Assembly (NCBI GenBank): GCA_016292045.1 | Contig: JAEEZX010000013.1 | Span: forward strand, 1 to 64,000 | Reading direction: 5' to 3' | DNA: 64,000 bases | Source of the DNA: Bacteroidaceae bacterium | GTDB lineage: Bacteria > Bacteroidota > Bacteroidia > Bacteroidales > Bacteroidaceae | Shown: positions 1-64,000 of the stretch, one piece after another | How the letters are laid out: every line of letters starts with the position of its first letter | How positions within the stretch are numbered: the stretch's first letter is position 1 | Made by a program: the position numbers and the translations under genes | Notes under the pieces: generated by a model | What the model was told of the DNA's origin: nothing | Seen by the model: only the letters and a program-made list of their open reading frames with translations | Databases searched by the model: none

Positions 1-273
1 CTCCAGGCCGGTGAACAGTTTCTCGAAATAGTTGAGACACTTCGACACGCTGCTGCTGTTGTAGTCCGTACCGTCCCACGGACTGCCCCATCTCCATCCG
101 TTGAAATACATGTTGGGCGTATCCATCACGCCGTGCAGCACCACATGGTTGCCGTGCTCGTCAACAAACCACTTGCCGTCAACGTGGAGTGTAGGCAACG
201 GTTTCACGCCCTGTGCGGACATGCTTGTGGCAAATATCAGTGCCAGCAAGTATAAAAGGGTCGTCTTTTTCAT
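1..273 (-). CDS. Partial secreted glycoside hydrolase-like protein (GH5/cellulase-like N-terminus), runs off the left edge
   Basis: Manual translation of the minus strand from ATG at 273: MKKTTLLYLLALIFATSMSAQGVKPLPTLHVDGKWFVDEHGNHVVLHGVMDTPNMYFNGWRWGSPWDG...; signal peptide followed by a 'G.W..DE.G..VVLHGV' motif typical of GH5-type enzymes; open to base 1. Confidence 0.6.
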   Translation of the reverse strand, partial: MKKTTLLYLLALIFATSMSAQGVKPLPTLHVDGKWFVDEHGNHVVLHGVMDTPNMYFNGWRWGSPWDGTDYNSSSVSKCLNYFEKLFTGLE

Positions 274-320
274 TTCTTTCAGTATTATTGATTTTTTCGG
301 TTTTATCGTAAATTTTCGTG

Positions 321-1070
321 TCAGGCGGCTATATGGTTCACTCCGTAGCCGAATAGGGCGAAATCGCCCTTCAGCGGGTCGCCGGGGAATATCGCAGCCA
401 GGGAATCGGTGAGACGGCGGGCGCTGCTCATGCTGGCCGACTTGCTGTGCAGCAGACCCAGACGCACGGATTGCCGGAGCACATGGGTGTCCATAGGCAT
501 GATGAGAGTGCGGCGGTCGATGAAACCGGCCCAAAGACCGATATCGACGGGAGAATCCGTGCGGCACATCCAGCGCAGGAACATGCAAACGCGCTTGCAT
601 GCCGACTGGATGTCCTTGGGGACAACGACGCTCACACCGTGACGGGCAAACCAGTCGCAGATGGCTGTGACGGCCTCCAAGCCCGTAGAAGCGCGCTGGC
701 GGACATAGTCGCCAAGGGTGCCGTGCTCCAGAAGCAGCTGCCGGTAGGCACACAGGAAACGGTGCATTGTGGCGTGGGTGTAGAGGCGGTAGAAGCAGGT
801 GGTGTCGTCGCAGCGGAAATGCTCCCCGAAACAACCCTGGCGCACCCATTCGTCCACCTGACCCTTGCTCCATGAGAGTATCATGCCTATTTTCTGCATA
901 AACTGCTTGCGGCTGCCGTAGCTCAGGCAGGAAGCAATGAACGCCATAGCCTCCTGATTGCGGCTGCCCTCCACCTGATGCATCCACCACGAGGGGTCGC
1001 CCTCAAGGAAGCGGGCGGTCTCGTACTGCTGTGCGTAGCGGATAAGAAGATTCATGGTCTCTTGGGTCAT
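321..1070 (-). CDS. TIGR02757 family protein (DUF2400)
   Basis: 249 aa ORF; sequence resembles the conserved Bacteroidetes TIGR02757 family. Confidence 0.8.
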   Translation of the reverse strand: MTQETMNLLIRYAQQYETARFLEGDPSWWMHQVEGSRNQEAMAFIASCLSYGSRKQFMQKIGMILSWSKGQVDEWVRQGCFGEHFRCDDTTCFYRLYTHATMHRFLCAYRQLLLEHGTLGDYVRQRASTGLEAVTAICDWFARHGVSVVVPKDIQSACKRVCMFLRWMCRTDSPVDIGLWAGFIDRRTLIMPMDTHVLRQSVRLGLLHSKSASMSSARRLTDSLAAIFPGDPLKGDFALFGYGVNHIAA

Positions 1071-1092
1071 TATGCAACGGATGGTAAAAGGG

Positions 1093-1503
1093 TCAGTTCA
1101 TTGTGATGCGACGACCGCCGTCGTCAAGTGTCTCTATGGTGACGCGTACGGCATCCCCGGGAAGCAGGTCCTCGATGAGTTCCGGCCACTCGATGAAGCA
1201 CAGATGCCCGCTGTAGCAATACTCCTCAAAGCCCAGATCGTAGGCCTCCTCAATGCGGCGGATGCGGTAGAAGTCGAAGTGATATACGGGCTGGCGTCCT
1301 TCATACTCGTTGACGATGGCAAAGGTGGGGGAGGTGACGGTGTCGGTGACTCCGAGACACTCGCAGAGGGCCTTGATGAAAGTGGTCTTGCCTGCTCCCA
1401 TATTGCCGTAGAATGCGAACACGCGGGCATCTCCCATGTGGTCGATAAACTGCTGTGCCGCCTGTGGCAGAGCATCAATGCTATGGACAACGATGCTCAA
1501 CAT
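1093..1503 (-). CDS. tsaE: tRNA threonylcarbamoyladenosine biosynthesis ATPase TsaE
   Basis: P-loop GNMGAGKTTFIKALCECLG, 'SPTFAIVNEYEG', 'HFDFYRI', 'FIEWPE'. Confidence 0.92.
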   Translation of the reverse strand: MLSIVVHSIDALPQAAQQFIDHMGDARVFAFYGNMGAGKTTFIKALCECLGVTDTVTSPTFAIVNEYEGRQPVYHFDFYRIRRIEEAYDLGFEEYCYSGHLCFIEWPELIEDLLPGDAVRVTIETLDDGGRRITMN

Positions 1504-1505
1504 AA

Positions 1506-2219
1506 TTACTTACGTGAAATGAAAAGCTGGGCTACGGACAGAGCGATATACCACACGATGATGGCGGCAAAGGCGCTTGCCCCGAAACAGATGCAGGGCA
1601 GACAGCCCAGAAGGAAAATATACTTGATGCTGTTGTCACGCCATGAGAGGTTCTTGAACTTCAGGGCAAACAGCGGAATCTCTGCCACCAGCAGGAACGA
1701 TGCAGCCAGCATGAAAAGGAAAAGGAAGGCTGCATTGAAGAGATAGCTTGTGAGGAAGGCGTGCTGACCCACCACCAGGCTGCCCCAGAAGAGGGCGTTG
1801 GCAGGCGTCGGCACTCCGATGAAGGAAGTGGCCTGGCGCGTGTCGAGATTGAACTTGGCCAGACGCAGCGCCGAGAAGGCCGCCATAATGAATGCGGTGT
1901 AGGGCATGACACCCTTTATGGGAAGCATCCATTCGGGATATTCCACCTCGAAGAAAAGCGAGAAGAGTATCATGGACGGAGCCACGCCGAAAGTGATGAC
2001 ATCGGCAAGAGAGTCGAGTTCCTTGCCGATGGGGGAGGAAACACCCAGAAGACGGGCAGACATACCGTCGAAGAAATCGAACACAGCACCCAGAATGATA
2101 AATGCTACAGCCCACACGTAGGAGGCCGGATGCTCGTAAGCATGCGCAGCACATACTGTGGCTATGCAGCCGCAGATGAGATTCATGCAGGTGATGCTGT
2201 TGGGTATGTGTTTCTTCAT
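1506..2219 (-). CDS. pssA: CDP-diacylglycerol--serine O-phosphatidyltransferase
   Basis: CDP-alcohol phosphatidyltransferase motif region '[39 protein letters not shown]'. Confidence 0.92.
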
Positions 2220-2905
2220 AGTGTTGCAATGACAGTTTCGTTTCCTGTGGTTTTCTGTCCCACTCCTACAAGTATCTTGGCATCCAGAGGCAGATAGACA
2301 TCCACGCGGCTGCCGAACTTGATAAATCCGAGATGCTCGTCCACCACGCAGTCCTCACCGGGCTTGAGATAGGTGACGATGCGGCGCGCCAAGGCACCGG
2401 CCACCTGGCGGATGAGGATATCCTGTCCCTCGGGGGTGGTGATGATGATGCTGCTGCGCTCGTTCTCCGTGCTGGCCTTGGGAAGCCACGCTGCCTTATA
2501 GCGGCCGTTGTGGTGTATCACGGTCTTCACCCTGCCGTCGCAGGGCACCCAGTTGTTGTGCACATTGAACAGGCTCATGAAGATGCTCACCATGATACGG
2601 GGCTCGTGGAAGAACTCGTCCTCCATCACTTCCTCCACAACCACCACCTTGCCGTCGGCAGAGGCTACGACGGTGCGCTCGTTGTCGCCTTCGAAACGGC
2701 GTACCGGGCACTGGAAAAAGTTGAGCACAACGGCGTAGAAGACAATGCTAACTCCCAGAACTACATAGCAGAACACTTTCCACGGACCAAAGGCGTAGAA
2801 AGTGAGCAGATTGAGCAGCACCAAAGATACACCGCTGATGATCAAGGTGCTTGTGCCTTCGCGGTGTATACGTATTTTCTTGAGTTTTCTGAGTTTTTTA
2901 CCCAT
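2216..2905 (-). CDS. psd: Phosphatidylserine decarboxylase
   Basis: [15 protein letters not shown] catalytic GS region, adjacent to pssA with 4-nt overlap. Confidence 0.92.
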
Positions 2906-2926
2906 GAATTATTCCACTTTTCGTGA

Positions 2927-2934
2927 CAAAGGTA
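2927..2934 (-). promoter_or_regulatory. Bacteroidetes -7 box TACCTTTG driving psd-pssA-tsaE-TIGR02757
   Basis: caaaggta on + strand = TACCTTTG on - strand, 22 nt upstream of psd ATG. Confidence 0.65.
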
Positions 2935-3039
2935 GTAAAAAGTTGCAAATATGTATAATGAAAAGGGCGTTTTTTTGTCGTTAACATCATTTTTCTTCGT
3001 TTTTCCGGTTCCGGCGTGCGCCTTTAACTGTTTTTTTCA

Positions 3040-3047
3040 TATCTTTG
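3040..3047 (+). promoter_or_regulatory. Bacteroidetes -7 box TATCTTTG upstream of dnaE
   Basis: TATCTTTG ends 11 nt before the likely ATG at 3059. Confidence 0.65.
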
Positions 3048-3058
3048 CCGTTGGAATT

Positions 3059-6000
3059 ATGCAAGACTACGTACATCTTCACGTTCACACCCAGTATTCC
3101 CTGCTTGACGGGCAGGCTTCGATACCGCATCTGGTGGACAAGGCTGTCAAGGACGGAATGCGTGGAATGGCTATCACGGATCATGGCAACATGTTCGGTG
3201 TGAAGGAGCTTTTCGACTATGTAAACGGTGTAAACAAGAAGCGGAAGGCAGAGGGGCTGGAGCCCTTCAAGCCCATCTTCGGATGCGAGATGTATGTGGC
3301 GCGCAGAGGCGATGCCGAGCATCAGAAGGAAGGCAAGGCGGACCAGAGCGGCTGGCACCTTATCGTTCTTGCCAAGAATGAGACGGGCTATCATAATCTG
3401 GTGAAGCTGGTGTCAAGGAGTTGGGTGAAGGGTTACTATATGCGTCCCCGTACCGACCACAGGACGTTGGAGCAGTTTCACGAAGGTCTCATCATCTGCT
3501 CGGCCTGTATAGGCGGCGAGGTGCCCAAGAAGATTGTCGCCGGCGACCTTGCGGCGGCTGAAGAAGCGGTGAAATGGTTCCATAACATATGGGGCGAGGA
3601 CTACTATCTGGAGCTGCAGCGACACGAGGTGAAGGACCCGAGACTGATAGCAAATCGCGAGACATACCAGATACAGCAGAAGGTGAATCCCGTGCTGATA
3701 GACCTCGCACGCAAATATGGAATAAAACTCATCTGCACAAATGACTCCCATTTTGTGGAGCAGGAGGATGCCGAGGCGCACGACCATCTGCTGTGTCTCA
3801 ACAGCGGTAAGGATCTGGACGACCCCAACCGTATGAGGTACTCCAAACAGGAGTGGTTCAAGACTCGTGCGGAGATGAATGAAATCTTCTCGGACATTCC
3901 CGAGGCGTTGTCCAACACGTTGGAGATACTGGACAAGGTGGAGACCTACAATCTGGAGTCGAATCCCATCATGCCCTTCTTCCCCATACCGGAAAGCTAC
4001 GGTACGGAGGAGATCTGGCGCGAGAAATACACCGAAGAGGACCTGTTCAGGGAGTTTACCTCCGATGAAAACGGCGAAAATCCCCTTCCGCGTGAGGAGG
4101 GCGAGAAGAAGATAACGAAGCTGGGAGGCTACGACAAACTGTATCGCATCAAATTTGAGGCGGACTATCTGGGCCAACTGGCCTACGAGGGTGCGGCACG
4201 TCTGTACCCACAGCCGCTGAGCAAGGAGGTGGACGACCGCATACGCTTCGAGCTCCATATCATGAAGACGATGGGTTTCCCGGGATACTTCCTCATAGTG
4301 CAGGACTTCATCAACTCGGCGCGTAACGAACTCGGTGTGTGGGTGGGTCCGGGACGAGGCAGTGCCGCAGGTAGTGTGGTGGCATATTGTCTCGGTATCA
4401 CGCGCCTCGACCCGATGAAATACGACCTGCTGTTCGAGAGGTTTCTGAATCCCGACCGTATATCACTGCCCGATATCGATACAGACTTCGACGATGACGG
4501 CAGAGGGAAGGTGCTGAAATGGGTGATGGAGAAATACGGCGTGGAAAACTGCGCCCACATCATCACCTACGGTACGATGGCGACGAAGAACAGCATCAAG
4601 GATGTTGCGCGCGTTGAGAAGCTTCCCCTCGACAAGGCGAATGCCCTCTGCAAGGCCATTCCCGACCGCTTGTCGCTCAACGGCAAGGAAGTGAAGATGA
4701 ATCTGGAGAATGCCATCAAGTGCACGCCTGAGTTACAGATGGCGGAGAAGAGTCAGGACCCGAGGGAGGCAAATACTATAAAATATGCCCGTATGCTGGA
4801 GGGACAGATACGAGGCACAGGTATACATGCCTGTGGCTTCATCATCTGCCGGGACCCGATTTCCGAGCACGTACCTGTATCTACAGCAGACGATCCGGAC
4901 TTCCCGGGAGAGAAGACGGCGGTGACCCAGTATGACGGTCATGTCATCGAAAGCACGGGACTCATCAAGATGGACTTCCTGGGGCTGAAGACCCTCTCGC
5001 AGATGAAGGAGGCCTGCCGAGTCATCAAGGAGTCGCGCGGCATAGATGTGGACATAGACACCATACCTCTGGACGACGAGCTGACCTTCCGGCTCTATCA
5101 GGAAGGACGCACGGTGGGTACGTTCCAGTTTGAATCTGCCGGTATGCAGAAATACCTGAAGGAACTGCATCCCACGGTGTTTGAGGACCTTATAGCAATG
5201 AATGCTCTGTATCGCCCGGGCCCGATGGACTACATTCCGTCGTTCATCGCCAGAAAGAACGGACGCGAAACGATAACTTACGACATACCGGTAATGGAGA
5301 AGTATCTCAAGGATACTTACGGTATTACTGTATATCAGGAGCAGGTCATGCTGTTGTCGCGTCTCTTGGCAGGCTTTACACGCGGTGAGTCCGATGCCCT
5401 GCGTAAGGCGATGGGTAAGAAGAAAAAGGAGATCGTTGACGCCATGAAACCCAAGTTCCTCGAGGGCGGCAAGAAAAACGGACACGACCCGGAGGTGCTG
5501 GAGAAGATATGGGCAGACTGGGAGAAGTTTGCCTCTTATGCCTTCAACAAGTCGCATGCTGCGTGCTATTCGTGGGTGGCATATCAGACGGCCTATCTCA
5601 AGGCGCACTATCCTGCGGAATTCATGGCAGCCCTGCTGACAAGGGCAAAGGACGATATCAAGGAGGTGACAAAGCTTCTTGAGGAATGCCACTCCATGCG
5701 TATTCAAGTGCTCGGTCCGGATGTCAACGAGTCGCACGGCAACTTCGGTGTGGGACGTGACGGACATATACGTTTCGGTCTCATGGCTATCAAGGGACTT
5801 GGAGTGGCGGCTGCGGAGGCGATTGTGGCGGAGCGCGAGAAGAACGGTCTTTATAAGGATATATTCGACTTCGTGCAGAGAGTGCCCATGTCGCAGGTGA
5901 AACGCAGCGGTCTGGAGAGTTTGGCATTCAGCGGAGCGTTCGACAGCTTCAGTGATATGATACGCAGGGAGCAGTTCTCCGCAGTAGGTAATCACGGGGA

Positions 6001-6784
6001 GGTGTTCCTTGACACACTGACAAAGTTCGGCAATAGCTACCAACAAAGTCAGATGGAGGCCCAGTATTCGCTTTTCGGGGCGGATATGGTGGAAATCACC
6101 AGACCTCCCATCCCACAAGCGGAACCGTGGAGCAACCTTGAACGCCTCAATAAGGAGCGCGACCTTGTCGGTATTTATCTAAGCGCTCATCCTTTGGATG
6201 AATATGCGGTGGTGTTGCAGGATGTTTGCAATATGCGTATGACGGCGATGGACGACCTCGATGCGTACGCAGGACAGGAAGTGCATCTCGGAGGTATTGT
6301 CACGGGTTTGCGCCAGGGAATAACGAAGCGCGGTGCGCCATACGGTATTGTCACAATAGAGGACTTCAGCGGAAGCGGGGAGATTCCCCTCTTCGGACAG
6401 GACTGGCCGCGCTGGGGAGGATACATGGTGTCCGGTGCGGCACTCTTTATCAGCGGACAGGTGCAGGGAAGGCAGTATGATCAGACGCGTATGGAGTTTC
6501 GTATCGGTAAGATAGAAATGCTCAGTGAAGTGGCAGACAGCCTTGTGCAGACTCTTACTGTGCACCTTCCCGTGGATGTCCTGAATCGCGACTTTGTGGA
6601 GGAATTTGCAGAATTGTCAAAGCCTCGTGAAGGTGAGGAAGGTACAGTGGATCTGCGTTTCATACTTTCAGATCCGACGGGAGAAAGACTTGAGATGAAA
6701 GCTACTGCCGGTAAGGTTCGTGTGACAAAGTCACTGCTTGACTTCCTCAGGCAGGATGAGCGTATAGAATATAGAATAAACTAA
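3059..6784 (+). CDS. dnaE: DNA polymerase III subunit alpha
   Basis: MQDYVHLHVHTQYSLLDGQ PHP domain start; VGPGRGSAAGSVVAYCLGIT; LPDIDTDFDDDGR; the longer ORF start at 2951 lies upstream of the promoter box so 3059 is preferred. Confidence 0.96.
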   Translation: MQDYVHLHVHTQYSLLDGQASIPHLVDKAVKDGMRGMAITDHGNMFGVKELFDYVNGVNKKRKAEGLEPFKPIFGCEMYVARRGDAEHQKEGKADQSGWHLIVLAKNETGYHNLVKLVSRSWVKGYYMRPRTDHRTLEQFHEGLIICSACIGGEVPKKIVAGDLAAAEEAVKWFHNIWGEDYYLELQRHEVKDPRLIANRETYQIQQKVNPVLIDLARKYGIKLICTNDSHFVEQEDAEAHDHLLCLNSGKDLDDPNRMRYSKQEWFKTRAEMNEIFSDIPEALSNTLEILDKVETYNLESNPIMPFFPIPESYGTEEIWREKYTEEDLFREFTSDENGENPLPREEGEKKITKLGGYDKLYRIKFEADYLGQLAYEGAARLYPQPLSKEVDDRIRFELHIMKTMGFPGYFLIVQDFINSARNELGVWVGPGRGSAAGSVVAYCLGITRLDPMKYDLLFERFLNPDRISLPDIDTDFDDDGRGKVLKWVMEKYGVENCAHIITYGTMATKNSIKDVARVEKLPLDKANALCKAIPDRLSLNGKEVKMNLENAIKCTPELQMAEKSQDPREANTIKYARMLEGQIRGTGIHACGFIICRDPISEHVPVSTADDPDFPGEKTAVTQYDGHVIESTGLIKMDFLGLKTLSQMKEACRVIKESRGIDVDIDTIPLDDELTFRLYQEGRTVGTFQFESAGMQKYLKELHPTVFEDLIAMNALYRPGPMDYIPSFIARKNGRETITYDIPVMEKYLKDTYGITVYQEQVMLLSRLLAGFTRGESDALRKAMGKKKKEIVDAMKPKFLEGGKKNGHDPEVLEKIWADWEKFASYAFNKSHAACYSWVAYQTAYLKAHYPAEFMAALLTRAKDDIKEVTKLLEECHSMRIQVLGPDVNESHGNFGVGRDGHIRFGLMAIKGLGVAAAEAIVAEREKNGLYKDIFDFVQRVPMSQVKRSGLESLAFSGAFDSFSDMIRREQFSAVGNHGEVFLDTLTKFGNSYQQSQMEAQYSLFGADMVEITRPPIPQAEPWSNLERLNKERDLVGIYLSAHPLDEYAVVLQDVCNMRMTAMDDLDAYAGQEVHLGGIVTGLRQGITKRGAPYGIVTIEDFSGSGEIPLFGQDWPRWGGYMVSGAALFISGQVQGRQYDQTRMEFRIGKIEMLSEVADSLVQTLTVHLPVDVLNRDFVEEFAELSKPREGEEGTVDLRFILSDPTGERLEMKATAGKVRVTKSLLDFLRQDERIEYRIN

Positions 6785-6795
6785 AAAGGAGTATT

Positions 6796-7104
6796 ATGGA
6801 AATCAACAGTCAGAATCTGTCCGCATTTGTGGCAACAGGTAAGCCCGTGGTAATTGACTTTTGGGCTACATGGTGCGGTCCCTGCCAGAAGATGGGACCT
6901 GTGATTGAGCAGTTGGCAGCAGACTATGAGGGCAAGGCCATAGTGGGGAAATGCGATGTCGATGAGGACGAGGAACTCGCGATGCAGTTCAGCGTGCGCA
7001 GCATTCCTACAATAGTGTTTCTCAAGGACGGAGAACTGCGCGACGTACAGATCGGTGCATGCCCGAAGTCTGTTTTGGAAGAAAAACTGAACAAACTCCT
7101 GTGA
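6796..7104 (+). CDS. trxA: Thioredoxin
   Basis: WATWCGPCQKMGPVIEQLA active site, 102 aa. Confidence 0.95.
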   Translation: MEINSQNLSAFVATGKPVVIDFWATWCGPCQKMGPVIEQLAADYEGKAIVGKCDVDEDEELAMQFSVRSIPTIVFLKDGELRDVQIGACPKSVLEEKLNKLL

Positions 7105-7109
7105 TTCGT

Positions 7110-7427
7110 ATGGAAAACGAGGAAATGCTTTTTGCGGAAGAAGACCGTAAGACAGTAGCTTTTATCAAGAACTATCTGCCACAGGAGGTGAAAGACAAGT
7201 TCTCCGAGGACGATATATATTATTTTCTCGATGCTTTCGTGGAATATTGCGACAAGAAAGGAATGTTCGAAAGTGAGGAAGAGGAATGTGATGTCGATTT
7301 GGATGAGGCTGCGGCCTTCATGGCGCAACTCGCGAAAAAGGAGAAGATAGGTTCATTCGAAGCAGATGACGTTCGCTGGATTGTGGACGGACAGATGGAA
7401 TACTGGGACAGTCTCAATGAAGAATGA
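7110..7427 (+). CDS. Conserved hypothetical acidic protein
   Basis: MENEEMLFAEEDRKTVAFIKNYLPQEVKDKFSEDD...; internal start in ORF 7059..7427, placed between trxA and tadA. Confidence 0.65.
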   Translation: MENEEMLFAEEDRKTVAFIKNYLPQEVKDKFSEDDIYYFLDAFVEYCDKKGMFESEEEECDVDLDEAAAFMAQLAKKEKIGSFEADDVRWIVDGQMEYWDSLNEE

Positions 7428-7854
7428 CGAACGCTTCATGAAGCTGGCTCTTGATGAGGCCCGCAAGGCAGAATCGGAAGGCGAGGTACCCATTGGTGCG
7501 GTGATAGTGTCCAAGGGTATGGTCATTGCCCGGGGGCATAATCTCACGGAGCATCTTCATGATGTCACAGCCCATGCCGAGATGCAGGCCATTACGGCTG
7601 CTGCAGAGCATCTTGGCGGGAAATATCTCCAGGACTGCACGCTATATGTTACGGTGGAACCGTGTGTAATGTGTGCGGGTGCTCTGGGGTGGAGTCAGAT
7701 TTCGCGCATTGTATATGGGGCTCCCGACGAAAAGAGAGGATTCAGGTCGTTCGCTCCACAGGCGCTTCACCCGAAGACAGAGGTGGAGGAGGGTGTCATG
7801 TGTGAGGAATGTGCTGCGATGATGACAGAGTTCTTTAAGAAGAAGCGTCCGTAA
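7417..7854 (+). CDS. tadA: tRNA-specific adenosine deaminase (nucleoside deaminase)
   Basis: HAEMQAI and PCVMCAGAL zinc motifs; start MKNDERFMKLAL. Confidence 0.9.
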   Translation: MKNDERFMKLALDEARKAESEGEVPIGAVIVSKGMVIARGHNLTEHLHDVTAHAEMQAITAAAEHLGGKYLQDCTLYVTVEPCVMCAGALGWSQISRIVYGAPDEKRGFRSFAPQALHPKTEVEEGVMCEECAAMMTEFFKKKRP

Positions 7855-7865
7855 ACATGTAGAAA

Positions 7866-8210
7866 ATGGCACAGCACAACGTTCTTGGCGGCAAGGGTGA
7901 GGATTTGGCTGCAGACTATCTTGTGGCTAAAGGTTATACCATATTGGAACGTAACTGGCGCAGCGGACATAAGGAGATAGACATTGTCGCACGTAATCAG
8001 AACGAGGTGGTCTTTGTAGAAGTCAAGACACGGCATTCGGAATTCTTCGGACGCCCGGAGGAGTCTGTTACACCACGTAAGATGAAACTTCTTATAAGTG
8101 CGGCGGATGCTTATCTGAGGGAGCGATGTATAGACGATGACGCACGCTTTGACGTGATATGTGTGGTGAACGGCAGTCTACGCCATTATGAAGGTGCTTT
8201 CCGGCCATGA
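7866..8210 (+). CDS. UPF0102/YraN family nuclease-like protein
   Basis: GEDLAADYLVAKGYTILERNWR...EIDIVARNQNEVVFVEVKTR. Confidence 0.9.
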   Translation: MAQHNVLGGKGEDLAADYLVAKGYTILERNWRSGHKEIDIVARNQNEVVFVEVKTRHSEFFGRPEESVTPRKMKLLISAADAYLRERCIDDDARFDVICVVNGSLRHYEGAFRP

Positions 8211-8929
8211 GGATATTGAGATTTGACAGTTGTACGTCTACCAACGATATCCTCAAAGCGGAGCAGGGGGACTTTGTTGTAGCTGTTGCCGATAAGCAGA
8301 CCGCAGGTCGCGGGCAGAGGGGGAATACGTGGATATCCGATAGCGGAAAGAATCTTCTGTTCAGTATTCTGGTCACTCCCGGGCAGTTGAATGTCGGTGA
8401 CGCATTCGTCCTGTCTCAGGGTATAGCCTTGTCCATCTGCAATGTCCTTGTGCATTATATCCCAGAGGGACGGGTGAGTGTTAAATGGCCCAATGACATA
8501 TATGTGGACAGGAGAAAAATATGCGGCATACTTATTGAGAACGACTTGCAGGGACGACGTGTGACGAGAAGCATTATCGGTTGCGGTATAAATGTGAATC
8601 AGGTCTCTTTTCCCGACGGTCTTGCTGCTCCGGCAACATCGGTGGCGATGGAATCGGGTGAGGAAATGTCCTGCGAAACGGTTTTGAGGGACGTGACGGA
8701 TGCGTTTGCGCGGACGTACGCAGATATCTGTGCGGGACATTACGAAGATATAAGGGCTCAATATCACGAACATCTGTTCTTTCGCGGAGTGCATGCTCGC
8801 TATGAGGACAAGGACGGCGAGTTTGACGGAGTGATATCTCATGTGGAAAACGACGGACATTTAATAATTAAGGATGCAGAGGGCGGCTTGCGTCGCTATG
8901 CATTCAAGGAAATAAAACTAAAATTATGA
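8207..8929 (+). CDS. birA: Biotin--[acetyl-CoA-carboxylase] ligase
   Basis: TAGRGQRGNTWISDSGKNLLFSI; VKWPNDIYVDRRKICGILIE; GCGINVNQ. Confidence 0.93.
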   Translation: MRILRFDSCTSTNDILKAEQGDFVVAVADKQTAGRGQRGNTWISDSGKNLLFSILVTPGQLNVGDAFVLSQGIALSICNVLVHYIPEGRVSVKWPNDIYVDRRKICGILIENDLQGRRVTRSIIGCGINVNQVSFPDGLAAPATSVAMESGEEMSCETVLRDVTDAFARTYADICAGHYEDIRAQYHEHLFFRGVHARYEDKDGEFDGVISHVENDGHLIIKDAEGGLRRYAFKEIKLKL

Positions 8930-9633
8930 AATTCAAGAGAATTTTGCTGAAACTCTCTGGTGAGAGTCTTGCAGGTGAGAAGAAGCAGGGTATCGATGTG
9001 GAACGTCTCAACGACTACGCCTTGCAGATTAAGGAAATCGCCCAGATGGGTGTACAGATTGGCATTGTCATTGGCGGTGGCAACATCTTCCGCGGCCTCA
9101 CGGGTGCGGGCAAGGGTTTCGACCGGGTGAAGGGGGACCAGATGGGAATGTGTGCCACGGTGATAAATTCTCTGGCATTGTCTTCTGCTCTGGGTGCTGT
9201 GGGTCAGAAGAACAGGGTTCTCACGGCAATACGTATGGAGCCCATAGGTGAGTTCTACACGAAATGGAAGGCCATCGAGGCAATGGAGAACGGTGAAGTG
9301 GTCATTATGAGTGGCGGTACGGGTTCTCCGTATTTCACGACAGATACGGGTTCTTCATTGCGCGGTATAGAGATAGAGGCCGACGTGATGCTGAAAGGTA
9401 CGCGCGTGGACGGAATCTACACGGCAGATCCTGAGAAAGACCCGACGGCGACGAAGTTCCATGATATCACTTATGAGGAGGTGATAGCTCGCGGTTTGAA
9501 AGTGATGGACATCACGGCAACGGCGATGTGCATGCAGAATGACTTGCCCATATACGTATTCAATATGGACGAAAAAGGAAATCTGAAACGTGTGATGGAA
9601 GGTGCGGAAATAGGCACCTTGGTCCACAACTAA
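8926..9633 (+). CDS. pyrH: UMP kinase
   Basis: MKFKRILLKLSGESLAGEKKQGID; VIGGGNIFRG; GGTGSPYFTTDT. Confidence 0.96.
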   Translation: MKFKRILLKLSGESLAGEKKQGIDVERLNDYALQIKEIAQMGVQIGIVIGGGNIFRGLTGAGKGFDRVKGDQMGMCATVINSLALSSALGAVGQKNRVLTAIRMEPIGEFYTKWKAIEAMENGEVVIMSGGTGSPYFTTDTGSSLRGIEIEADVMLKGTRVDGIYTADPEKDPTATKFHDITYEEVIARGLKVMDITATAMCMQNDLPIYVFNMDEKGNLKRVMEGAEIGTLVHN

Positions 9634-10076
9634 CGTATCACTTTGATACTCTCGTCGCCAAAGGCGATGATATATGTTCCTTTAGAAAGGCTCTCCAGTG
9701 AAACATTGGTAGAGCCTTTTATTTGTGCCACCTGCAGGAGGGTACCGGAGCTGGAATAGACGCGCAGGAGTCCTGTGCCGTTTACTTCAAGTGTTCCATT
9801 TACGCTCTTAAGGGACTTGCTCTCACTCTTGAGCGACTTTACATCCGTAGGTTCGGAAGCGAAGTAGATTTTTTTCATGTCCGTCAGAGTATAAGTCAGG
9901 ATGTCCGATGTGGTGTAAATCTTAACCTCTGTTGCGGAGAATGTGATCTTCTTCACTTCGGTCAGTTCTACACTGTTTTCCGTGTTGTCTTGCAACTGGG
10001 TGGTGAGATAACTGTAGTCGTCAGCATGTGCTGAAAATGTCGCAAAGGTGAATAATGTTAAAAACAGATGTTTCAT
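9630..10076 (-). CDS. Small secreted protein with T9SS-type A-like C-terminal tail
   Basis: Signal peptide MKHLFLTLFTFATFSAHA; C-terminus LRVYSSSGTLLQVAQIKGSTNVSLESLSKGTYIIAFGDESIKVIR. Confidence 0.65.
   Translation of the reverse strand: MKHLFLTLFTFATFSAHADDYSYLTTQLQDNTENSVELTEVKKITFSATEVKIYTTSDILTYTLTDMKKIYFASEPTDVKSLKSESKSLKSVNGTLEVNGTGLLRVYSSSGTLLQVAQIKGSTNVSLESLSKGTYIIAFGDESIKVIR
9686..9720 (+). terminator. Probable intrinsic terminator of pyrH, lying inside the convergent CDS
   Basis: AAAGGCTCTCCAGTG-AAA-CATTGG(T)AGAGCCTTTT: 9-bp perfect outer stem, bulged T, 6-bp inner stem (one G-U), then TTTTATTTG. Confidence 0.6.
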
Positions 10077-10079
10077 AGT

Positions 10080-11090
10080 TTATTCTCCTTCATTGATTTC
10101 TGCATTACATGTGCCTCCGGTGACTTCCGCAGTGAGACAACGTATGCCGCGCGCGTTATTCAGCAGTTTTGTTACTGTCACGTTGCCGGCACTCATCTTG
10201 AAAGCAAGGTCTGTCTTCATACCCATGCAACGGTGTCTGTCCGTTTCGCTGCATCTGCCGCCGTTAGCCGCGATGTTTATCACGGTGGGACCGCTGTTTT
10301 CGTTGATGGTGATGTCGTAGTTGGCTTGAATGCCGCGCGAACCGTCGCCGCTGGCCAGAATATCAATGGTGCCGCCCGAGATGGTCACAGTGCTGTCGCA
10401 GTCGATAGCTCTTGAGTCCATGTTTGTTACAGCAAGATCCAATGTGCCGCCTTCCATCTCAAATTCCTCACCGACGTTAAAGGCATACCCTACGACTTCC
10501 TTGATGGTAATCTTTCCCAAAGAAGTGCCGAGTTTGAGATATTCCTTCACGTGAATTCCGTTCTTGGTGTTGCCCTTTACGGTCAAGTTGCCGTTTCCCG
10601 TAATTTTCATATGTCCTCTGCAGTAGAGACATCCCTTGTGGGTGCCTCCCACAGCATCTTCCAGACTGTTCTCAGAGCCTTCCGTCATCTTGAGGTTGAC
10701 ACGCTTGCCGCATTGGATATCCAGGGCAGGTCCCACATTGGACACCAGTGAGAGATTGTCAAGTACGAAAGTGCACTTGTATATGCCGTTGTACACGAGA
10801 CCGCCGTTTGTGCTGCTGCCCTTGAGGACAAACACCAATTCTGCAGTGTCGCATGCATTGGTGATAGTGGCATATCCGTTGTTGACAGTATAGGTGACAT
10901 CTGTGCGTCCAAGTGGAAGTTCTACAGAGGCACTTCCTTCTCCGAAATACACTCGTACAGTGTCTTTTACAATGAATGATTCAGGGGGTACGTCTATGCT
11001 GACGGGATCCTCAAACTCTTCGTTAGCGCATGCAGACACCATCAATGCCAATGCCCACGCGAATAGGTATATATGTGTTTTCTGCTTCAT
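10080..11090 (-). CDS. Carbohydrate-binding domain (Cthe_2159/DUF4353-like) lipoprotein, beta-helix
   Basis: Lipobox ALMVSACANEEF; 'GGLVYNGIYKCTFVLDNLSLVSNVGPALDIQCGKRVNLKMTEGSENSLED' and 'MKITGNGNLTVKGNTKNGIHVKEYLKLG..' ladder repeats. Confidence 0.8.
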   Translation of the reverse strand: MKQKTHIYLFAWALALMVSACANEEFEDPVSIDVPPESFIVKDTVRVYFGEGSASVELPLGRTDVTYTVNNGYATITNACDTAELVFVLKGSSTNGGLVYNGIYKCTFVLDNLSLVSNVGPALDIQCGKRVNLKMTEGSENSLEDAVGGTHKGCLYCRGHMKITGNGNLTVKGNTKNGIHVKEYLKLGTSLGKITIKEVVGYAFNVGEEFEMEGGTLDLAVTNMDSRAIDCDSTVTISGGTIDILASGDGSRGIQANYDITINENSGPTVINIAANGGRCSETDRHRCMGMKTDLAFKMSAGNVTVTKLLNNARGIRCLTAEVTGGTCNAEINEGE

Positions 11091-11097
11091 TCCAATG

Positions 11098-11973
11098 TCA
11101 GAATTTTATATCGTATGAAATAGAAGTGGCATGCAGTCTTTCACCATAGTCATTCTCGATTTCTCTGTGATAGAAAGTGATGATGTAGGCAAATGAGAGA
11201 CTGTGATGCTTGTTGAAGTCGTAGCCACACCCTGCGGATGCACGTATCTTGTAGATATCCATGCCGTCTGACATGTTGTTGAACATTTCTCCGGAGACAA
11301 ACGGATGCCACGGATTTCTCTTCTTGTCCATTTCCACTTTAAGACGACTGCGCAGTTGGTGATTACTGTATGCGTCCTCCACCTTCGGGTCTGTCATCTC
11401 TGATGTCCATTCTCCGGCATCGCTCAGCGCCCATTGCCAGTTGTTGATGTCTGTAGCTGTGTAAACATCTGTCTTACGATGTTTCGTGCGCATGACATTC
11501 ACGGAACCCACTCTTGCGTAGCGATATCTTTCACGCAGGGAGATTCGTAGCCATTGTCCTATCTTCATGCCGGCAAGGATGTCGAATTTGAAGCGGAATT
11601 TTGGCGTGAAATACGAGTTTGTCTTTCTATAGCCTGTTTGGCGTATAGCGATTCCTTCGTCAGTGTCGATGTCCCATCCGGCGTTGCTCCAGTTCTTTAT
11701 CTTTGAGCGGGTGTAGTCGTTAAGTAATTCGATGCCGACTCCGAATTTGAGATACTTGTTCACCTTGTATTTTGCATTCAGCCCCACCCCCCAGCGGTCG
11801 AGACAACTACTGTTCTTTTCTGTGCGGAAGTGGCTTTCTATTCCTGCGCTCCAGTTGTAGTTGAACTCCTTCTCCATGGTGAATTCTCCCCATACGCCGA
11901 AATCGTCCTCTCCAGCCCCAAGCGTCGTAAGTGCTGCTGTCAGGGCGAATAATGATAGAAATAATCGCTTCAT
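11098..11973 (-). CDS. DUF2490 family outer-membrane protein
   Basis: Signal peptide; 'FGVWGEFTMEKEFNYNWSAGIESHFRTE' and alternating beta-strand pattern to C-terminal SISYDIKF. Confidence 0.75.
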   Translation of the reverse strand: MKRLFLSLFALTAALTTLGAGEDDFGVWGEFTMEKEFNYNWSAGIESHFRTEKNSSCLDRWGVGLNAKYKVNKYLKFGVGIELLNDYTRSKIKNWSNAGWDIDTDEGIAIRQTGYRKTNSYFTPKFRFKFDILAGMKIGQWLRISLRERYRYARVGSVNVMRTKHRKTDVYTATDINNWQWALSDAGEWTSEMTDPKVEDAYSNHQLRSRLKVEMDKKRNPWHPFVSGEMFNNMSDGMDIYKIRASAGCGYDFNKHHSLSFAYIITFYHREIENDYGERLHATSISYDIKF

Positions 11974-11976
11974 GAG

Positions 11977-12708
11977 TTACTGGCCCAATTTATTGAATCT
12001 GACGGTGTTTGCAATGCTGCAGCCTTTGTCCATATCCTCATCATAATAGATACGGATGAGTACGCTGTCTTTCAAGAAGTCGATAGTGCCCACTTCGATG
12101 GATATAATCTTCAAACCTGTGCGTGCCTCAAGGTCGGCTTTCAACTCTTCGCGTTTCTCTGGTGCCACGAGGTTCACGTTGTCGTATCTAATGTACTTGG
12201 AGCAGTGTTCGTTGAGGAGTTTGCTCTTCTCAAAAATCCATGCAAGCATCAGGAACACGAGGTTCGCGAATATTAGTGTCACGATGCCTACGCCATCCCA
12301 GTAGTCGGCTTTTGCGTGGTATGTGGCAGAAGAAAGGGCGTTCACCACGCTTACACTCACCAGCATGAACAGATATGTCATCTCACGAATGGGAATGGCC
12401 TCGGTGCGGTAGCGTATAATTCCGAATATGGCGAACAGACCAAGTGCAGCGCCGGTCTTTAAAGAATCTCCGCCCATGAAACTTACCAGCATGAATATGC
12501 TCATCGACATGATGATGAAGACGAACATATAGTCACGACGTTTGCTACGGGGGAAATAGAAGAAACGTGCGATAACGCTAACAACGAAGATGTTCATGCA
12601 GAAGCGCAGTGCCATGCCTATTGACTGCTCCACATCCAGAAGTGTAAGTCCGATGGCTTCTGCAAACTCGTAGTTGAGTTTATCAATCAAATCGATAAGT
12701 CCAATCAT
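11977..12708 (-). CDS. DUF4956 family membrane protein
   Basis: Multiple TM helices, 'GAALGLFAIFGIIRYRTEAIPIREMTYLF' motif. Confidence 0.85.
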   Translation of the reverse strand: MIGLIDLIDKLNYEFAEAIGLTLLDVEQSIGMALRFCMNIFVVSVIARFFYFPRSKRRDYMFVFIIMSMSIFMLVSFMGGDSLKTGAALGLFAIFGIIRYRTEAIPIREMTYLFMLVSVSVVNALSSATYHAKADYWDGVGIVTLIFANLVFLMLAWIFEKSKLLNEHCSKYIRYDNVNLVAPEKREELKADLEARTGLKIISIEVGTIDFLKDSVLIRIYYDEDMDKGCSIANTVRFNKLGQ

Positions 12709-13472
12709 TTTTTCTGTGATATTTTATGGTATGTAATTAGTTTCTCCTTGAAGTTGTTCTTCTTTATCCTGTCATTTGTCATCACCGTGCCGATGCAGTA
12801 TTTGGAAAAGCCGCTCGGTTTGATGCGCAATTTCCGCAGGAGTGCCAGCACGGGTGAATACACGTTGCCGTCCCTCTTCAGCTCCACCACCACAAGATTT
12901 CCAACATTATTGTCCTCTCCGGTCTCATAGTTGTGGAATGCTACGTCAAAATCTATCGTCAGACGCTCGGTTTTTCCTTGATTCACCAGAGTGATGCGGT
13001 GGAACTGGTTTTGCACTGTCGGATGTATGTCGCTCACGGGTCTGTGTACAAGCTTCATCAGGAAGTCGTTAGCCTCTCCCTCCATAGCTGTCTCCTGAGA
13101 GGCCACTTCGATACGTTTCTTCTTTGTGCGTCCGTGGTTGTTCTTTGTCTTAACCTCCAGGAATGTCGCAGTGGAATCCATATATGTCCTGACTCTTACT
13201 TTCTGCCTTGGAGCCCGTCCGTTGTGATGTTCCATGAAGAAGTGGTGGTCTTCGGTGTCCCAGTAAGTAGTCTTGTAGGAGGCGATTTTGCTGCCGGCAT
13301 TGTATTGGGCGTAGTATTTCCCCTTGCATAGCTCCAAAAGCCGCACCAAATGCTCCTTGTTCGTCACGAACTTGGTGTCCGTGCGATTCATCAAACGGAT
13401 TTCCTTCATCTCTGCCAGCGTAATCGGCTCGAGCTGCTCCAAATGGTGTTGTATGAGTGCGTCTGTATTCAC
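12705..13472 (-). CDS. VTC-domain (CYTH/TTM superfamily) polyphosphate polymerase-like protein
   Basis: RTDTKFV, KVRVRTY, FLEVKTKNNHGRTKKKRI, RLTIDFDVAF, VVVELKRDG charged tunnel motifs. Confidence 0.88.
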   Translation of the reverse strand: MNTDALIQHHLEQLEPITLAEMKEIRLMNRTDTKFVTNKEHLVRLLELCKGKYYAQYNAGSKIASYKTTYWDTEDHHFFMEHHNGRAPRQKVRVRTYMDSTATFLEVKTKNNHGRTKKKRIEVASQETAMEGEANDFLMKLVHRPVSDIHPTVQNQFHRITLVNQGKTERLTIDFDVAFHNYETGEDNNVGNLVVVELKRDGNVYSPVLALLRKLRIKPSGFSKYCIGTVMTNDRIKKNNFKEKLITYHKISQKK

Positions 13473-13492
13473 TTATGGACACATTTCCGGTA

Positions 13493-13500
13493 CAAAGATA
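13493..13500 (-). promoter_or_regulatory. -7 box TATCTTTG for the VTC operon
   Basis: caaagata on + strand, 21 nt upstream of the VTC-domain ATG. Confidence 0.6.
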
Positions 13501-13574
13501 GATTTTTTGTTAGAAAGTTTAATCTTTGTAATTAAAAGTTTTTCAAAAAGTCTTGGTTTTTGCTAAAAATCTTA

Positions 13575-13582
13575 TATCTTTG
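13575..13582 (+). promoter_or_regulatory. -7 box TATCTTTG for frr-rsgA
   Basis: TATCTTTG 31 nt upstream of frr ATG at 13613. Confidence 0.65.
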
Positions 13583-13612
13583 TCGCAAATGTTGTAAAAA
13601 AAGACCTATCAA

Positions 13613-14173
13613 ATGATTGATGTAAAAGCAACTTTGGCGGAAGCCGAAGAGAGAATGGAAGAGGCCGTAATGTTCTTGGAGGAGTCTCTTGCACATATTC
13701 GTGCAGGAAAGGCCAATGTGAAGATTTTGGATGGTATTCGTGTTGATTCTTACGGCAGCATGGTGCCCCTAAACGGTGTTGCCAGTGTTACCACTCCCGA
13801 CGCCCGTACTATTGCTATCAAACCTTGGGACAAGACGATGTTCAAGGCCATCGAAAAGGCGATTATTGATTCTGAAGTGGGTATCACGCCTGACAATAAC
13901 GGTGAGATAATCCGTCTCAACATCCCGCCTTTGACGGAGGAGCGTCGTAAGCAACTTGCAAAGCAGTGTAATGGCGAAGTGGAGAAGGCTAAGGTGTCTG
14001 TTCGCAATGCACGTCGCGATACCAACGACCGTCTCAAGAAAGGAATAAAGGATGGCCTCTCTGAGGATCTGGAAAAGGATGCAGAGAACGATCTCCAGAA
14101 GATGCACGACCGCTACATCAAGAAGCTTGACGAGCTGATGGCGGCGAAGGAGAAAGAGATAATGACCGTGTGA
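13613..14173 (+). CDS. frr: Ribosome recycling factor
   Basis: [49 protein letters not shown]. Confidence 0.96.
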
Positions 14174-15126
14174 GCGGCGTTGTTACTAAAATTTCAGGAA
14201 GCTGGACCACCGTCCTTCGGGACGATGGACAGTTTTTTTTGTGCAAAGTGAAGGGCTCCTTCCGTATCAAGGGGCTTCGCACCACCAATCCTGTTGCCGT
14301 TGGAGACAATGTTGATATTACTGTCTCGCCCGACGGCGAAACGGCCCTTATTACGAATGTCCACCCGCGTCGCAACTATATCATCCGCAAAGCTTCCAAC
14401 CTCTCGAAGCAGAGCCATATTCTGGCGACGAACATCGACCGCGTGCTCCTTCTCGTAACATTGCGGAATCCCGAGACATCCACCACCTTCATAGACCGTT
14501 TTATTGCCACTGCGGAGGCGTATCGCATTCCGGTTGTCATCTGTTTCAATAAGACAGATATCCTTTCTCCCGATGAGATGGAGGAACTGCAGCATCTGCG
14601 TTCCCTCTACGAGTCGCTCGGCTATGAGACGCGTGCCGTTTCCGCGTTGAATCCCTCTTCGCTCTCGCTCGGACCGCTTGACGGACTCACTCTTCTGAGC
14701 GGCAACAGTGGAGTGGGGAAGACGACTCTCCTGAATGCCCTCATTCCCGGGCTTGGGCAGAAGACGGCGGAAATCTCGGAGGCGCACCTCACAGGTATGC
14801 ACACCACCACATTCTCGGAGATGTTCTTCCTTCCTGCTGGAGAAAACGTCGCAGACGGTGCCGCACACCGGATGAATGCTCTTATAGACACTCCGGGCAT
14901 CAAAGGTTTCGGCACTTTCGATATGGAGCCCGAGGAGGTGGGGCACTATTTCCGCGAGATATTCTCCGTTGGTCGCGAGTGCCGTTTCAGTAACTGTCTT
15001 CATGTTCACGAACCCAATTGCCAAGTGTGCAAGGCAGTGAAGGAGGGTCGTATCGCTCTTTCCCGCTACGAGAGTTATCTTTCTATGCTGGGAGACAAGG
15101 ACGAAGGTAAATACCGAGGAACTTGA
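14170..15126 (+). CDS. rsgA: Ribosome small subunit-dependent GTPase A
   Basis: Circularly permuted GTPase: [29 protein letters not shown]-terminal C..C.H.....C zinc motif; GTG start overlapping frr stop. Confidence 0.95.
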
Positions 15127-15163
15127 CCTAGATGTTAAACATCAACTGTATAATGTAAAATGT

Positions 15164-15190
15164 GAGCCCCGGCCAGTGAGGTCGGGGCTC
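15164..15190. terminator. Bidirectional terminator-like hairpin between rsgA and large surface protein 1
   Basis: GAGCCCCGGCC-AGTGA-GGTCGGGGCTC, 11-bp stem (one G-U), followed by TTGTTTT on + strand; convergent gene ends. Confidence 0.75.
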
Positions 15191-15218
15191 TTGTTTTGCA
15201 AATAATGTGCTTGGTTAC

Positions 15219-18200
15219 TTACTTGACAATCTGGCCAGCAGTGTTGAACTTCTTGCCGTTGCTGTAGATAACGAGCCTGTTGTTCTCCAAATACTTGCCG
15301 TCGGCCTTACCAAACTTCTCGGTAGAAGTGCTGAGCGTGCTCACACCTGTTGGCTCTGGCAATCCGTCAGTAGCGTAGAAGAGCTGGATGCCATCGCAGA
15401 TGAACCAGCTGGTGCCAGCATTCTGGCGGCGGAAGAAACCTATAGAGGTGTATGCACCGCCTTCAGGAACCTGGAACTGAATATATTTTCCGCCCAGGCC
15501 GTCATAACCGAATCCTGTCTTTGCGGCCATCCAGTCGGCGAATGTGTCCATATTCTGCGGCATGTACCATGTCACGCCATTGATATTCTCAATGAAGATG
15601 TCGTGCCTGTATGTGCCTTGGAGCAAATCCGTGGTGAGTGCAACATACTTGGAGTTGCAGGTGACACCGGCAATTGTGTCGACACTCTCTGTGCCGCGAC
15701 CGATGTTGGCATACATATAGGTAGCGTAATCGATAGCATAGCTGTCGTCACCGGTGATAGCATCCTTCGTGTTGTCGCGTCGATCCATGCCCCAGCTTAC
15801 GAATGTGTAGTAGCCGGCGGGCAACCACAGAGGCTGATAAGTGTCGAAGGTGTTTCCGTACTGCTCAGCATCGCTGTCCTCTGTGCGGATACCCACGTTG
15901 CCCCAGTTGTACCATGAAGAACCGGCCCACTGCTCATCGGTATCGAAGTTCGGGTTGCGGAGCTGTGAAGTAACGTCTTCTGGAGTATCAACTCTGCCTG
16001 TGCCGGCAACCTGAATGTAAATACTGCCGAGCTCCATACGAATAGTCTTCATAAATTCGTAGTATGCATCGTATGTGCTGGTGTAAGCACCGTCGGCAGC
16101 CAAAGAGGGATTGAATTCAGGATTCTCAAGCAATATCCTGTTGAGGATAGTAGGAGCTGCGCCATAAGTTGCTTCATCGTAAATCAGCAGGTTCTCCATA
16201 TCCTCGTCGGTGAGGCTTATCATAGAACCGGTCTCAAGGCCGCTCATGAGGCCGAATACATCGTAAACGTTCTGTGCGAACCTCTTGTACTTCTCGTCGC
16301 CGTCAAAGGCAGTAATCAGTTCCTGGAGTTCTCCTTGGGCGGTGGTGAAATTGTCTATAGCCTCTTTGTAAACGTCCAGCTTGCTAATCAAGTAGGATAC
16401 GTCGTCGTAAGCATCCTTGTAGTCCTGGTAGGTGGCCAGATCGTTGTTGATAAGAGCTTGATACTCAGGGATTCTCTTAGCGATGGTATCGTTCAGGAAG
16501 ACTTCCTGCAGGCCGCTGCCCTCGATAAGTAGCGGGTTGTCCTGAAGGGCAGAGAGCTTCTCTATCAACTGCAGTCTCATGGCGTTGCGGTCTTCGCCGA
16601 GGAGTTCCAGTTTGAATGCACCCCACAGACACCAGCTGCCGTAGGGCATAGCCTGAGTGCTGCGCAGGCCGATAGTCAGCGTACCGGTGCCGTCGCCGTC
16701 GTCTGTTACCTCGCCATAGACCTTCATCGGGTAGCGACCGGCGGAGAAAGCGATGGAAGCACCTTCCATACTGTTCGGAATCAGATATTCGTTCTCGTAG
16801 ATGGCATCAGCACCGTACTTGCCGTTGACGGTCAGGTCGGTGGAGTTCTGGATGCGGGTGCGGATGTCTTCGTCCTCGTTTTCGTTGTAGGTCCAGATTT
16901 TCTCCCTGTCGGCATCTGTCATACCTGCGAAGTCTCCGTTCCAGAAGTAGCAGTTCGTGCCGTTCTTGGCGATGGTGCCAAGCCATTTCTTCTCATCCTC
17001 ATTCCATTCTAGGTCGTATGTGATGGGATCTGCTGCGAGGTTCTGAATCTTGTTGCTTATGCTACCCATATAGAGTTCCACGAGTACGGGAGTCTCAGCA
17101 TTCCACGTGCCTGCGGGACGGAAGAATGCATTGATGGAGATTGAGTAAAGACCGGCAGGAGCCTTCTCCACAGTTTGCCAGAGGTTGAATGTGTCTCCGT
17201 CCTTGTTTGCGAATGCCTCAGCTACAGGCCAGCCGCTCAGACCTCCGTAGAGAGTCCAGTTGCCCATCGTATGGGTGTTTTTCCAACCGCCTCCGTTGGG
17301 ATCGGTGAAGTCGTAGTTGTTGAGCAGGAAGCTGACATCCATACCGGGCTTCACGACAGTCTTCTTCACATCGCCCATCAGACCGTCGAGGAAGATGCTT
17401 TCCTCTACAATCGCAACGTCGTTCATAGAGAGTGTCTGCATGATGTAGTTGTAGCAGCCGTTCTGGAAGGTGTATGTGCCGGAAGTGGAGCCGGGACCGT
17501 ATGCAGAAGCAGCACCGTTAATGTAGGCGTTGAGGGCATTCATTGCCACGCTGGGATTGTACTTGCCTTCCTGGCTTGCAATCTGGGTGTAGAGTTTCTT
17601 AGCCTTTTCTGCAGCCACGGTATATGTCTTCCATGTCTCGATGCTGGCCTTCCATGCGTTCTCTGCTTCAGTGAAAACCGCGTACTTGGTGTCGACATCG
17701 TCGAAGCTGGCATCGCCCGGCTGGAGGGCTTCAACCCAGTTCTTGAATGTGCTGTAAGCGTTGTCGTAAGCATCCTTTGTGTCAGCAGAACCAACACCCT
17801 CGATGGGGTATTTGATCTCGGCAAGAAGTTCCTGAGCGTACTCGGGCACATTGCTGTAAGACATCAGCTGGATGTTGTCGAAGATTACCCAATAGTTGCC
17901 GTTTGCAGCATAGAAACCCACTTCGAGGTCAGTCTCCTCTTTCAGTTCGAAGCGCACGTTGTCGGCCTTATATTTGCCGTTGGCGAAACTCTCGCCGGAT
18001 GTGTACATGCTGTTCTCGCTGCCGTCATGCTTGGGCAGGATGGACTTTGCGATGGGATTTGCGCTCGGACCCACGTACACGTAAGGATAATCAGTGTCGC
18101 TACCTGCATCGTGACGATAGAAGCCCTGTGCAGACAGCTGGTAGCGGCCTGCTGGCAGATTCTTCACCACCTGATAGATGGCGAAGGGAGAGCGGTAGGA

Positions 18201-18935
18201 CTCGGCACACGTGTTGTTGTTGAACGTGTTGTTGCCCGTGTTGCCTCGTGTGGTGCCCAGCGTATAGTTGGTGCAGTTGCTGCTCACGGTCCAGTCGTCT
18301 GTGCTCTGATTGCGGCAGAAGTCAGGGTTCTTGATGAGGAAGTTGTAACTAACGTTGTAGGTTTGAGCCTTGTTGACCATATAGTCGAGAGCCTCCTGAT
18401 ATGTCATCACCCGGAAGAGACATGCATCGGTGAGTTCCTCGCTGAATGTCAGCTCGTAGCCCTTGCGGTAGCCGTTAACATTGCTCTTTGCCAGATATCC
18501 GTGTTTCGTCTCCACCCATTCCTCGTTGGTGTAAGCCCACTGGCTGGGGCAGAAGAAAGCAAAGATGCCGCCACCCATATTCTCAATGGTCCAGATGCCG
18601 TCTACTGTCTTTGTCGTGCCGGCTTCCTCGTCATCCTTCACGGGCATTGTGCCGGCATTGTCGGTGTAGAGGTTGGTCCCCAGATTCTTGTTGGTCACAG
18701 CCACAAGAGTGTTTTTGATGTTGTAGCCTGAACCGGTCGTGCCGGGCACAAACTGGAAGATGCCGGCATCGGTGCTGACAGCACCCTGTGTGCCCCAGTA
18801 GTTCTGAGCACCGAGGAACATGTCGGTCTCTACGTTCAGGATGTAATAGTCCGTGTTGGGTTCAATCACATCCACAGCGCGAGTGCTCAATGTGGTGAGC
18901 AACACAACTACCAGAAGAAAAAGTCTGTTCTTCAT
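15219..18935 (-). CDS. Large secreted multidomain surface protein (paralog 1) with lectin/CBM-like modules and T9SS-type tail
   Basis: 1238 aa, signal peptide MKNRLFLLVVVLLTTLSTRA; repeated 'LPAGRYQLSAQGFYR', 'APAGLYSISINAFFRP', 'LPAGYYTFVSWGMDRR' modules; tail GKYLENNRLVIYSNGKKFNTAGQIVK. Confidence 0.8.
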   Translation of the reverse strand: MKNRLFLLVVVLLTTLSTRAVDVIEPNTDYYILNVETDMFLGAQNYWGTQGAVSTDAGIFQFVPGTTGSGYNIKNTLVAVTNKNLGTNLYTDNAGTMPVKDDEEAGTTKTVDGIWTIENMGGGIFAFFCPSQWAYTNEEWVETKHGYLAKSNVNGYRKGYELTFSEELTDACLFRVMTYQEALDYMVNKAQTYNVSYNFLIKNPDFCRNQSTDDWTVSSNCTNYTLGTTRGNTGNNTFNNNTCAESYRSPFAIYQVVKNLPAGRYQLSAQGFYRHDAGSDTDYPYVYVGPSANPIAKSILPKHDGSENSMYTSGESFANGKYKADNVRFELKEETDLEVGFYAANGNYWVIFDNIQLMSYSNVPEYAQELLAEIKYPIEGVGSADTKDAYDNAYSTFKNWVEALQPGDASFDDVDTKYAVFTEAENAWKASIETWKTYTVAAEKAKKLYTQIASQEGKYNPSVAMNALNAYINGAASAYGPGSTSGTYTFQNGCYNYIMQTLSMNDVAIVEESIFLDGLMGDVKKTVVKPGMDVSFLLNNYDFTDPNGGGWKNTHTMGNWTLYGGLSGWPVAEAFANKDGDTFNLWQTVEKAPAGLYSISINAFFRPAGTWNAETPVLVELYMGSISNKIQNLAADPITYDLEWNEDEKKWLGTIAKNGTNCYFWNGDFAGMTDADREKIWTYNENEDEDIRTRIQNSTDLTVNGKYGADAIYENEYLIPNSMEGASIAFSAGRYPMKVYGEVTDDGDGTGTLTIGLRSTQAMPYGSWCLWGAFKLELLGEDRNAMRLQLIEKLSALQDNPLLIEGSGLQEVFLNDTIAKRIPEYQALINNDLATYQDYKDAYDDVSYLISKLDVYKEAIDNFTTAQGELQELITAFDGDEKYKRFAQNVYDVFGLMSGLETGSMISLTDEDMENLLIYDEATYGAAPTILNRILLENPEFNPSLAADGAYTSTYDAYYEFMKTIRMELGSIYIQVAGTGRVDTPEDVTSQLRNPNFDTDEQWAGSSWYNWGNVGIRTEDSDAEQYGNTFDTYQPLWLPAGYYTFVSWGMDRRDNTKDAITGDDSYAIDYATYMYANIGRGTESVDTIAGVTCNSKYVALTTDLLQGTYRHDIFIENINGVTWYMPQNMDTFADWMAAKTGFGYDGLGGKYIQFQVPEGGAYTSIGFFRRQNAGTSWFICDGIQLFYATDGLPEPTGVSTLSTSTEKFGKADGKYLENNRLVIYSNGKKFNTAGQIVK

Positions 18936-18964
18936 TTTGTTAGGTTTTTAGTTAATAGTTATCG

Positions 18965-21025
18965 TTACCCGACCTGGCTTCCGCCTTTCACATCGTCCAG
19001 GGTTGTGGTCACAGAGAGGTCGCCGTTGTAGTTGACGGCGGAGAGTATCATGCCTTCGGAGGTCTCACCCATCATCGTGCGCGGTGCGAAGTTGGCGATG
19101 AAGAGCACGCGCTTGCCCACGAGCTGTTCGGGTTCATACCATTGTGCGATGCCCGAGAGTATGGTGCGGTCCTTGCCGCTTCCGTCGTCGATGGTGAACT
19201 TCAGCAGTTTCTTCGACTTCTTCACCTTCTCGCAGGCCTTCACCAGTCCCACGCGGATGTCCATCTTCTCAAACTCCTCGAATGATACGGTGGGCTTCAC
19301 GGGTGCTGCCTTGTAGTTGGCTGCCTCGTTGGCCTTTATGGTGTCTTCCAGTTTCTTTATCTGGAACTCGATGTCGCTGTCCTCCACCTTTGTGAACAGC
19401 AGTTCGGGCTTCGGCAGCTGTGTGCCTTCCGCCAGCAGATCCATGCTTCCTATCTGCTCCCATGAGAAGCTTGTCATTGCAATCATCTCTCTCAGACGCT
19501 TGCTGCTGAAGGGCAGGAAGGGCTCGAAGGCGATTGCCAGATTCGCTGTGATTTGCAGCGATATATTTATTATGGTCTTCACGCGCTCGGGGTCGGTCTT
19601 TATCACCTTCCAGGGTTCGGAGTCGGCGAGATACTTGTTTCCGATGCGTGCCAGGTTCATTGCCTCCTTCTGTGCTTCGCGGAACTTGAAGCCCTCCAGC
19701 AGGCTCTCAAGCTTTTCCTTCACGTCGCGGAATTCGGCGAGTGTGTCTCTGTCGAAGTCGGTGAGCTCTCCGCAAGCGGGCACCCGTCCTTCGTAGTATT
19801 TCTGTGTCAGCTGCAATGCACGGTTCACAAAGTTTCCGTACACAGCCACCAACTCGTTGTTGCATCGTGCCTGATAGTCGCGCCAGGTGAAGTCGTTGTC
19901 CTTCGTCTCGGGCGCATTGGCTGTGAGCACGTAGCGCAGTTCGTCCTGTCGGCCGGGCATCTCCCTGAGATACTCATGCAGCCAGACGGCGTAGTTCTTA
20001 GATGTGGATATCTTGTTTCCCTCCAGATTGAGGAATTCGTTTGAGGGCACGTTGTCGGGCAGGATGTATTCGCCGTGAGCTTTCAGCATCGAGGGGAACA
20101 CGATGCAGTGGAACACGATATTGTCCTTTCCGATGAAATGTACGAGACGGGTCTCGGGGTCTTTCCACCATGTTTCCCACGAGCCCCATACTTCGGGTTT
20201 GTTGTCGCAGAGCTCCTTCGTGTTGGATATATATCCGATGGGAGCGTCGAACCACACGTAGAGCACTTTGCCCTCTGCGCCTTCAACGGGAACGGGTATG
20301 CCCCAGTCGAGGTCGCGTGTCACGGCGCGCGGCTTCAGTCCTCCGTCCAGCCACGACTTACATTGTCCGTAGACATTGCTTCTCCACTCGGTGTGGTCCT
20401 TCAGAATCCATTGCTCCAGCCATTCCTGGTACTGATCCAGGGGGAGATACCAGTGCTTCGTAGCCTTCTTCACGAGGGGATTTCCCGTCTCCGCGTTGTA
20501 GGGATTGATGAGTTCCTCGGGCGAGAGTGTTGCGCCGCACTTCTCACATTGGTCGCCGTAAGCCTCGGGGGCGTGACATCTGGGGCATTCGCCTCGGATG
20601 TTGCGGTCGGTGAGGAAGCGCTGTGTCTGCTCGTCGTAGAACTGCTCGGAGGTCTGCTCCACGAACTTTCCTTCGTCGTAGAGCTTGCGGAAGAAGTCGG
20701 ACGCCAGCTTGTGGTGTGTCTCGGATGTGGTGCGGCTGTAGATGTCGAAGCTGATGCCGAACTCGCGGAACGACTCCTTGATCAGCTGGTGGTATCTGTC
20801 CACCACTTCCTGCACGGTGATACCCTCCTTGCGTGCGCGGATGGTGACGGGCACTCCGTGCTCGTCGCTGCCTCCGATAAACATCACGGGGCGGCCCTTA
20901 AGACGCAGATAGCGGCTATAGATGTCGGCGGGAACATATACACCTGCCAGATGTCCGATGTGCACCGGCCCGTTGGCGTAGGGCAGGGCGGAAGTAACTG
21001 TTGTTCTCTTAAATGTCTGTGGCAT
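18965..21025 (-). CDS. metG: Methionyl-tRNA synthetase with C-terminal tRNA-binding OB domain
   Basis: [18 protein letters not shown] (HIGH), [11 protein letters not shown] (KMSKS-like), [18 protein letters not shown] zinc knuckles, C-terminal [12 protein letters not shown]. Confidence 0.96.
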
Positions 21026-21052
21026 TGAAGGTATGTTTTTTTTTTGTGATTA

Positions 21053-21081
21053 GAGCCCCGGCCTTGTTGGGGTCGGGGCTC
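21053..21081. terminator. Hairpin downstream of large surface protein 2, same stem as the one at 15164
   Basis: GAGCCCCGGCC-TTGTTGG-GGTCGGGGCTC; 11-bp stem identical to 15164..15190, different loop; no clean U-tract on the minus strand. Confidence 0.55.
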
Positions 21082-21109
21082 CTATTGTGCAAATTATTTG
21101 CTTAATTAC

Positions 21110-24100
21110 TTACTTGACAATCTGGCCAGCAGCGTTGAACTTCTTGCCGTTGCTGTAGATGACGAGTCTGTCGTTCTCCAGATACTTGCCGTCAGCCTTA
21201 CCCTTCTCAACGAATGCGGGCAGTGTGCTTACGCCAGTGGGCTCGGGGAAGCCGTCTGCAGCATAGAAGAGCTGAATCTGATCGCAGATGAACCAGCTGG
21301 TGCCACCAAGCTGCCAACGATAGAAGCCGATAGAGGTGTATGCACCGCCTTCGGGAACATAGAACTGGATACGTGTGCCACCGATGTTGAGCTCCTTATC
21401 TCTGCGAGCCTGCATCCAAGCGTTGAACTGATCCATAGTGTTGGGAGTGTACCAACCAGTTACGATGTCGCTGGAAATGCCACCTGCACCCTCTGTGATA
21501 TCCTCCTGCTTAGCCACATAGCGGGCGTTAGCAGTAGGTGTAGCGATGGTGTCAGCCTCCTGCATCTTCACATACATGTATGTAGCGTAGGCGATATCCT
21601 CGTCCTCAACACCGTTGATGGCAGTTTCCCAGCTGTTACGACGGTCCATAGCCCAGCTGATGAAGGTGTAGTAACCCTCGGGCAAGAACAGAGGCTGGTA
21701 AGCGTCGATTGTCTTCTGATACCATTCGCCGCTGCCGTATGCACCGGTGTTGATAGCGTTACATTCTGTACCCTTCCACTGAGTGTCCTCTATGTAGTCG
21801 GGGTTGATGAGCTGATCGGTAACCTCTTCAGGATCGTCAGCAGTACCTGTGCCCTGAACCTTGATATAGATGCTACCCATCTTGAGGCGAATCTCCTCCA
21901 TTACGCTGTTGTAGAAGTCATATGTGCTGGTGTAAGCACCGTCGGCTGCAGCAGAGGGATCGAAGGACTCGTCCATCATCATCTCTCTGTCGAGAATCTC
22001 AGGTGCTGAGCCGTATTCCTGTTCATCGTAAACAAGCAGGTTGTCCATATCCTCGTTGGTGAGGCTTATCATAGAGCCGGTCTCAAGAGCGCTCATGAGG
22101 TCGAATACGTCGTAAACGTTCTGTGCGAACTGCTTAACCTTCTCATCACCGTCGAAGTTGGCAATCAGCTCAGTGAGCTCAGCCTGAGTGGTGTAGAAGT
22201 TGTTGATTGCAGTCTGGTAAACGTCCAACTTAGCAATCAGGTAAACTGCTTCATCGTAAGCTTTCTTGTAGTCCTGATATGTAGCCATATCGTTGTTGAT
22301 AAGAGCTTGATACTCAGGGATTCTCTTATTGACGGTGTCGTTCAGGAACACTTCCTGCAGACCGCTGCCTTCGAGAAGGAGCGGGTTGGCCTCAATAGCA
22401 GAAACCTTTTCAATCAGCTGAGCGCGCATAGCGTTGCGGTCCTCGCCGAGGAGCTGGAGACGGAAGTTAGACCACAGAGCCCAGTGCATATGGCTGGTAG
22501 CGCGGATACCGATGCGCAGTGTACCTACACCGTCACCTTCGTCGGGCACCTCACCGTAAACAGTCATCGGGTAGCGACCTGCGGAGAATGCAACAGATGC
22601 GCCGGTCATGCCGTTGGGCACGAGCTTGCTGGTGCCGCTGCCGTCGTCCCAGCTGTAGTCAGTCATGTGGCTACCGCCGATGTGGGTAGAGTTGGCCATT
22701 AAGTTCTGAACAGCGGGATCCTCGTTCTCATTGTACTTCCAAAGATCACTTGGGTCGCTCTGCCAGTAGAGCACGTTGGTACCGTTCTTAGCGATAGTAC
22801 CCTGCCAGATGCCGGTGTTGTCGTCGTAAACGAGGTCGTTCTCAACGGGATCCTTAGCAATGTGCTGGATGGGGCTGGATACAGTACCCATGTAGATTTC
22901 TACGGGCACCTTCTCCTCACCGGTCCAAGAACCGTTGTAGCTAGGACGATAGAATGCGTTTACAGAGATAGAGTAGAGACCTGCGGGAGCGTTCTCCACA
23001 ATCTGGTAGAAGTCGAAGCTATTCTTGTCGTAAGCCTCAGCGCAAGGCCATCCGCTCAGACCGCCGTGAGGATCGGTGATACCGCTCACGCCGTTCCAAC
23101 CGGCACCACCAGCCTCGGTGAAGTCGGGGTTAACAAGCAGGAAGCTGACATCCATACCGGGCTGTACAACGTCCTTCTTAACGTCGTTCATCAGGCCGTT
23201 AACGAATGCAACCTCTTCTGCGATCTGCTCGTCGTTCATAGTACGATGCTGCATGATGTAGTTGTAGCAGCCGTAAACGAAGATGTATGAGCCGGAAGAA
23301 GAGCCGGGACCGTAAGCGGAAGCAGCGCCGTTAACATAAGCGTTCAGGGCGTTCATTGATACAGCGGGCTTGTACTTGCCTTCCTGGCTTGCAATCTGAG
23401 TGTAGAGCTTCTTGGCCTTGTCGGATACTGTAACATAGCTGCTCCAAGATGCAACGCTGGCCTTCCAAGCGTTCTCTGCCAAAACGAAGTCAGCATATCT
23501 CTGGTCAACTTCGTCGAAAGTGGCGTCACCCTGCTGCAGGCCTTCAACCCAAAGCTTGAATGAGCTGTAAGCGTTGTCGTAAGCAGTCCATGCGTCAGCA
23601 GAACCAACACCCTCGATGGGGAATTTGATGCTGTTGAGGATCTCCCTAGCGTACTCAGGTACGTTGCTGTAAGACATCAACTGGATGTTATCGAAGATAA
23701 CCCAAGTGTTCTTGTCGTTCTTCAAACGGAAACCAACCTCGAGGTCGTTAACGGGCTCGGTCAGCTCGAAACGAACGGGGTCAATCTGATACAGACCGTT
23801 CTGGAAAGCGTTAGATGCTGCGCTCATGTCGTTCTCGCTGCCGGTGCGCAAGGGCAGAGCAACCTCGGTCTCGCCTGCGAATACAACGGGCTTCTCGTCT
23901 GTTGAACCATCGTCCTTACGATAGAAACCCTGAGCAGACAACTGGTAGCGACCTGCAGGCAGGTCCTTAATCACCTGAGAGATGGTGAAGGTAGAGTGCC
24001 AAGACTCTGCGCACTTGTTGTCGTTGGTACCACCGCTGAGGTTCTTGTTAGTACAGTCGGCGCTGACAGTCCAGTCGGCTGTGCTCTGGTTGCGGCAGAA

Positions 24101-24712
24101 GTCGGGGTTCTTGATGAGGAAGTTGAAGCTCACGTTGTTGCTCTGAGCCTTCTGCACCATGTAGGCAAGAGCCTCATCATAGGTCATCACGTAGAAGAGA
24201 CATGCGTCGGTGAGAGTCTCGCTGAACTCCAGGTTGTAGCCCTTCTTGAGGCCCTTGTTCTCGCTGCGAGCCAGATAGCCGTGCTTTTTCTCAACCCACT
24301 CGCCATCGTAAGACCACTCGCTAGTGCAGTGGAAAGCGAAGATACCACCGCCCTGATCCTCGATGGACCAGATGCCGTCGACGCTCTTTGTCGTGCCGGC
24401 CTCTTCATCGTCCTTCACGGTAGCCTTACCGTTGTTGTCGGTGTAGAGGTTGGTGCCGAGGTTCTTGTCGGCAACACTTACGAGGGTGTTAACAATGTTG
24501 TAACCCTCACCTGTGGAACCCTGAATGAACTGGAAGATACCGGCATCAGTACTGATACAACCGTTGGTACCCCAGTTGTTCTGGGCACCGAGGAACAGGT
24601 CTGTCTCTACATTCAAGATGTAGTAGTTCACACCTTCCTCAATGTTAGTTACAGCTCGTGAGCTCAATGTTGTGAGCAACACGACTGCCAAAAGAAGTAA
24701 TTTGTTCTTCAT
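21110..24712 (-). CDS. Large secreted multidomain surface protein (paralog 2) with lectin/CBM-like modules and T9SS-type tail
   Basis: 1200 aa; full-length similarity to 15219..18935; tail GKYLENDRLVIYSNGKKFNAAGQIVK. Confidence 0.8.
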   Translation of the reverse strand: MKNKLLLLAVVLLTTLSSRAVTNIEEGVNYYILNVETDLFLGAQNNWGTNGCISTDAGIFQFIQGSTGEGYNIVNTLVSVADKNLGTNLYTDNNGKATVKDDEEAGTTKSVDGIWSIEDQGGGIFAFHCTSEWSYDGEWVEKKHGYLARSENKGLKKGYNLEFSETLTDACLFYVMTYDEALAYMVQKAQSNNVSFNFLIKNPDFCRNQSTADWTVSADCTNKNLSGGTNDNKCAESWHSTFTISQVIKDLPAGRYQLSAQGFYRKDDGSTDEKPVVFAGETEVALPLRTGSENDMSAASNAFQNGLYQIDPVRFELTEPVNDLEVGFRLKNDKNTWVIFDNIQLMSYSNVPEYAREILNSIKFPIEGVGSADAWTAYDNAYSSFKLWVEGLQQGDATFDEVDQRYADFVLAENAWKASVASWSSYVTVSDKAKKLYTQIASQEGKYKPAVSMNALNAYVNGAASAYGPGSSSGSYIFVYGCYNYIMQHRTMNDEQIAEEVAFVNGLMNDVKKDVVQPGMDVSFLLVNPDFTEAGGAGWNGVSGITDPHGGLSGWPCAEAYDKNSFDFYQIVENAPAGLYSISVNAFYRPSYNGSWTGEEKVPVEIYMGTVSSPIQHIAKDPVENDLVYDDNTGIWQGTIAKNGTNVLYWQSDPSDLWKYNENEDPAVQNLMANSTHIGGSHMTDYSWDDGSGTSKLVPNGMTGASVAFSAGRYPMTVYGEVPDEGDGVGTLRIGIRATSHMHWALWSNFRLQLLGEDRNAMRAQLIEKVSAIEANPLLLEGSGLQEVFLNDTVNKRIPEYQALINNDMATYQDYKKAYDEAVYLIAKLDVYQTAINNFYTTQAELTELIANFDGDEKVKQFAQNVYDVFDLMSALETGSMISLTNEDMDNLLVYDEQEYGSAPEILDREMMMDESFDPSAAADGAYTSTYDFYNSVMEEIRLKMGSIYIKVQGTGTADDPEEVTDQLINPDYIEDTQWKGTECNAINTGAYGSGEWYQKTIDAYQPLFLPEGYYTFISWAMDRRNSWETAINGVEDEDIAYATYMYVKMQEADTIATPTANARYVAKQEDITEGAGGISSDIVTGWYTPNTMDQFNAWMQARRDKELNIGGTRIQFYVPEGGAYTSIGFYRWQLGGTSWFICDQIQLFYAADGFPEPTGVSTLPAFVEKGKADGKYLENDRLVIYSNGKKFNAAGQIVK

Positions 24713-24819
24713 TTTGTTTGAGATTTGGTTAATAATAAGGTTAATTAAAAAATTGGTTTGTTGTTTATGTTCGACTTAACTTTAACTTCACTTCAATCGC
24801 GCTTCTTCCGTGCTTCCTC

Positions 24820-24908
24820 TGCGCAGCGCCTGCGGAGCGCCTGCTCTGTCCTCAAGGATTCCCCAAGATTTCTTGGACTCTGCAGGGAGTCTGTAAGGAG
24901 TCTGCAAG
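24820..24908 (-). repeat. Two short imperfect 11-bp tandem repeat tracts in the 5' leader of paralog 2
   Basis: + strand 24876..24908 = gactctgcagg/gagtctgtaag/gagtctgcaag (3 x 11 bp); 24820-24846 region reads on - strand GCAGGCGCTCC/GCAGGCGCTGC (2 x 11 bp). Confidence 0.7.
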
Positions 24909-25034
24909 GAGGAACATCGCTATGTTTCTTCCTCGTCTCATCCCTGCCTCAGAGTTGCATCAGCCTTGCCAAAGACCACTTTAGTGGGGGCATTTTACTG
25001 CCGCTTTTGTACTATTTTCGCGTTTTTAACAACG

Positions 25035-25042
25035 CAAAGGTA
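25035..25042 (-). promoter_or_regulatory. -7 box TACCTTTG for paralog 2, implying a ~310-nt 5' leader
   Basis: caaaggta on + strand; ATG of paralog 2 at 24712. Confidence 0.55.
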
Positions 25043-25199
25043 GAAAATTTTGAAATACGGCGTATCTTTTTTTTATTTTTTTTTTACAAAAATGCATTTT
25101 TTTTTGTTTTTGAGTGAAAAAATTGAAAAAATGCCCGTTTAAGATTGAAAAACGGAAAACGATGAAACAAAATTATTTGCAGTTCTCGAAAATTTGTTG

Positions 25200-25207
25200 T
25201 ACATTTG
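25200..25207 (+). promoter_or_regulatory. -7 box TACATTTG for the GT2-DUF4922-SpoIID / aroB / GH43 operon
   Basis: TACATTTG 26 nt upstream of ATG at 25233. Confidence 0.55.
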
Positions 25208-25232
25208 CCTCGAAATTACACTAAACAAGGAG

Positions 25233-28200
25233 ATGACAGATATCTTTTCCAACAATTCGCTTCTTCTGGAAGACGAAAAGATAGAGGGAAAATACGTGCT
25301 GGACGGTTCGCTGGGCTCAACACATACGCTGAGGAGCGTTGCCAGGACGGGCAGCGCACCTTATATTCTGCTGCATACCAAGCCCGGCACAGTGGAGCTG
25401 GGCTATCACGCCCTGCATCGCTGGGAGACGCTGATGGAAGACAGCGGGGCTCCCTGGAGCTATGCCGACTATCGCACGGAGGAACCTGTGCGACTGATTG
25501 ACTATCAGGTGGGTTCGGTGAGGGACGACTTCCAGATGGGAGCCCTCGTGATGGTGAGACGCGATGTGTTGCAGGAATACGTGGAGCAGGAGACGCACGT
25601 CTACCAGTTTGCCGCGCTCTACGACCTGCGTCTTTTCTGTTCGCGCCGGCGTCTGCCGCTGCACATAGGGGAGTTTCTCTACAGGATGGACGAGACGGAC
25701 ACAAGGGCGAGCGGTGTGAAGCAGTTCGACTACGTGGATCCGCGCAACAGGGCGGCACAGGTGGAGATGGAAAGGGCCTGCACCCGCCATCTGCGTGCCA
25801 TCAACGCCTATCTGCACGGCGACGAAGTGGATGTGGTGAAGCTGGAGGAGGGAGAGTTTCCCGTGGAGGCAACGGTGGTGATACCGGTGAGAAACCGCGT
25901 GCGCACCATTCGCGACGCCATAGAAAGCGTGCTCAGACAGAAAGCTCCGTTCAAGTACAATCTGATGGTGGTGGACAACCACTCGGACGACGGCACGACG
26001 GAGGAAATAGACAAATTCCAGGACGAACGGCTGATACACATCATACCGGATCGCGACGATCTGGGCATCGGAGGATGCTGGAACCGGGCTGTGCACGACG
26101 AGAGGGTGGGACGCTTTGTGGTGCAGCTCGACAGCGACGACCTCTACAGCGGCGAGGATACGCTGGCGAGGATAGTGAACCAGTTCTACGAGGACGGAGC
26201 AGCAATGGTGGTGGGTTCGTACCGCATCTGCAACTTCCAGCTGGAGACGCTGCCGCCAGGACTCATCGACCATCGCGAGTGGACGCAGCAGAACGGACGC
26301 AACAATGCGCTGCGAATCAACGGACTGGGAGCGCCGAGAGCCTTCTTCACTCCCGTGCTGCGCGAGATACAGATACCAAATACATCCTACGGCGAGGACT
26401 ATGCCCTCGGACTGATGATATCGCGCCGCTACCGCATCGGACGTATCTACGACGAGCTGTATCTCTGCCGCCGCTGGGAGGGTAATTCCGACGCTGCGCT
26501 CTCGCAGGAAAAGCAGAATATAAACAATTTATATAAGGATAGCCTCCGCAGTCGCGAGATAGAAGCCCGTCAGGCTCTCAACCGTCTGTGGCAGCATGAA
26601 GTGAGCCGCGAGGAGGTGGAGGCATTCTTCCGTCAGGAAGTGGAGCAATGGCAGTTGGCTGCGACGAACTACAGGAATCTGGAGCAGCAGGTGCAGTCGC
26701 GCGCTCTGCCGATAGGAGAGACGGATATGACGGTGCAATGGAATCCCTCGCGCATCGTATCGACGGCGGCGAAGGTGGATGCCAAGAGCATCGAGGAGCG
26801 CCCGTGCTTCCTGTGCGACCACAACAGACCGAAGGAGCAGCACGCCCTCAAGATGGAGAGGCACTACCAGATATTGGTGAATCCCTTCCCCATACTGCCC
26901 CGCCATTTCACCATCCCGTCGCGCCGACACACCCCGCAGAGCATCTGGGCGCACTTCAGCACGATGAGACGTATGGCATGGACGATGCCGGAGGACATAG
27001 TATTCTACAACGGAGCACAGTGCGGAGCCAGCTGTCCCGACCACATGCATCTGCAGGCGGGAAGCAGGGGCGTGATGCCGCTGGAGCGCGACTGGAAGAT
27101 ATGGGAGAACCACCTGCGGAGACTCTTCCCCCTCACGGGAGCGGGAGCCGCACAGATGCAGGAAGCCGGCAATACGAGCGACCGATGCGGCCTCTATCTG
27201 CTGGAGGACTGGGTGAGCCCTGTATTCGTGATACGAAGTTTGCCCACAGAACCCGATTCGCTGCTGTGCCAGCGCATATACAAGGCGCTGCCCGTAGTGG
27301 AAGGCGAAGCGGAGCCGAGAATGAACCTCGTCACCTGGCGTCAGGAAGGCGGTGTGGGACGTGAGGACGAAATAGTGACACTCATCTTCCCAAGAAAGAA
27401 GCACCGTCCGAGCTGCTATCCCGACATCATGGTGAGTCCCGGAGCCCTCGATATGGGCGGTCTCATCATCACTCCGCGCGAAGAGGACTTCAAGGTGATG
27501 ACGCCCGAACTGGCAGCTGACATACTGCGGGAGGTGACGCTGTCGGAGGAGGAACTGCAACCCGTCATCGAGGCTGTGACCGACAAGGAGCCGGCAGAGA
27601 AGGATGCAGCGAAGCCGTCGGTGCAGACCGACGACCTGCCGCTGAAGGAGGAAATGGAAGGAGCAAAGGTGACGGTGGGCATCAAGACGGCCCCATCGCT
27701 GCGTTTCAATATCAACGGGGAATACACAGCCAAGGGACAGACCGTGACGGGCGAACAGGTGGTGGTGTGCGAAGAGGGAAGTATCCGATGGAACGGGCAG
27801 CTTTACCGCAATCTGTCGTTCTCTCCGGTGACGGAGGATGCCACGTTCTCCATGTCGGATGTGACGATAGGTGTGAAGTTCCATTGGGAGAGACAGGAGA
27901 CGCAGACATTTCAGGGGAAACTGCGACTGGTGGTGGATGAGGAGAAGATAGTGGCCATCAACGAACTGCCGGTGGAGGACTATCTCGTGAGCGTCATATC
28001 GTCGGAGATGAAGGCGACGAGTTCGCTGGAATTCCTGAAGGCATCGGCTGTGATATCGCGCTCGTGGCTCTACGCTCAGATGGATCGTCGTCGTCATCAC
28101 AGCGATAGCGACCGTCCCGCGTTCTTCGCCTTCACAAAGACGAGTAAGGAATATATCCGATGGCACGACCGCGAGGAGCATACCATATTCGATGTGTGCG

Positions 28201-28916
28201 CCGATGACCATTGCCAGCGTTATCAGGGTGTGACGAGAGCGGCAAATCCCGCTGTGAAGGAAGCTGTGGAGGCGACGAAGGGTCAGGTGCTCGTATACAG
28301 AAAAGACGATGGAACCTTGGAAATTTGCGACGCCCGCTTCTCAAAATGCTGCGGCGGACGCACGGAGGAGTTCCAATACTGTTGGGAGAACATCAAGAAG
28401 CCGTATCTGCAAAGCGTGGAGGACCCCTGGTGCAACACACAGGACGAGAATATACTGAAGCAAGTGCTCAACGACTATGATATGGAGACACCGGACTTCT
28501 ACCGCTGGCAGGTAGTCCTGCAGCAGGAGGAACTTCACGACCTCTTGAAGGATCATCTCAAGGTGGAGTTCGGAGACATACTGGCTTTGGAACCTGTGGA
28601 GAGAGGTCCTGGCGGACATATTTCGAAACTCAAGATTGTGGGTTCGGAGAGAACGCTTATCATCGGCAAGGAACTGGAGATAAGGAAGGCGCTGTCGCCC
28701 ACACACCTGTATTCATCGGCATTCGACGCAACGCCCATCGACCTCTCGGGCAAGGAGAACGCGCCCGGCAAGGTGCCTGCCGCATTCCGTCTTGACGGAC
28801 GGGGATGGGGTCACGGCGTGGGACTTTGCCAGATAGGTGCTGCTGTGATGGGGCAGAATGGCAAGAATTATAAGGAAATACTGGAATTCTACTATAGGGG
28901 AGCAGAACTCGTATGA
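25233..28916 (+). CDS. Trifunctional fusion: GT2 glycosyltransferase - DUF4922 (HIT-like nucleotidyltransferase/phosphorylase) - SpoIID/LytB domain
   Basis: GT2: EATVVIPVRNRVRTIRDAIESVLRQ...VVQLDSDDLYSGEDTL; HIT-like: RPCFLCDHNRP...LVNPFPILPRHFTIP...CGASCPDHMHLQAGS; SpoIID: VISSEMKATSSLEFLKASAVISRSW...SKCCGGRTEEF...GRGWGHGVGLCQIGAAVMGQNG. Confidence 0.88.
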   Translation: MTDIFSNNSLLLEDEKIEGKYVLDGSLGSTHTLRSVARTGSAPYILLHTKPGTVELGYHALHRWETLMEDSGAPWSYADYRTEEPVRLIDYQVGSVRDDFQMGALVMVRRDVLQEYVEQETHVYQFAALYDLRLFCSRRRLPLHIGEFLYRMDETDTRASGVKQFDYVDPRNRAAQVEMERACTRHLRAINAYLHGDEVDVVKLEEGEFPVEATVVIPVRNRVRTIRDAIESVLRQKAPFKYNLMVVDNHSDDGTTEEIDKFQDERLIHIIPDRDDLGIGGCWNRAVHDERVGRFVVQLDSDDLYSGEDTLARIVNQFYEDGAAMVVGSYRICNFQLETLPPGLIDHREWTQQNGRNNALRINGLGAPRAFFTPVLREIQIPNTSYGEDYALGLMISRRYRIGRIYDELYLCRRWEGNSDAALSQEKQNINNLYKDSLRSREIEARQALNRLWQHEVSREEVEAFFRQEVEQWQLAATNYRNLEQQVQSRALPIGETDMTVQWNPSRIVSTAAKVDAKSIEERPCFLCDHNRPKEQHALKMERHYQILVNPFPILPRHFTIPSRRHTPQSIWAHFSTMRRMAWTMPEDIVFYNGAQCGASCPDHMHLQAGSRGVMPLERDWKIWENHLRRLFPLTGAGAAQMQEAGNTSDRCGLYLLEDWVSPVFVIRSLPTEPDSLLCQRIYKALPVVEGEAEPRMNLVTWRQEGGVGREDEIVTLIFPRKKHRPSCYPDIMVSPGALDMGGLIITPREEDFKVMTPELAADILREVTLSEEELQPVIEAVTDKEPAEKDAAKPSVQTDDLPLKEEMEGAKVTVGIKTAPSLRFNINGEYTAKGQTVTGEQVVVCEEGSIRWNGQLYRNLSFSPVTEDATFSMSDVTIGVKFHWERQETQTFQGKLRLVVDEEKIVAINELPVEDYLVSVISSEMKATSSLEFLKASAVISRSWLYAQMDRRRHHSDSDRPAFFAFTKTSKEYIRWHDREEHTIFDVCADDHCQRYQGVTRAANPAVKEAVEATKGQVLVYRKDDGTLEICDARFSKCCGGRTEEFQYCWENIKKPYLQSVEDPWCNTQDENILKQVLNDYDMETPDFYRWQVVLQQEELHDLLKDHLKVEFGDILALEPVERGPGGHISKLKIVGSERTLIIGKELEIRKALSPTHLYSSAFDATPIDLSGKENAPGKVPAAFRLDGRGWGHGVGLCQIGAAVMGQNGKNYKEILEFYYRGAELV

Positions 28917-29962
28917 AACAGAATATTGTCTTTACCGCAACGCTCGGAAATGCCCTCGAGAAGGCCGTCGGGGGAGTGAGGCACGACCGTCTGTTCTGTC
29001 TCACCGACGAGACGACGCTGCAGCTCTGCTGGCCTCTGGTGAAGGATGTGCCTGCAATGCGGGACGCCCGGATGATAACCATCAAGGCCGGTGACGAGCA
29101 CAAGACGCTGGAGTCGCTCTCAAGCGTGTGGAGCGCGCTGCAGCAGGGAGGTGCCACGAGACGTTCGCTGCTGGTGAATCTTGGCGGCGGGATGGTGACA
29201 GATCTCGGAGGCTTTGCAGCCAGTACGTTTAAAAGAGGTATGGCATATATCAATGTGCCGACGACGCTGCTCAGTCAGGTGGATGCCTCGGTCGGAGGCA
29301 AGACGGGAGTGAACTTCGGAGGGCTGAAGAATGAAATAGGCGTATTCAGCGAAGCCGATACAGTAATAATAGCAACGGACTTCCTTAGGAGTCTCGATGA
29401 GGAGAACCTGTTGTCGGGCTACGCCGAAATGCTGAAGCACGGTCTGCTTGATACGGAGGCTCATTGGGCATCGCTGATGCGGGAACCGTTCTCGCTCTTT
29501 GAGGGCGAAGAGGGACGCGCACTGATAGAAAGGAGTGTTGCGGTGAAGGAACGCATCGTGACGGAAGATCCGACGGAGAAAGGGCTGCGCAAAGCACTGA
29601 ATCTGGGGCACACCGTGGGACACGCCCTCGAGAGTCTGGCGCTGAAGAGGCAGCAGCCCGTGCTGCACGGATACGCTGTGGCGTGGGGACTGGTGAGCGA
29701 GCTCTTCCTTTCCAATATCAAGGAGCAGTTCCCGACGGACAGACTGAGACAGATGACCCGCTATATCTTCGACCACTACGGCAAGATGGCAATCACGTGC
29801 GACGACTATCCCGTGCTGTTGGAACTGATGAGTCACGACAAGAAGAACGAGGCGGGCGTTATCAATTTCACTTTACTCGGTGGAATCGGTGATATACGTA
29901 TCAATCGTCAGGCGACAAAAGAAGAAATATACGAATCCTTAGACTTCTATAGAGAATCATGA
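28913..29962 (+). CDS. aroB: 3-dehydroquinate synthase
   Basis: LVNLGGGMVTDLGGFAASTFKRGMAYINVPTTLLSQVDASVGGKTGVNFGGLKNEIG; overlaps upstream fusion by 4 nt. Confidence 0.93.
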   Translation: MKQNIVFTATLGNALEKAVGGVRHDRLFCLTDETTLQLCWPLVKDVPAMRDARMITIKAGDEHKTLESLSSVWSALQQGGATRRSLLVNLGGGMVTDLGGFAASTFKRGMAYINVPTTLLSQVDASVGGKTGVNFGGLKNEIGVFSEADTVIIATDFLRSLDEENLLSGYAEMLKHGLLDTEAHWASLMREPFSLFEGEEGRALIERSVAVKERIVTEDPTEKGLRKALNLGHTVGHALESLALKRQQPVLHGYAVAWGLVSELFLSNIKEQFPTDRLRQMTRYIFDHYGKMAITCDDYPVLLELMSHDKKNEAGVINFTLLGGIGDIRINRQATKEEIYESLDFYRES

Positions 29963-30969
29963 AAAAGACATTGTATTGCGCGCTGTTGGCGCTCTCGTGC
30001 ATCATGAATGCAGAGGCAAAGAAAATTGAGTTGGGGAAGAACCCCGTCCTGCCGGAGTTTCATGCCGACCCCGAAGTGTTGTACTCACAGAAGACGGGGT
30101 GCTATTACATATACTCCACCACCGATGGTGCGAGAGGTTGGGGCGGATACTATTTCACTGTGTTCTCCTCGAAGGACCTGAAGCACTGGTGCCACAAAGG
30201 TATTATGCTGGATCTGGCAACCGACCAGGTGCCCTGGGCTGTGGGAAATGCGTGGGCTCCCTGTATAGAAGAGGTGAAACAGGCGGACGGAAGTTACAAA
30301 TACTATTTCTACTACAGCGGACACGACAAAGAACGCAACCGCAAGAGTATCGGTGTGGCGATAGCAGACGATCCCGAGGGACCGTTCACAGATTTGGGTT
30401 TCCCTATTGTAACGGAACTGCCGGAAGGACAGCGCGGTGGACAGCAGATTGACGTAGACGTATTCCGCGACCCGGTGAGCGGTAAACATTATCTCTACTG
30501 GGGCAACGGCTATATGGCAGGTGCCGAACTGGAAGACAATATGCTGACGGTGAAGAAGGAGACTGTGACACTGATGACTCCGCAGGGCGGTACGTTGCAG
30601 GATTACGCATATAGAGAAGCCCCGTATGTGTTCTACCGCAAGGGAACCTACTACTTCATGTGGAGTGTTGATGATACAGGCTCTCCTAACTATCACGTGG
30701 CATACGGTACGAGCAAATCACCGCTTGGTCCCATAGAAGTGGCGAAAGACCCTGTGATACTGATACAGGATCCGTCGAAGGAAATCTATGGTACTGCGCA
30801 TAATAGCGTGCTGCAGATTCCCGGTAAGGACGAATGGTATATCGTTTACCACCGTATTAACAAGAACTATATGCACAGGGATATGGGACCGGGATTCCAC
30901 AGGGAAACGTGCATCGATAGGATGTACTTCAATGAAGACGGAACAATACAAAAAGTGAAGGTGCATTAA
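29959..30969 (+). CDS. Secreted family 43 glycoside hydrolase
   Basis: Signal peptide; NPVLPEFHADPEVLYSQKTGCYYIYSTTDG; WAPCIEEV; YREAPYVFYRKGTYYFMWS; HNSVLQIPGKDEWYIVYHR. Confidence 0.88.
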   Translation: MKKTLYCALLALSCIMNAEAKKIELGKNPVLPEFHADPEVLYSQKTGCYYIYSTTDGARGWGGYYFTVFSSKDLKHWCHKGIMLDLATDQVPWAVGNAWAPCIEEVKQADGSYKYYFYYSGHDKERNRKSIGVAIADDPEGPFTDLGFPIVTELPEGQRGGQQIDVDVFRDPVSGKHYLYWGNGYMAGAELEDNMLTVKKETVTLMTPQGGTLQDYAYREAPYVFYRKGTYYFMWSVDDTGSPNYHVAYGTSKSPLGPIEVAKDPVILIQDPSKEIYGTAHNSVLQIPGKDEWYIVYHRINKNYMHRDMGPGFHRETCIDRMYFNEDGTIQKVKVH

Positions 30970-30982
30970 CGGCACCTTCACT
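30954..30982. terminator. 11-bp perfect stem-loop enclosing the GH43 stop codon
   Basis: AGTGAAGGTGC-ATTAACG-GCACCTTCACT; TAA stop at 30967..30969 is in the loop; no strong U-tract. Confidence 0.5.
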
Positions 30983-31015
30983 CGTATATATAGGAAGCGT
31001 TCTTTGACTTTTTGA

Positions 31016-34000
31016 TTAGCGTCTCCCACCGGGAGCACCTCCGGGAGCACCTCCGGGAGCACCGCCACCGCCGCGTCCTTCACGACCGGCACGGCCGGCT
31101 TCTGCGTTGCTCATATTTCTACCCGGTCCCATGGCAGCTCGGGCTTCGCTGTTACCGAGAAGGTTGAGCTTATAGATAACGTGGGCCATGAGATATGAGT
31201 GAATGGTATTGGTGTATGTGTCGCTACGCTGTGTGGCGGAAATGGAGCGTGAGATGTTGCTGCGCTCTTTCAGAATGTCGAACCATTGAATGGAAATTGC
31301 AAGATCCTGCCCGCGGAGCCACTTCTTAAAGTTCTGCGAGATTTGAGCGTTCCAGATAAGTTCTGTCGTATTCATCGCCTCATCGCTGTAACCGCGACGG
31401 TATTGCGGGCCGATATCTGTGGAGAAACTCATATCCCAGGGTGTTGAGATGAGAAAACTGCCGCCGTAGTTGAAACTCCAGGTGTCGAGATTAGCATTCT
31501 TCTGCTGGTCGTTGCGTGCGTGCTGGTAGTTGAAACCACCGTTGAGACTGGCCTCAACAGTACTGGTTTCACCATAGTCCATACGGAAATTGAAACGCAA
31601 CGTCTCGCCGACATTCGTGGAACGGGTTGTAGCTTTGTTTAGAGGCACGCGGTCGAAGAGTGCAGCCATCTGCTCCATCGTAGTCACGGTGCTGGTGCCG
31701 ATGTAGTCGGAGATATTTACCGAACTACTGATGAAACCGACAGAGTTATTGTGCGATAGCACGGTGTTGGTGCTGATATTAAATAGTTTCTTGCTACCGA
31801 GAGCAGTATTGAACATAAGGTTGCCGCCAACGTTCCAGTTACCGTCAATGTTCATGGGACGGGAGTAGCGGTTGCCGGTGGTTTCATCGTAGATGGTGGC
31901 GTTGGAAATGCTGCGGTCAGTCATTGAGAAATAGGAATACACCGACCAACCCATCTGCCGCTCTGTCTCGTATCCGTTATAGAAGAGGTTGAAATTATTT
32001 GTCCAACTGCTCTCCAGACCAGCATTACCGGCTGTCACATTCTGCTTGTTACTGTTGTCGATGACTTCGATGAGATTTGTCATGGAAGGCTGTGACATTC
32101 CGCCGTTGTAGCGGGCACGCAACTGTGATGTCTTGGATATGCGCCAGCGGACGTCCAGACGTGGTGCCCAGTTGAAGACGTGGCGCGTTACTGTCGTGTC
32201 GAGCCGATGTTTTTTGTAGTCGAGAAGTGTCTTCTGCGGCTGGAAAGAAACGCCAGCATTGATGCGTAACTCCTGTTCGTTTTCGAACTTCTTATTATAA
32301 CGCGCCATGATATTCGCATCGTGGTTATATTCGTTGTAAGTGGCATATTGGGAATTCACCCAGTCCTGCACGAGTGTTACCGTGTCAATGCCGGGGATAT
32401 TTCCAAAATACAAATCTTCCGGTGTCAGACCACGCTGTGCAATCTCTTCTCTGCTGAGCAGGGAATCCAAACTGTAAACGCTACGGTCGGAATCTGAGAA
32501 ACGGTATTGGAACTGATAAGAGGCCTGAAGATTAATATTGCTGGTTATGGGTTCTGTGTAAGAGACACGTCCCCGGATATTCCAACTCTCGGAGGGATTT
32601 ACATTGCGTTGGCGTGTGTAGTCGTAAGCACCTTCCGATTTCTGGTAGTAGTTGACGAGAGAAAGGGAATGTGAGAGAGAGGAATTCTTGTTGAAACCAC
32701 CTGCAGCATTAAGAGTAATGTTACGTCCGGGTTTTCCGAGACGGCGGTTAATCTGGAAGTCCATGTTACCGCTATTTGTCACACCCTCGGAATTGGTGAT
32801 ACGATGGTTACTGTTGACACGTATTTCTGCAGGATCGTCGTAATTGATATACTGGTGGAGAGGATCCGACAAGTATTTGAAAGGATCTTGATTAAAAGTG
32901 ACAGATTCAGATTCGCCGTTGTTATGGTTTTCGCTGTGAGAATAGCTGGGACGGAAAATAAGATTCGTCATAGAGTCAGGTTTCCACTCTAGACGGAAAT
33001 CGGCATTCAGATTCCAGTTGACAGGATTGGAAGAGGACGAGGAGTTGGTCCATTTGCTGGAACCGGTAAGGAAAGTTTCTGAATTGGTGAGTGACTCGTT
33101 TTCCGTGGAAGTGCGTGAGAATCGTACGTTGCCGCCGGTTTTCAGAAGTCCAGCCTCGTTATCTTTTTTGCCATTCTCCCATGCAAAGTTGATGCCACCC
33201 ATCTGGCTGGTTACAATGCCGGCACCACCACCGCCACCGCGTCCTCCTCTTCCGCCCCAACCACCCATAGAACGGTCGTTAATATTGTTGGCAGAACCGA
33301 TAAGAGAGAAATGGTAGTTGTCCATGAATCGGTTTATGGAGAGCTTGCCGGAGTAGCGGTCCTCCGTACCGTATGCACCGTCTGCATTGACAAGCCACCC
33401 TTCTTTCATACCTTTTTTAACAGTAAGATCAAGAACCGTCTCTTCATCTCCATCGTCAATGCCGGTGACACGACTATAATCAGACTTACGCTCGTAGGAC
33501 TTAATCTTTTCTATCATCTTCGTGGGAAGATTCTTCATCGCCATCTTGGTGTCGTTAGAGAAGAACTCTTTTCCGTCCACCATAATCTTCTTTATGGACT
33601 TACCATTAATGGTAATATTGCCGTCATCGTCAACTTCCGCTCCGGGAAGTTTCTTTACCAGTTCTTCCAACATGGCACCTTCTGCCGTACGGAATGCAGC
33701 TGCATTGTAAACAAAGGTATCTTCCTTCATTTCTACTTGAGCAAGTTTTGCTTCCACGACGGCTTCCTTCATTATCTGTGCGTTCTCATCGAGTGAAATT
33801 ACACCGAGGTCATAGTTTTTCTTTTTGGATTGTAATGTAATGTCGCGCAGATGAGTCTGATAACCCATAAAACTTACCTTGAGAAGGTATCGTCCGGCTT
33901 TTACTGCAGGTAGAGAGAATGTGCCGTTTACATTCGCAGCACCACCCGTCACCTGTGAGGAATCCTTTGGAGAGAGGAGTAATACCGTTGCACCGGGAAG

Positions 34001-34105
34001 CGATTCCCCTGTGCTAGTCTCTGTTACTTTACCGGTAACGGTAACTTTCTGTGCTCCCACAGCCAAAGAAATAAACGTCAAAAAGAGTAATAGAAAAGAT
34101 TTCAT
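31016..34105 (-). CDS. TonB-dependent receptor-like outer membrane beta-barrel protein (CarboxypepD_reg-like + plug + barrel), Gly/Ala/Pro-rich C-terminus
   Basis: KVTVTGKVTETSTGESLPGATVLLL; plug 'LVKKLPGAEVDDDGNITINGKSIKKIMVDGKEFF'; tail GRGGGGAPGGAPGGAPGGRR. Confidence 0.87.
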   Translation of the reverse strand: MKSFLLLFLTFISLAVGAQKVTVTGKVTETSTGESLPGATVLLLSPKDSSQVTGGAANVNGTFSLPAVKAGRYLLKVSFMGYQTHLRDITLQSKKKNYDLGVISLDENAQIMKEAVVEAKLAQVEMKEDTFVYNAAAFRTAEGAMLEELVKKLPGAEVDDDGNITINGKSIKKIMVDGKEFFSNDTKMAMKNLPTKMIEKIKSYERKSDYSRVTGIDDGDEETVLDLTVKKGMKEGWLVNADGAYGTEDRYSGKLSINRFMDNYHFSLIGSANNINDRSMGGWGGRGGRGGGGGAGIVTSQMGGINFAWENGKKDNEAGLLKTGGNVRFSRTSTENESLTNSETFLTGSSKWTNSSSSSNPVNWNLNADFRLEWKPDSMTNLIFRPSYSHSENHNNGESESVTFNQDPFKYLSDPLHQYINYDDPAEIRVNSNHRITNSEGVTNSGNMDFQINRRLGKPGRNITLNAAGGFNKNSSLSHSLSLVNYYQKSEGAYDYTRQRNVNPSESWNIRGRVSYTEPITSNINLQASYQFQYRFSDSDRSVYSLDSLLSREEIAQRGLTPEDLYFGNIPGIDTVTLVQDWVNSQYATYNEYNHDANIMARYNKKFENEQELRINAGVSFQPQKTLLDYKKHRLDTTVTRHVFNWAPRLDVRWRISKTSQLRARYNGGMSQPSMTNLIEVIDNSNKQNVTAGNAGLESSWTNNFNLFYNGYETERQMGWSVYSYFSMTDRSISNATIYDETTGNRYSRPMNIDGNWNVGGNLMFNTALGSKKLFNISTNTVLSHNNSVGFISSSVNISDYIGTSTVTTMEQMAALFDRVPLNKATTRSTNVGETLRFNFRMDYGETSTVEASLNGGFNYQHARNDQQKNANLDTWSFNYGGSFLISTPWDMSFSTDIGPQYRRGYSDEAMNTTELIWNAQISQNFKKWLRGQDLAISIQWFDILKERSNISRSISATQRSDTYTNTIHSYLMAHVIYKLNLLGNSEARAAMGPGRNMSNAEAGRAGREGRGGGGAPGGAPGGAPGGRR

Positions 34106-34199
34106 ACAGTTTTAAGACCGGTGTTGTAACAAAAGGTTTATTTGACGAAAAGGTTTTATGGTGCAAAAAAATGTTAAGAGTAAATGTGTTATAAAGAAA

Positions 34200-34226
34200 A
34201 GAAGGCAACCATCGGCTGCCTTCTTT
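34200..34226. terminator. Bidirectional terminator hairpin downstream of tRNA-Pro
   Basis: AAAAGAAGGCA-accatcggc-TGCCTTCTTTT inverted repeat with T/A flanks on both strands. Confidence 0.75.
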
Positions 34227-34229
34227 TGT

Positions 34230-34303
34230 CGGGATGACAAGATTCGAACTTGCGACCACACGCCCCCCAGACGCGTACTCTAACCGGGCTGAGCTACATC
34301 CCG
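34230..34303 (-). tRNA. tRNA-Pro (anticodon GGG)
   Basis: Reverse complement CGGGATGTAGCTCAGCCCGGTTAGAGTACGCGTCTGGGGGGCGTGTGGTCGCAAGTTCGAATCTTGTCATCCCG; 7-bp acceptor stem, anticodon stem CGCGT/GCGTG, loop CTGGGGG, TTCGAAT T-loop. Confidence 0.93.
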
Positions 34304-34319
34304 CTCCTTTTTGCGAGTG

Positions 34320-34327
34320 CAAAGGTA
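34320..34327 (-). promoter_or_regulatory. -7 box TACCTTTG for tRNA-Pro
   Basis: caaaggta on + strand, 17 nt upstream of the tRNA 5' end. Confidence 0.6.
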
Positions 34328-34434
34328 CGGAGTTTTTTTCAAATACAAACCTCACAGACGTTAAAATTCCTTAAAATTGTCACTTTTGAAAGTATGAGAT
34401 TAGAAATAGAGTCTGTCTTACGCGAGAAAATTAG

Positions 34435-34442
34435 TACCTTTG
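34435..34442 (+). promoter_or_regulatory. -7 box TACCTTTG for aroA
   Basis: TACCTTTG 17 nt upstream of the ORF start at 34460. Confidence 0.55.
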
Positions 34443-34459
34443 CAGCGTAAAGCAAAAAA

Positions 34460-35761
34460 ATGTTCATTAGGATGTCATCGAAGACGTTATATAGGCCGAC
34501 TTGCATTCCCGAAGTGATACACCTGCCTGCCAGTAAGAGTATATCAAACCGTGCGCTAATTATATCTGCATTGGCACAAAGGAATACATACTCTAGTTTA
34601 GAGAACGATTGTCGGCTTGAAAACATTTCTGATTGTGATGATAGCCGGGTCGTAGTGCGTGCGCTTGCGCAATGTAAAGGTAGGGTAGTGGAGGATAAAG
34701 AGCCTCTTGTTGTTGACATAATGGCTGCTGGAACAGCAATGCGTTTTTTAACGGCTTATTTTTCTGTGAGTGAGGGAACGTATATTCTCACCGGAACGGA
34801 ACGCATGCGACACCGCCCCATTTCCATATTGGTGGATGCCCTGCGCTCTATGGGCGCTAATATAAAATATGAATGCGAGGAAGGATTCCCTCCCCTTCGA
34901 ATTCAGGGTGGTATTTTGCGGGGCGGAGAGGTGAGTGTGTCAGGGCAGGTGAGCAGCCAGTATGTGAGTGCGCTGATGATGATAGCCCCTGTCATGAGAG
35001 ATGGACTGACACTTCGTTTGGAGGGTGATATTGTGAGCCGCCCATATATTGACATGACGATGTCTTTGATGAGGGCATTCGGAGCAGATGTGGAATGGGC
35101 AGACGAAAGAACTATCCGTGTGTTTCCGAAGCCTTATAGACCGACATCTTATGGGGTGGAGAGTGACTGGAGTGCGGCATCGTATTGGTACGAACTGGTG
35201 GCTCTAGCCGGAGGAGAAATGTTTATGCCCCGGCTTTATAGGGATAGTGTTCAGGGTGACAGCAGAGTGAGAGAGTTCTTTGAATCTCTTGGGGTAAAAA
35301 CTGAATTTACTGCTGGGGGAGCAAAAATCTATAAGGAGAGAGGGCGTTGTGGGAGAAACGAGCAGGAGCCGTTGGTTCTTAATCTGGTGGAACAGCCGGA
35401 TTTGGCACAGACATTGGTCTGTACATGTGCTTTTATGGGTAAGGCATTCTATTTTACGGGGTTGCAGAGCCTTAAAATTAAGGAGACGGATCGTATCAAG
35501 GCTCTTCGCACAGAATTGCATAAGTTGGGATATAATATAGAAGAGAAAGATGATAGCGTTCTTTTCTGGAATCCGATGAAGGATATAGCTCGTAAAGATT
35601 TTGAGGAAACAGTGGCTATTGACACATATGACGATCACCGCATGGCAATGTCATTCGCTTTTGCCTGTGTGCCTTTTGGGAAAATTACAATCAACAATCC
35701 AGAGGTAGTAAGTAAGTCGTACCCTACATTCTGGGCAGAATTTCCGCAAAATGAAAAATGA
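34460..35761 (+). CDS. aroA: 3-phosphoshikimate 1-carboxyvinyltransferase
   Basis: LPASKSISNRALIISALA; AAGTAMRFLTAYF; GQVSSQYVSALMM; KETDRIKAL; DHRMAMSFA. Confidence 0.95.
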   Translation: MFIRMSSKTLYRPTCIPEVIHLPASKSISNRALIISALAQRNTYSSLENDCRLENISDCDDSRVVVRALAQCKGRVVEDKEPLVVDIMAAGTAMRFLTAYFSVSEGTYILTGTERMRHRPISILVDALRSMGANIKYECEEGFPPLRIQGGILRGGEVSVSGQVSSQYVSALMMIAPVMRDGLTLRLEGDIVSRPYIDMTMSLMRAFGADVEWADERTIRVFPKPYRPTSYGVESDWSAASYWYELVALAGGEMFMPRLYRDSVQGDSRVREFFESLGVKTEFTAGGAKIYKERGRCGRNEQEPLVLNLVEQPDLAQTLVCTCAFMGKAFYFTGLQSLKIKETDRIKALRTELHKLGYNIEEKDDSVLFWNPMKDIARKDFEETVAIDTYDDHRMAMSFAFACVPFGKITINNPEVVSKSYPTFWAEFPQNEK

Positions 35762-36047
35762 AGATTTTGAATGCTGCGGGCAGCACGAGGTATGTGAAAA
35801 GGAAAGTCTGTTGGCAGCGGTCAGCAAGGAGATAGAATACTACGAAGACGAGGAGTTGGATCGTTTTCGAGGAAAGGAAGCGGATGAGTACTCTAACGAT
35901 GAAATCGAGGAATTTCGTTATGTATTAGAAACAATGAGGGAGGATGAGGTGGCTGGATGGTGTCGCTCGCTCCAATTAAGGGCGATTACTTTGCCAGAGG
36001 CGCTGAAAGACGAGGTGCTGATGATTGTGGGGGAACTAAGACAATAA
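35751..36047 (+). CDS. Conserved hypothetical small acidic protein
   Basis: 98 aa ORF overlapping the aroA end by 11 nt, same strand. Confidence 0.6.
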   Translation: MKNEDFECCGQHEVCEKESLLAAVSKEIEYYEDEELDRFRGKEADEYSNDEIEEFRYVLETMREDEVAGWCRSLQLRAITLPEALKDEVLMIVGELRQ

Positions 36048-36066
36048 ATGTTGGCACTATGTCGTT

Positions 36067-38979
36067 TTGTATGTGATGCGCGCACGTTGGGAGATACTCT
36101 TTATACTGGTGGTGATGCAGCTACTGGTGGGTTGCTCGGTGAAAAGGAATACGCCGATTAACCGGCGTTGGCATGCTTTCATAGCACATTACAACACGCT
36201 TTATAACGGCCAGGTCGCATTCGCAGAGGGTGAGGAGGCGCAGACAAAAGGTAATAAGGACGATTATACGCGTCTTCTGCCGATATATGAGTGCCAAAAC
36301 AAGGCGACACAGAGCTTGGGTTCTGGTAATTATGACACATCGATAGAAAAAGCGCAGAAGGCTATCAAGCGTCATAGTATAAAGAAAAAACCCGTTGCTG
36401 GTAATCGCAGCAGACGATTGACTCCGGAGGAAAAGGAGTTCCGTGCAAGAAAGGAATTCAATCCCTATCTGTGGCGTGCTTGGTTTATGATGGCAGAAGC
36501 ACAGTTCCGCAAAGGAGAATTCATAGAGGCAAGTGCAACATGGAATTATATTTTACGCCTGTATGCAACACAACCACGTATCACTCAGGTGGCTAGAGCC
36601 AGATTGGCGCGTTGTTATGTGGCACTGGAATGGCCTTATGATGCAGAAGATGCATTAAGGCGTATGGGACGTGACAGTCTTACTTTCAAGGCGACAAAGG
36701 AAAGAATTAATACGGAGGCAGCTTATTATCTTCTTACTGAACAATATGAGGAGGCTGTTCCGCGATTGGAGCATGTGGTTAAGCATACGAAGGGAAGAAT
36801 ACGACGGGCACGCTTGAATTTCCTGCTTGGTCAATTGTATAATCAACAAGGGGAAAAGCAGAAAGCTTACAAGGCATTGTCAAGGGTGATTGCCGCGAAT
36901 CCGCCGTACGAGATGTCGTTTGCTGCCCGTGTGTTGCAGACGGAGGTAATAGGCAAGGACAAGTATAAGCAGATGATACGTCGTCTCAGGCGTATGGCAA
37001 AAGATGAAAATAATGCGAATTATCTGGATCAAATATACTATGCAATAGGTAATATATATCTGTCTTTACCGGATACGGCAAACTGTCTGGCATCATGGGA
37101 GAAAGGTGTAAAAGAAAGTACGGGGGGCGGAGTGGCTAAGGCAACGTTGCTCCTGAAGTTGTCTGATATGTACTGGGAGAAGGAGGACTACATTAATGCT
37201 GCACGTACTTACCAGGAATGTGCTTCCATACTGTCGAAAGAATTAAAAGAGTATAAACAGGTGGAAGAACGTGCCAAGGCTTTGCAACCATTAGCTCCAT
37301 ATCTGGAGACAGTAAAATTACAGGATAGTTTGCAGGCTTTGGCTAAATTGCCAGAGGCAGAATATCTGGCGGCGATAGACCGTGTAATAGAAGCACTCAA
37401 AAAGAAAGAAAAGGAAGAGGAGAAAAAACAGGCCCAGGCGGAGGACAGGGCAGAATCTCAGCAGCGCAGGCAGACGATGGCTGCAACGGCAGCTGCGCAA
37501 ACGAGAGTGTCGGGACAGACTGGAGCGTGGTATTTCTATAATCCTACGACGGTGAATGCAGGCAAAGCCGCTTTTAGAAAGCAGTGGGGTACACGAAAGA
37601 ATGAAGATAACTGGCGACGCACAAATAAAACAATATTGGGTGATAGTGAGTTTGAGGAGTATAATTATGCTTCAGAAGACTCCCTGAATGTGTTTTCTGA
37701 CAGTCTTTCCGTCGCAGGGGAGGAAGATATAGATCCGAATCAGGCTCTTAAGGATTCTTTGGCAAATGATCCGCATCAAAGGGAATATTATCTGCGACAA
37801 ATACCTTTTACGGAAGAGCAATTGGAGGCTTCGAATGCGCTGTTGTCAGATGGACTGTATGGGGCAGGTGTGCTGGAGCAGGAGAGTATAGAGAATTTTC
37901 CTTTAGCGAAACGCACCTTGGAACGATTGATAGTAACCTTCCCTAATTATGAAAAAATGGCGGATGTATACTATCATATGTTCTTGATATGTGGACGGCT
38001 GGGCTTGTGGTTTGAGGCTCAAGAATACAGACGGCACTTAATGGAGGAGTTTGCAGACAATGAGAATGCTATTACTCTGGCTAATCCTTTGTACGAGCAG
38101 ATTGCAAAAAACGGTAAGCATATGGAGGACTCCCTTTATCAGAAGAGCTTTGCCGACTATATGGCCAGCCGTTACGACGAGGTTGGACGTAGTTATGAGC
38201 AGCACATCAAAAATTTTCCGGAAGGGCCTCATCGTGCGCGTATGATGTTTGTACAAGCAATGAGTTTATTATATAGCGGCGACCGAAGTGGCTTTCTGAC
38301 ACTTTTGAAAGAGCTGATACAGAAGTATTCCCAAGAGGAGATAAGTGAATTAGCTGCCCAAATAGTGAAGGGCGTCCAAAATGGCAGACTACTTCAGGGA
38401 GGACCGTGGAATGCTTCCGGTTTGTGGGCACGACGCATGAGAGATTTCGGCGAAGGAGATACTACAGAGGTCAAGACGCTCATAGAGGAACGTATTGCCA
38501 ACTATGCGTTTGTATTGGCCTATGAAAAGGGTTCGCTTGACGAAGACCAATTACTTTTCGAGGTGGCACGATATAATTTCAGCAACTTTATGGTGCGTAA
38601 TTTCGAATTGGAGATATCTGATGTAAGCGGAATATCGATGTTGGTGGTGAAAGGGTTCTTGAGCTATGATGAGGTGCATGCCTACGCACAGCAGTTATAT
38701 GGCGACCGGCATATGGCAACAGTATTGGAGGGAATTCGTTCACTGCTTATCGCCGAGGATAATCTAAAACTTCTTGGTGTGGATTACAGTTTTGATGACT
38801 ACGAGACATTCTATGAAGAAAAGATACAGCCGATAAAAGTGACTGAAGAATTGAATATCGATGAGAATCAGGAAATAGAGGATATCGATCCCGAAGATGT
38901 GCCGGAGGGTTATGGTACAAATGGAGAAGATTCAACAGAAGAAGTAATAGAGGAAGATGACTTCCCGTTCGGTTTTTGA
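36067..38979 (+). CDS. porW: Type IX secretion system TPR lipoprotein PorW/SprE-like
   Basis: Lipobox LLVGCSVKRNTPINRRWHAFIAHYNTLYNG; TPR arrays; immediately upstream of porX. Confidence 0.83.
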   Translation: MYVMRARWEILFILVVMQLLVGCSVKRNTPINRRWHAFIAHYNTLYNGQVAFAEGEEAQTKGNKDDYTRLLPIYECQNKATQSLGSGNYDTSIEKAQKAIKRHSIKKKPVAGNRSRRLTPEEKEFRARKEFNPYLWRAWFMMAEAQFRKGEFIEASATWNYILRLYATQPRITQVARARLARCYVALEWPYDAEDALRRMGRDSLTFKATKERINTEAAYYLLTEQYEEAVPRLEHVVKHTKGRIRRARLNFLLGQLYNQQGEKQKAYKALSRVIAANPPYEMSFAARVLQTEVIGKDKYKQMIRRLRRMAKDENNANYLDQIYYAIGNIYLSLPDTANCLASWEKGVKESTGGGVAKATLLLKLSDMYWEKEDYINAARTYQECASILSKELKEYKQVEERAKALQPLAPYLETVKLQDSLQALAKLPEAEYLAAIDRVIEALKKKEKEEEKKQAQAEDRAESQQRRQTMAATAAAQTRVSGQTGAWYFYNPTTVNAGKAAFRKQWGTRKNEDNWRRTNKTILGDSEFEEYNYASEDSLNVFSDSLSVAGEEDIDPNQALKDSLANDPHQREYYLRQIPFTEEQLEASNALLSDGLYGAGVLEQESIENFPLAKRTLERLIVTFPNYEKMADVYYHMFLICGRLGLWFEAQEYRRHLMEEFADNENAITLANPLYEQIAKNGKHMEDSLYQKSFADYMASRYDEVGRSYEQHIKNFPEGPHRARMMFVQAMSLLYSGDRSGFLTLLKELIQKYSQEEISELAAQIVKGVQNGRLLQGGPWNASGLWARRMRDFGEGDTTEVKTLIEERIANYAFVLAYEKGSLDEDQLLFEVARYNFSNFMVRNFELEISDVSGISMLVVKGFLSYDEVHAYAQQLYGDRHMATVLEGIRSLLIAEDNLKLLGVDYSFDDYETFYEEKIQPIKVTEELNIDENQEIEDIDPEDVPEGYGTNGEDSTEEVIEEDDFPFGF

Positions 38980-38986
38980 TATATTT

Positions 38987-40567
38987 ATGGATTACAGACT
39001 GCTTTGGATTGACGACGAGATTGACCTTTTAAAAGGACATGTCATGTTTTTAGAGAAGAAGGGCTATGGAGTGGACACAGTGACAAATGGTTATGATGCC
39101 TTAGAGCAGTGCGACAAGGAAGATTACGACCTCGTGCTTTTGGATGAGAATATGCCGGGCCTGTCGGGACTGGAGACCTTGCAACGCATAAAAGAAACAC
39201 ATCCGGCTTTGCCCGTGGTGATGGTAACAAAGAGTGAAGAGGAAAATATCATGAATCAGGCTATAGGTAGTAAGATTGCCGACTATCTAATCAAACCGGT
39301 GAACCCAACTCAGATACTGTTATCGTTGAAGAAGAACATCCACCAGAAAAGGATACAGACCGAAGTGACAGACCAGAACTACCAGCAGAACTTTGGCAAG
39401 ATAAGTTTGGAAATGGGAGAAGCAAGGAGCATGGAGGACTGGAAAGAGATATACAAGAAACTGGTGTTTTGGGAACTGGAGCTTTCAGAGACAGACTCGC
39501 AGATGAGGGAAATGCTCTTGATGCAAAAAGGTGAGGCAAACACGGATTTTGCCAAGTTCATCAAAAAAAATTACGAACGTTGGATGAAAATACGTCTGAG
39601 CGGTGAACAGTATGAGCTTGGTGAGGATGTGCCCCTGATGTCACCGGATATATTCAAGACTCAGGTGTTCCCTGCATTAGACAGGGGGGAGAAGGTTACG
39701 TTGATGGTCATTGATAATTTCCGTTTCGACCAATGGCGTATGATACGCAGTGAGATTGCTGATATGTTTTCCATAGAAGAAAACTTGTATTGTAGCATAC
39801 TGCCCACGGCAACACAATATGCCCGTAATGCTATTTTCTCCGGACTCATGCCGGACAAAATAGAGAAAATGTTCCCGGAACTCTGGGTGGATGAAGATTC
39901 GGAGGAAGGCAAGAATCTCAATGAAGCCCCGTTGGTGCAAACTCAGCTGGATCGATACCGTCGCAAGAATACATTCTCGTATCATAAGGTGAACGATTCC
40001 GTTGGAGCAGAAAAACTGCTTGCACAACTGCCAAGTTTCAAACAATACGACCTAAATGTTATTGTGCTTAACTTTGTGGACATGCTTTCACATGCAAGAA
40101 CAGAGAACCGCATGGTGAAGGAACTTGCCAATAATGAAGCGGCATATCGTAGTATTACGCAGAGTTGGATGCGCCATTCGGCAGTAGGTGATTTGTTCCG
40201 TGCTCTAGCACAGAGCGACAGTCGTATAATACTCACCACGGATCATGGTAGTATTCGTACACAAAATCCGGTGCGTGTTGTGGGTGACAGGAATGTGAAT
40301 ACAAATTTGAGATATAAGTTAGGTAAAACACTTTCATACAATCCGAAAGAAGTATATGAGATAAAGGTGCCCCAGAATGTAGGATTACCTGCCCCCAATC
40401 TTTCCACCACATATATTTTTGCTACGGAACAAGATTTCTTTGCCTACCCGAATAATTATAACTATTATGTATCCTATTATAAAGACACGTTCCAACATGG
40501 TGGAATCTCCATGGAGGAAATGTTAATACCTCTTATAACGATGAAGAGAAAGGGTAGAGAAGGCTAA
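38987..40567 (+). CDS. porX: T9SS response regulator PorX (receiver + PglZ/alkaline phosphatase superfamily domain)
   Basis: LLWIDDEIDLLKGHVMFLEKKGY..VLLDENMPGLSGLETL..VMVTKSEEE; VIDNFRFDQWRMI...PTATQYARNAIFSGLMP...LTTDHGSI. Confidence 0.92.
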   Translation: MDYRLLWIDDEIDLLKGHVMFLEKKGYGVDTVTNGYDALEQCDKEDYDLVLLDENMPGLSGLETLQRIKETHPALPVVMVTKSEEENIMNQAIGSKIADYLIKPVNPTQILLSLKKNIHQKRIQTEVTDQNYQQNFGKISLEMGEARSMEDWKEIYKKLVFWELELSETDSQMREMLLMQKGEANTDFAKFIKKNYERWMKIRLSGEQYELGEDVPLMSPDIFKTQVFPALDRGEKVTLMVIDNFRFDQWRMIRSEIADMFSIEENLYCSILPTATQYARNAIFSGLMPDKIEKMFPELWVDEDSEEGKNLNEAPLVQTQLDRYRRKNTFSYHKVNDSVGAEKLLAQLPSFKQYDLNVIVLNFVDMLSHARTENRMVKELANNEAAYRSITQSWMRHSAVGDLFRALAQSDSRIILTTDHGSIRTQNPVRVVGDRNVNTNLRYKLGKTLSYNPKEVYEIKVPQNVGLPAPNLSTTYIFATEQDFFAYPNNYNYYVSYYKDTFQHGGISMEEMLIPLITMKRKGREG

Positions 40568-40588
40568 TGGATAAAAAAACGGAACGCT

Positions 40589-41215
40589 TTAGCGCTTGCG
40601 TATAATGGTAAGGCCGTCACGCAAGGGTAGTATTACTTTCTCTATACGGTTGTCTTTTGCTACCAGATCATTGAAGGATTGAAGCCCGAGTGTCTGAACA
40701 TCGGAAGGTCGCGCTTCCTCTGTGATGCGGCCATACCATAAAGTGTTGTCTGCAAGAATGAAACCGCCGCTTTTCATACGTGGAAGGAGCATATCATAAT
40801 ATTTCACATAATCGCGTTTGTCGGCATCGATGAAAGCTAAATCCCAATTGTCGCCCAATGTGGGGACAATATCAAGAGCATCTCCAATGTGCAGATGAAC
40901 CCGCTCTGCCCATGGGCTGTTGCCTATCCATTGTCGTAGGAAATCTTCGTTTTCGTCGAAGATTTCTATAGTGTGTAGTTCACCACCTTCCTGTAGTCCT
41001 TCTGCCATGGATAATGCGGAATAACCGCTGAATGTACCTAATTCCAAAATACGTTTGGGACGTATCATCTCCACGAGCATCTTCAACAAACGTCCTTGCA
41101 AATGACCGCTTGCCATTTGCCCGTAAGACAACTTCAATTGAGTGGCACGCCAAAGATTGTGGAGATATTCTCCCTCCTCGTCTATGTGGCTCAGTATGTA
41201 GTCGTCAAGACTCAC
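40589..41215 (-). CDS. SAM-dependent O-methyltransferase
   Basis: RILELGTFSGYSALSMAEGL...DLAFIDADKRDYVKYYD...FILADNTLW. Confidence 0.9.
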   Translation of the reverse strand: MSLDDYILSHIDEEGEYLHNLWRATQLKLSYGQMASGHLQGRLLKMLVEMIRPKRILELGTFSGYSALSMAEGLQEGGELHTIEIFDENEDFLRQWIGNSPWAERVHLHIGDALDIVPTLGDNWDLAFIDADKRDYVKYYDMLLPRMKSGGFILADNTLWYGRITEEARPSDVQTLGLQSFNDLVAKDNRIEKVILPLRDGLTIIRKR

Positions 41216-41634
41216 TTAATGTTGAGCAGAGCCTCAACGGCCAGTCGGTAACTGTCCAGGCCGAAACCAAGAATAATGCCGATGCATCCGGAAGAAATCA
41301 TACTGTGATGACGGAACTCCTCGCGACGTGGCACATTGGATATATGCACCTCAACAACAGGAGTAGACACGCTACGTATTGCATCAAGGATGGCAATTGA
41401 TGTGTGGGCATAAGCACCAGCGTTCAAAATGATACCATCCCGGTCAAATCCCACTTCCTGTATCTTGTCAATAATTGCTCCTTCGCTATTACTCTGGAAA
41501 TAGTCTATGCGACAATTGGGGTAAAGATCGCGGAGGCGATGCAAGTAATCGTCAAAACCTTTCTTACCATAAATTTCTGGTTCACGGATGCCTAGTAGAT
41601 TCAAATTTGGTCCATTGATAATCTGTATTCTCAT
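41212..41634 (-). CDS. aroQ: Type II 3-dehydroquinate dehydratase
   Basis: IINGPNLNLLGIREPEIYG; FQSNSEGAIIDKIQ; ILNAGAYAHTSIAILDAI; VVEVHISNVPRREEFRHHS. Confidence 0.96.
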   Translation of the reverse strand: MRIQIINGPNLNLLGIREPEIYGKKGFDDYLHRLRDLYPNCRIDYFQSNSEGAIIDKIQEVGFDRDGIILNAGAYAHTSIAILDAIRSVSTPVVEVHISNVPRREEFRHHSMISSGCIGIILGFGLDSYRLAVEALLNIK

Positions 41635-41656
41635 AGTTGTAAGATGATTTATGATG

Positions 41657-41664
41657 CAAATATA
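41657..41664 (-). promoter_or_regulatory. -7 box TATATTTG for aroQ/O-methyltransferase
   Basis: caaatata on + strand, 23 nt upstream of aroQ ATG. Confidence 0.5.
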
Positions 41665-41709
41665 AGAAAAAAAGTGCTTGGAATAGAGGTATAAGATGGT
41701 AAAATTTCG

Positions 41710-41717
41710 TATTTTTG
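41710..41717 (+). promoter_or_regulatory. -7 box TATTTTTG for xerD
   Basis: TATTTTTG ends 7 nt before ATG at 41724. Confidence 0.5.
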
Positions 41718-41723
41718 TGGCAA

Positions 41724-42662
41724 ATGAGCAAAAAAAAGACTCTTTCGGGCATTGGAGTTGTGCCGCAGGTCCTTATTGACGGCTATGTTCGCTATCTTCG
41801 TTTGGAGAAGGGTGTCACGGACAATACCTTGGATGCGTATCTTAATGATTTGCAGAAATTACTTAATTTTTATGGTGATGAAGGAATCGATTATCGTTGC
41901 GTCACGTTGGAGCAGTTGTCACACTTCTCTGCTCAGTTGCGTGAGGTGGGTATAAGTCCTACATCTCAAAAGCGTGTTCTTTCCGGTGTGCGTAGCTTTT
42001 ATGCTTATCTCACAATGGAAGGAGAACTTGAGCAGGATCCTACAGAACTTCTAGAATCACCCAAACTAGGCCTGCATCTTCCCGAAGTACTCACGGTGGA
42101 TGAGATAGATAGGATAGAGGCTGCAACAGACCTCTCTACACCGCAAGGAGTTCGTGACCATTGCATAATAGAGGTGTTATACAGTTGCGGGCTTAGAATA
42201 TCGGAATTGTGTGCCCTATCATTTTCTAATCTGTTTCTGGATGAAGGCTATGTGCGTGTTTGGGGAAAAGGACGAAAAGAACGTCTTGTACCTATATCAC
42301 ATAAAGCTGTCAGAGAACTTGAGAATTGGTTCAGCATTCGTCGGCAGATGGAGCCGGTAAAAGGTTTTGAAGACATAGTATTCCTTTCAATGAGACGTCG
42401 CAGACCACTCTCCCGCATCTCTCTTTTTATCTTTATACAACAATACGCTGAAGCTGCGGGTATTACAAAAAAGATATCTCCTCACACATTCCGGCATAGT
42501 TTTGCCACACACCTTTTGGAAGGTGGCGCAAGTTTACGTGCAATACAGACAATGTTGGGTCATGAAAAAATAAGCACAACGGAGATTTACACTCATTTGG
42601 ATAGGAGCCGATTAAGGGAAGAAGTACTATTGCATCACCCTAGAAATATTAAAAAAGAATAA
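41724..42662 (+). CDS. xerD: Site-specific tyrosine recombinase XerD
   Basis: YSCGLRISELCALSF (R), KGRKERLVP (K), HTFRHSFATHLLEGGASLRAIQTMLGHEKISTTEIYTHLD (HxxR..H..Y). Confidence 0.92.
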   Translation: MSKKKTLSGIGVVPQVLIDGYVRYLRLEKGVTDNTLDAYLNDLQKLLNFYGDEGIDYRCVTLEQLSHFSAQLREVGISPTSQKRVLSGVRSFYAYLTMEGELEQDPTELLESPKLGLHLPEVLTVDEIDRIEAATDLSTPQGVRDHCIIEVLYSCGLRISELCALSFSNLFLDEGYVRVWGKGRKERLVPISHKAVRELENWFSIRRQMEPVKGFEDIVFLSMRRRRPLSRISLFIFIQQYAEAAGITKKISPHTFRHSFATHLLEGGASLRAIQTMLGHEKISTTEIYTHLDRSRLREEVLLHHPRNIKKE

Positions 42663-42722
42663 AAAGGACTGGTAAAAGCATGTTTATTCGTAATAAATAG
42701 TTCTTTTTGCAAGAAAGTTTTG

Positions 42723-42730
42723 TACCTTTG
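42723..42730 (+). promoter_or_regulatory. -7 box TACCTTTG for the 42778 lipoprotein
   Basis: TACCTTTG 47 nt upstream of ATG. Confidence 0.55.
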
Positions 42731-42777
42731 CGCGAAGAAAAGTATAAATTATATAAAATAACAATTCAAAAAACATT

Positions 42778-44463
42778 ATGAAAAAGTCTATTTTGTTTGT
42801 AGGTTTGGCTGTAGTTATGGCTATAACCTCTTGTAGCAAGCTGAAACTTACAGAAGACAATTTCAAGGTGACTCCCACTCCCCTTGAGGCAATTGGCGGG
42901 CAGGTTCCTGCTACTATTACAGCAAACTTCCCTGAGAAGTGCATTCCCAAGAAGGCAGTTGTCGTTGTTACTCCAGTTCTGAAGTATGATGGTGGTGAGG
43001 CTGTTAGTGAGAGTGCCACATTCCAGGGCCAGAAGGTAGAAGGCAACGGTACTACCGTTCAGTACAAGGTCGGCGGCACCTATTCGATGAAAGCTAACTG
43101 GGCATATCAGGATGCGATGCTCAAGAGCGACCTATATGCACGCTTTGATGCCAAGGTTGGCAAGAAGGTGAAGAATATTCCAGATGTTAAGATTGGCTAT
43201 GGAATCTTGGCTACGGCTCAATTGTTGGGCTACTGCACGATTACCGGTGCAACAGCTCCAGATGCTTATCAGCGTATTATTGCACAGAAGCAGGAGGCAA
43301 ACATTAAATTCCTCATCAATCAGGCAAATCTCCGCACCAGTGAGACCGGTAGCATCAGCATTCAGGACCTTGTGAAGATTCTCAAGGAGATTAACGACAA
43401 CAATGAGACACGTGCTCTGCAAAACATTGAGGTAAGTGCATACGCTTCTCCCGATGGTAAGTATGATTTCAACGAAAAACTCGCAGAACAGCGCCAGGAT
43501 GTATCCGACAAGTTCCTCAAGGGCCAGCTCAAGAAGATTGGTATGGATGCAGATATTGATACAAAGTATACGGCTGAGGACTGGGACGGTTTCCAGCAGT
43601 TGATTAGCCAGAGCAATCTTCAGGACAAGGAGGTTATTCTTCGCGTTCTCTCTATGTATCAGGATCCTGAGGAGCGTGAGCAGCAGATTCGTAATATGAG
43701 CAGCGTATATACAGAAATTGCAGATGGCATTCTTCCCGAATTGCGTCGTGCACGTCTCTTGGTAAACTACGAGGTAATCGGTCGCAGCGATGCGCAGATT
43801 CTGGCTCAGTTCGCTATGGATCCAAGCAAGTTGTCTGTAGAGGAGTTGCTTTATGGCGCAAACCGTCTGTTGACTCTTCCCGACCAAAAGGCTGCTTGGT
43901 ATAGCAAGACACAGGAGCTCTATCCCAGCGACTATCGTGCATTCAACAACTACGCTCAGTTGGCTATCATGCGCGGTGATGCGATGATGGCTGATACTTA
44001 TTTAAACAAAGCCGCAGCAATCAATGCAAACGCTCCGGAGGTGAATGCAAATAAGGCGATTCTTGCAATGAAGACAGGTGACATCGCTACAGCAGAGCAG
44101 TATATGGGTAAGGCAAGCGGTTCTGATACATATCAAGAGATTCAGGGCGCTCTCAATATAGCAAGAGGTAACTATTCTCAGGCAGACCGTGATCTCAGCG
44201 GTGTGAATACCAATAGTGCTGCTTTGGCTCAAATAATGAATAAAAACTATGCTGCAGCAAGGTCTACTTTGGCAAATGTCAAGGAGCAGAACGCAGTAAC
44301 AAGTTATCTGAAGGCCGTACTCGCAGCTCGAGTAGGTGACAGCGCATCCCTTTCTAGCAGTTTGAAGGATGCCGTAGCCAAGGATCCCTCTTTGGCTAAA
44401 CGTGCTCTCAATGATGTAGAGTTCCGGAAGTATTCTAATGTTGTAGAGAGTATCTGCAAGTAA
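42778..44463 (+). CDS. TPR/OmpA-like lipoprotein
   Basis: Lipobox VMAITSCSKLKL; OmpA-like stretch 'IEVSAYASPDGKYDFNEKLAEQRQDVSDKFLK'; C-terminal TPR-like helices. Confidence 0.7.
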   Translation: MKKSILFVGLAVVMAITSCSKLKLTEDNFKVTPTPLEAIGGQVPATITANFPEKCIPKKAVVVVTPVLKYDGGEAVSESATFQGQKVEGNGTTVQYKVGGTYSMKANWAYQDAMLKSDLYARFDAKVGKKVKNIPDVKIGYGILATAQLLGYCTITGATAPDAYQRIIAQKQEANIKFLINQANLRTSETGSISIQDLVKILKEINDNNETRALQNIEVSAYASPDGKYDFNEKLAEQRQDVSDKFLKGQLKKIGMDADIDTKYTAEDWDGFQQLISQSNLQDKEVILRVLSMYQDPEEREQQIRNMSSVYTEIADGILPELRRARLLVNYEVIGRSDAQILAQFAMDPSKLSVEELLYGANRLLTLPDQKAAWYSKTQELYPSDYRAFNNYAQLAIMRGDAMMADTYLNKAAAINANAPEVNANKAILAMKTGDIATAEQYMGKASGSDTYQEIQGALNIARGNYSQADRDLSGVNTNSAALAQIMNKNYAAARSTLANVKEQNAVTSYLKAVLAARVGDSASLSSSLKDAVAKDPSLAKRALNDVEFRKYSNVVESICK

Positions 44464-44473
44464 TTTAAAATAA

Positions 44474-45271
44474 GTGCGCAAGGCATTATACCTTTTGTTC
44501 GCCCTTCTTCTCCTTACTTCTTGTGGGGGCAAGAAGGGCGAACTCCGTATCAGCGGTGAGTTCAAGAATCTCAAGCAGGCAGACTTCTTCCTTTTCTCAG
44601 AGGAAGGGTATATGGAGTCTATAGATACGATACACGTCAGGAATGGAAAGTTTGATTACCGTTTGCCTTTAACGGCAGATGAGGCTTCATTCACTTTGGT
44701 TTATCCGAACTTCTCTACGCTTGACCTTTTTGGTGGCAGCGGACAGCATATTCGCATAGAAGGAGATGCGCGTAGTTTGTCAGAGGTAAGGGTGGAAGGC
44801 GGGAGAGTCTCTGAGGAATTCAAAACGGAGTTTTATATACGCAGGGAGCGGGGAAGGAATTTGCTGGAGAAAGGAAAAAAACTGACACCTTTCAAGTTGG
44901 TGACTCGTAAAGGAGATACGATACGTCGAGACCAGTATAGAGGGCAATGGTTGCTGATAGCTTTTTGGGCGGACTGGTGTCCGGGTAGTAGCAGTGCTAC
45001 GCATGAAGTACGTGAATTTCGTAAGCGTTTGGGTGACAAGTCGGCAACAATTAGTTACAGCCTGGATACAGATACTTTTATTCTGTCTTTGGATGAGCGA
45101 CGCGACAGTATTATTTGGCCAAGCGTGTGTGACAGATTGTCGTGGTGCAGTCCGTTGGTTCAGACTCTAGGAATCCGTGAACTGCCGTTCTTTGTTTTGA
45201 CAGATACAGCACAGCGTGTTGTGGCTTTCGGAAGCCGTTGGAATAAGGATATTGCACCATCACTTCCATAA
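44474..45271 (+). CDS. Thioredoxin-like lipoprotein with DUF4369-like N-terminus
   Basis: GTG start, lipobox LLLLTSCGGKKG; 'LRISGEFKNLKQADFFLFSEEGYMESIDTIHVRNGKFDYRLPL'; 'LLIAFWADWCPGSSSATHEVREF'. Confidence 0.75.
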   Translation: MRKALYLLFALLLLTSCGGKKGELRISGEFKNLKQADFFLFSEEGYMESIDTIHVRNGKFDYRLPLTADEASFTLVYPNFSTLDLFGGSGQHIRIEGDARSLSEVRVEGGRVSEEFKTEFYIRRERGRNLLEKGKKLTPFKLVTRKGDTIRRDQYRGQWLLIAFWADWCPGSSSATHEVREFRKRLGDKSATISYSLDTDTFILSLDERRDSIIWPSVCDRLSWCSPLVQTLGIRELPFFVLTDTAQRVVAFGSRWNKDIAPSLP

Positions 45272-45287
45272 ATTAGCGATTAAAATT

Positions 45288-46202
45288 ATGATATATGCGA
45301 TAGGAGAAACGGTGATGGACATTCTTTTTCAGAATGACAAACCTATAGATGCCGTGCCAGGCGGTTCTGCATTCAATAGTGCGATATCTATAGGACGAGC
45401 CGGAATGCCGTGTTCCTTTATCGGATATACAGGAAATGATCATGTCGGTGAACTCACGGTACAGTTCCTGCAAGAGAATGGAATTGACACACATTGGTTT
45501 GAACGGAGAGAAGGAACAAAGAGTTGTGTGTCGTTGGCATTTCTGGATGAGGCTGGCGATGCGCATTATGTTTTTTATAAGGATGTACCTCGTGCAGCCG
45601 GTGAAGAAGAGACAGAGAGCCCGATTTTCCGAAAAGGCGATGCTTTATTGTTAGGTTCTTATTATGCCATCAGTTCTGGTACGCGTGCCCAGATAAAAAC
45701 CGTGTTGGAGTCGGCAAAAAGGGCAAATGCCACAATATATTACGACCTCAATTTCCGTAGTAGCCATAAAGATGAACTCGAAACCCTTATGCCTGCAATA
45801 CATGAGAACTTTGCTAAGGCAACAATCGTGCGCGGTTCGGCAGACGATTTTGATGTGATGTGGGGTATGAGAGATGCACGCCAGATATACAGGGAGCATG
45901 TTGTTAAGTATTGTCCGGTGTTTATTTGTACGGCTGGAGCAGGATATATCACAGTGTGTACGCCACAAGGTGAATGGGATTTTTATGTGCCACATGTAGA
46001 TAATGTGGTAAGTACCGTCGGTGCAGGTGATAATTTCAATGCAGGATTTCTATGTGCAATGACTAAGGGAAATATAGATTTAACATCACCTGATTGTTGG
46101 AATAGGGATACGCTGGCAACGTTGATAGATATGGGTACACGTTTTGCTGCAGCTGTATGTCAGACCACAGCAAATTATATCCCGACAACGTTTAAAATAT
46201 AG
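45288..46202 (+). CDS. PfkB-family carbohydrate kinase (fructokinase-like)
   Basis: IYAIGETVMDILFQNDKPIDAVPGGSAFNSAISIGRAG; DNVVSTVGAGDNFNAGFLCAM. Confidence 0.88.
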   Translation: MIYAIGETVMDILFQNDKPIDAVPGGSAFNSAISIGRAGMPCSFIGYTGNDHVGELTVQFLQENGIDTHWFERREGTKSCVSLAFLDEAGDAHYVFYKDVPRAAGEEETESPIFRKGDALLLGSYYAISSGTRAQIKTVLESAKRANATIYYDLNFRSSHKDELETLMPAIHENFAKATIVRGSADDFDVMWGMRDARQIYREHVVKYCPVFICTAGAGYITVCTPQGEWDFYVPHVDNVVSTVGAGDNFNAGFLCAMTKGNIDLTSPDCWNRDTLATLIDMGTRFAAAVCQTTANYIPTTFKI

Positions 46203-46209
46203 TTATGCT

Positions 46210-47130
46210 ATGGACAAGAAGTCGCTTAGAATAGTGTATATGGGTACACCGGAATTTGCGGTGGCATCGCTGGAGGCTCTGGTGGAGGGTGGATATAATG
46301 TGGTCGGTGTGGTGACTATGCCCGATAAGGCGGTTGGTCGTCATGGCAGTGTGTTGCAGGCTTCTCCGGTGAAACAATATGCTGTGGCACATGGTTTGAA
46401 GGTGATGCAGCCGGAGCGACTGAAGGATCCGTGTTTTCTGGAAGAGTTAAAGGAACTTAAGGCCGATTTGCAGATAGTTGTAGCTTTCCGTATGTTGCCT
46501 GAGGTAGTATGGTCTATGCCTCCAATGGGTACATTCAATGCTCATGCCTCATTGTTGCCCAAATACAGAGGTGCTGCACCTATAAATTGGGCTATAATAC
46601 GTGGAGAACGTGAAACTGGTATGACAACTTTTATGCTGAAGCACGAGATAGATACTGGTGATATCATAGAACAGGTACATGTACCTATATTCGAGAATGA
46701 CAATGCAGGTACACTTCACGACCGTCTTATGACATTGTCTGCATCACTGGTAACTGAAACGGTGGACAAGATAATAGAAGGTACGCTTACCACGCGTCCT
46801 CAAAGTAACGAAGAAGCCACCGATGCTCCTAAGATATTCCGTGAAACATGTCGCATAGATTGGAATAGGTCAAGTTGTGAAGTATACAATTTCATCAGAG
46901 GTCTTTCACCTTATCCTGGTGCCTGGACGATATTGGGCGACAAGGTGTTGAAGGTATTTGAGACGGAGATATGCGAGGGAAACGGAGAGGCACCGGGCAC
47001 AGTGTTTTCCGACGGAAAAAAAATGCTCGTGTTTACTGCGAACGACGGTGCTTTAAGCATAAAGACTCTTCAGATGGAAGGAAAGAAGCGTATGAACGTG
47101 GAAGAATTCCTTAGAGGCACGAAGATATGA
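46210..47130 (+). CDS. fmt: Methionyl-tRNA formyltransferase
   Basis: RIVYMGTPEFAVASLEALVEGGYNVVGVVTMPDK; NAHASLLPKYRGAAPINWAIIRGERETGMTTFML. Confidence 0.95.
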   Translation: MDKKSLRIVYMGTPEFAVASLEALVEGGYNVVGVVTMPDKAVGRHGSVLQASPVKQYAVAHGLKVMQPERLKDPCFLEELKELKADLQIVVAFRMLPEVVWSMPPMGTFNAHASLLPKYRGAAPINWAIIRGERETGMTTFMLKHEIDTGDIIEQVHVPIFENDNAGTLHDRLMTLSASLVTETVDKIIEGTLTTRPQSNEEATDAPKIFRETCRIDWNRSSCEVYNFIRGLSPYPGAWTILGDKVLKVFETEICEGNGEAPGTVFSDGKKMLVFTANDGALSIKTLQMEGKKRMNVEEFLRGTKI

Positions 47131-49577
47131 AGCGTTGGGTGTTTTATTTCTGTATACTTGAGACAATTATTTTACCATGTATGGGGCAGGAGACCAATCC
47201 CATGTATGGTGAGGATACCATATCTGCGGCATATATAAGGAAATGGATACACAATGGCGATTTCGTTCATTATATGGAGTCGCAGAACGACCACGTGATA
47301 TATCAGGGTCTTCATACAGGACAATGGAGCCAGGGCGACCAGTTGATATTTTCTATTGACGGTAATTCCTACAGGCAAAACCGTTATTATATTGATGGGT
47401 TCCGTGTTTCGGACAGATTCCGCACAGGCAGTACGCTCTACATACCTAATATGGAGCAGTATAATACCGCTATGGATGTGCACTCATCACGTATTTATTT
47501 TACACGTGACGAGAGTCAGGGGGATTATGCTCAAGTACAGCTTAATACCGGTGGAATGGGTGATTATGATTACAGTACTGCTGCCATTGTTCATCTCTTT
47601 CATAATGCTGGTTATGAAGATTTGTATAAGCAGAATTCACTTAAAAACCGTCAGCATGTGACTGTTGCTGGTAATATAGATGTAGCATACACGATAAAAG
47701 GGAGGGGAGACGGTGAAAAAGGTTATAGGCAACACCTTTATGCGAATTTTGGTCAGCGTCAACTCCCTGCCTATGATCAGAACGGTCTGCTTGACGGAAG
47801 GGAATTATACGGCGCAAATTACTATAAGGTACAGTTGGACGGAGCCTTGCCTCACGGTTCATGGCTGGACGGACTTGGATATTTTGTAAATTTCTCCGGC
47901 ACGGGGAGTTTTGGGAGTGAGTCTTATCTTAACTACAAAGAGATATCCGACCTCAAGACCTACTCTGCATCTCTTTATGCCAAAAAGCGATTGCCGTCGC
48001 CAGTGGATGGTCAGCCATCGGGTGTGACATCAGGATTTACATGGAGCACCAACGTGGTGAGCCATAAGGAACTGGATTTTCGCCGCAATATCATTGACCA
48101 AGATGGAGAAGGACTTGAACCATGGTATCCGGATGGTTCGACACATGAACTTACATGGTATCTTCAATGGGAGCGTCCATTGTTAAAGTGGTTAAAACTG
48201 CGGGCAGAGGGTTATAACAGCATGATACATTTCTCACCGTCCACATCCAGTTGGTCGAACTATATATACCAGCAGCATCAGGGCCAAACTTTGATAACTC
48301 CTCTATATCGCGTAGATTGGAGTTCTCAAGCGTTTACTGGTGGACTTTTGGAAAACAGTATCGGACTGGAAGCAAACCACGACCTTTCTCGCAAGGTGTC
48401 TTTGCGCGCTCATATTGATGCCACTCTCGACGGATATCTTCTGGGCAGGGGACAATCCACAATATCGCCCAACTGGGAAGCTGGTATCTCCTTTGATATC
48501 CACCCATGCAAGTGGTTTCAGATGGGGATGACACTCCAGCACGACCGAATGGCATATAGCGTAGAACATCTTCGGTATTTTTCTCGCGATTATATGAATG
48601 GTCAGGTATACTACGACGGGGGGACGTTGTTTACGACTACGGGCGGAGCATATCATCACAAGTCGGGACTGATGCAACCGTCATACCTTACTCTGGATAT
48701 TCCAATAAGATTCAGATTTCAGGGGAAAAGGGGGCAACATGAGATTGTGCTGCAGCAGACCTACAGGAAATTTATTAATCAATGGTATACGCAGATGAGG
48801 GGCGGGGAGGCAGTCAACGGCTCATGGCAAGACGATTGGTATTTCCTGAATCCCGGTGAGAGAGAATACGATGTGGTGTATCAGCCGCATGATGTCATGG
48901 GCAGCGGATTCCTCTCCAATACACCTTATTATGTATCCCAGCTTACCCGCTACACATTCACCGCTAAGCGTTTCACTTGCTCCGTATCGTGGCAGAGTAT
49001 CATTGGTGCAGGGCTGTCGTTGGGACTGGCCAATGGTCCCGGCAGTAATAATTTCGGGACATTGTCCGAACTCTCTGCTTCGCCAAACACTGTCCGTGTC
49101 ACAAGCAACAAGGGTGGCAAATATGCAGGCGTGGGACGTTTGGATCAGGACAAGGGATATGTTTTGCGCACTTATTTCGGTTATAATATTTGCCGTTGGG
49201 TACAGGTGGGACTGCTCTTCAAATGGACGGATGGTCAGCCCTTTAGCGTGTTCAATACGAAGACGTTGAGCGATGCTCAGGGCAACACGCAGGCTGCCAT
49301 ACGGCCAGCCACCTCACGAGGCACAAATCCTACTGACGGGGATTTCGGTACGCGCGAATCGGCAATCTTCAACTTCGACCTGCATGTTCGTGCTAATTGG
49401 CAGGCTGGCGGGCATCCCATGTCTCTATCACTGCTTTGTTACAATCTGTGGGACTTTGGCAATGTGCTTAACGAATACGACTTCCCTCAGGGCGTTCGTG
49501 GAATGGATGAGCGCGGACACAATATGCTGCTCACCATTCCACGAGGACTCATAACAACATTCAAAATAGGCCTGTAA
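47127..49577 (+). CDS. Outer membrane beta-barrel, TonB-dependent-receptor-like protein
   Basis: 816 aa; signal peptide; beta-strand-rich; YNLWDFGNVLNEYDFPQGVRGMDERGHNMLLTIPRGLITTFKIGL barrel end; no CarboxypepD_reg domain visible. Confidence 0.6.
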   Translation: MKRWVFYFCILETIILPCMGQETNPMYGEDTISAAYIRKWIHNGDFVHYMESQNDHVIYQGLHTGQWSQGDQLIFSIDGNSYRQNRYYIDGFRVSDRFRTGSTLYIPNMEQYNTAMDVHSSRIYFTRDESQGDYAQVQLNTGGMGDYDYSTAAIVHLFHNAGYEDLYKQNSLKNRQHVTVAGNIDVAYTIKGRGDGEKGYRQHLYANFGQRQLPAYDQNGLLDGRELYGANYYKVQLDGALPHGSWLDGLGYFVNFSGTGSFGSESYLNYKEISDLKTYSASLYAKKRLPSPVDGQPSGVTSGFTWSTNVVSHKELDFRRNIIDQDGEGLEPWYPDGSTHELTWYLQWERPLLKWLKLRAEGYNSMIHFSPSTSSWSNYIYQQHQGQTLITPLYRVDWSSQAFTGGLLENSIGLEANHDLSRKVSLRAHIDATLDGYLLGRGQSTISPNWEAGISFDIHPCKWFQMGMTLQHDRMAYSVEHLRYFSRDYMNGQVYYDGGTLFTTTGGAYHHKSGLMQPSYLTLDIPIRFRFQGKRGQHEIVLQQTYRKFINQWYTQMRGGEAVNGSWQDDWYFLNPGEREYDVVYQPHDVMGSGFLSNTPYYVSQLTRYTFTAKRFTCSVSWQSIIGAGLSLGLANGPGSNNFGTLSELSASPNTVRVTSNKGGKYAGVGRLDQDKGYVLRTYFGYNICRWVQVGLLFKWTDGQPFSVFNTKTLSDAQGNTQAAIRPATSRGTNPTDGDFGTRESAIFNFDLHVRANWQAGGHPMSLSLLCYNLWDFGNVLNEYDFPQGVRGMDERGHNMLLTIPRGLITTFKIGL

Positions 49578-49623
49578 AAGAAAAAAGAGAATGCAGGGAT
49601 AGAGTTTTATAAAAATAAAAATG

Positions 49624-49631
49624 TATCTTTG
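49624..49631 (+). promoter_or_regulatory. -7 box TATCTTTG at the head of the polysaccharide locus
   Basis: TATCTTTG 27 nt upstream of rfbC ATG at 49659. Confidence 0.6.
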
Positions 49632-49658
49632 CAGCAAAAGGATAATAGAAATAAAGAT

Positions 49659-50231
49659 ATGGAAGTAATTAAAACGGCGATAGACGGTGTTGTCATAATT
49701 GAACCTCGTGTTTTTAAGGATGCGAGAGGTTATTTCTTTGAGAGTTTTTCAGAGAGAGAGTTTTTTGATAAAGTGCGTCCTATCCGTTTTGTTCAGGATA
49801 ATGAATCCATGTCATCCTATGGCGTGATGCGTGGACTGCATTTTCAGCGCCCTCCTTTCACTCAGTCTAAATTGGTGAGATGCGTCAAAGGAGCTGTACT
49901 TGATGTGGCTGTGGATATCCGTAAGGGTTCGCCTACATACGGGCAGCATGTAGCCGTGGAACTAACGGAGGACAATCATCGTCAGTTCTTCGTGCCGCGT
50001 GGTTTTGCTCATGGTTTCTCTGTGTTGAGTGAAACGGCAGTTTTTCAATATAAGTGTGATAATTTTTATGCTCCGCAGGCTGACGGGGGTATTTCCATTA
50101 TGGATGACAGCCTTGGCATAGATTGGAAAATACCCACGGATAAGGCTATACTCTCTGAAAAAGATATGCTTCACGAGTGCCTCAAGGATTTCGATTCTCC
50201 TTTTGATATCAATGTGGATTTGTACGGGTAA
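49659..50231 (+). CDS. rfbC: dTDP-4-dehydrorhamnose 3,5-epimerase
   Basis: GVVIIEPRVFKDARGYFFESFSEREF; FVQDNESMSSYGVMRGLHFQRPPFTQSKLVRCVKGAVLDVAVDIRKGSPTYG; FFVPRGFAHGFSVLSE. Confidence 0.95.
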   Translation: MEVIKTAIDGVVIIEPRVFKDARGYFFESFSEREFFDKVRPIRFVQDNESMSSYGVMRGLHFQRPPFTQSKLVRCVKGAVLDVAVDIRKGSPTYGQHVAVELTEDNHRQFFVPRGFAHGFSVLSETAVFQYKCDNFYAPQADGGISIMDDSLGIDWKIPTDKAILSEKDMLHECLKDFDSPFDINVDLYG

Positions 50232-50256
50232 ACCGGTTTTAAGTCTTGTGTGATTA

Positions 50257-51387
50257 ATGAAGAATTATCCCATACTCCCTTCTAAGGACGAATGCTATGG
50301 TTGTGCGTCCTGTGAGCAGATATGTCCTCGGCAATGCATATCTATGGTGAGTGATGATGAGGGATTTCTTTACCCTGAGGTTGATGGCGAGGTATGCATC
50401 GAATGCAGGCGTTGCGAAAAAGCGTGTCCGTCATTGGCAAAGCGTGAAGATTGCTATCCGATCAAAGCCTACGCGGCAATCAGTACAGAAGAGGATATAC
50501 GTAACCAGAGCAGTTCCGGGGGTGTTTTCACGTTGTTGGCAGAAAAGGTTATCAATCAGGGGGGCGTTGTTTTTGGTGCGCGTTTCGACGAGTCGTGGCA
50601 AGTTGTTCATGCAAAAGCAGAGAAGGTGGAGGACCTCTCATTCTTCCGAGGGAGCAAATATGTGCAGAGTAAAATGGGCAACTGTTATGCAGAGGCTCAG
50701 GAGCATCTTAAACAAGGGAGGAACGTGATGTTTGTAGGAACACCATGTCAGATAGCAGGTCTTCATCAATTTTTGGGAAAGCCTTATGAAAAGTTGCTGA
50801 CGGTTGATTTTATCTGTCACGGTGTGCCAAGTCCTGCTGTTTGGCGGTGGTATATCGACCGAAAAACGTCCGAGATAGCAAGGAAGTCGCTGAAGGGAAG
50901 GTTTTATTATTGGAAGGACGGTGGTGATTTTGTCAGCGATGTGGAATTTCGCGACAAGACCTACGGGTGGAAACAGTTCAGTATGGTCATTAGAACCAAA
51001 GGTAAAACTTATTCCGAAAGGCATTTCAACGACCCTTATATGAAAGCCTTCCTCAATAATTATTCGCTTCGGCCTTCATGTTATAGCTGCAAAATGAAAT
51101 GCGGAAGGAGTCATAGCGACATTACTATAGCCGATTTCTGGAACGTTCACAGGGTGACAGAACAGTTTGACGATGATAAGGGTACCAGTCTCGTCCTAGC
51201 CAACTCGCTCAAGGGACTTAGTTTATTCCAGCAATTGCACTGCAGATCGAAAGAGGTTGACTTCAACGATGCAATCCAGTATAATAGAGCCTGGAGTATT
51301 CCTTACGATAAGAACGAGAATCGAGATTATTTTTTTCAACATTATAAAGAGCAGATGGATGCCATAGTAAGTTCAACGAACCAATAA
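50257..51387 (+). CDS. Coenzyme F420 hydrogenase/dehydrogenase beta-subunit family ferredoxin-like protein (polysaccharide locus type)
   Basis: Two 4Fe-4S motifs CYGCASCEQICPRQCI and CIECRRCEKACP; 'FVGTPCQIAGLHQFLGKPYEKLLTVDFICHGVPSPAVW'. Confidence 0.88.
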   Translation: MKNYPILPSKDECYGCASCEQICPRQCISMVSDDEGFLYPEVDGEVCIECRRCEKACPSLAKREDCYPIKAYAAISTEEDIRNQSSSGGVFTLLAEKVINQGGVVFGARFDESWQVVHAKAEKVEDLSFFRGSKYVQSKMGNCYAEAQEHLKQGRNVMFVGTPCQIAGLHQFLGKPYEKLLTVDFICHGVPSPAVWRWYIDRKTSEIARKSLKGRFYYWKDGGDFVSDVEFRDKTYGWKQFSMVIRTKGKTYSERHFNDPYMKAFLNNYSLRPSCYSCKMKCGRSHSDITIADFWNVHRVTEQFDDDKGTSLVLANSLKGLSLFQQLHCRSKEVDFNDAIQYNRAWSIPYDKNENRDYFFQHYKEQMDAIVSSTNQ

Positions 51388-51396
51388 GCGGATAAT

Positions 51397-52575
51397 ATGA
51401 ATGTAGCGATTACAACCTTCTTCCAATCACAGACCAACTACGGCCAGTTGTTGCAGGCGTTTGCCATGCAGCAGGTATTGATGAAGTTAGGCCACTACGC
51501 ATATACTATAAGGTATGGATTCCATGAGCAATTAAAACCTGTTTTCGCCAAGGAGAAGACATCCTCAGATTTCTGTCGGCTATTGTGTAATCAGAAAAAA
51601 TTATCGGCAGGAGTGGGAACAGAGGCAGACCGGTGCTTTGACAGGTTTAGGCGTGATCACCTGAATCTGTCCGATAGTGCATACAACACTTTGGACGAAC
51701 TGAGATCGTTTCCACCTGCAGCCGATTGCTATCTCACGGGAAGCGATCAGGTGTGGGCTCAATTGCTCAGTCAGAGGAACAACCCCACTTTCTTTCTTGA
51801 TTTTGGGAAAAAGAATGTGAGGCGTATTGCTTATGCACCCAGTTTTTCGTTGAGCTCCTACCCCAATGAATTGAATCCATTGTTGAAAAAACATCTGAAA
51901 CGGTTTTATGCTATCAGTACACGAGAAAAAACAGGTGTAGAGATATGTCGTAAGGTGGGCCATAAAGCAGAATGGGTGGTTGATCCTACGATGTTGCTTG
52001 ACGGCCCCTATTATCGTAGGCTTGCGGCAGAATCCAGAACAGTGTTGCCAGAAAATTATGCCTTTGTCTATCATGTAAACATAGAAAAGCAGGATTTGCC
52101 ATGTTGGCCCTTGTTCCGCATGTACAACTCAAAGTCAGGTATAAAAAACATTGCTGTCCATGCCAATGGAGAAGGGAAGGACAGGGAGGTCGTGGAATTT
52201 CTCAGTTCTGATGCCACCTATATGTATCCCACCATTCAGGACTGGATACGTCTCATAGATGGCAGCCGCTATGTGCTGACAACATCTTTCCACGGCATGG
52301 TGTTTGCAATCTTGCTCCACAAACCGTTCTTTGTAAGTTTGCGTCCTGAAAGTATGTTTGCCGGGAACGACCGTGTGACAGATATCCTTTCAGAATTAGG
52401 ACTCACAGACCATATTGTAACCTCCTCAACAGATGTGGACGCAATGCTCCTTCAACCCATAGACTGGGATGCTGTGGACAGGAAACTGGAAGTTTTGAGG
52501 AGCCGCTCAATGGATTATCTTGAGCAGGGGTTGTCTGGGAAGAAGAGGCATTGGTGGAATATGTTCTTCAGTTAA
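51397..52575 (+). CDS. Polysaccharide pyruvyl transferase family protein
   Basis: NYGQLLQAFAMQQVLMKLGH; YLTGSDQVWAQ; SRYVLTTSFHGMVFAILLHKPFF. Confidence 0.88.
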   Translation: MNVAITTFFQSQTNYGQLLQAFAMQQVLMKLGHYAYTIRYGFHEQLKPVFAKEKTSSDFCRLLCNQKKLSAGVGTEADRCFDRFRRDHLNLSDSAYNTLDELRSFPPAADCYLTGSDQVWAQLLSQRNNPTFFLDFGKKNVRRIAYAPSFSLSSYPNELNPLLKKHLKRFYAISTREKTGVEICRKVGHKAEWVVDPTMLLDGPYYRRLAAESRTVLPENYAFVYHVNIEKQDLPCWPLFRMYNSKSGIKNIAVHANGEGKDREVVEFLSSDATYMYPTIQDWIRLIDGSRYVLTTSFHGMVFAILLHKPFFVSLRPESMFAGNDRVTDILSELGLTDHIVTSSTDVDAMLLQPIDWDAVDRKLEVLRSRSMDYLEQGLSGKKRHWWNMFFS

Positions 52576-52585
52576 TCAACAAACC

Positions 52586-53680
52586 ATGGACAAACTTCTT
52601 TTCATAGGCCATACATATCATCAGAAGACGAAATCTTCTCTTTTCCTTTTAGAACTTGTGCGCAAGGATTATCAAATCACAGAGTTCTATATAGATCCGG
52701 CAATGCCACTCGACTATACAAGGATGGCAGATTTGCAGGGTGGGTCTTTTGATGTACTGATTGTCTGGCAGGTGATGCCTGAAATTTCGGAAATCCGAAA
52801 ACATGTTTCATGGAACCATGCTGTATTTTTCCCCATGTACGACCATTATGTGGCGATTGGCGGTTTCAGCGCAAAGATTTGGAGAGATTATCAGGATTTT
52901 ATCATCATCAGTTTTTCGCGAACGCTTTATAATGATTTATGCAGATGTGGTTTTGACGCAAGATACATACAATACTTCCCGAAACCTTCAGAAATCAGTA
53001 ATTGGGGTGAAGAGAAATCCTTGTTTTTCTGGCAGCGACAGACAGTGTTGAATTTTGCAACACTCAAAAAGGCGGTTCAAAATCTAGAAATCAGTAAGAT
53101 CCACTTACATAATGCGCCGGATCCTTACAACAAGGCCTTGCCTCTATCAGCTTTTGGTGAAGATGTTGTTGAGTTTTTCAAGAGTGTCATCTACTCGGAG
53201 TCAACATGGTTTGAAACCAAGGAGCAGTTGTATCGGGTTCTGGAGCAGTCTAGTTTGTATATGGCACCTCGTAATTTGGAGGGAATCGGTATGAGCTTTC
53301 TTGAGGCAATGGCACACGGCCGCTGTGTTATTGCTCCCAATATGCCAACAATGAGTGAGTATATTATTGATGGCGTGAATGGCTTGTTATATCCTTGGGA
53401 GGCATCGTCTGACAATCGCTGCGGTGCTCCAGTGCTACTCCCGACAAACTCTATCAGAACCATTCAGGAGAATGCTTACAAAACAGTCTGTGAGGGCTAT
53501 GAGAAATGGAGCAGGGATAAGTTCGAAATCTTAGTATGGATGAAACAAAAGGCCAATCCCAATATAATGAAACTGTGCAGAAGAGCCATCAGATTTGATT
53601 GGTATAATACGTCAAGGTCGAAGACGGCGGTGATAGGACACTACATAAGATGTTTCTACAGGTTAATATCCAAGAAATAA
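52586..53680 (+). CDS. Glycosyltransferase (GT4/GT1-like)
   Basis: C-terminal 'SSLYMAPRNLEGIGMSFLEAMAHGRCVIAPNMPTMSEYIIDGVNGLLYP'; internal start MDKLLFIGHTYHQ. Confidence 0.82.
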   Translation: MDKLLFIGHTYHQKTKSSLFLLELVRKDYQITEFYIDPAMPLDYTRMADLQGGSFDVLIVWQVMPEISEIRKHVSWNHAVFFPMYDHYVAIGGFSAKIWRDYQDFIIISFSRTLYNDLCRCGFDARYIQYFPKPSEISNWGEEKSLFFWQRQTVLNFATLKKAVQNLEISKIHLHNAPDPYNKALPLSAFGEDVVEFFKSVIYSESTWFETKEQLYRVLEQSSLYMAPRNLEGIGMSFLEAMAHGRCVIAPNMPTMSEYIIDGVNGLLYPWEASSDNRCGAPVLLPTNSIRTIQENAYKTVCEGYEKWSRDKFEILVWMKQKANPNIMKLCRRAIRFDWYNTSRSKTAVIGHYIRCFYRLISKK

Positions 53681-53720
53681 TGCAACTTTCGAAAGAAAAA
53701 GACATAACAAAGACGCAAAC

Positions 53721-54530
53721 ATGAAGGTATCAATTATAACGATAAACCGCAACAATCTGCAAGGCTTGAAAATGACGTATGAAAGTATTGCAGCACAGTC
53801 GTTTAGTGATAAGGAGTGGATTGTCGTTGATGGAGACAGTACGGATGGCGACCGGGAATTTATTGAGCAGCATGCAAGTGAGATAGCATGGTGGTGCAGT
53901 GAACCGGATAAAGGCGTTTACAATGCACAGAATAAGGGTATTGTCCACGCACGGGGAGAATGGATGATATTTATGAACTCGGGAGACATATTTCATGATA
54001 AAAACGTGCTGGAAAGTGTTTTCGCGCAAGAGCACTCTGCAGATATACTTTACGGTGATTGGGTTAGGGTGTATGAAGATGGCGGAGAAGAGAAGATAAA
54101 TGCCCCCGAGAGATTATCACTTCATTATATCTATCAAAAGAATATATGTCATCAAGCTATTTTTGTTAAGAGCGCTGTATTGAAAGCATCGCCCTACGAT
54201 GAATCATATAAAGTGCTTGCAGATTGGGCTAAATGGATAGAGCTGATGTTGAAAAAATATACATTTGAATATCTGTCACTGACAGTATGTGATTTTAGCG
54301 TAGGGGGACTTAGTTCCGGCACTGCTCAGGCATTGACAGAATTGGAAATTCTTCGTAAAAAAGAGTTCCCGCCAGCCCTTATAGAAACGATAGAGACGCT
54401 TGAAAAGACAGGATATGATGATAAAGATACTAAAGATATATGGAAGTTGGTTCGGCAGAGAAACACTTATAGGAGAATCATACACGCTGCAGTAAGGCTT
54501 TGTCGACTTATAGAAAAGATACGTTCATAA
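53721..54530 (+). CDS. GT2 family glycosyltransferase (copy A of an inverted paralog pair)
   Basis: MKVSIITINRNNLQGLKMTYESIAAQSFSDKEWIVVDGDSTDGD...MNSGDIFHDKNVLE. Confidence 0.9.
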   Translation: MKVSIITINRNNLQGLKMTYESIAAQSFSDKEWIVVDGDSTDGDREFIEQHASEIAWWCSEPDKGVYNAQNKGIVHARGEWMIFMNSGDIFHDKNVLESVFAQEHSADILYGDWVRVYEDGGEEKINAPERLSLHYIYQKNICHQAIFVKSAVLKASPYDESYKVLADWAKWIELMLKKYTFEYLSLTVCDFSVGGLSSGTAQALTELEILRKKEFPPALIETIETLEKTGYDDKDTKDIWKLVRQRNTYRRIIHAAVRLCRLIEKIRS

Positions 54531-54540
54531 TTATTATTAC

Positions 54541-55995
54541 ATGCTATTCAACTCATTAGAATTTGTCATTTTTCTACCAATAGTGTTTCTGCTATATTGG
54601 TTTGTGTTTCGTGGGCGGCGATGGCAGAATATGCTTATTGTCATTGCAAGCTATATTTTTTACGGCTGGTGGGACTGGCGTTTCCTGTTTCTTATTGCCT
54701 TTACCTCTTTGTGCAGTTTTGCAAGTGGTTTGCTTTTAGAGAAATACGAAGGGCGACGGCATCGACAAAAATTGATTAGCGCTGCTAACATTACTATAAA
54801 TCTTGCTATACTTGGAGTATTTAAATACTTCAACTTCTTCGTTGAGAATCTGGATGTGCTTTTCCGTTCTCTCTTTAATTATCAGATGGATTGGGTAACG
54901 ATGAATATTATCCTACCAGTAGGAATCAGTTTTTACACATTTCAGGCACTCAGTTACACCATTGATGTTTATCAGAAGAAGCTACCGGCAACGCATGATA
55001 TAGTTGAATTCTTTGCTTATATAAGTTTCTTTCCTCAGTTGGTTGCAGGACCTATTGAAAGGGCGACAAACCTGTTGCCTCAGTTCCAGCAGCAGCGAAG
55101 TTTCGACTATGCAAAGTCTGTGGATGGATGTCGGCAAATGTTGTGGGGATTTGTGAAGAAGCTGCTTATCGCAGACAACTGCGCAGGAGTGGTCAACGAA
55201 TATTGGGGTAGTTTCGAGGACCAGTCGGGTGTATCTCTCTTCATGCTCTCAATACTTTTTGGATTTCAGATATATTGCGACTTCTCTGGATATTCGGATA
55301 TTGCCATTGGATGCGCCCGTCTTTTTGGTTTCAATCTGATGCGTAACTTTGATTTTCCGTTCTTTTCAAGGAGTATTCCGGAATTTTGGCGTAGGTGGCA
55401 CATCTCTCTCACTACTTGGTTTCGCGACTATATCTATTTCCCGCTTGGAGGCAGCCGAGGCGACAAATGGAAAATAATACGCAACACCTATATTGTATGG
55501 GGAGTAAGCGGACTATGGCACGGTGCAAGCTGGCATTTCGTGATTTGGGGACTTTATTACGCAACCTTATTAGTTATCTATAATCTTCTAGGTGTAAACA
55601 CAAAATATCAGCATGTGGTGGCTTATAATCGTTATCTGCCTAATTTGAAAGAGACGGCACAGATGGCCATCACCTCTATATTCGTTGTCTTTAGTTGGAT
55701 TATATTCCGTTCCGAGACGATGACGCAGGCCGGAGACTATCTGTATTATATGTTCACCAACCCGTTATTTGGCGACAATAAGATGATTCGAAAATGGGTA
55801 ATATGGAGCAGTCTGCTGGTGATTGTGGAATGGATGCAGAGAGACAAACAGCATGCTATGCAACTTCCTCCTGTGCGTCCATTCACTTATACTTTTGTGC
55901 GCTGGGCAATCTACGTAGCTTTGATTTGTGCATCCTACGTGGCATATATAGTTAATATAGAAGACGATAATACGTTCATTTATTTCCAATTCTGA
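54541..55995 (+). CDS. MBOAT family O-acyltransferase (AlgI-like)
   Basis: MLFNSLEFVIFLPIVFLLYW; LPVGISFYTFQALSYTIDVY; FFPQLVAGPIERATNLLPQF; GLWHGASWHFVIWGLYYA. Confidence 0.93.
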   Translation: MLFNSLEFVIFLPIVFLLYWFVFRGRRWQNMLIVIASYIFYGWWDWRFLFLIAFTSLCSFASGLLLEKYEGRRHRQKLISAANITINLAILGVFKYFNFFVENLDVLFRSLFNYQMDWVTMNIILPVGISFYTFQALSYTIDVYQKKLPATHDIVEFFAYISFFPQLVAGPIERATNLLPQFQQQRSFDYAKSVDGCRQMLWGFVKKLLIADNCAGVVNEYWGSFEDQSGVSLFMLSILFGFQIYCDFSGYSDIAIGCARLFGFNLMRNFDFPFFSRSIPEFWRRWHISLTTWFRDYIYFPLGGSRGDKWKIIRNTYIVWGVSGLWHGASWHFVIWGLYYATLLVIYNLLGVNTKYQHVVAYNRYLPNLKETAQMAITSIFVVFSWIIFRSETMTQAGDYLYYMFTNPLFGDNKMIRKWVIWSSLLVIVEWMQRDKQHAMQLPPVRPFTYTFVRWAIYVALICASYVAYIVNIEDDNTFIYFQF

Positions 55996-56909
55996 TGAAG
56001 CGTTTCTTAATAAAAGTATTCTTAGTGGTAATCATTTCGTGTGTGACGATAACAATTATCAACGTGTTTATGCTTTTAAGCAAAGACAAGCTGAGCTATT
56101 ACTCTCATGAACGTAATGTAGTGCTTGCATACGAACGTCTTGTGTCATTGAAGGATACAAATAAAATTGTGATTATTGCTGGTTCCAATGGCGGTTTCAG
56201 TATCAACTCAGGACTGATTGAGCAAGCGTTCCATATGCCAGTGGTTAACACTTCTACTCATGGTGGCATTGGGGTGAGAATGCAATTTGAAATATATAGT
56301 GATTTGCTCCGAGAGGGAGATATAGTCGTGTTCTGTCCGGAATACGGAACAGGTGAAAAACGCCTTTATGGTGAATCTACGCTGGTGAGAATTCTAAGTA
56401 CACATTTACCTCAGGCCTATAGTAAGCTTTCCTTTGCCCAGTGGTTGCATATTTTAAAGTATATAGGCATACACTACAGAGAAGTCTACAAGCATAGAAA
56501 ATCAAAAGAGTTTGACGGTCCATATTCTGCAAAGGCGATTAATGAATACGGTGATATAGAGTGGGAAAGAGAGCATCAGGATACGATAAAATGTTATGAT
56601 ATAAAAAATCTTATTGACGGGGAACTGGTTTCATACTATAAATATGTTCATTCAACGACGAAAGAGCGTGGAATATGTCTTCTCTTTCTTCCGCCCACAC
56701 TTATCGGAAGTAATTTTGAAAAGGATGCCGCTTATATAAATGAGTGGGCTCAATATCTAAAGCAAAATGGAATTCCCTTGCAGTCTGAGCCGTCAAGATA
56801 TGCGTTTCCTGACAGTCTTTATTACGACACCCCTTATCATATGACTAGCATAGGCGCAGATATACGCACGGAAGTGATGATTGACGATATGATTCGGCTA
56901 TTGAAGTAA
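55995..56909 (+). CDS. Membrane-anchored SGNH/AlgJ-DltD-like partner of the MBOAT acyltransferase
   Basis: N-terminal TM; IVIIAGSNGGFSINSGLIEQAF; YYDTPYHMTSIGADIRTEVMI (D..H-like); 1-nt overlap with MBOAT gene. Confidence 0.65.
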   Translation: MKRFLIKVFLVVIISCVTITIINVFMLLSKDKLSYYSHERNVVLAYERLVSLKDTNKIVIIAGSNGGFSINSGLIEQAFHMPVVNTSTHGGIGVRMQFEIYSDLLREGDIVVFCPEYGTGEKRLYGESTLVRILSTHLPQAYSKLSFAQWLHILKYIGIHYREVYKHRKSKEFDGPYSAKAINEYGDIEWEREHQDTIKCYDIKNLIDGELVSYYKYVHSTTKERGICLLFLPPTLIGSNFEKDAAYINEWAQYLKQNGIPLQSEPSRYAFPDSLYYDTPYHMTSIGADIRTEVMIDDMIRLLK

Positions 56910-56959
56910 TTCCAACGACCACGATAAGACGTGTCCTTTTTTCGTTGATTAAGCGCGTT

Positions 56960-57769
56960 TTAAGGAATATACTGCTTCCAGAACTCTTCGTATTGATACT
57001 TTTCCCAAGCGTGGCATCCGAAAGGAAGTTTATGTGTCACTTCGTCAAACAGATATTGCGGTGAAACCTCAAAAGAGAAAAAAGCCGCTTCTTCCGCTTT
57101 GGGGATATTGAGACGATGGCGGGTGGATGCAAGCCAGCAACAGAAGAATCTGTCTTCCCACGTAGACTTGATATTTCGTTTTAGAAAATGCCCAATGGTA
57201 TTGTTGCCTAGAATCGGGCTCATACATCGTAAGAGGCAACGTCCGAAATCTTGAATAGAATGGTATTCTTCTCGGAAGATTTCCGTGCAACTTTTTATTT
57301 TGAGACGGGGATTTGTTACACGTAAGAAAGTTGAAATTTTACGTAGCGAAAGGCCGCCGTTGCCAACGCACCACAGCCCATATCCCTCTTCATGGCTAGA
57401 ATGTTGTTCAAACCATGGGGCACCGATATAATCGTATCCTTTCTGGCACCACATGTCCAATTCATCTTTAAACACCCATGCGTCTAATTGGTAGATGAGC
57501 ATATACTCGTAATTCTTGAACCTGCGATAGAATGTCTGAGATGTCATGAGACGATTATAGCCATCTATACCTTTGAAAAAATCATCATGGAAACGTTCAT
57601 CTGGCAATTTTACTCCTGCAAATCCGTTATAAGCCTTGACATCAAGGCTTTTCGGGCATACAAGACAAATGGTGTGTGTGCCAAGTATACGTATGCATTG
57701 CTGCAAGGATGACTGCTCACTGCTGGTGAGTTGTTCTTTGTATACAGGTATGACGATGACAGATTTCAT
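56960..57769 (-). CDS. DUF5672 family (glycosyltransferase-like) protein
   Basis: VIVIPVYKEQLTSSEQSSLQQC; LIYQLDAWVFKDELDMWCQKGYDYIGAPWF; GNGGLSLRKISTFLRV. Confidence 0.82.
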   Translation of the reverse strand: MKSVIVIPVYKEQLTSSEQSSLQQCIRILGTHTICLVCPKSLDVKAYNGFAGVKLPDERFHDDFFKGIDGYNRLMTSQTFYRRFKNYEYMLIYQLDAWVFKDELDMWCQKGYDYIGAPWFEQHSSHEEGYGLWCVGNGGLSLRKISTFLRVTNPRLKIKSCTEIFREEYHSIQDFGRCLLRCMSPILGNNTIGHFLKRNIKSTWEDRFFCCWLASTRHRLNIPKAEEAAFFSFEVSPQYLFDEVTHKLPFGCHAWEKYQYEEFWKQYIP

Positions 57770-58596
57770 ATATAATCTTTCTTCGCTCTCTCTTTATGTA
57801 GTTTTTTCAAGATGCCGCAAAGGAATAATGCGAAGCGGATGATTCTTCTATAGGTTTTTCTTTGGCTAACGAGAAGTGCTACTTCATTTATAATTTCGTA
57901 CCCTCCCTCCATACACATCGGTTGGATAGTTTCCAGAATGGCGGGTGATAACTCTTTTTGGCGCATTATTTCTAATTCCGTTTTCGCCAAATCCAAATCA
58001 GAACTCATGCCGCCAAGACGAAAGTCGCATACATATAATGGCAGATATTCAAAACGGCATTTTTTAAGTGTGAGTTCCACCCACTTCGCCCAGTCAGCAT
58101 ATATCTTGTAGCTTTCGTCGTAGGGTGAGGACTTCATGACGGAGCTTCTTATAAACATGGCCTGATGACATATGTTGTCTTGATATATGCCGTGTAGCGA
58201 GACGGTTTTTGGCGCATGCACCTCTTCTGCTCGTCCATCTTCATACACCCTAACCCAATCACCGTAAAGTATATCTGCAGAGTGCTCTTTCGTGAAGACA
58301 CTTTCCAGTACGGTTTTATTATTAAATATGTCGCCCGAGTTCATGAAAATCATCCATTCTCCCCGTGCGTGGGTAATACCCTTATTCTGTGCATTGTAAA
58401 CCCCTCTGTCCGGTTCGCTGCACCACCATGCCATCTCGCTTGCATGCTGCTCAAGAAATTCCCTGTCGCCCTCAGTGCTGCCTCCGTCAATCACAACCCA
58501 CTCGAAGTCTTTGTATGATTGCGATGCAATGCTCTGGTATGTAGCTTCCAAGCCTGCGAGATTATTGCGGTTAATTGTGATAATAGATACTTTCAT
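57766..58596 (-). CDS. GT2 family glycosyltransferase (copy B of an inverted paralog pair)
   Basis: MKVSIITINRNNLAGLEATYQSIASQSYKDFEWVVIDGGSTEGD...; strongly similar to 53721..54530. Confidence 0.9.
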   Translation of the reverse strand: MKVSIITINRNNLAGLEATYQSIASQSYKDFEWVVIDGGSTEGDREFLEQHASEMAWWCSEPDRGVYNAQNKGITHARGEWMIFMNSGDIFNNKTVLESVFTKEHSADILYGDWVRVYEDGRAEEVHAPKTVSLHGIYQDNICHQAMFIRSSVMKSSPYDESYKIYADWAKWVELTLKKCRFEYLPLYVCDFRLGGMSSDLDLAKTELEIMRQKELSPAILETIQPMCMEGGYEIINEVALLVSQRKTYRRIIRFALFLCGILKKLHKERAKKDYI

Positions 58597-58703
58597 GAAC
58601 AAAGCAAGGTCCGAATACGGAAAAATAATGATGCGAAGGTATGAAATAATATGCATATTTCCTTTTTTTTTGTTGTTTATTTTTTGTTATTCAACTTTTT
58701 TCG

Positions 58704-58711
58704 TACCTTTG
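58704..58711 (+). promoter_or_regulatory. TTTG-N17-TACCTTTG promoter for the CotH-GT2-GT2 transcript
   Basis: -33 TTTG at 58683..58686, 17-nt spacer, -7 TACCTTTG; ATG at 58731. Confidence 0.65.
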
Positions 58712-58730
58712 TCAATGAATGGAATAACGT

Positions 58731-60044
58731 ATGAGGTGGTTGTTAATCTTTTTTGCATTAGTAATATGCGCCTGTTCAGAGGATTCTCCGTCCATCCCTC
58801 CCGTGGAGCCGTCCGGTGATATTCCCTGTGTCTCGATTGTCACAGATAATCATGTTGGCGTTGTTTCCAAAGAATATAATGTTGATGCGACAATAACGTT
58901 ATCTTCAAAAGGTGAAGATGATATATCATTTCACGGTAAGATACGGGGACGAGGTAATGCCACTTGGAGGGAATATCCGAAGAAGCCATATAAGATAACT
59001 TTGGATTCCAAGCAGAGCATTTTTGGTTTTTCGCCGAGCAAGAACTGGATACTCTTGGCAGAATATAGCGACAAGTCGCTTGCGCGTACCGCTTTTATGT
59101 CTGAGTTGGCGAGAGTGGTAGGGATGACGCCTGTGATTGGTTATCAGCACGTGGAGGTTTATGTGGATAATGAGTACATGGGTGTGTACTTGCTGACAGA
59201 ACAAGTTGAGAGAGACAACGGCAGAGTGAAAGTGGCGCGAGATGGATATATATTAGAAGACGATAATTATTATTATGACGAGTCGCTATATTTCACCACG
59301 AAGAACTTTTCGTTCAACTACACATTTAAACACCCAGATCCAGACGAGGATGAAATATTAAGGGGTGACGTGAACTACGTATTTATCGTAAACTATCTTA
59401 ATGCATTGGAAGAGGCGCTTTTGCGCATATCGTGGGATACTGAGACATACAAGAAATACCTTGATGTGAAGAGTTTCGCAAGATGGTTCGTTGTTGCAGA
59501 GGTAACGCAAAACTGGGATCCAAATCATTATTACGCACTTTCATCGCGCAGTGATAAGTTAAAGAAAATACCGTTTTGGGATGCGGAGTGGACATTCGGA
59601 CTTGCGTTGGGAGATGAGATAAATACCGGTTGGGCTCAGGTACCGACAAAACCAAGAATTGATGCGGAGGTCTGGAGTAACAGGAAATATTTCGATTATT
59701 TGCTGCGCGATCCCGCATTTTTTGAAGAGGTTGAGCAACAATTTCAGATTCTTAAGGCACAGAAATCGGATATCATTGCAACGATTAAGGCTAAGGCGGA
59801 ATCCATTAGAACTGCCCAAAAAAATAATTTTAAACGTTGGCCGATTCTTGATGAATACGTAGGTGCAGGTCTCATCGCCCTTGGTTCATGGGATGCGGAA
59901 TTAGCTTATACCTTGTCCTTTTTTGAGCAGAGAATGGCATGGATGGATGAGTGGCTAAAATCATATAAAAGTAAAATTGTGGCGAAAGACAATCATACAA
60001 AAAGTAAAATAAGTAATAAAGAAAAGGGATTGTTTAGGGAATGA
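58731..60044 (+). CDS. CotH kinase family lipoprotein
   Basis: Lipobox LVICACSEDSP; IRGRGNATWREYPKKPYKITLDSKQSIFGFSPSKNWILLAEYSDKSLARTAF; GVYLLTEQVERDNGRV; KIPFWDAEWTFG. Confidence 0.92.
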   Translation: MRWLLIFFALVICACSEDSPSIPPVEPSGDIPCVSIVTDNHVGVVSKEYNVDATITLSSKGEDDISFHGKIRGRGNATWREYPKKPYKITLDSKQSIFGFSPSKNWILLAEYSDKSLARTAFMSELARVVGMTPVIGYQHVEVYVDNEYMGVYLLTEQVERDNGRVKVARDGYILEDDNYYYDESLYFTTKNFSFNYTFKHPDPDEDEILRGDVNYVFIVNYLNALEEALLRISWDTETYKKYLDVKSFARWFVVAEVTQNWDPNHYYALSSRSDKLKKIPFWDAEWTFGLALGDEINTGWAQVPTKPRIDAEVWSNRKYFDYLLRDPAFFEEVEQQFQILKAQKSDIIATIKAKAESIRTAQKNNFKRWPILDEYVGAGLIALGSWDAELAYTLSFFEQRMAWMDEWLKSYKSKIVAKDNHTKSKISNKEKGLFRE

Positions 60045-60805
60045 GAAAAAAACGTCCGACGATAACGTTATTGATTTCGACTTATAATTGGTTGGAGGCA
60101 TTAAAAAAAGTACTCGAGGGAGTGGAGTGTCAGACGGTCATGCCCGATGAGATTGTCATCGCAGATGACGGATCGGGGGAGGAGACCGTTTCTTTCGTGC
60201 AGCAATATGCAAAGACGTCTTGTGTACCGGTACGCCATGTGTGGCACGAAGACAAAGGTTTCCGGCGCTCGATGATATTGAACAAGGCGGTGGCAAGTGC
60301 TACAGGTGACTATATCATAGAAATGGACGGCGATGTCATTCCGGAGCGTCATTTCATAGAAGACCATATTTGTGTGGCCCGCCGTGGCTACTTCGTGTGT
60401 GGCGGTCGTGTGATGCTTAAAGAGGATGGCCGTATATCTCCTTCACACTATTTTAACTGCATACGCAGTAGAGTTTTGCGTGCCTTGGTGCTTCGCTGTA
60501 ATACAGAGTACAACGTGAGACATATAAAGGGTTGTAACATGGCTTTCTGGCGTGACGACTTCATTGCTGTGAACGGTTATGATGAGGCAATGGAAGGCTG
60601 GGGCAGCGAGGATCATGAATTTACCAGTCGTCTGTTGTTCGCCGGTGTGAAGTATCACAGATTGAAATTCGGTGGAGTATTATATCACCTTTACCACAAG
60701 GCTGCCTCAAAAGAGAACGCGGAGAAGAACCGTGAGATATTCCGAAAAGTGTGGCTGGAGCGCAAGACGTGGACAGAGGATGGCGTAAATAAGTATTTAG
60801 GATGA
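60041..60805 (+). CDS. GT2 family glycosyltransferase with Glyco_transf_7C-like C-terminus
   Basis: TITLLISTYNWLEALKKVLEGVECQTVMPDEIVIADDGS; EMDGDVIPERHFIEDH; GCNMAFWRDDFIAVNGYDEAMEGWGSEDHEF. Confidence 0.92.
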   Translation: MRKKRPTITLLISTYNWLEALKKVLEGVECQTVMPDEIVIADDGSGEETVSFVQQYAKTSCVPVRHVWHEDKGFRRSMILNKAVASATGDYIIEMDGDVIPERHFIEDHICVARRGYFVCGGRVMLKEDGRISPSHYFNCIRSRVLRALVLRCNTEYNVRHIKGCNMAFWRDDFIAVNGYDEAMEGWGSEDHEFTSRLLFAGVKYHRLKFGGVLYHLYHKAASKENAEKNREIFRKVWLERKTWTEDGVNKYLG

Positions 60806-61719
60806 AGGTATCTGTAATAGTTCCCAACTACAATCACGCCCGTTATCTAAAGGAGCGCCTGGACAGCATCCTTGCCCAGACGGTGCAGGATATAGAGGTG
60901 ATAACCCTGGATGACTGTTCGTCCGACAACAGCATGGAAGTACTTGCTGCATATGAAAATAATCCCAAGGTGCGGCATGTCGTGCGCAATACGACCAATT
61001 CGGGAAGTCCGTTCTTGCAGTGGCAGCGGGGTTTTGAACTTGCGGCGGGCGAATATGTCTGGATAGCAGAGAGTGATGATGTGGCGGAACCGACTTTCCT
61101 TGAGGAGAGCTTGAAGAGGCTTGAGCAGAATCCGGATATTCAAATGACGTTTTCCCGTTCTGTTTTCATAGATGCAGAAGGAAACCGTATGAAAGGATCT
61201 CCCGACAAACCGGCCTTGTACAAGGGTGACGGTGTGTACGACGGTCGCAAGTTCGCACTGCAGAGGATGCTCTATCGCAATGTGGTATACAATGCGTCAA
61301 TGGTGCTATTCCGCAAGAGTGCATTGAAGAGTGTGTCACCGGAATTCAGGACATATCGCTCCGGTGGAGACTGGATATTCTGGTTTGACATCATGATACA
61401 GGGAAGCATCGCGGAGATACCGCTGTGCCTGAATCGTTTCCGTCAGCACGAAGGCAAGGTTACGGTGCGTGCCGACAGAGAGGGACAGAATCTGTTGGAG
61501 AATGCCCGTTGTGTGCGTCACATGTGTAGCGAACTCAATCTGACAAAGCTTCAGAAGAAGAGTATAAGGGGACGTATGACACTGCGTTTCAGGAAGAAAG
61601 ATTTTTCCGGCAAACAGCAGGTCAGGGAGAAGTATCCGGAGTTTTATGACGGTTCCGCTTGTGATATCCTGTTCTATGAGCTGGACAAACTGTTTGGAAT
61701 CACCGGATTATTAAGATAA
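60802..61719 (+). CDS. GT2 family glycosyltransferase
   Basis: MKVSVIVPNYNHARYLKERLDSILAQTVQDIEVITLDDCSSDNS; WIAESDDVAEPTFLEE. Confidence 0.93.
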   Translation: MKVSVIVPNYNHARYLKERLDSILAQTVQDIEVITLDDCSSDNSMEVLAAYENNPKVRHVVRNTTNSGSPFLQWQRGFELAAGEYVWIAESDDVAEPTFLEESLKRLEQNPDIQMTFSRSVFIDAEGNRMKGSPDKPALYKGDGVYDGRKFALQRMLYRNVVYNASMVLFRKSALKSVSPEFRTYRSGGDWIFWFDIMIQGSIAEIPLCLNRFRQHEGKVTVRADREGQNLLENARCVRHMCSELNLTKLQKKSIRGRMTLRFRKKDFSGKQQVREKYPEFYDGSACDILFYELDKLFGITGLLR

Positions 61720-61733
61720 AAAACATTCATGTC

Positions 61734-62804
61734 ATGACAAAGCGTGCTTATTCTTTGGATGCACTTCGCGTAATAGCAATATTTTGGGTTTTCATTTGCC
61801 ATGTGCTATTTTTTGATGTGGGACTTGCTGAAGATGAAAAAATGTTACCCGATGTAAGCAATGCGATTTCGAATATTGGGGCGTGTGCAGTTCATTTTTT
61901 CATTGTACTGTCGGCATTTCTGGTAGGATATTCTTATGAGAAGAGCATAAGTCATGGATATGTGGAATATGTAAAGAAACGCGCAAAGAGATTGCTGCCG
62001 GTGAATATGGTGATTCTTCCGTTCTATGTCATATTGCTTATATGGGTGGGGTTACATGAATTTGCATGGGTAAGAACCATTGGAGATTACATATTGGCAT
62101 CACTGCTGCTTGAGGAAATGTTCAGGTTTTCTACGTTGTGTTTCAATGTGCCTGCATGGACCATTTCCACGCTGTTTATTCTTTATTTGCTCACACCGCT
62201 ACTGATATGGCCGCTGAAAAAGATAAAGAATCCATGGATACTGTTTATATTCGTTATAATTCTCACTGTGGCTGATTGGGAGTATCGATTCGGTCTTCTT
62301 ATGACGTTCCCGAAAAACACTTGGATAAATTATGCTTCTCCTATAAACAGAATCTTATCTTACATGGAAGGATTGACCCTTGGTTATGCAGTCAGGTTGG
62401 TTACATGTCCTGACAGTATACGCCGTTATGCCAAATGGATGGAGATAATAGTTTTTGGCGCGATCATCTGTGGAATTTCCATGATAAAATCACATTATAT
62501 GCTTGGCAATTACACGCTTTTGTATTCAGTACCTGCGCTGGTGTTGGTATGCTACGTGGAGGGCGGATGGATTACACGCTTTATTGCGTCGAGCAAGATA
62601 AGTAAAGTTTCCCCGTATGTGTATGCGTTCTATATGTCCCACTTCTTCTTCATATTGATGGTGTATGCCATTTGCGACAAGGTGCTGGGTATTTGGGGCA
62701 CCATGTCATTGACGCTTGTGCCGATTCTGTCGGTCGCCGCATTTATAGGTACATGTGTGGTCACCTTCCTTCTGCATCACTATGTAGAGAAACGCATAGC
62801 GTAG
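61734..62804 (+). CDS. Acyltransferase 3 family membrane protein
   Basis: RAYSLDALRVIAIFWVFICHVLFF; ~10 TM segments; SHFFFILMVY. Confidence 0.88.
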   Translation: MTKRAYSLDALRVIAIFWVFICHVLFFDVGLAEDEKMLPDVSNAISNIGACAVHFFIVLSAFLVGYSYEKSISHGYVEYVKKRAKRLLPVNMVILPFYVILLIWVGLHEFAWVRTIGDYILASLLLEEMFRFSTLCFNVPAWTISTLFILYLLTPLLIWPLKKIKNPWILFIFVIILTVADWEYRFGLLMTFPKNTWINYASPINRILSYMEGLTLGYAVRLVTCPDSIRRYAKWMEIIVFGAIICGISMIKSHYMLGNYTLLYSVPALVLVCYVEGGWITRFIASSKISKVSPYVYAFYMSHFFFILMVYAICDKVLGIWGTMSLTLVPILSVAAFIGTCVVTFLLHHYVEKRIA

Positions 62805-62828
62805 AATTATACATATAACACAACAAAC

Positions 62829-63914
62829 ATGATATCACTAATCATCTGCACACGCCATCCTAACGACTTGGATGAATTGCGCCGCAACGTGGATGCAACG
62901 ATAGGCGCTGAGTATCAGTGGGTGGTCATCGACAACAGTCAGAACCGCTACAACCTCTGCGCCGCATACAACGAGGGTGTGCGTCGCTCGCGGGGCGACA
63001 TCCTCTGTTTCATGCACGATGACATAGTGTACCACACTCAGGGATGGGGAAATAATGTGGAGCGCCATTTCCTGTCACCGGATGTTGGCATGATAGGTAT
63101 TGTCGGTTCCCATATCATACCGTCCTCGGGCGACTGGCGTGTAGGCTATGCCCCGTATCATGTCCTGCATTTCGTACAGCGTCACCATTCTTTCTCCCAC
63201 TACGATTCGTATTTCGCCATGCATGTCCGCTCTTGTCTTCAGGGTCCGCTCACGGATGTGGCTGTGCTGGACGGGGTATGGTTCTGCATTCCGAGGGCTT
63301 TGTTCGAGAGTGGGACGATACGTTTCGACGAGGAGCGTTTCACCTCGTTCCACATCTACGATTTGGATATAAGCATGCAGGTGGTGCAGTCAGGCAGGAA
63401 ACTGTATGTGGTGGACGACGTGCTTCTGGAGCACAATTCCGAGGGGGTGTACAACGAATCGTTCGTGGTGGCTCTGGAAACATTCCTTGAGAAGTGGAAG
63501 GGTATGTTGCCTGTCACACGGGGGATGCAGATAGACACAGAGCAGATAAAGGGGAATTCTGGGCATTATAAGGAGGAACTGGAGATGCGCATCGAGAGAG
63601 ACCGTGATATGGTGGCGATAATAAACTACTGGAAGCAGGTGAATGAAGGGAAAACACCTTCTCCTTTGTCGCATGGCCAGAGGATATTGTCGTCGTTCTC
63701 CGAGTTTCTCTTTATGAAGAATATGATAAAGTATTATCCAGACAAAGAGGTCTCACGCAACTATCTCCAGAACGGTTTGCGAGGTCTTTCTCCCAGACAC
63801 AGGGCTTTGATATTGTGGAAATACTTTATCTACCGCGTACTTTGCTTCCCCTGCAGTAAGAAGTCTATGACTTTTGTCGTTGCCAGCGGTAGTCCTACTC
63901 CCACTAAGAAGTAG
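62829..63914 (+). CDS. GT2-like glycosyltransferase (Glyco_tranf_2_5 type)
   Basis: ISLIICTRHPNDLDELRRNVDATIGAEYQWVVIDNSQNRYNLCAAYNEGVRRSRGDILCFMHDDIVYHT; LDGVWFCIPRALFES. Confidence 0.85.
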   Translation: MISLIICTRHPNDLDELRRNVDATIGAEYQWVVIDNSQNRYNLCAAYNEGVRRSRGDILCFMHDDIVYHTQGWGNNVERHFLSPDVGMIGIVGSHIIPSSGDWRVGYAPYHVLHFVQRHHSFSHYDSYFAMHVRSCLQGPLTDVAVLDGVWFCIPRALFESGTIRFDEERFTSFHIYDLDISMQVVQSGRKLYVVDDVLLEHNSEGVYNESFVVALETFLEKWKGMLPVTRGMQIDTEQIKGNSGHYKEELEMRIERDRDMVAIINYWKQVNEGKTPSPLSHGQRILSSFSEFLFMKNMIKYYPDKEVSRNYLQNGLRGLSPRHRALILWKYFIYRVLCFPCSKKSMTFVVASGSPTPTKK

Positions 63915-64000
63915 AGCAGCCACCATCCTTTGATGGAATATTCCATTATTACGGGGAATTCGCCCAACTGTTCAATGGGGAGACCGTAGATGAGGATGAT
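63830..64000 (-). CDS. C-terminal fragment of a membrane protein, probably an acyltransferase 3-type protein, truncated by the window edge
   Basis: Manual minus-strand translation open to base 64000: IILIYGLPIEQLGEFPVIMEYSIKGWWLLYFLVGVGLPLATTKVIDFLLQGKQSTR*; not in the ORF track because no start lies inside the window. Confidence 0.6.
   Translation of the reverse strand: MILIYGLPIEQLGEFPVIMEYSIKGWWLLYFLVGVGLPLATTKVIDFLLQGKQSTR

Follow-up and report, generated by a model that had tools for sequence, protein, structure and literature searches.

A fused glycosyltransferase–DUF4922–SpoIID protein of the Prevotella group as a candidate cytosolic enzyme of peptidoglycan recycling

A single gene of a rumen gut bacterium of the Prevotella group joins glycosyltransferase (GT), DUF4922 and SpoIID domains, and we consider it reasonably likely that its product is a cytosolic peptidoglycan recycling enzyme with three activities that renders AnmK, and often NagZ, dispensable. 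The gene also seems, on balance, to be the fused form of a gtf–DUF4922–SpoIID cassette of Bacteroidota ampG operons. Membership in an AmpG-linked recycling module and association with loss of AnmK are well supported, as is the pathway assignment; the exact chemistry is what we infer from these patterns. Although Bacteroidota are dominant in the gut and rumen and muropeptides act as signals to hosts, peptidoglycan recycling is poorly known outside Proteobacteria. If correct, the proposal would provide a second way of breaking down AmpG-imported fragments, give a function to DUF4922 and to a cytosolic SpoIID subfamily, and account for the many AmpG-positive Bacteroidota that manage without AnmK or NagZ. 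For testing the pathway, the one-chain protein of Prevotellaceae would be a ready reagent.

Domain organization of the fused protein

In the window (the whole 64,000-nucleotide stretch analysed), the fusion is one intact gene of 1227 codons without an internal stop. The original prediction of a single 1228-aa frame was borne out as to the frame, whereas the length is 1227 aa, 1228 including the stop; the motifs PDHMHLQ, SSEM and GWGHGVGLCQIGA were found where it had placed them (Table 1). A putative promoter ends 25 nt upstream of the ATG, and its elements follow what we take to be the Bacteroidota-type consensus (TTTG / TAnnTTTG). The downstream aroB and GH43 genes were rejected as functional partners, as this neighbourhood occurs only in the nearest relatives, and they are probably not part of the recycling module. 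A role as a defence system was also rejected, as PADLOC gave no match.

Table 1. Positions of the fused gene, its domains and motifs, and flanking features in the window
Feature	Residues	Position	Strand	Basis
Putative Bacteroidota-type promoter	 	25176..25207	+	Read from sequence; consensus from general knowledge
TTTG, 20 nt gap, TACATTTG (TAnnTTTG)	 	25176-25179; 25200-25207	+	 
Fused gene GT-A + GT2 + DUF4922 + SpoIID (ATG at 25233; stop codon 28914-28916)	1-1227	25233..28916	+	ORF and profiles; single frame kept in relatives
N-terminal GT-A-like domain	1-205	25233..25847	+	Predicted model, Foldseek, alignment
GT2 catalytic domain	212-460	25866..26612	+	PF00535 and alignment
GGCWN; QLDSDD; SYGED	 	26070-26084; 26124-26141; 26385-26399	+	 
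DUF4922, Ap4A-phosphorylase/GalT-like nucleotidyl-His domain	461-790	26613..27602	+	PF16269, alignment, Foldseek, hmmsearch
CFLC; PDHMHLQ	 	26805-26816; 27036-27056	+	 
Full SpoIID/LytB domain	807-1227	27651..28913	+	TIGR02669, hmmsearch, alignment
SSEM; GWGHGVGLCQIGA	 	27999-28010; 28803-28841	+	 
Downstream same-direction genes, 4-bp overlaps	 	28913..30969	+	ORFs and profile matches
aroB, directly 3' of the fused gene	 	28913-29962	+	 
GH43 glycosidase gene, 3' of aroB	 	29959-30969	+	 

The predicted GT2 core was confirmed by Pfam (Glycos_transf_2, PF00535; residues 214–343, 7e-18, 65.5 against a cut-off of 23.3), and a second, N-terminal GT-A-like domain at about residues 1–205 had been overlooked. 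By alignment with stand-alone homologues, this N-terminal domain lacks their first strand and helix or retains them in degenerate form. QLDSDD and SYGED, the DxD and ED catalytic motifs, were invariant across 34 GT homologues. The structure model of the GT region had a pLDDT of 90; taken whole, it gave its best Foldseek matches to the two-domain chondroitin polymerase (2z86/2z87) and was also similar to the UDP-GlcNAc transferases TarP and TarS.

The second part matched DUF4922 strongly (PF16269; residues 465–610, 4e-63, 212 bits against 23.6) and Ap4A_phos_N barely above its cut-off (PF19327; residues 540–609, 23.5 against 23.1). Yeast Ap4A phosphorylase (4i5t) was matched by both Foldseek (1.9e-11) and hmmsearch (3.3e-6). 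The earlier call of a HIT-like domain was right in superfamily and position. The classical triad HxHxHxx is not present in DUF4922, whose HMHLQ ends in Gln, and this HxHxQ motif together with the fold places the domain in the GalT / Ap4A phosphorylase branch. Alignment revealed no loss of the catalytic histidines, a concern raised with the prediction, as both motif histidines were invariant across 39 homologues. In the searched literature, DUF4922 was mentioned solely in two plant papers.

The third part, predicted to be a complete SpoIID domain with SSEM, was recognized as such by Pfam (PF08486; residues 903–1022, 1.5e-25, 90.1 against 23), by SpoIID_LytB of NCBIfam (TIGR02669; residues 908–1226, 169.8 against 83.3) and by hmmsearch against 4rwr (6e-28); the cut-off of the stage II sporulation protein D equivalog TIGR02870 was not reached (132.8 against 234.75). 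Known residue roles are catalytic for E88 of the Bacillus protein and E101 of the C. difficile protein, the latter having a zinc site of H134, C140, H145 and C146 (PMC6221140). Alignment with 5i1t, from which correspondence to C. difficile SpoIID was taken, points to Glu925 within SSEM as a putative catalytic residue and to H983, C989, H993 and C994 as a putative zinc site. These residues and the GWGHGVGLCQIGA loop were invariant across 22 divergent homologues.

By simple hydropathy, used in place of a dedicated predictor, all 11 stand-alone SpoIID homologues examined were without a signal peptide, and the fusion protein showed neither a hydrophobic N-terminus nor a long hydrophobic stretch. 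Because the stand-alone SpoIID proteins carry no signal peptide, the topology problem seen in the original prediction, a usually extracytoplasmic domain joined to enzymes needing cytosolic nucleotides, disappears, and a cytosolic location of the fusion is well supported. The solution it had offered, a SpoIID domain that works on muropeptides or anhydro-sugars in the cytosol, is supported by the operon context and AmpG co-occurrence described below; the SpoIID substrates are probably muropeptides carried into the cytosol by AmpG.

Fused and separate forms across the phylum

Most genomes of the window's genus have the same three-part fusion, as do cultured Prevotella, Xylanibacter and Paraprevotella. 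Among the matches listed, about 80 loci, including isolate genomes, carry the three-part frame at 53–96% identity, and the fusion proteins form one well-supported branch in the tree. An assembly artefact joining separate genes, against which the prediction had warned, or chance readthrough from one gene into the next would fit one genome of the same genus (G005), in which the gene is split between two overlapping frames; this reading is refuted by the recurrence in relatives and the single tree branch, which leave it next to no probability.

The fused form is common in Prevotellaceae; in the rest of the phylum each part has its own gene, and these genes often lie side by side with ampG, namZ and murK/murQ-type genes after them. 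Adjacent GT, DUF4922 and SpoIID genes, followed by those for AmpG, NamZ and a NagK/MurK-like kinase, occurred in several Bacteroidales families and more widely. GT and DUF4922 are the tightest pair within the cassette, and neighbouring cassette parts are separately fused elsewhere. A GT4 gene lies between SpoIID and DUF4922 in one locus (L067) and beside SpoIID in related loci. The cassette adjoins ampG in many relatives; the window genome has AmpG on another contig, and there the link is by gene content only.

The unfused operon has been published for Tannerella forsythia (Tanf_08345–08385), where gtf, gtf, lytB, ampG, ybbC/namZ, murT, murK and murQ are co-transcribed, lytB is annotated as an amidase enhancer and a mutant in ampG is unable to use GlcNAc-(anh)MurNAc. 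By position, the second gtf is probably the DUF4922 gene; orthology was drawn from operon order and annotation, not from the T. forsythia sequences. Given this operon and the fact that the fusion is common in Prevotellaceae, the suggestion of an undescribed system did not hold as such. Undescribed in the searched literature are the role of the three genes, the way in which they displace AnmK and NagZ, and the fusion: we found there no function for the T. forsythia gtf-gtf-lytB genes, no paper joining SpoIID, Bacteroidetes and glycosyltransferase, and none joining AmpG, NamZ and Bacteroidetes.

Gene content and the proposed recycling route

Co-occurrence was determined in 297 genomes of the phylum, with the cassette (scored by DUF4922) present in 41 and absent from 256. 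AmpG was found in 41/41 cassette genomes versus 56/256 others and, counted by family of the order, in 8/8 cassette families versus 2/16. The SpoIID orthologue was present in 40/41 versus 0/256, and the GT in 40/41 versus 0/39 controls. AnmK was present in 17/41 cassette genomes but in 55 of the 56 AmpG-positive genomes without the cassette (p ~8e-11, a value that overstates the difference, as genomes are not independent samples and the cassette and AnmK patterns partly follow families). Thus, AnmK was missing from 24/41 versus 1/56, and was lost in seven of the eight cassette families. A NagZ-like GH3 was missing from 12/41 cassette genomes, all 12 AnmK-less, versus 0/39 controls; these proteins were called by the gap between matches at E<1e-30 and the rest, since no genome reached the curated NagZ cut-off and other GH3 proteins match. 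The loss of AnmK could alternatively reflect import of reducing GlcNAc-MurNAc instead of anhydro fragments.

All 12 MurQ-less genomes tested, including that of the window, encode a MurU-like protein, with matches below the curated cut-off. Genome search of the window genome found no AnmK, MurQ, NagZ or NamZ, although single absences are weak in this metagenome-assembled genome (91.8% complete). NamZ was rejected as an obligate partner, being near-universal in the order regardless of the cassette and undetected in the window genome.

From the loss of AnmK and NagZ-like GH3 with the cassette, we infer that GlcNAc-(anhydro)MurNAc is processed in the cytosol by an alternative route. That nucleotide-sugar chemistry is linked to cell-wall glycan, as the prediction had proposed, appears likely. 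GlcNAc-anhydroMurNAc or GlcNAc-MurNAc, either bare or carrying peptide, would enter through AmpG and be dismantled in the cytosol by the fused protein, which would thereby bypass AnmK and often NagZ. SpoIID may act on the MurNAc end, by hydrolysis or transfer at the 1,6-anhydro or the MurNAc glycosidic bond, and the GT and nucleotidyl-histidine domain may handle the GlcNAc end via a nucleotide sugar, for example by transfer of GlcNAc to UDP followed by phosphorolysis to GlcNAc-1-phosphate. In the window genome, freed MurNAc would pass to the MurU-like uridylyltransferase, not to MurQ. The most specific version is a tentative one: SpoIID, with its lytic-transglycosylase fold, acts on the 1,6-anhydro bond of imported GlcNAc-anhydroMurNAc inside the cell, in the cytosol, and the two-domain GT and Ap4A-phosphorylase-like domain recover GlcNAc via a nucleotide sugar and phosphorolysis, so that a single polypeptide takes the place of NagZ and AnmK. 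In vivo, GTs do not usually run from NDP to NDP-sugar, which counts against the proposed direction.

AnmK and NagZ may have been lost for another reason, if mainly reducing GlcNAc-MurNAc of the muramidase type is made or imported, which would make AnmK superfluous, and the cassette does another job on the fragments. T. forsythia AmpG imports GlcNAc-MurNAc as well as the anhydro form, and one chlamydial SpoIID yields non-anhydro products from denuded glycan, both in line with this idea; we nevertheless judge it unlikely, as GlcNAc-MurNAc still needs NagZ and the nested loss of NagZ-like GH3 would go unexplained unless the cassette replaces that step. Alternatively, the cassette could be biosynthetic, the two-domain GT using nucleotide sugars in the cytosol to build a small glycan or tag imported muropeptides, DUF4922 controlling the nucleotide-sugar pool by phosphorolysis and SpoIID trimming or transferring the product. 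The resemblance of the GT model to chondroitin polymerase, TarP and TarS, the tight GT–DUF4922 pairing and the GT4 gene of L067 and related loci would suit such a role, but AmpG strictly accompanies the cassette while AnmK and NagZ are lost, a pattern that indicates breakdown of imported fragments, and the neighbours in many genomes (NamZ, MurK- and MurQ-like) are catabolic, so that we hold it quite improbable. Least credible of these is a SpoIID part that merely binds, as a muropeptide sensor, amidase enhancer or scaffold, with GT and DUF4922 the only enzymes: LytB-type SpoIID proteins are called amidase enhancers, as in the T. forsythia annotation, yet the catalytic-type Glu, zinc-site residues and GWGHGVGLCQIGA loop are conserved beyond what binding needs.

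Comparison with known systems

Escherichia coli K4 chondroitin polymerase, TarP and TarS, all GT2 enzymes, share GT-A folds and DxD/ED motifs with the fusion, and the K4 enzyme likewise has two GT-A domains; unlike them, the fusion GT is tied to DUF4922 and AmpG and is without a known polymer product. DUF4922 has the fold and HxHxQ nucleotidyl-His motif of yeast Apa2 (4i5t, 4i5v, 4i5w) and the GalT / GDP-hexose phosphorylase branch, but differs from Apa2 in its 15–17% identity and its own invariant CFLC and HR motifs. SpoIID of Bacillus and Clostridioides (4rwr, 5i1t, 5txu) has the same domain and catalytic Glu, with the C. difficile zinc-site residues also shared, whereas the fusion SpoIID is without a membrane anchor or signal peptide and is joined to nucleotide-sugar enzymes. 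The T. forsythia operon presents the fusion's set and order, glycosyltransferase, second 'gtf' and SpoIID/LytB and then AmpG, in muropeptide and MurNAc salvage; it has three separate genes where the window has a single fusion, and in the window genome AmpG is encoded elsewhere and no NamZ, MurQ or AnmK was found. Finally, the NagZ–AnmK–MurQ and AmgK–MurU routes also process AmpG-imported muropeptides, as proposed for the cassette, but the cassette occurs where AnmK and NagZ are often missing.

A conserved three-part fusion gene

The original prediction of a single reading frame joining GT2, DUF4922 and SpoIID parts was borne out: the gene is unbroken, and Pfam and NCBIfam recognize the domains. 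A putative Bacteroidota-type promoter (TTTG-20-TACATTTG), found by eye from the sequence, lies just 5' of the fusion ATG. On the 3' side, genes for AroB and then GH43 follow with 4-bp overlaps, an arrangement confined to the nearest relatives.

Coordinates of the fusion gene, its domains and other noted features
Feature	Location	Strand	Observation
Three-part fusion gene	window 25233-28916		1227 codons, one frame
GT2 core	fusion residues 214-343		Pfam/NCBIfam
DUF4922	fusion residues 465-610		Pfam/NCBIfam
Ap4A phosphorylase match	fusion residues 540-609		borderline, inside DUF4922; Pfam/NCBIfam
SpoIID/LytB domain	fusion residues 903-1226		complete; Pfam/NCBIfam
1238-aa ORF	window 15219-18935	-	no match in Pfam, NCBIfam or PADLOC
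1200-aa ORF	window 21110-24712	-	sole match DUF5013, sub-threshold
970-aa TPR protein	window 36067-38979		adjoins PorX-type gene
PorX-type protein	window 38957-40567	+	response regulator + PglZ; PorX is a type 9 secretion regulator
AmpG and AmpG-like ORF	L177 (window genome, contig C45) 1250-3651	-	overlapping, divergent ORF (395 aa) directly upstream of AmpG; Pfam matches nothing in this ORF
GT4 gene adjoining stand-alone SpoIID	L067 7817-8929		one phylum branch, family f58
GT4 gene adjoining stand-alone SpoIID	L071 2520-3623		same branch
GT4 gene adjoining stand-alone SpoIID	L074 6751-7884		same branch

The fusion protein occurs in nearly all same-genus genomes (61 relatives examined), at ~60-96% identity and mostly in one frame. 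Among the matches listed in a named-genome scan, 80 loci each aligned across most or all of the protein; isolate genomes of Paraprevotella xylaniphila, Prevotella ruminicola, Xylanibacter ruminicola and X. rodentium were included, and the matches place the window genome close to rumen Prevotellaceae/Bacteroidaceae MAGs. In a tree of the SpoIID part, the triple fusion formed one branch (100/100), with the partial DUF4922-SpoIID fusion of L026 placed off it. Conservation in the genus, isolate genomes and the single branch rule out the artefact that the original prediction had considered. A GT-DUF4922 fusion is carried by L084, and a near-copy of the fused gene in L034 is broken into two overlapping frames. 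In part of the genus (L006, L008, L009, L011, L014 and L034), the next gene 3' of the fusion codes for a product of 319-357 aa that weakly resembles an amino-acid ligase (LdmS-like), with a score below threshold, and that may carry out a further recycling step.

The active sites are intact. Structure models of the GT and DUF4922 parts were confident (pLDDT 90), and the former was modeled as two GT-A-like domains. Its structural matches were led by E. coli K4 chondroitin polymerase, also a two-domain protein, followed by TarP and TarS. Homologue alignment showed that QLDSDD and GED of the second domain are invariant. The DUF4922 part resembles yeast Ap4A phosphorylase Apa2 in both fold and profile search; the predicted HIT-superfamily membership holds, with both histidines of HxHxQ invariant, but this is the GalT/phosphorylase-branch motif and not the classical triad. 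The third domain proved to be SpoIID as proposed, retaining the catalytic-type Glu in the alignment and equivalents of the four zinc-site residues studied in the C. difficile protein.

Topology and gene-content associations

Using simple hydropathy, with no dedicated predictor, neither a hydrophobic N-terminus nor a long hydrophobic segment was found in the fusion, and 11 stand-alone SpoIID homologues open straight into the domain (MEPKLRVGIL... or alike). This agrees with the original statement that no signal peptide is evident, and the SpoIID subfamily of the cassette (GT, DUF4922 and SpoIID, fused or separate) looks cytosolic, the hydropathy pattern being consistent with this.

Co-occurrence was evaluated in 297 phylum genomes, drawn evenly and identically across searches. 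Strong DUF4922 was present in 41/297; the SpoIID orthologue accompanied it in 40/41 versus 0/256 others, and AmpG in 41/41 versus 56/256. Among 80 chosen genomes, GT was found in 40/41 with the cassette and 0/39 controls. AnmK was present in 17/41 AmpG-positive genomes with the cassette, whereas 55/56 without it had AnmK (Fisher p ~8e-11, relatedness ignored), and AnmK loss was seen in 7/8 cassette families. NagZ-like GH3 (scored at E<1e-30) was absent from 12/41 cassette genomes, every one AnmK-less, versus 0/39 controls. MurQ was absent from 9 cassette genomes and 3 controls; all 12 contain a MurU-like protein, although these matches score under the curated threshold. The window genome contains the cassette and AmpG, and searches of it detected no NamZ, AnmK, MurQ or NagZ-like GH3.

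Candidate role and relation to known recycling operons

Separate genes encode the three parts in other Bacteroidales families, lying side by side (L021, L022, L023) or partly so (L024, L026, L027), with AmpG-family muropeptide transporter genes directly or nearly directly after them. NamZ exo-N-acetylmuramidase and NagK/MurK-like kinase genes lie near the unfused cassette. Elsewhere (L065, L070, L073, L076, L077), the GT-DUF4922 pair adjoins sigma-54 activator, STAS and SpoIIE-type regulator genes and therefore is possibly under shared regulatory control.

We infer that the fusion would act inside the cytosol on AmpG-imported muropeptides, rendering AnmK first, and NagZ next, dispensable. With lower confidence, the SpoIID domain would work at the MurNAc end of the fragment, and GT and DUF4922 would regain GlcNAc via a nucleotide sugar. 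The fold is chemically capable of hydrolysis at MurNAc, since water can serve as the acceptor for one chlamydial SpoIID, giving muramidase products (PMC6635528). Chief among the alternatives are that the cassette is biosynthetic and that cassette bacteria have shifted to reducing muropeptides, which would explain AnmK loss; the nested NagZ loss counts against such a shift, unless the cassette replaces NagZ. Because the shift addresses only the cause of AnmK loss, our confidence in it overlaps with that in cytosolic recycling.

The original suggestion of an undescribed system stands in part: the available literature yielded no account of the fusion, of the AmpG tie across the phylum, of the cytosolic SpoIID subfamily or of AnmK/NagZ displacement, but the domain families are known and the unfused operon is published. 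In T. forsythia, the genes are co-transcribed as xanthan lyase-gtf-gtf-lytB-ampG-ybbC-murT-murK-murQ (PMC5388701), and use of GlcNAc-anhMurNAc and GlcNAc-MurNAc requires AmpG (PMC7670621); no reported function of the two gtf genes and lytB was found in the literature searched. The operon has the same order as a locus in a same-family genome (L066: GT-DUF4922-SpoIID-AmpG-NamZ-...-HGSNAT-like-kinase-MurQ-like SIS protein), and we rate the finding as belonging to peptidoglycan recycling, a known kind of system.
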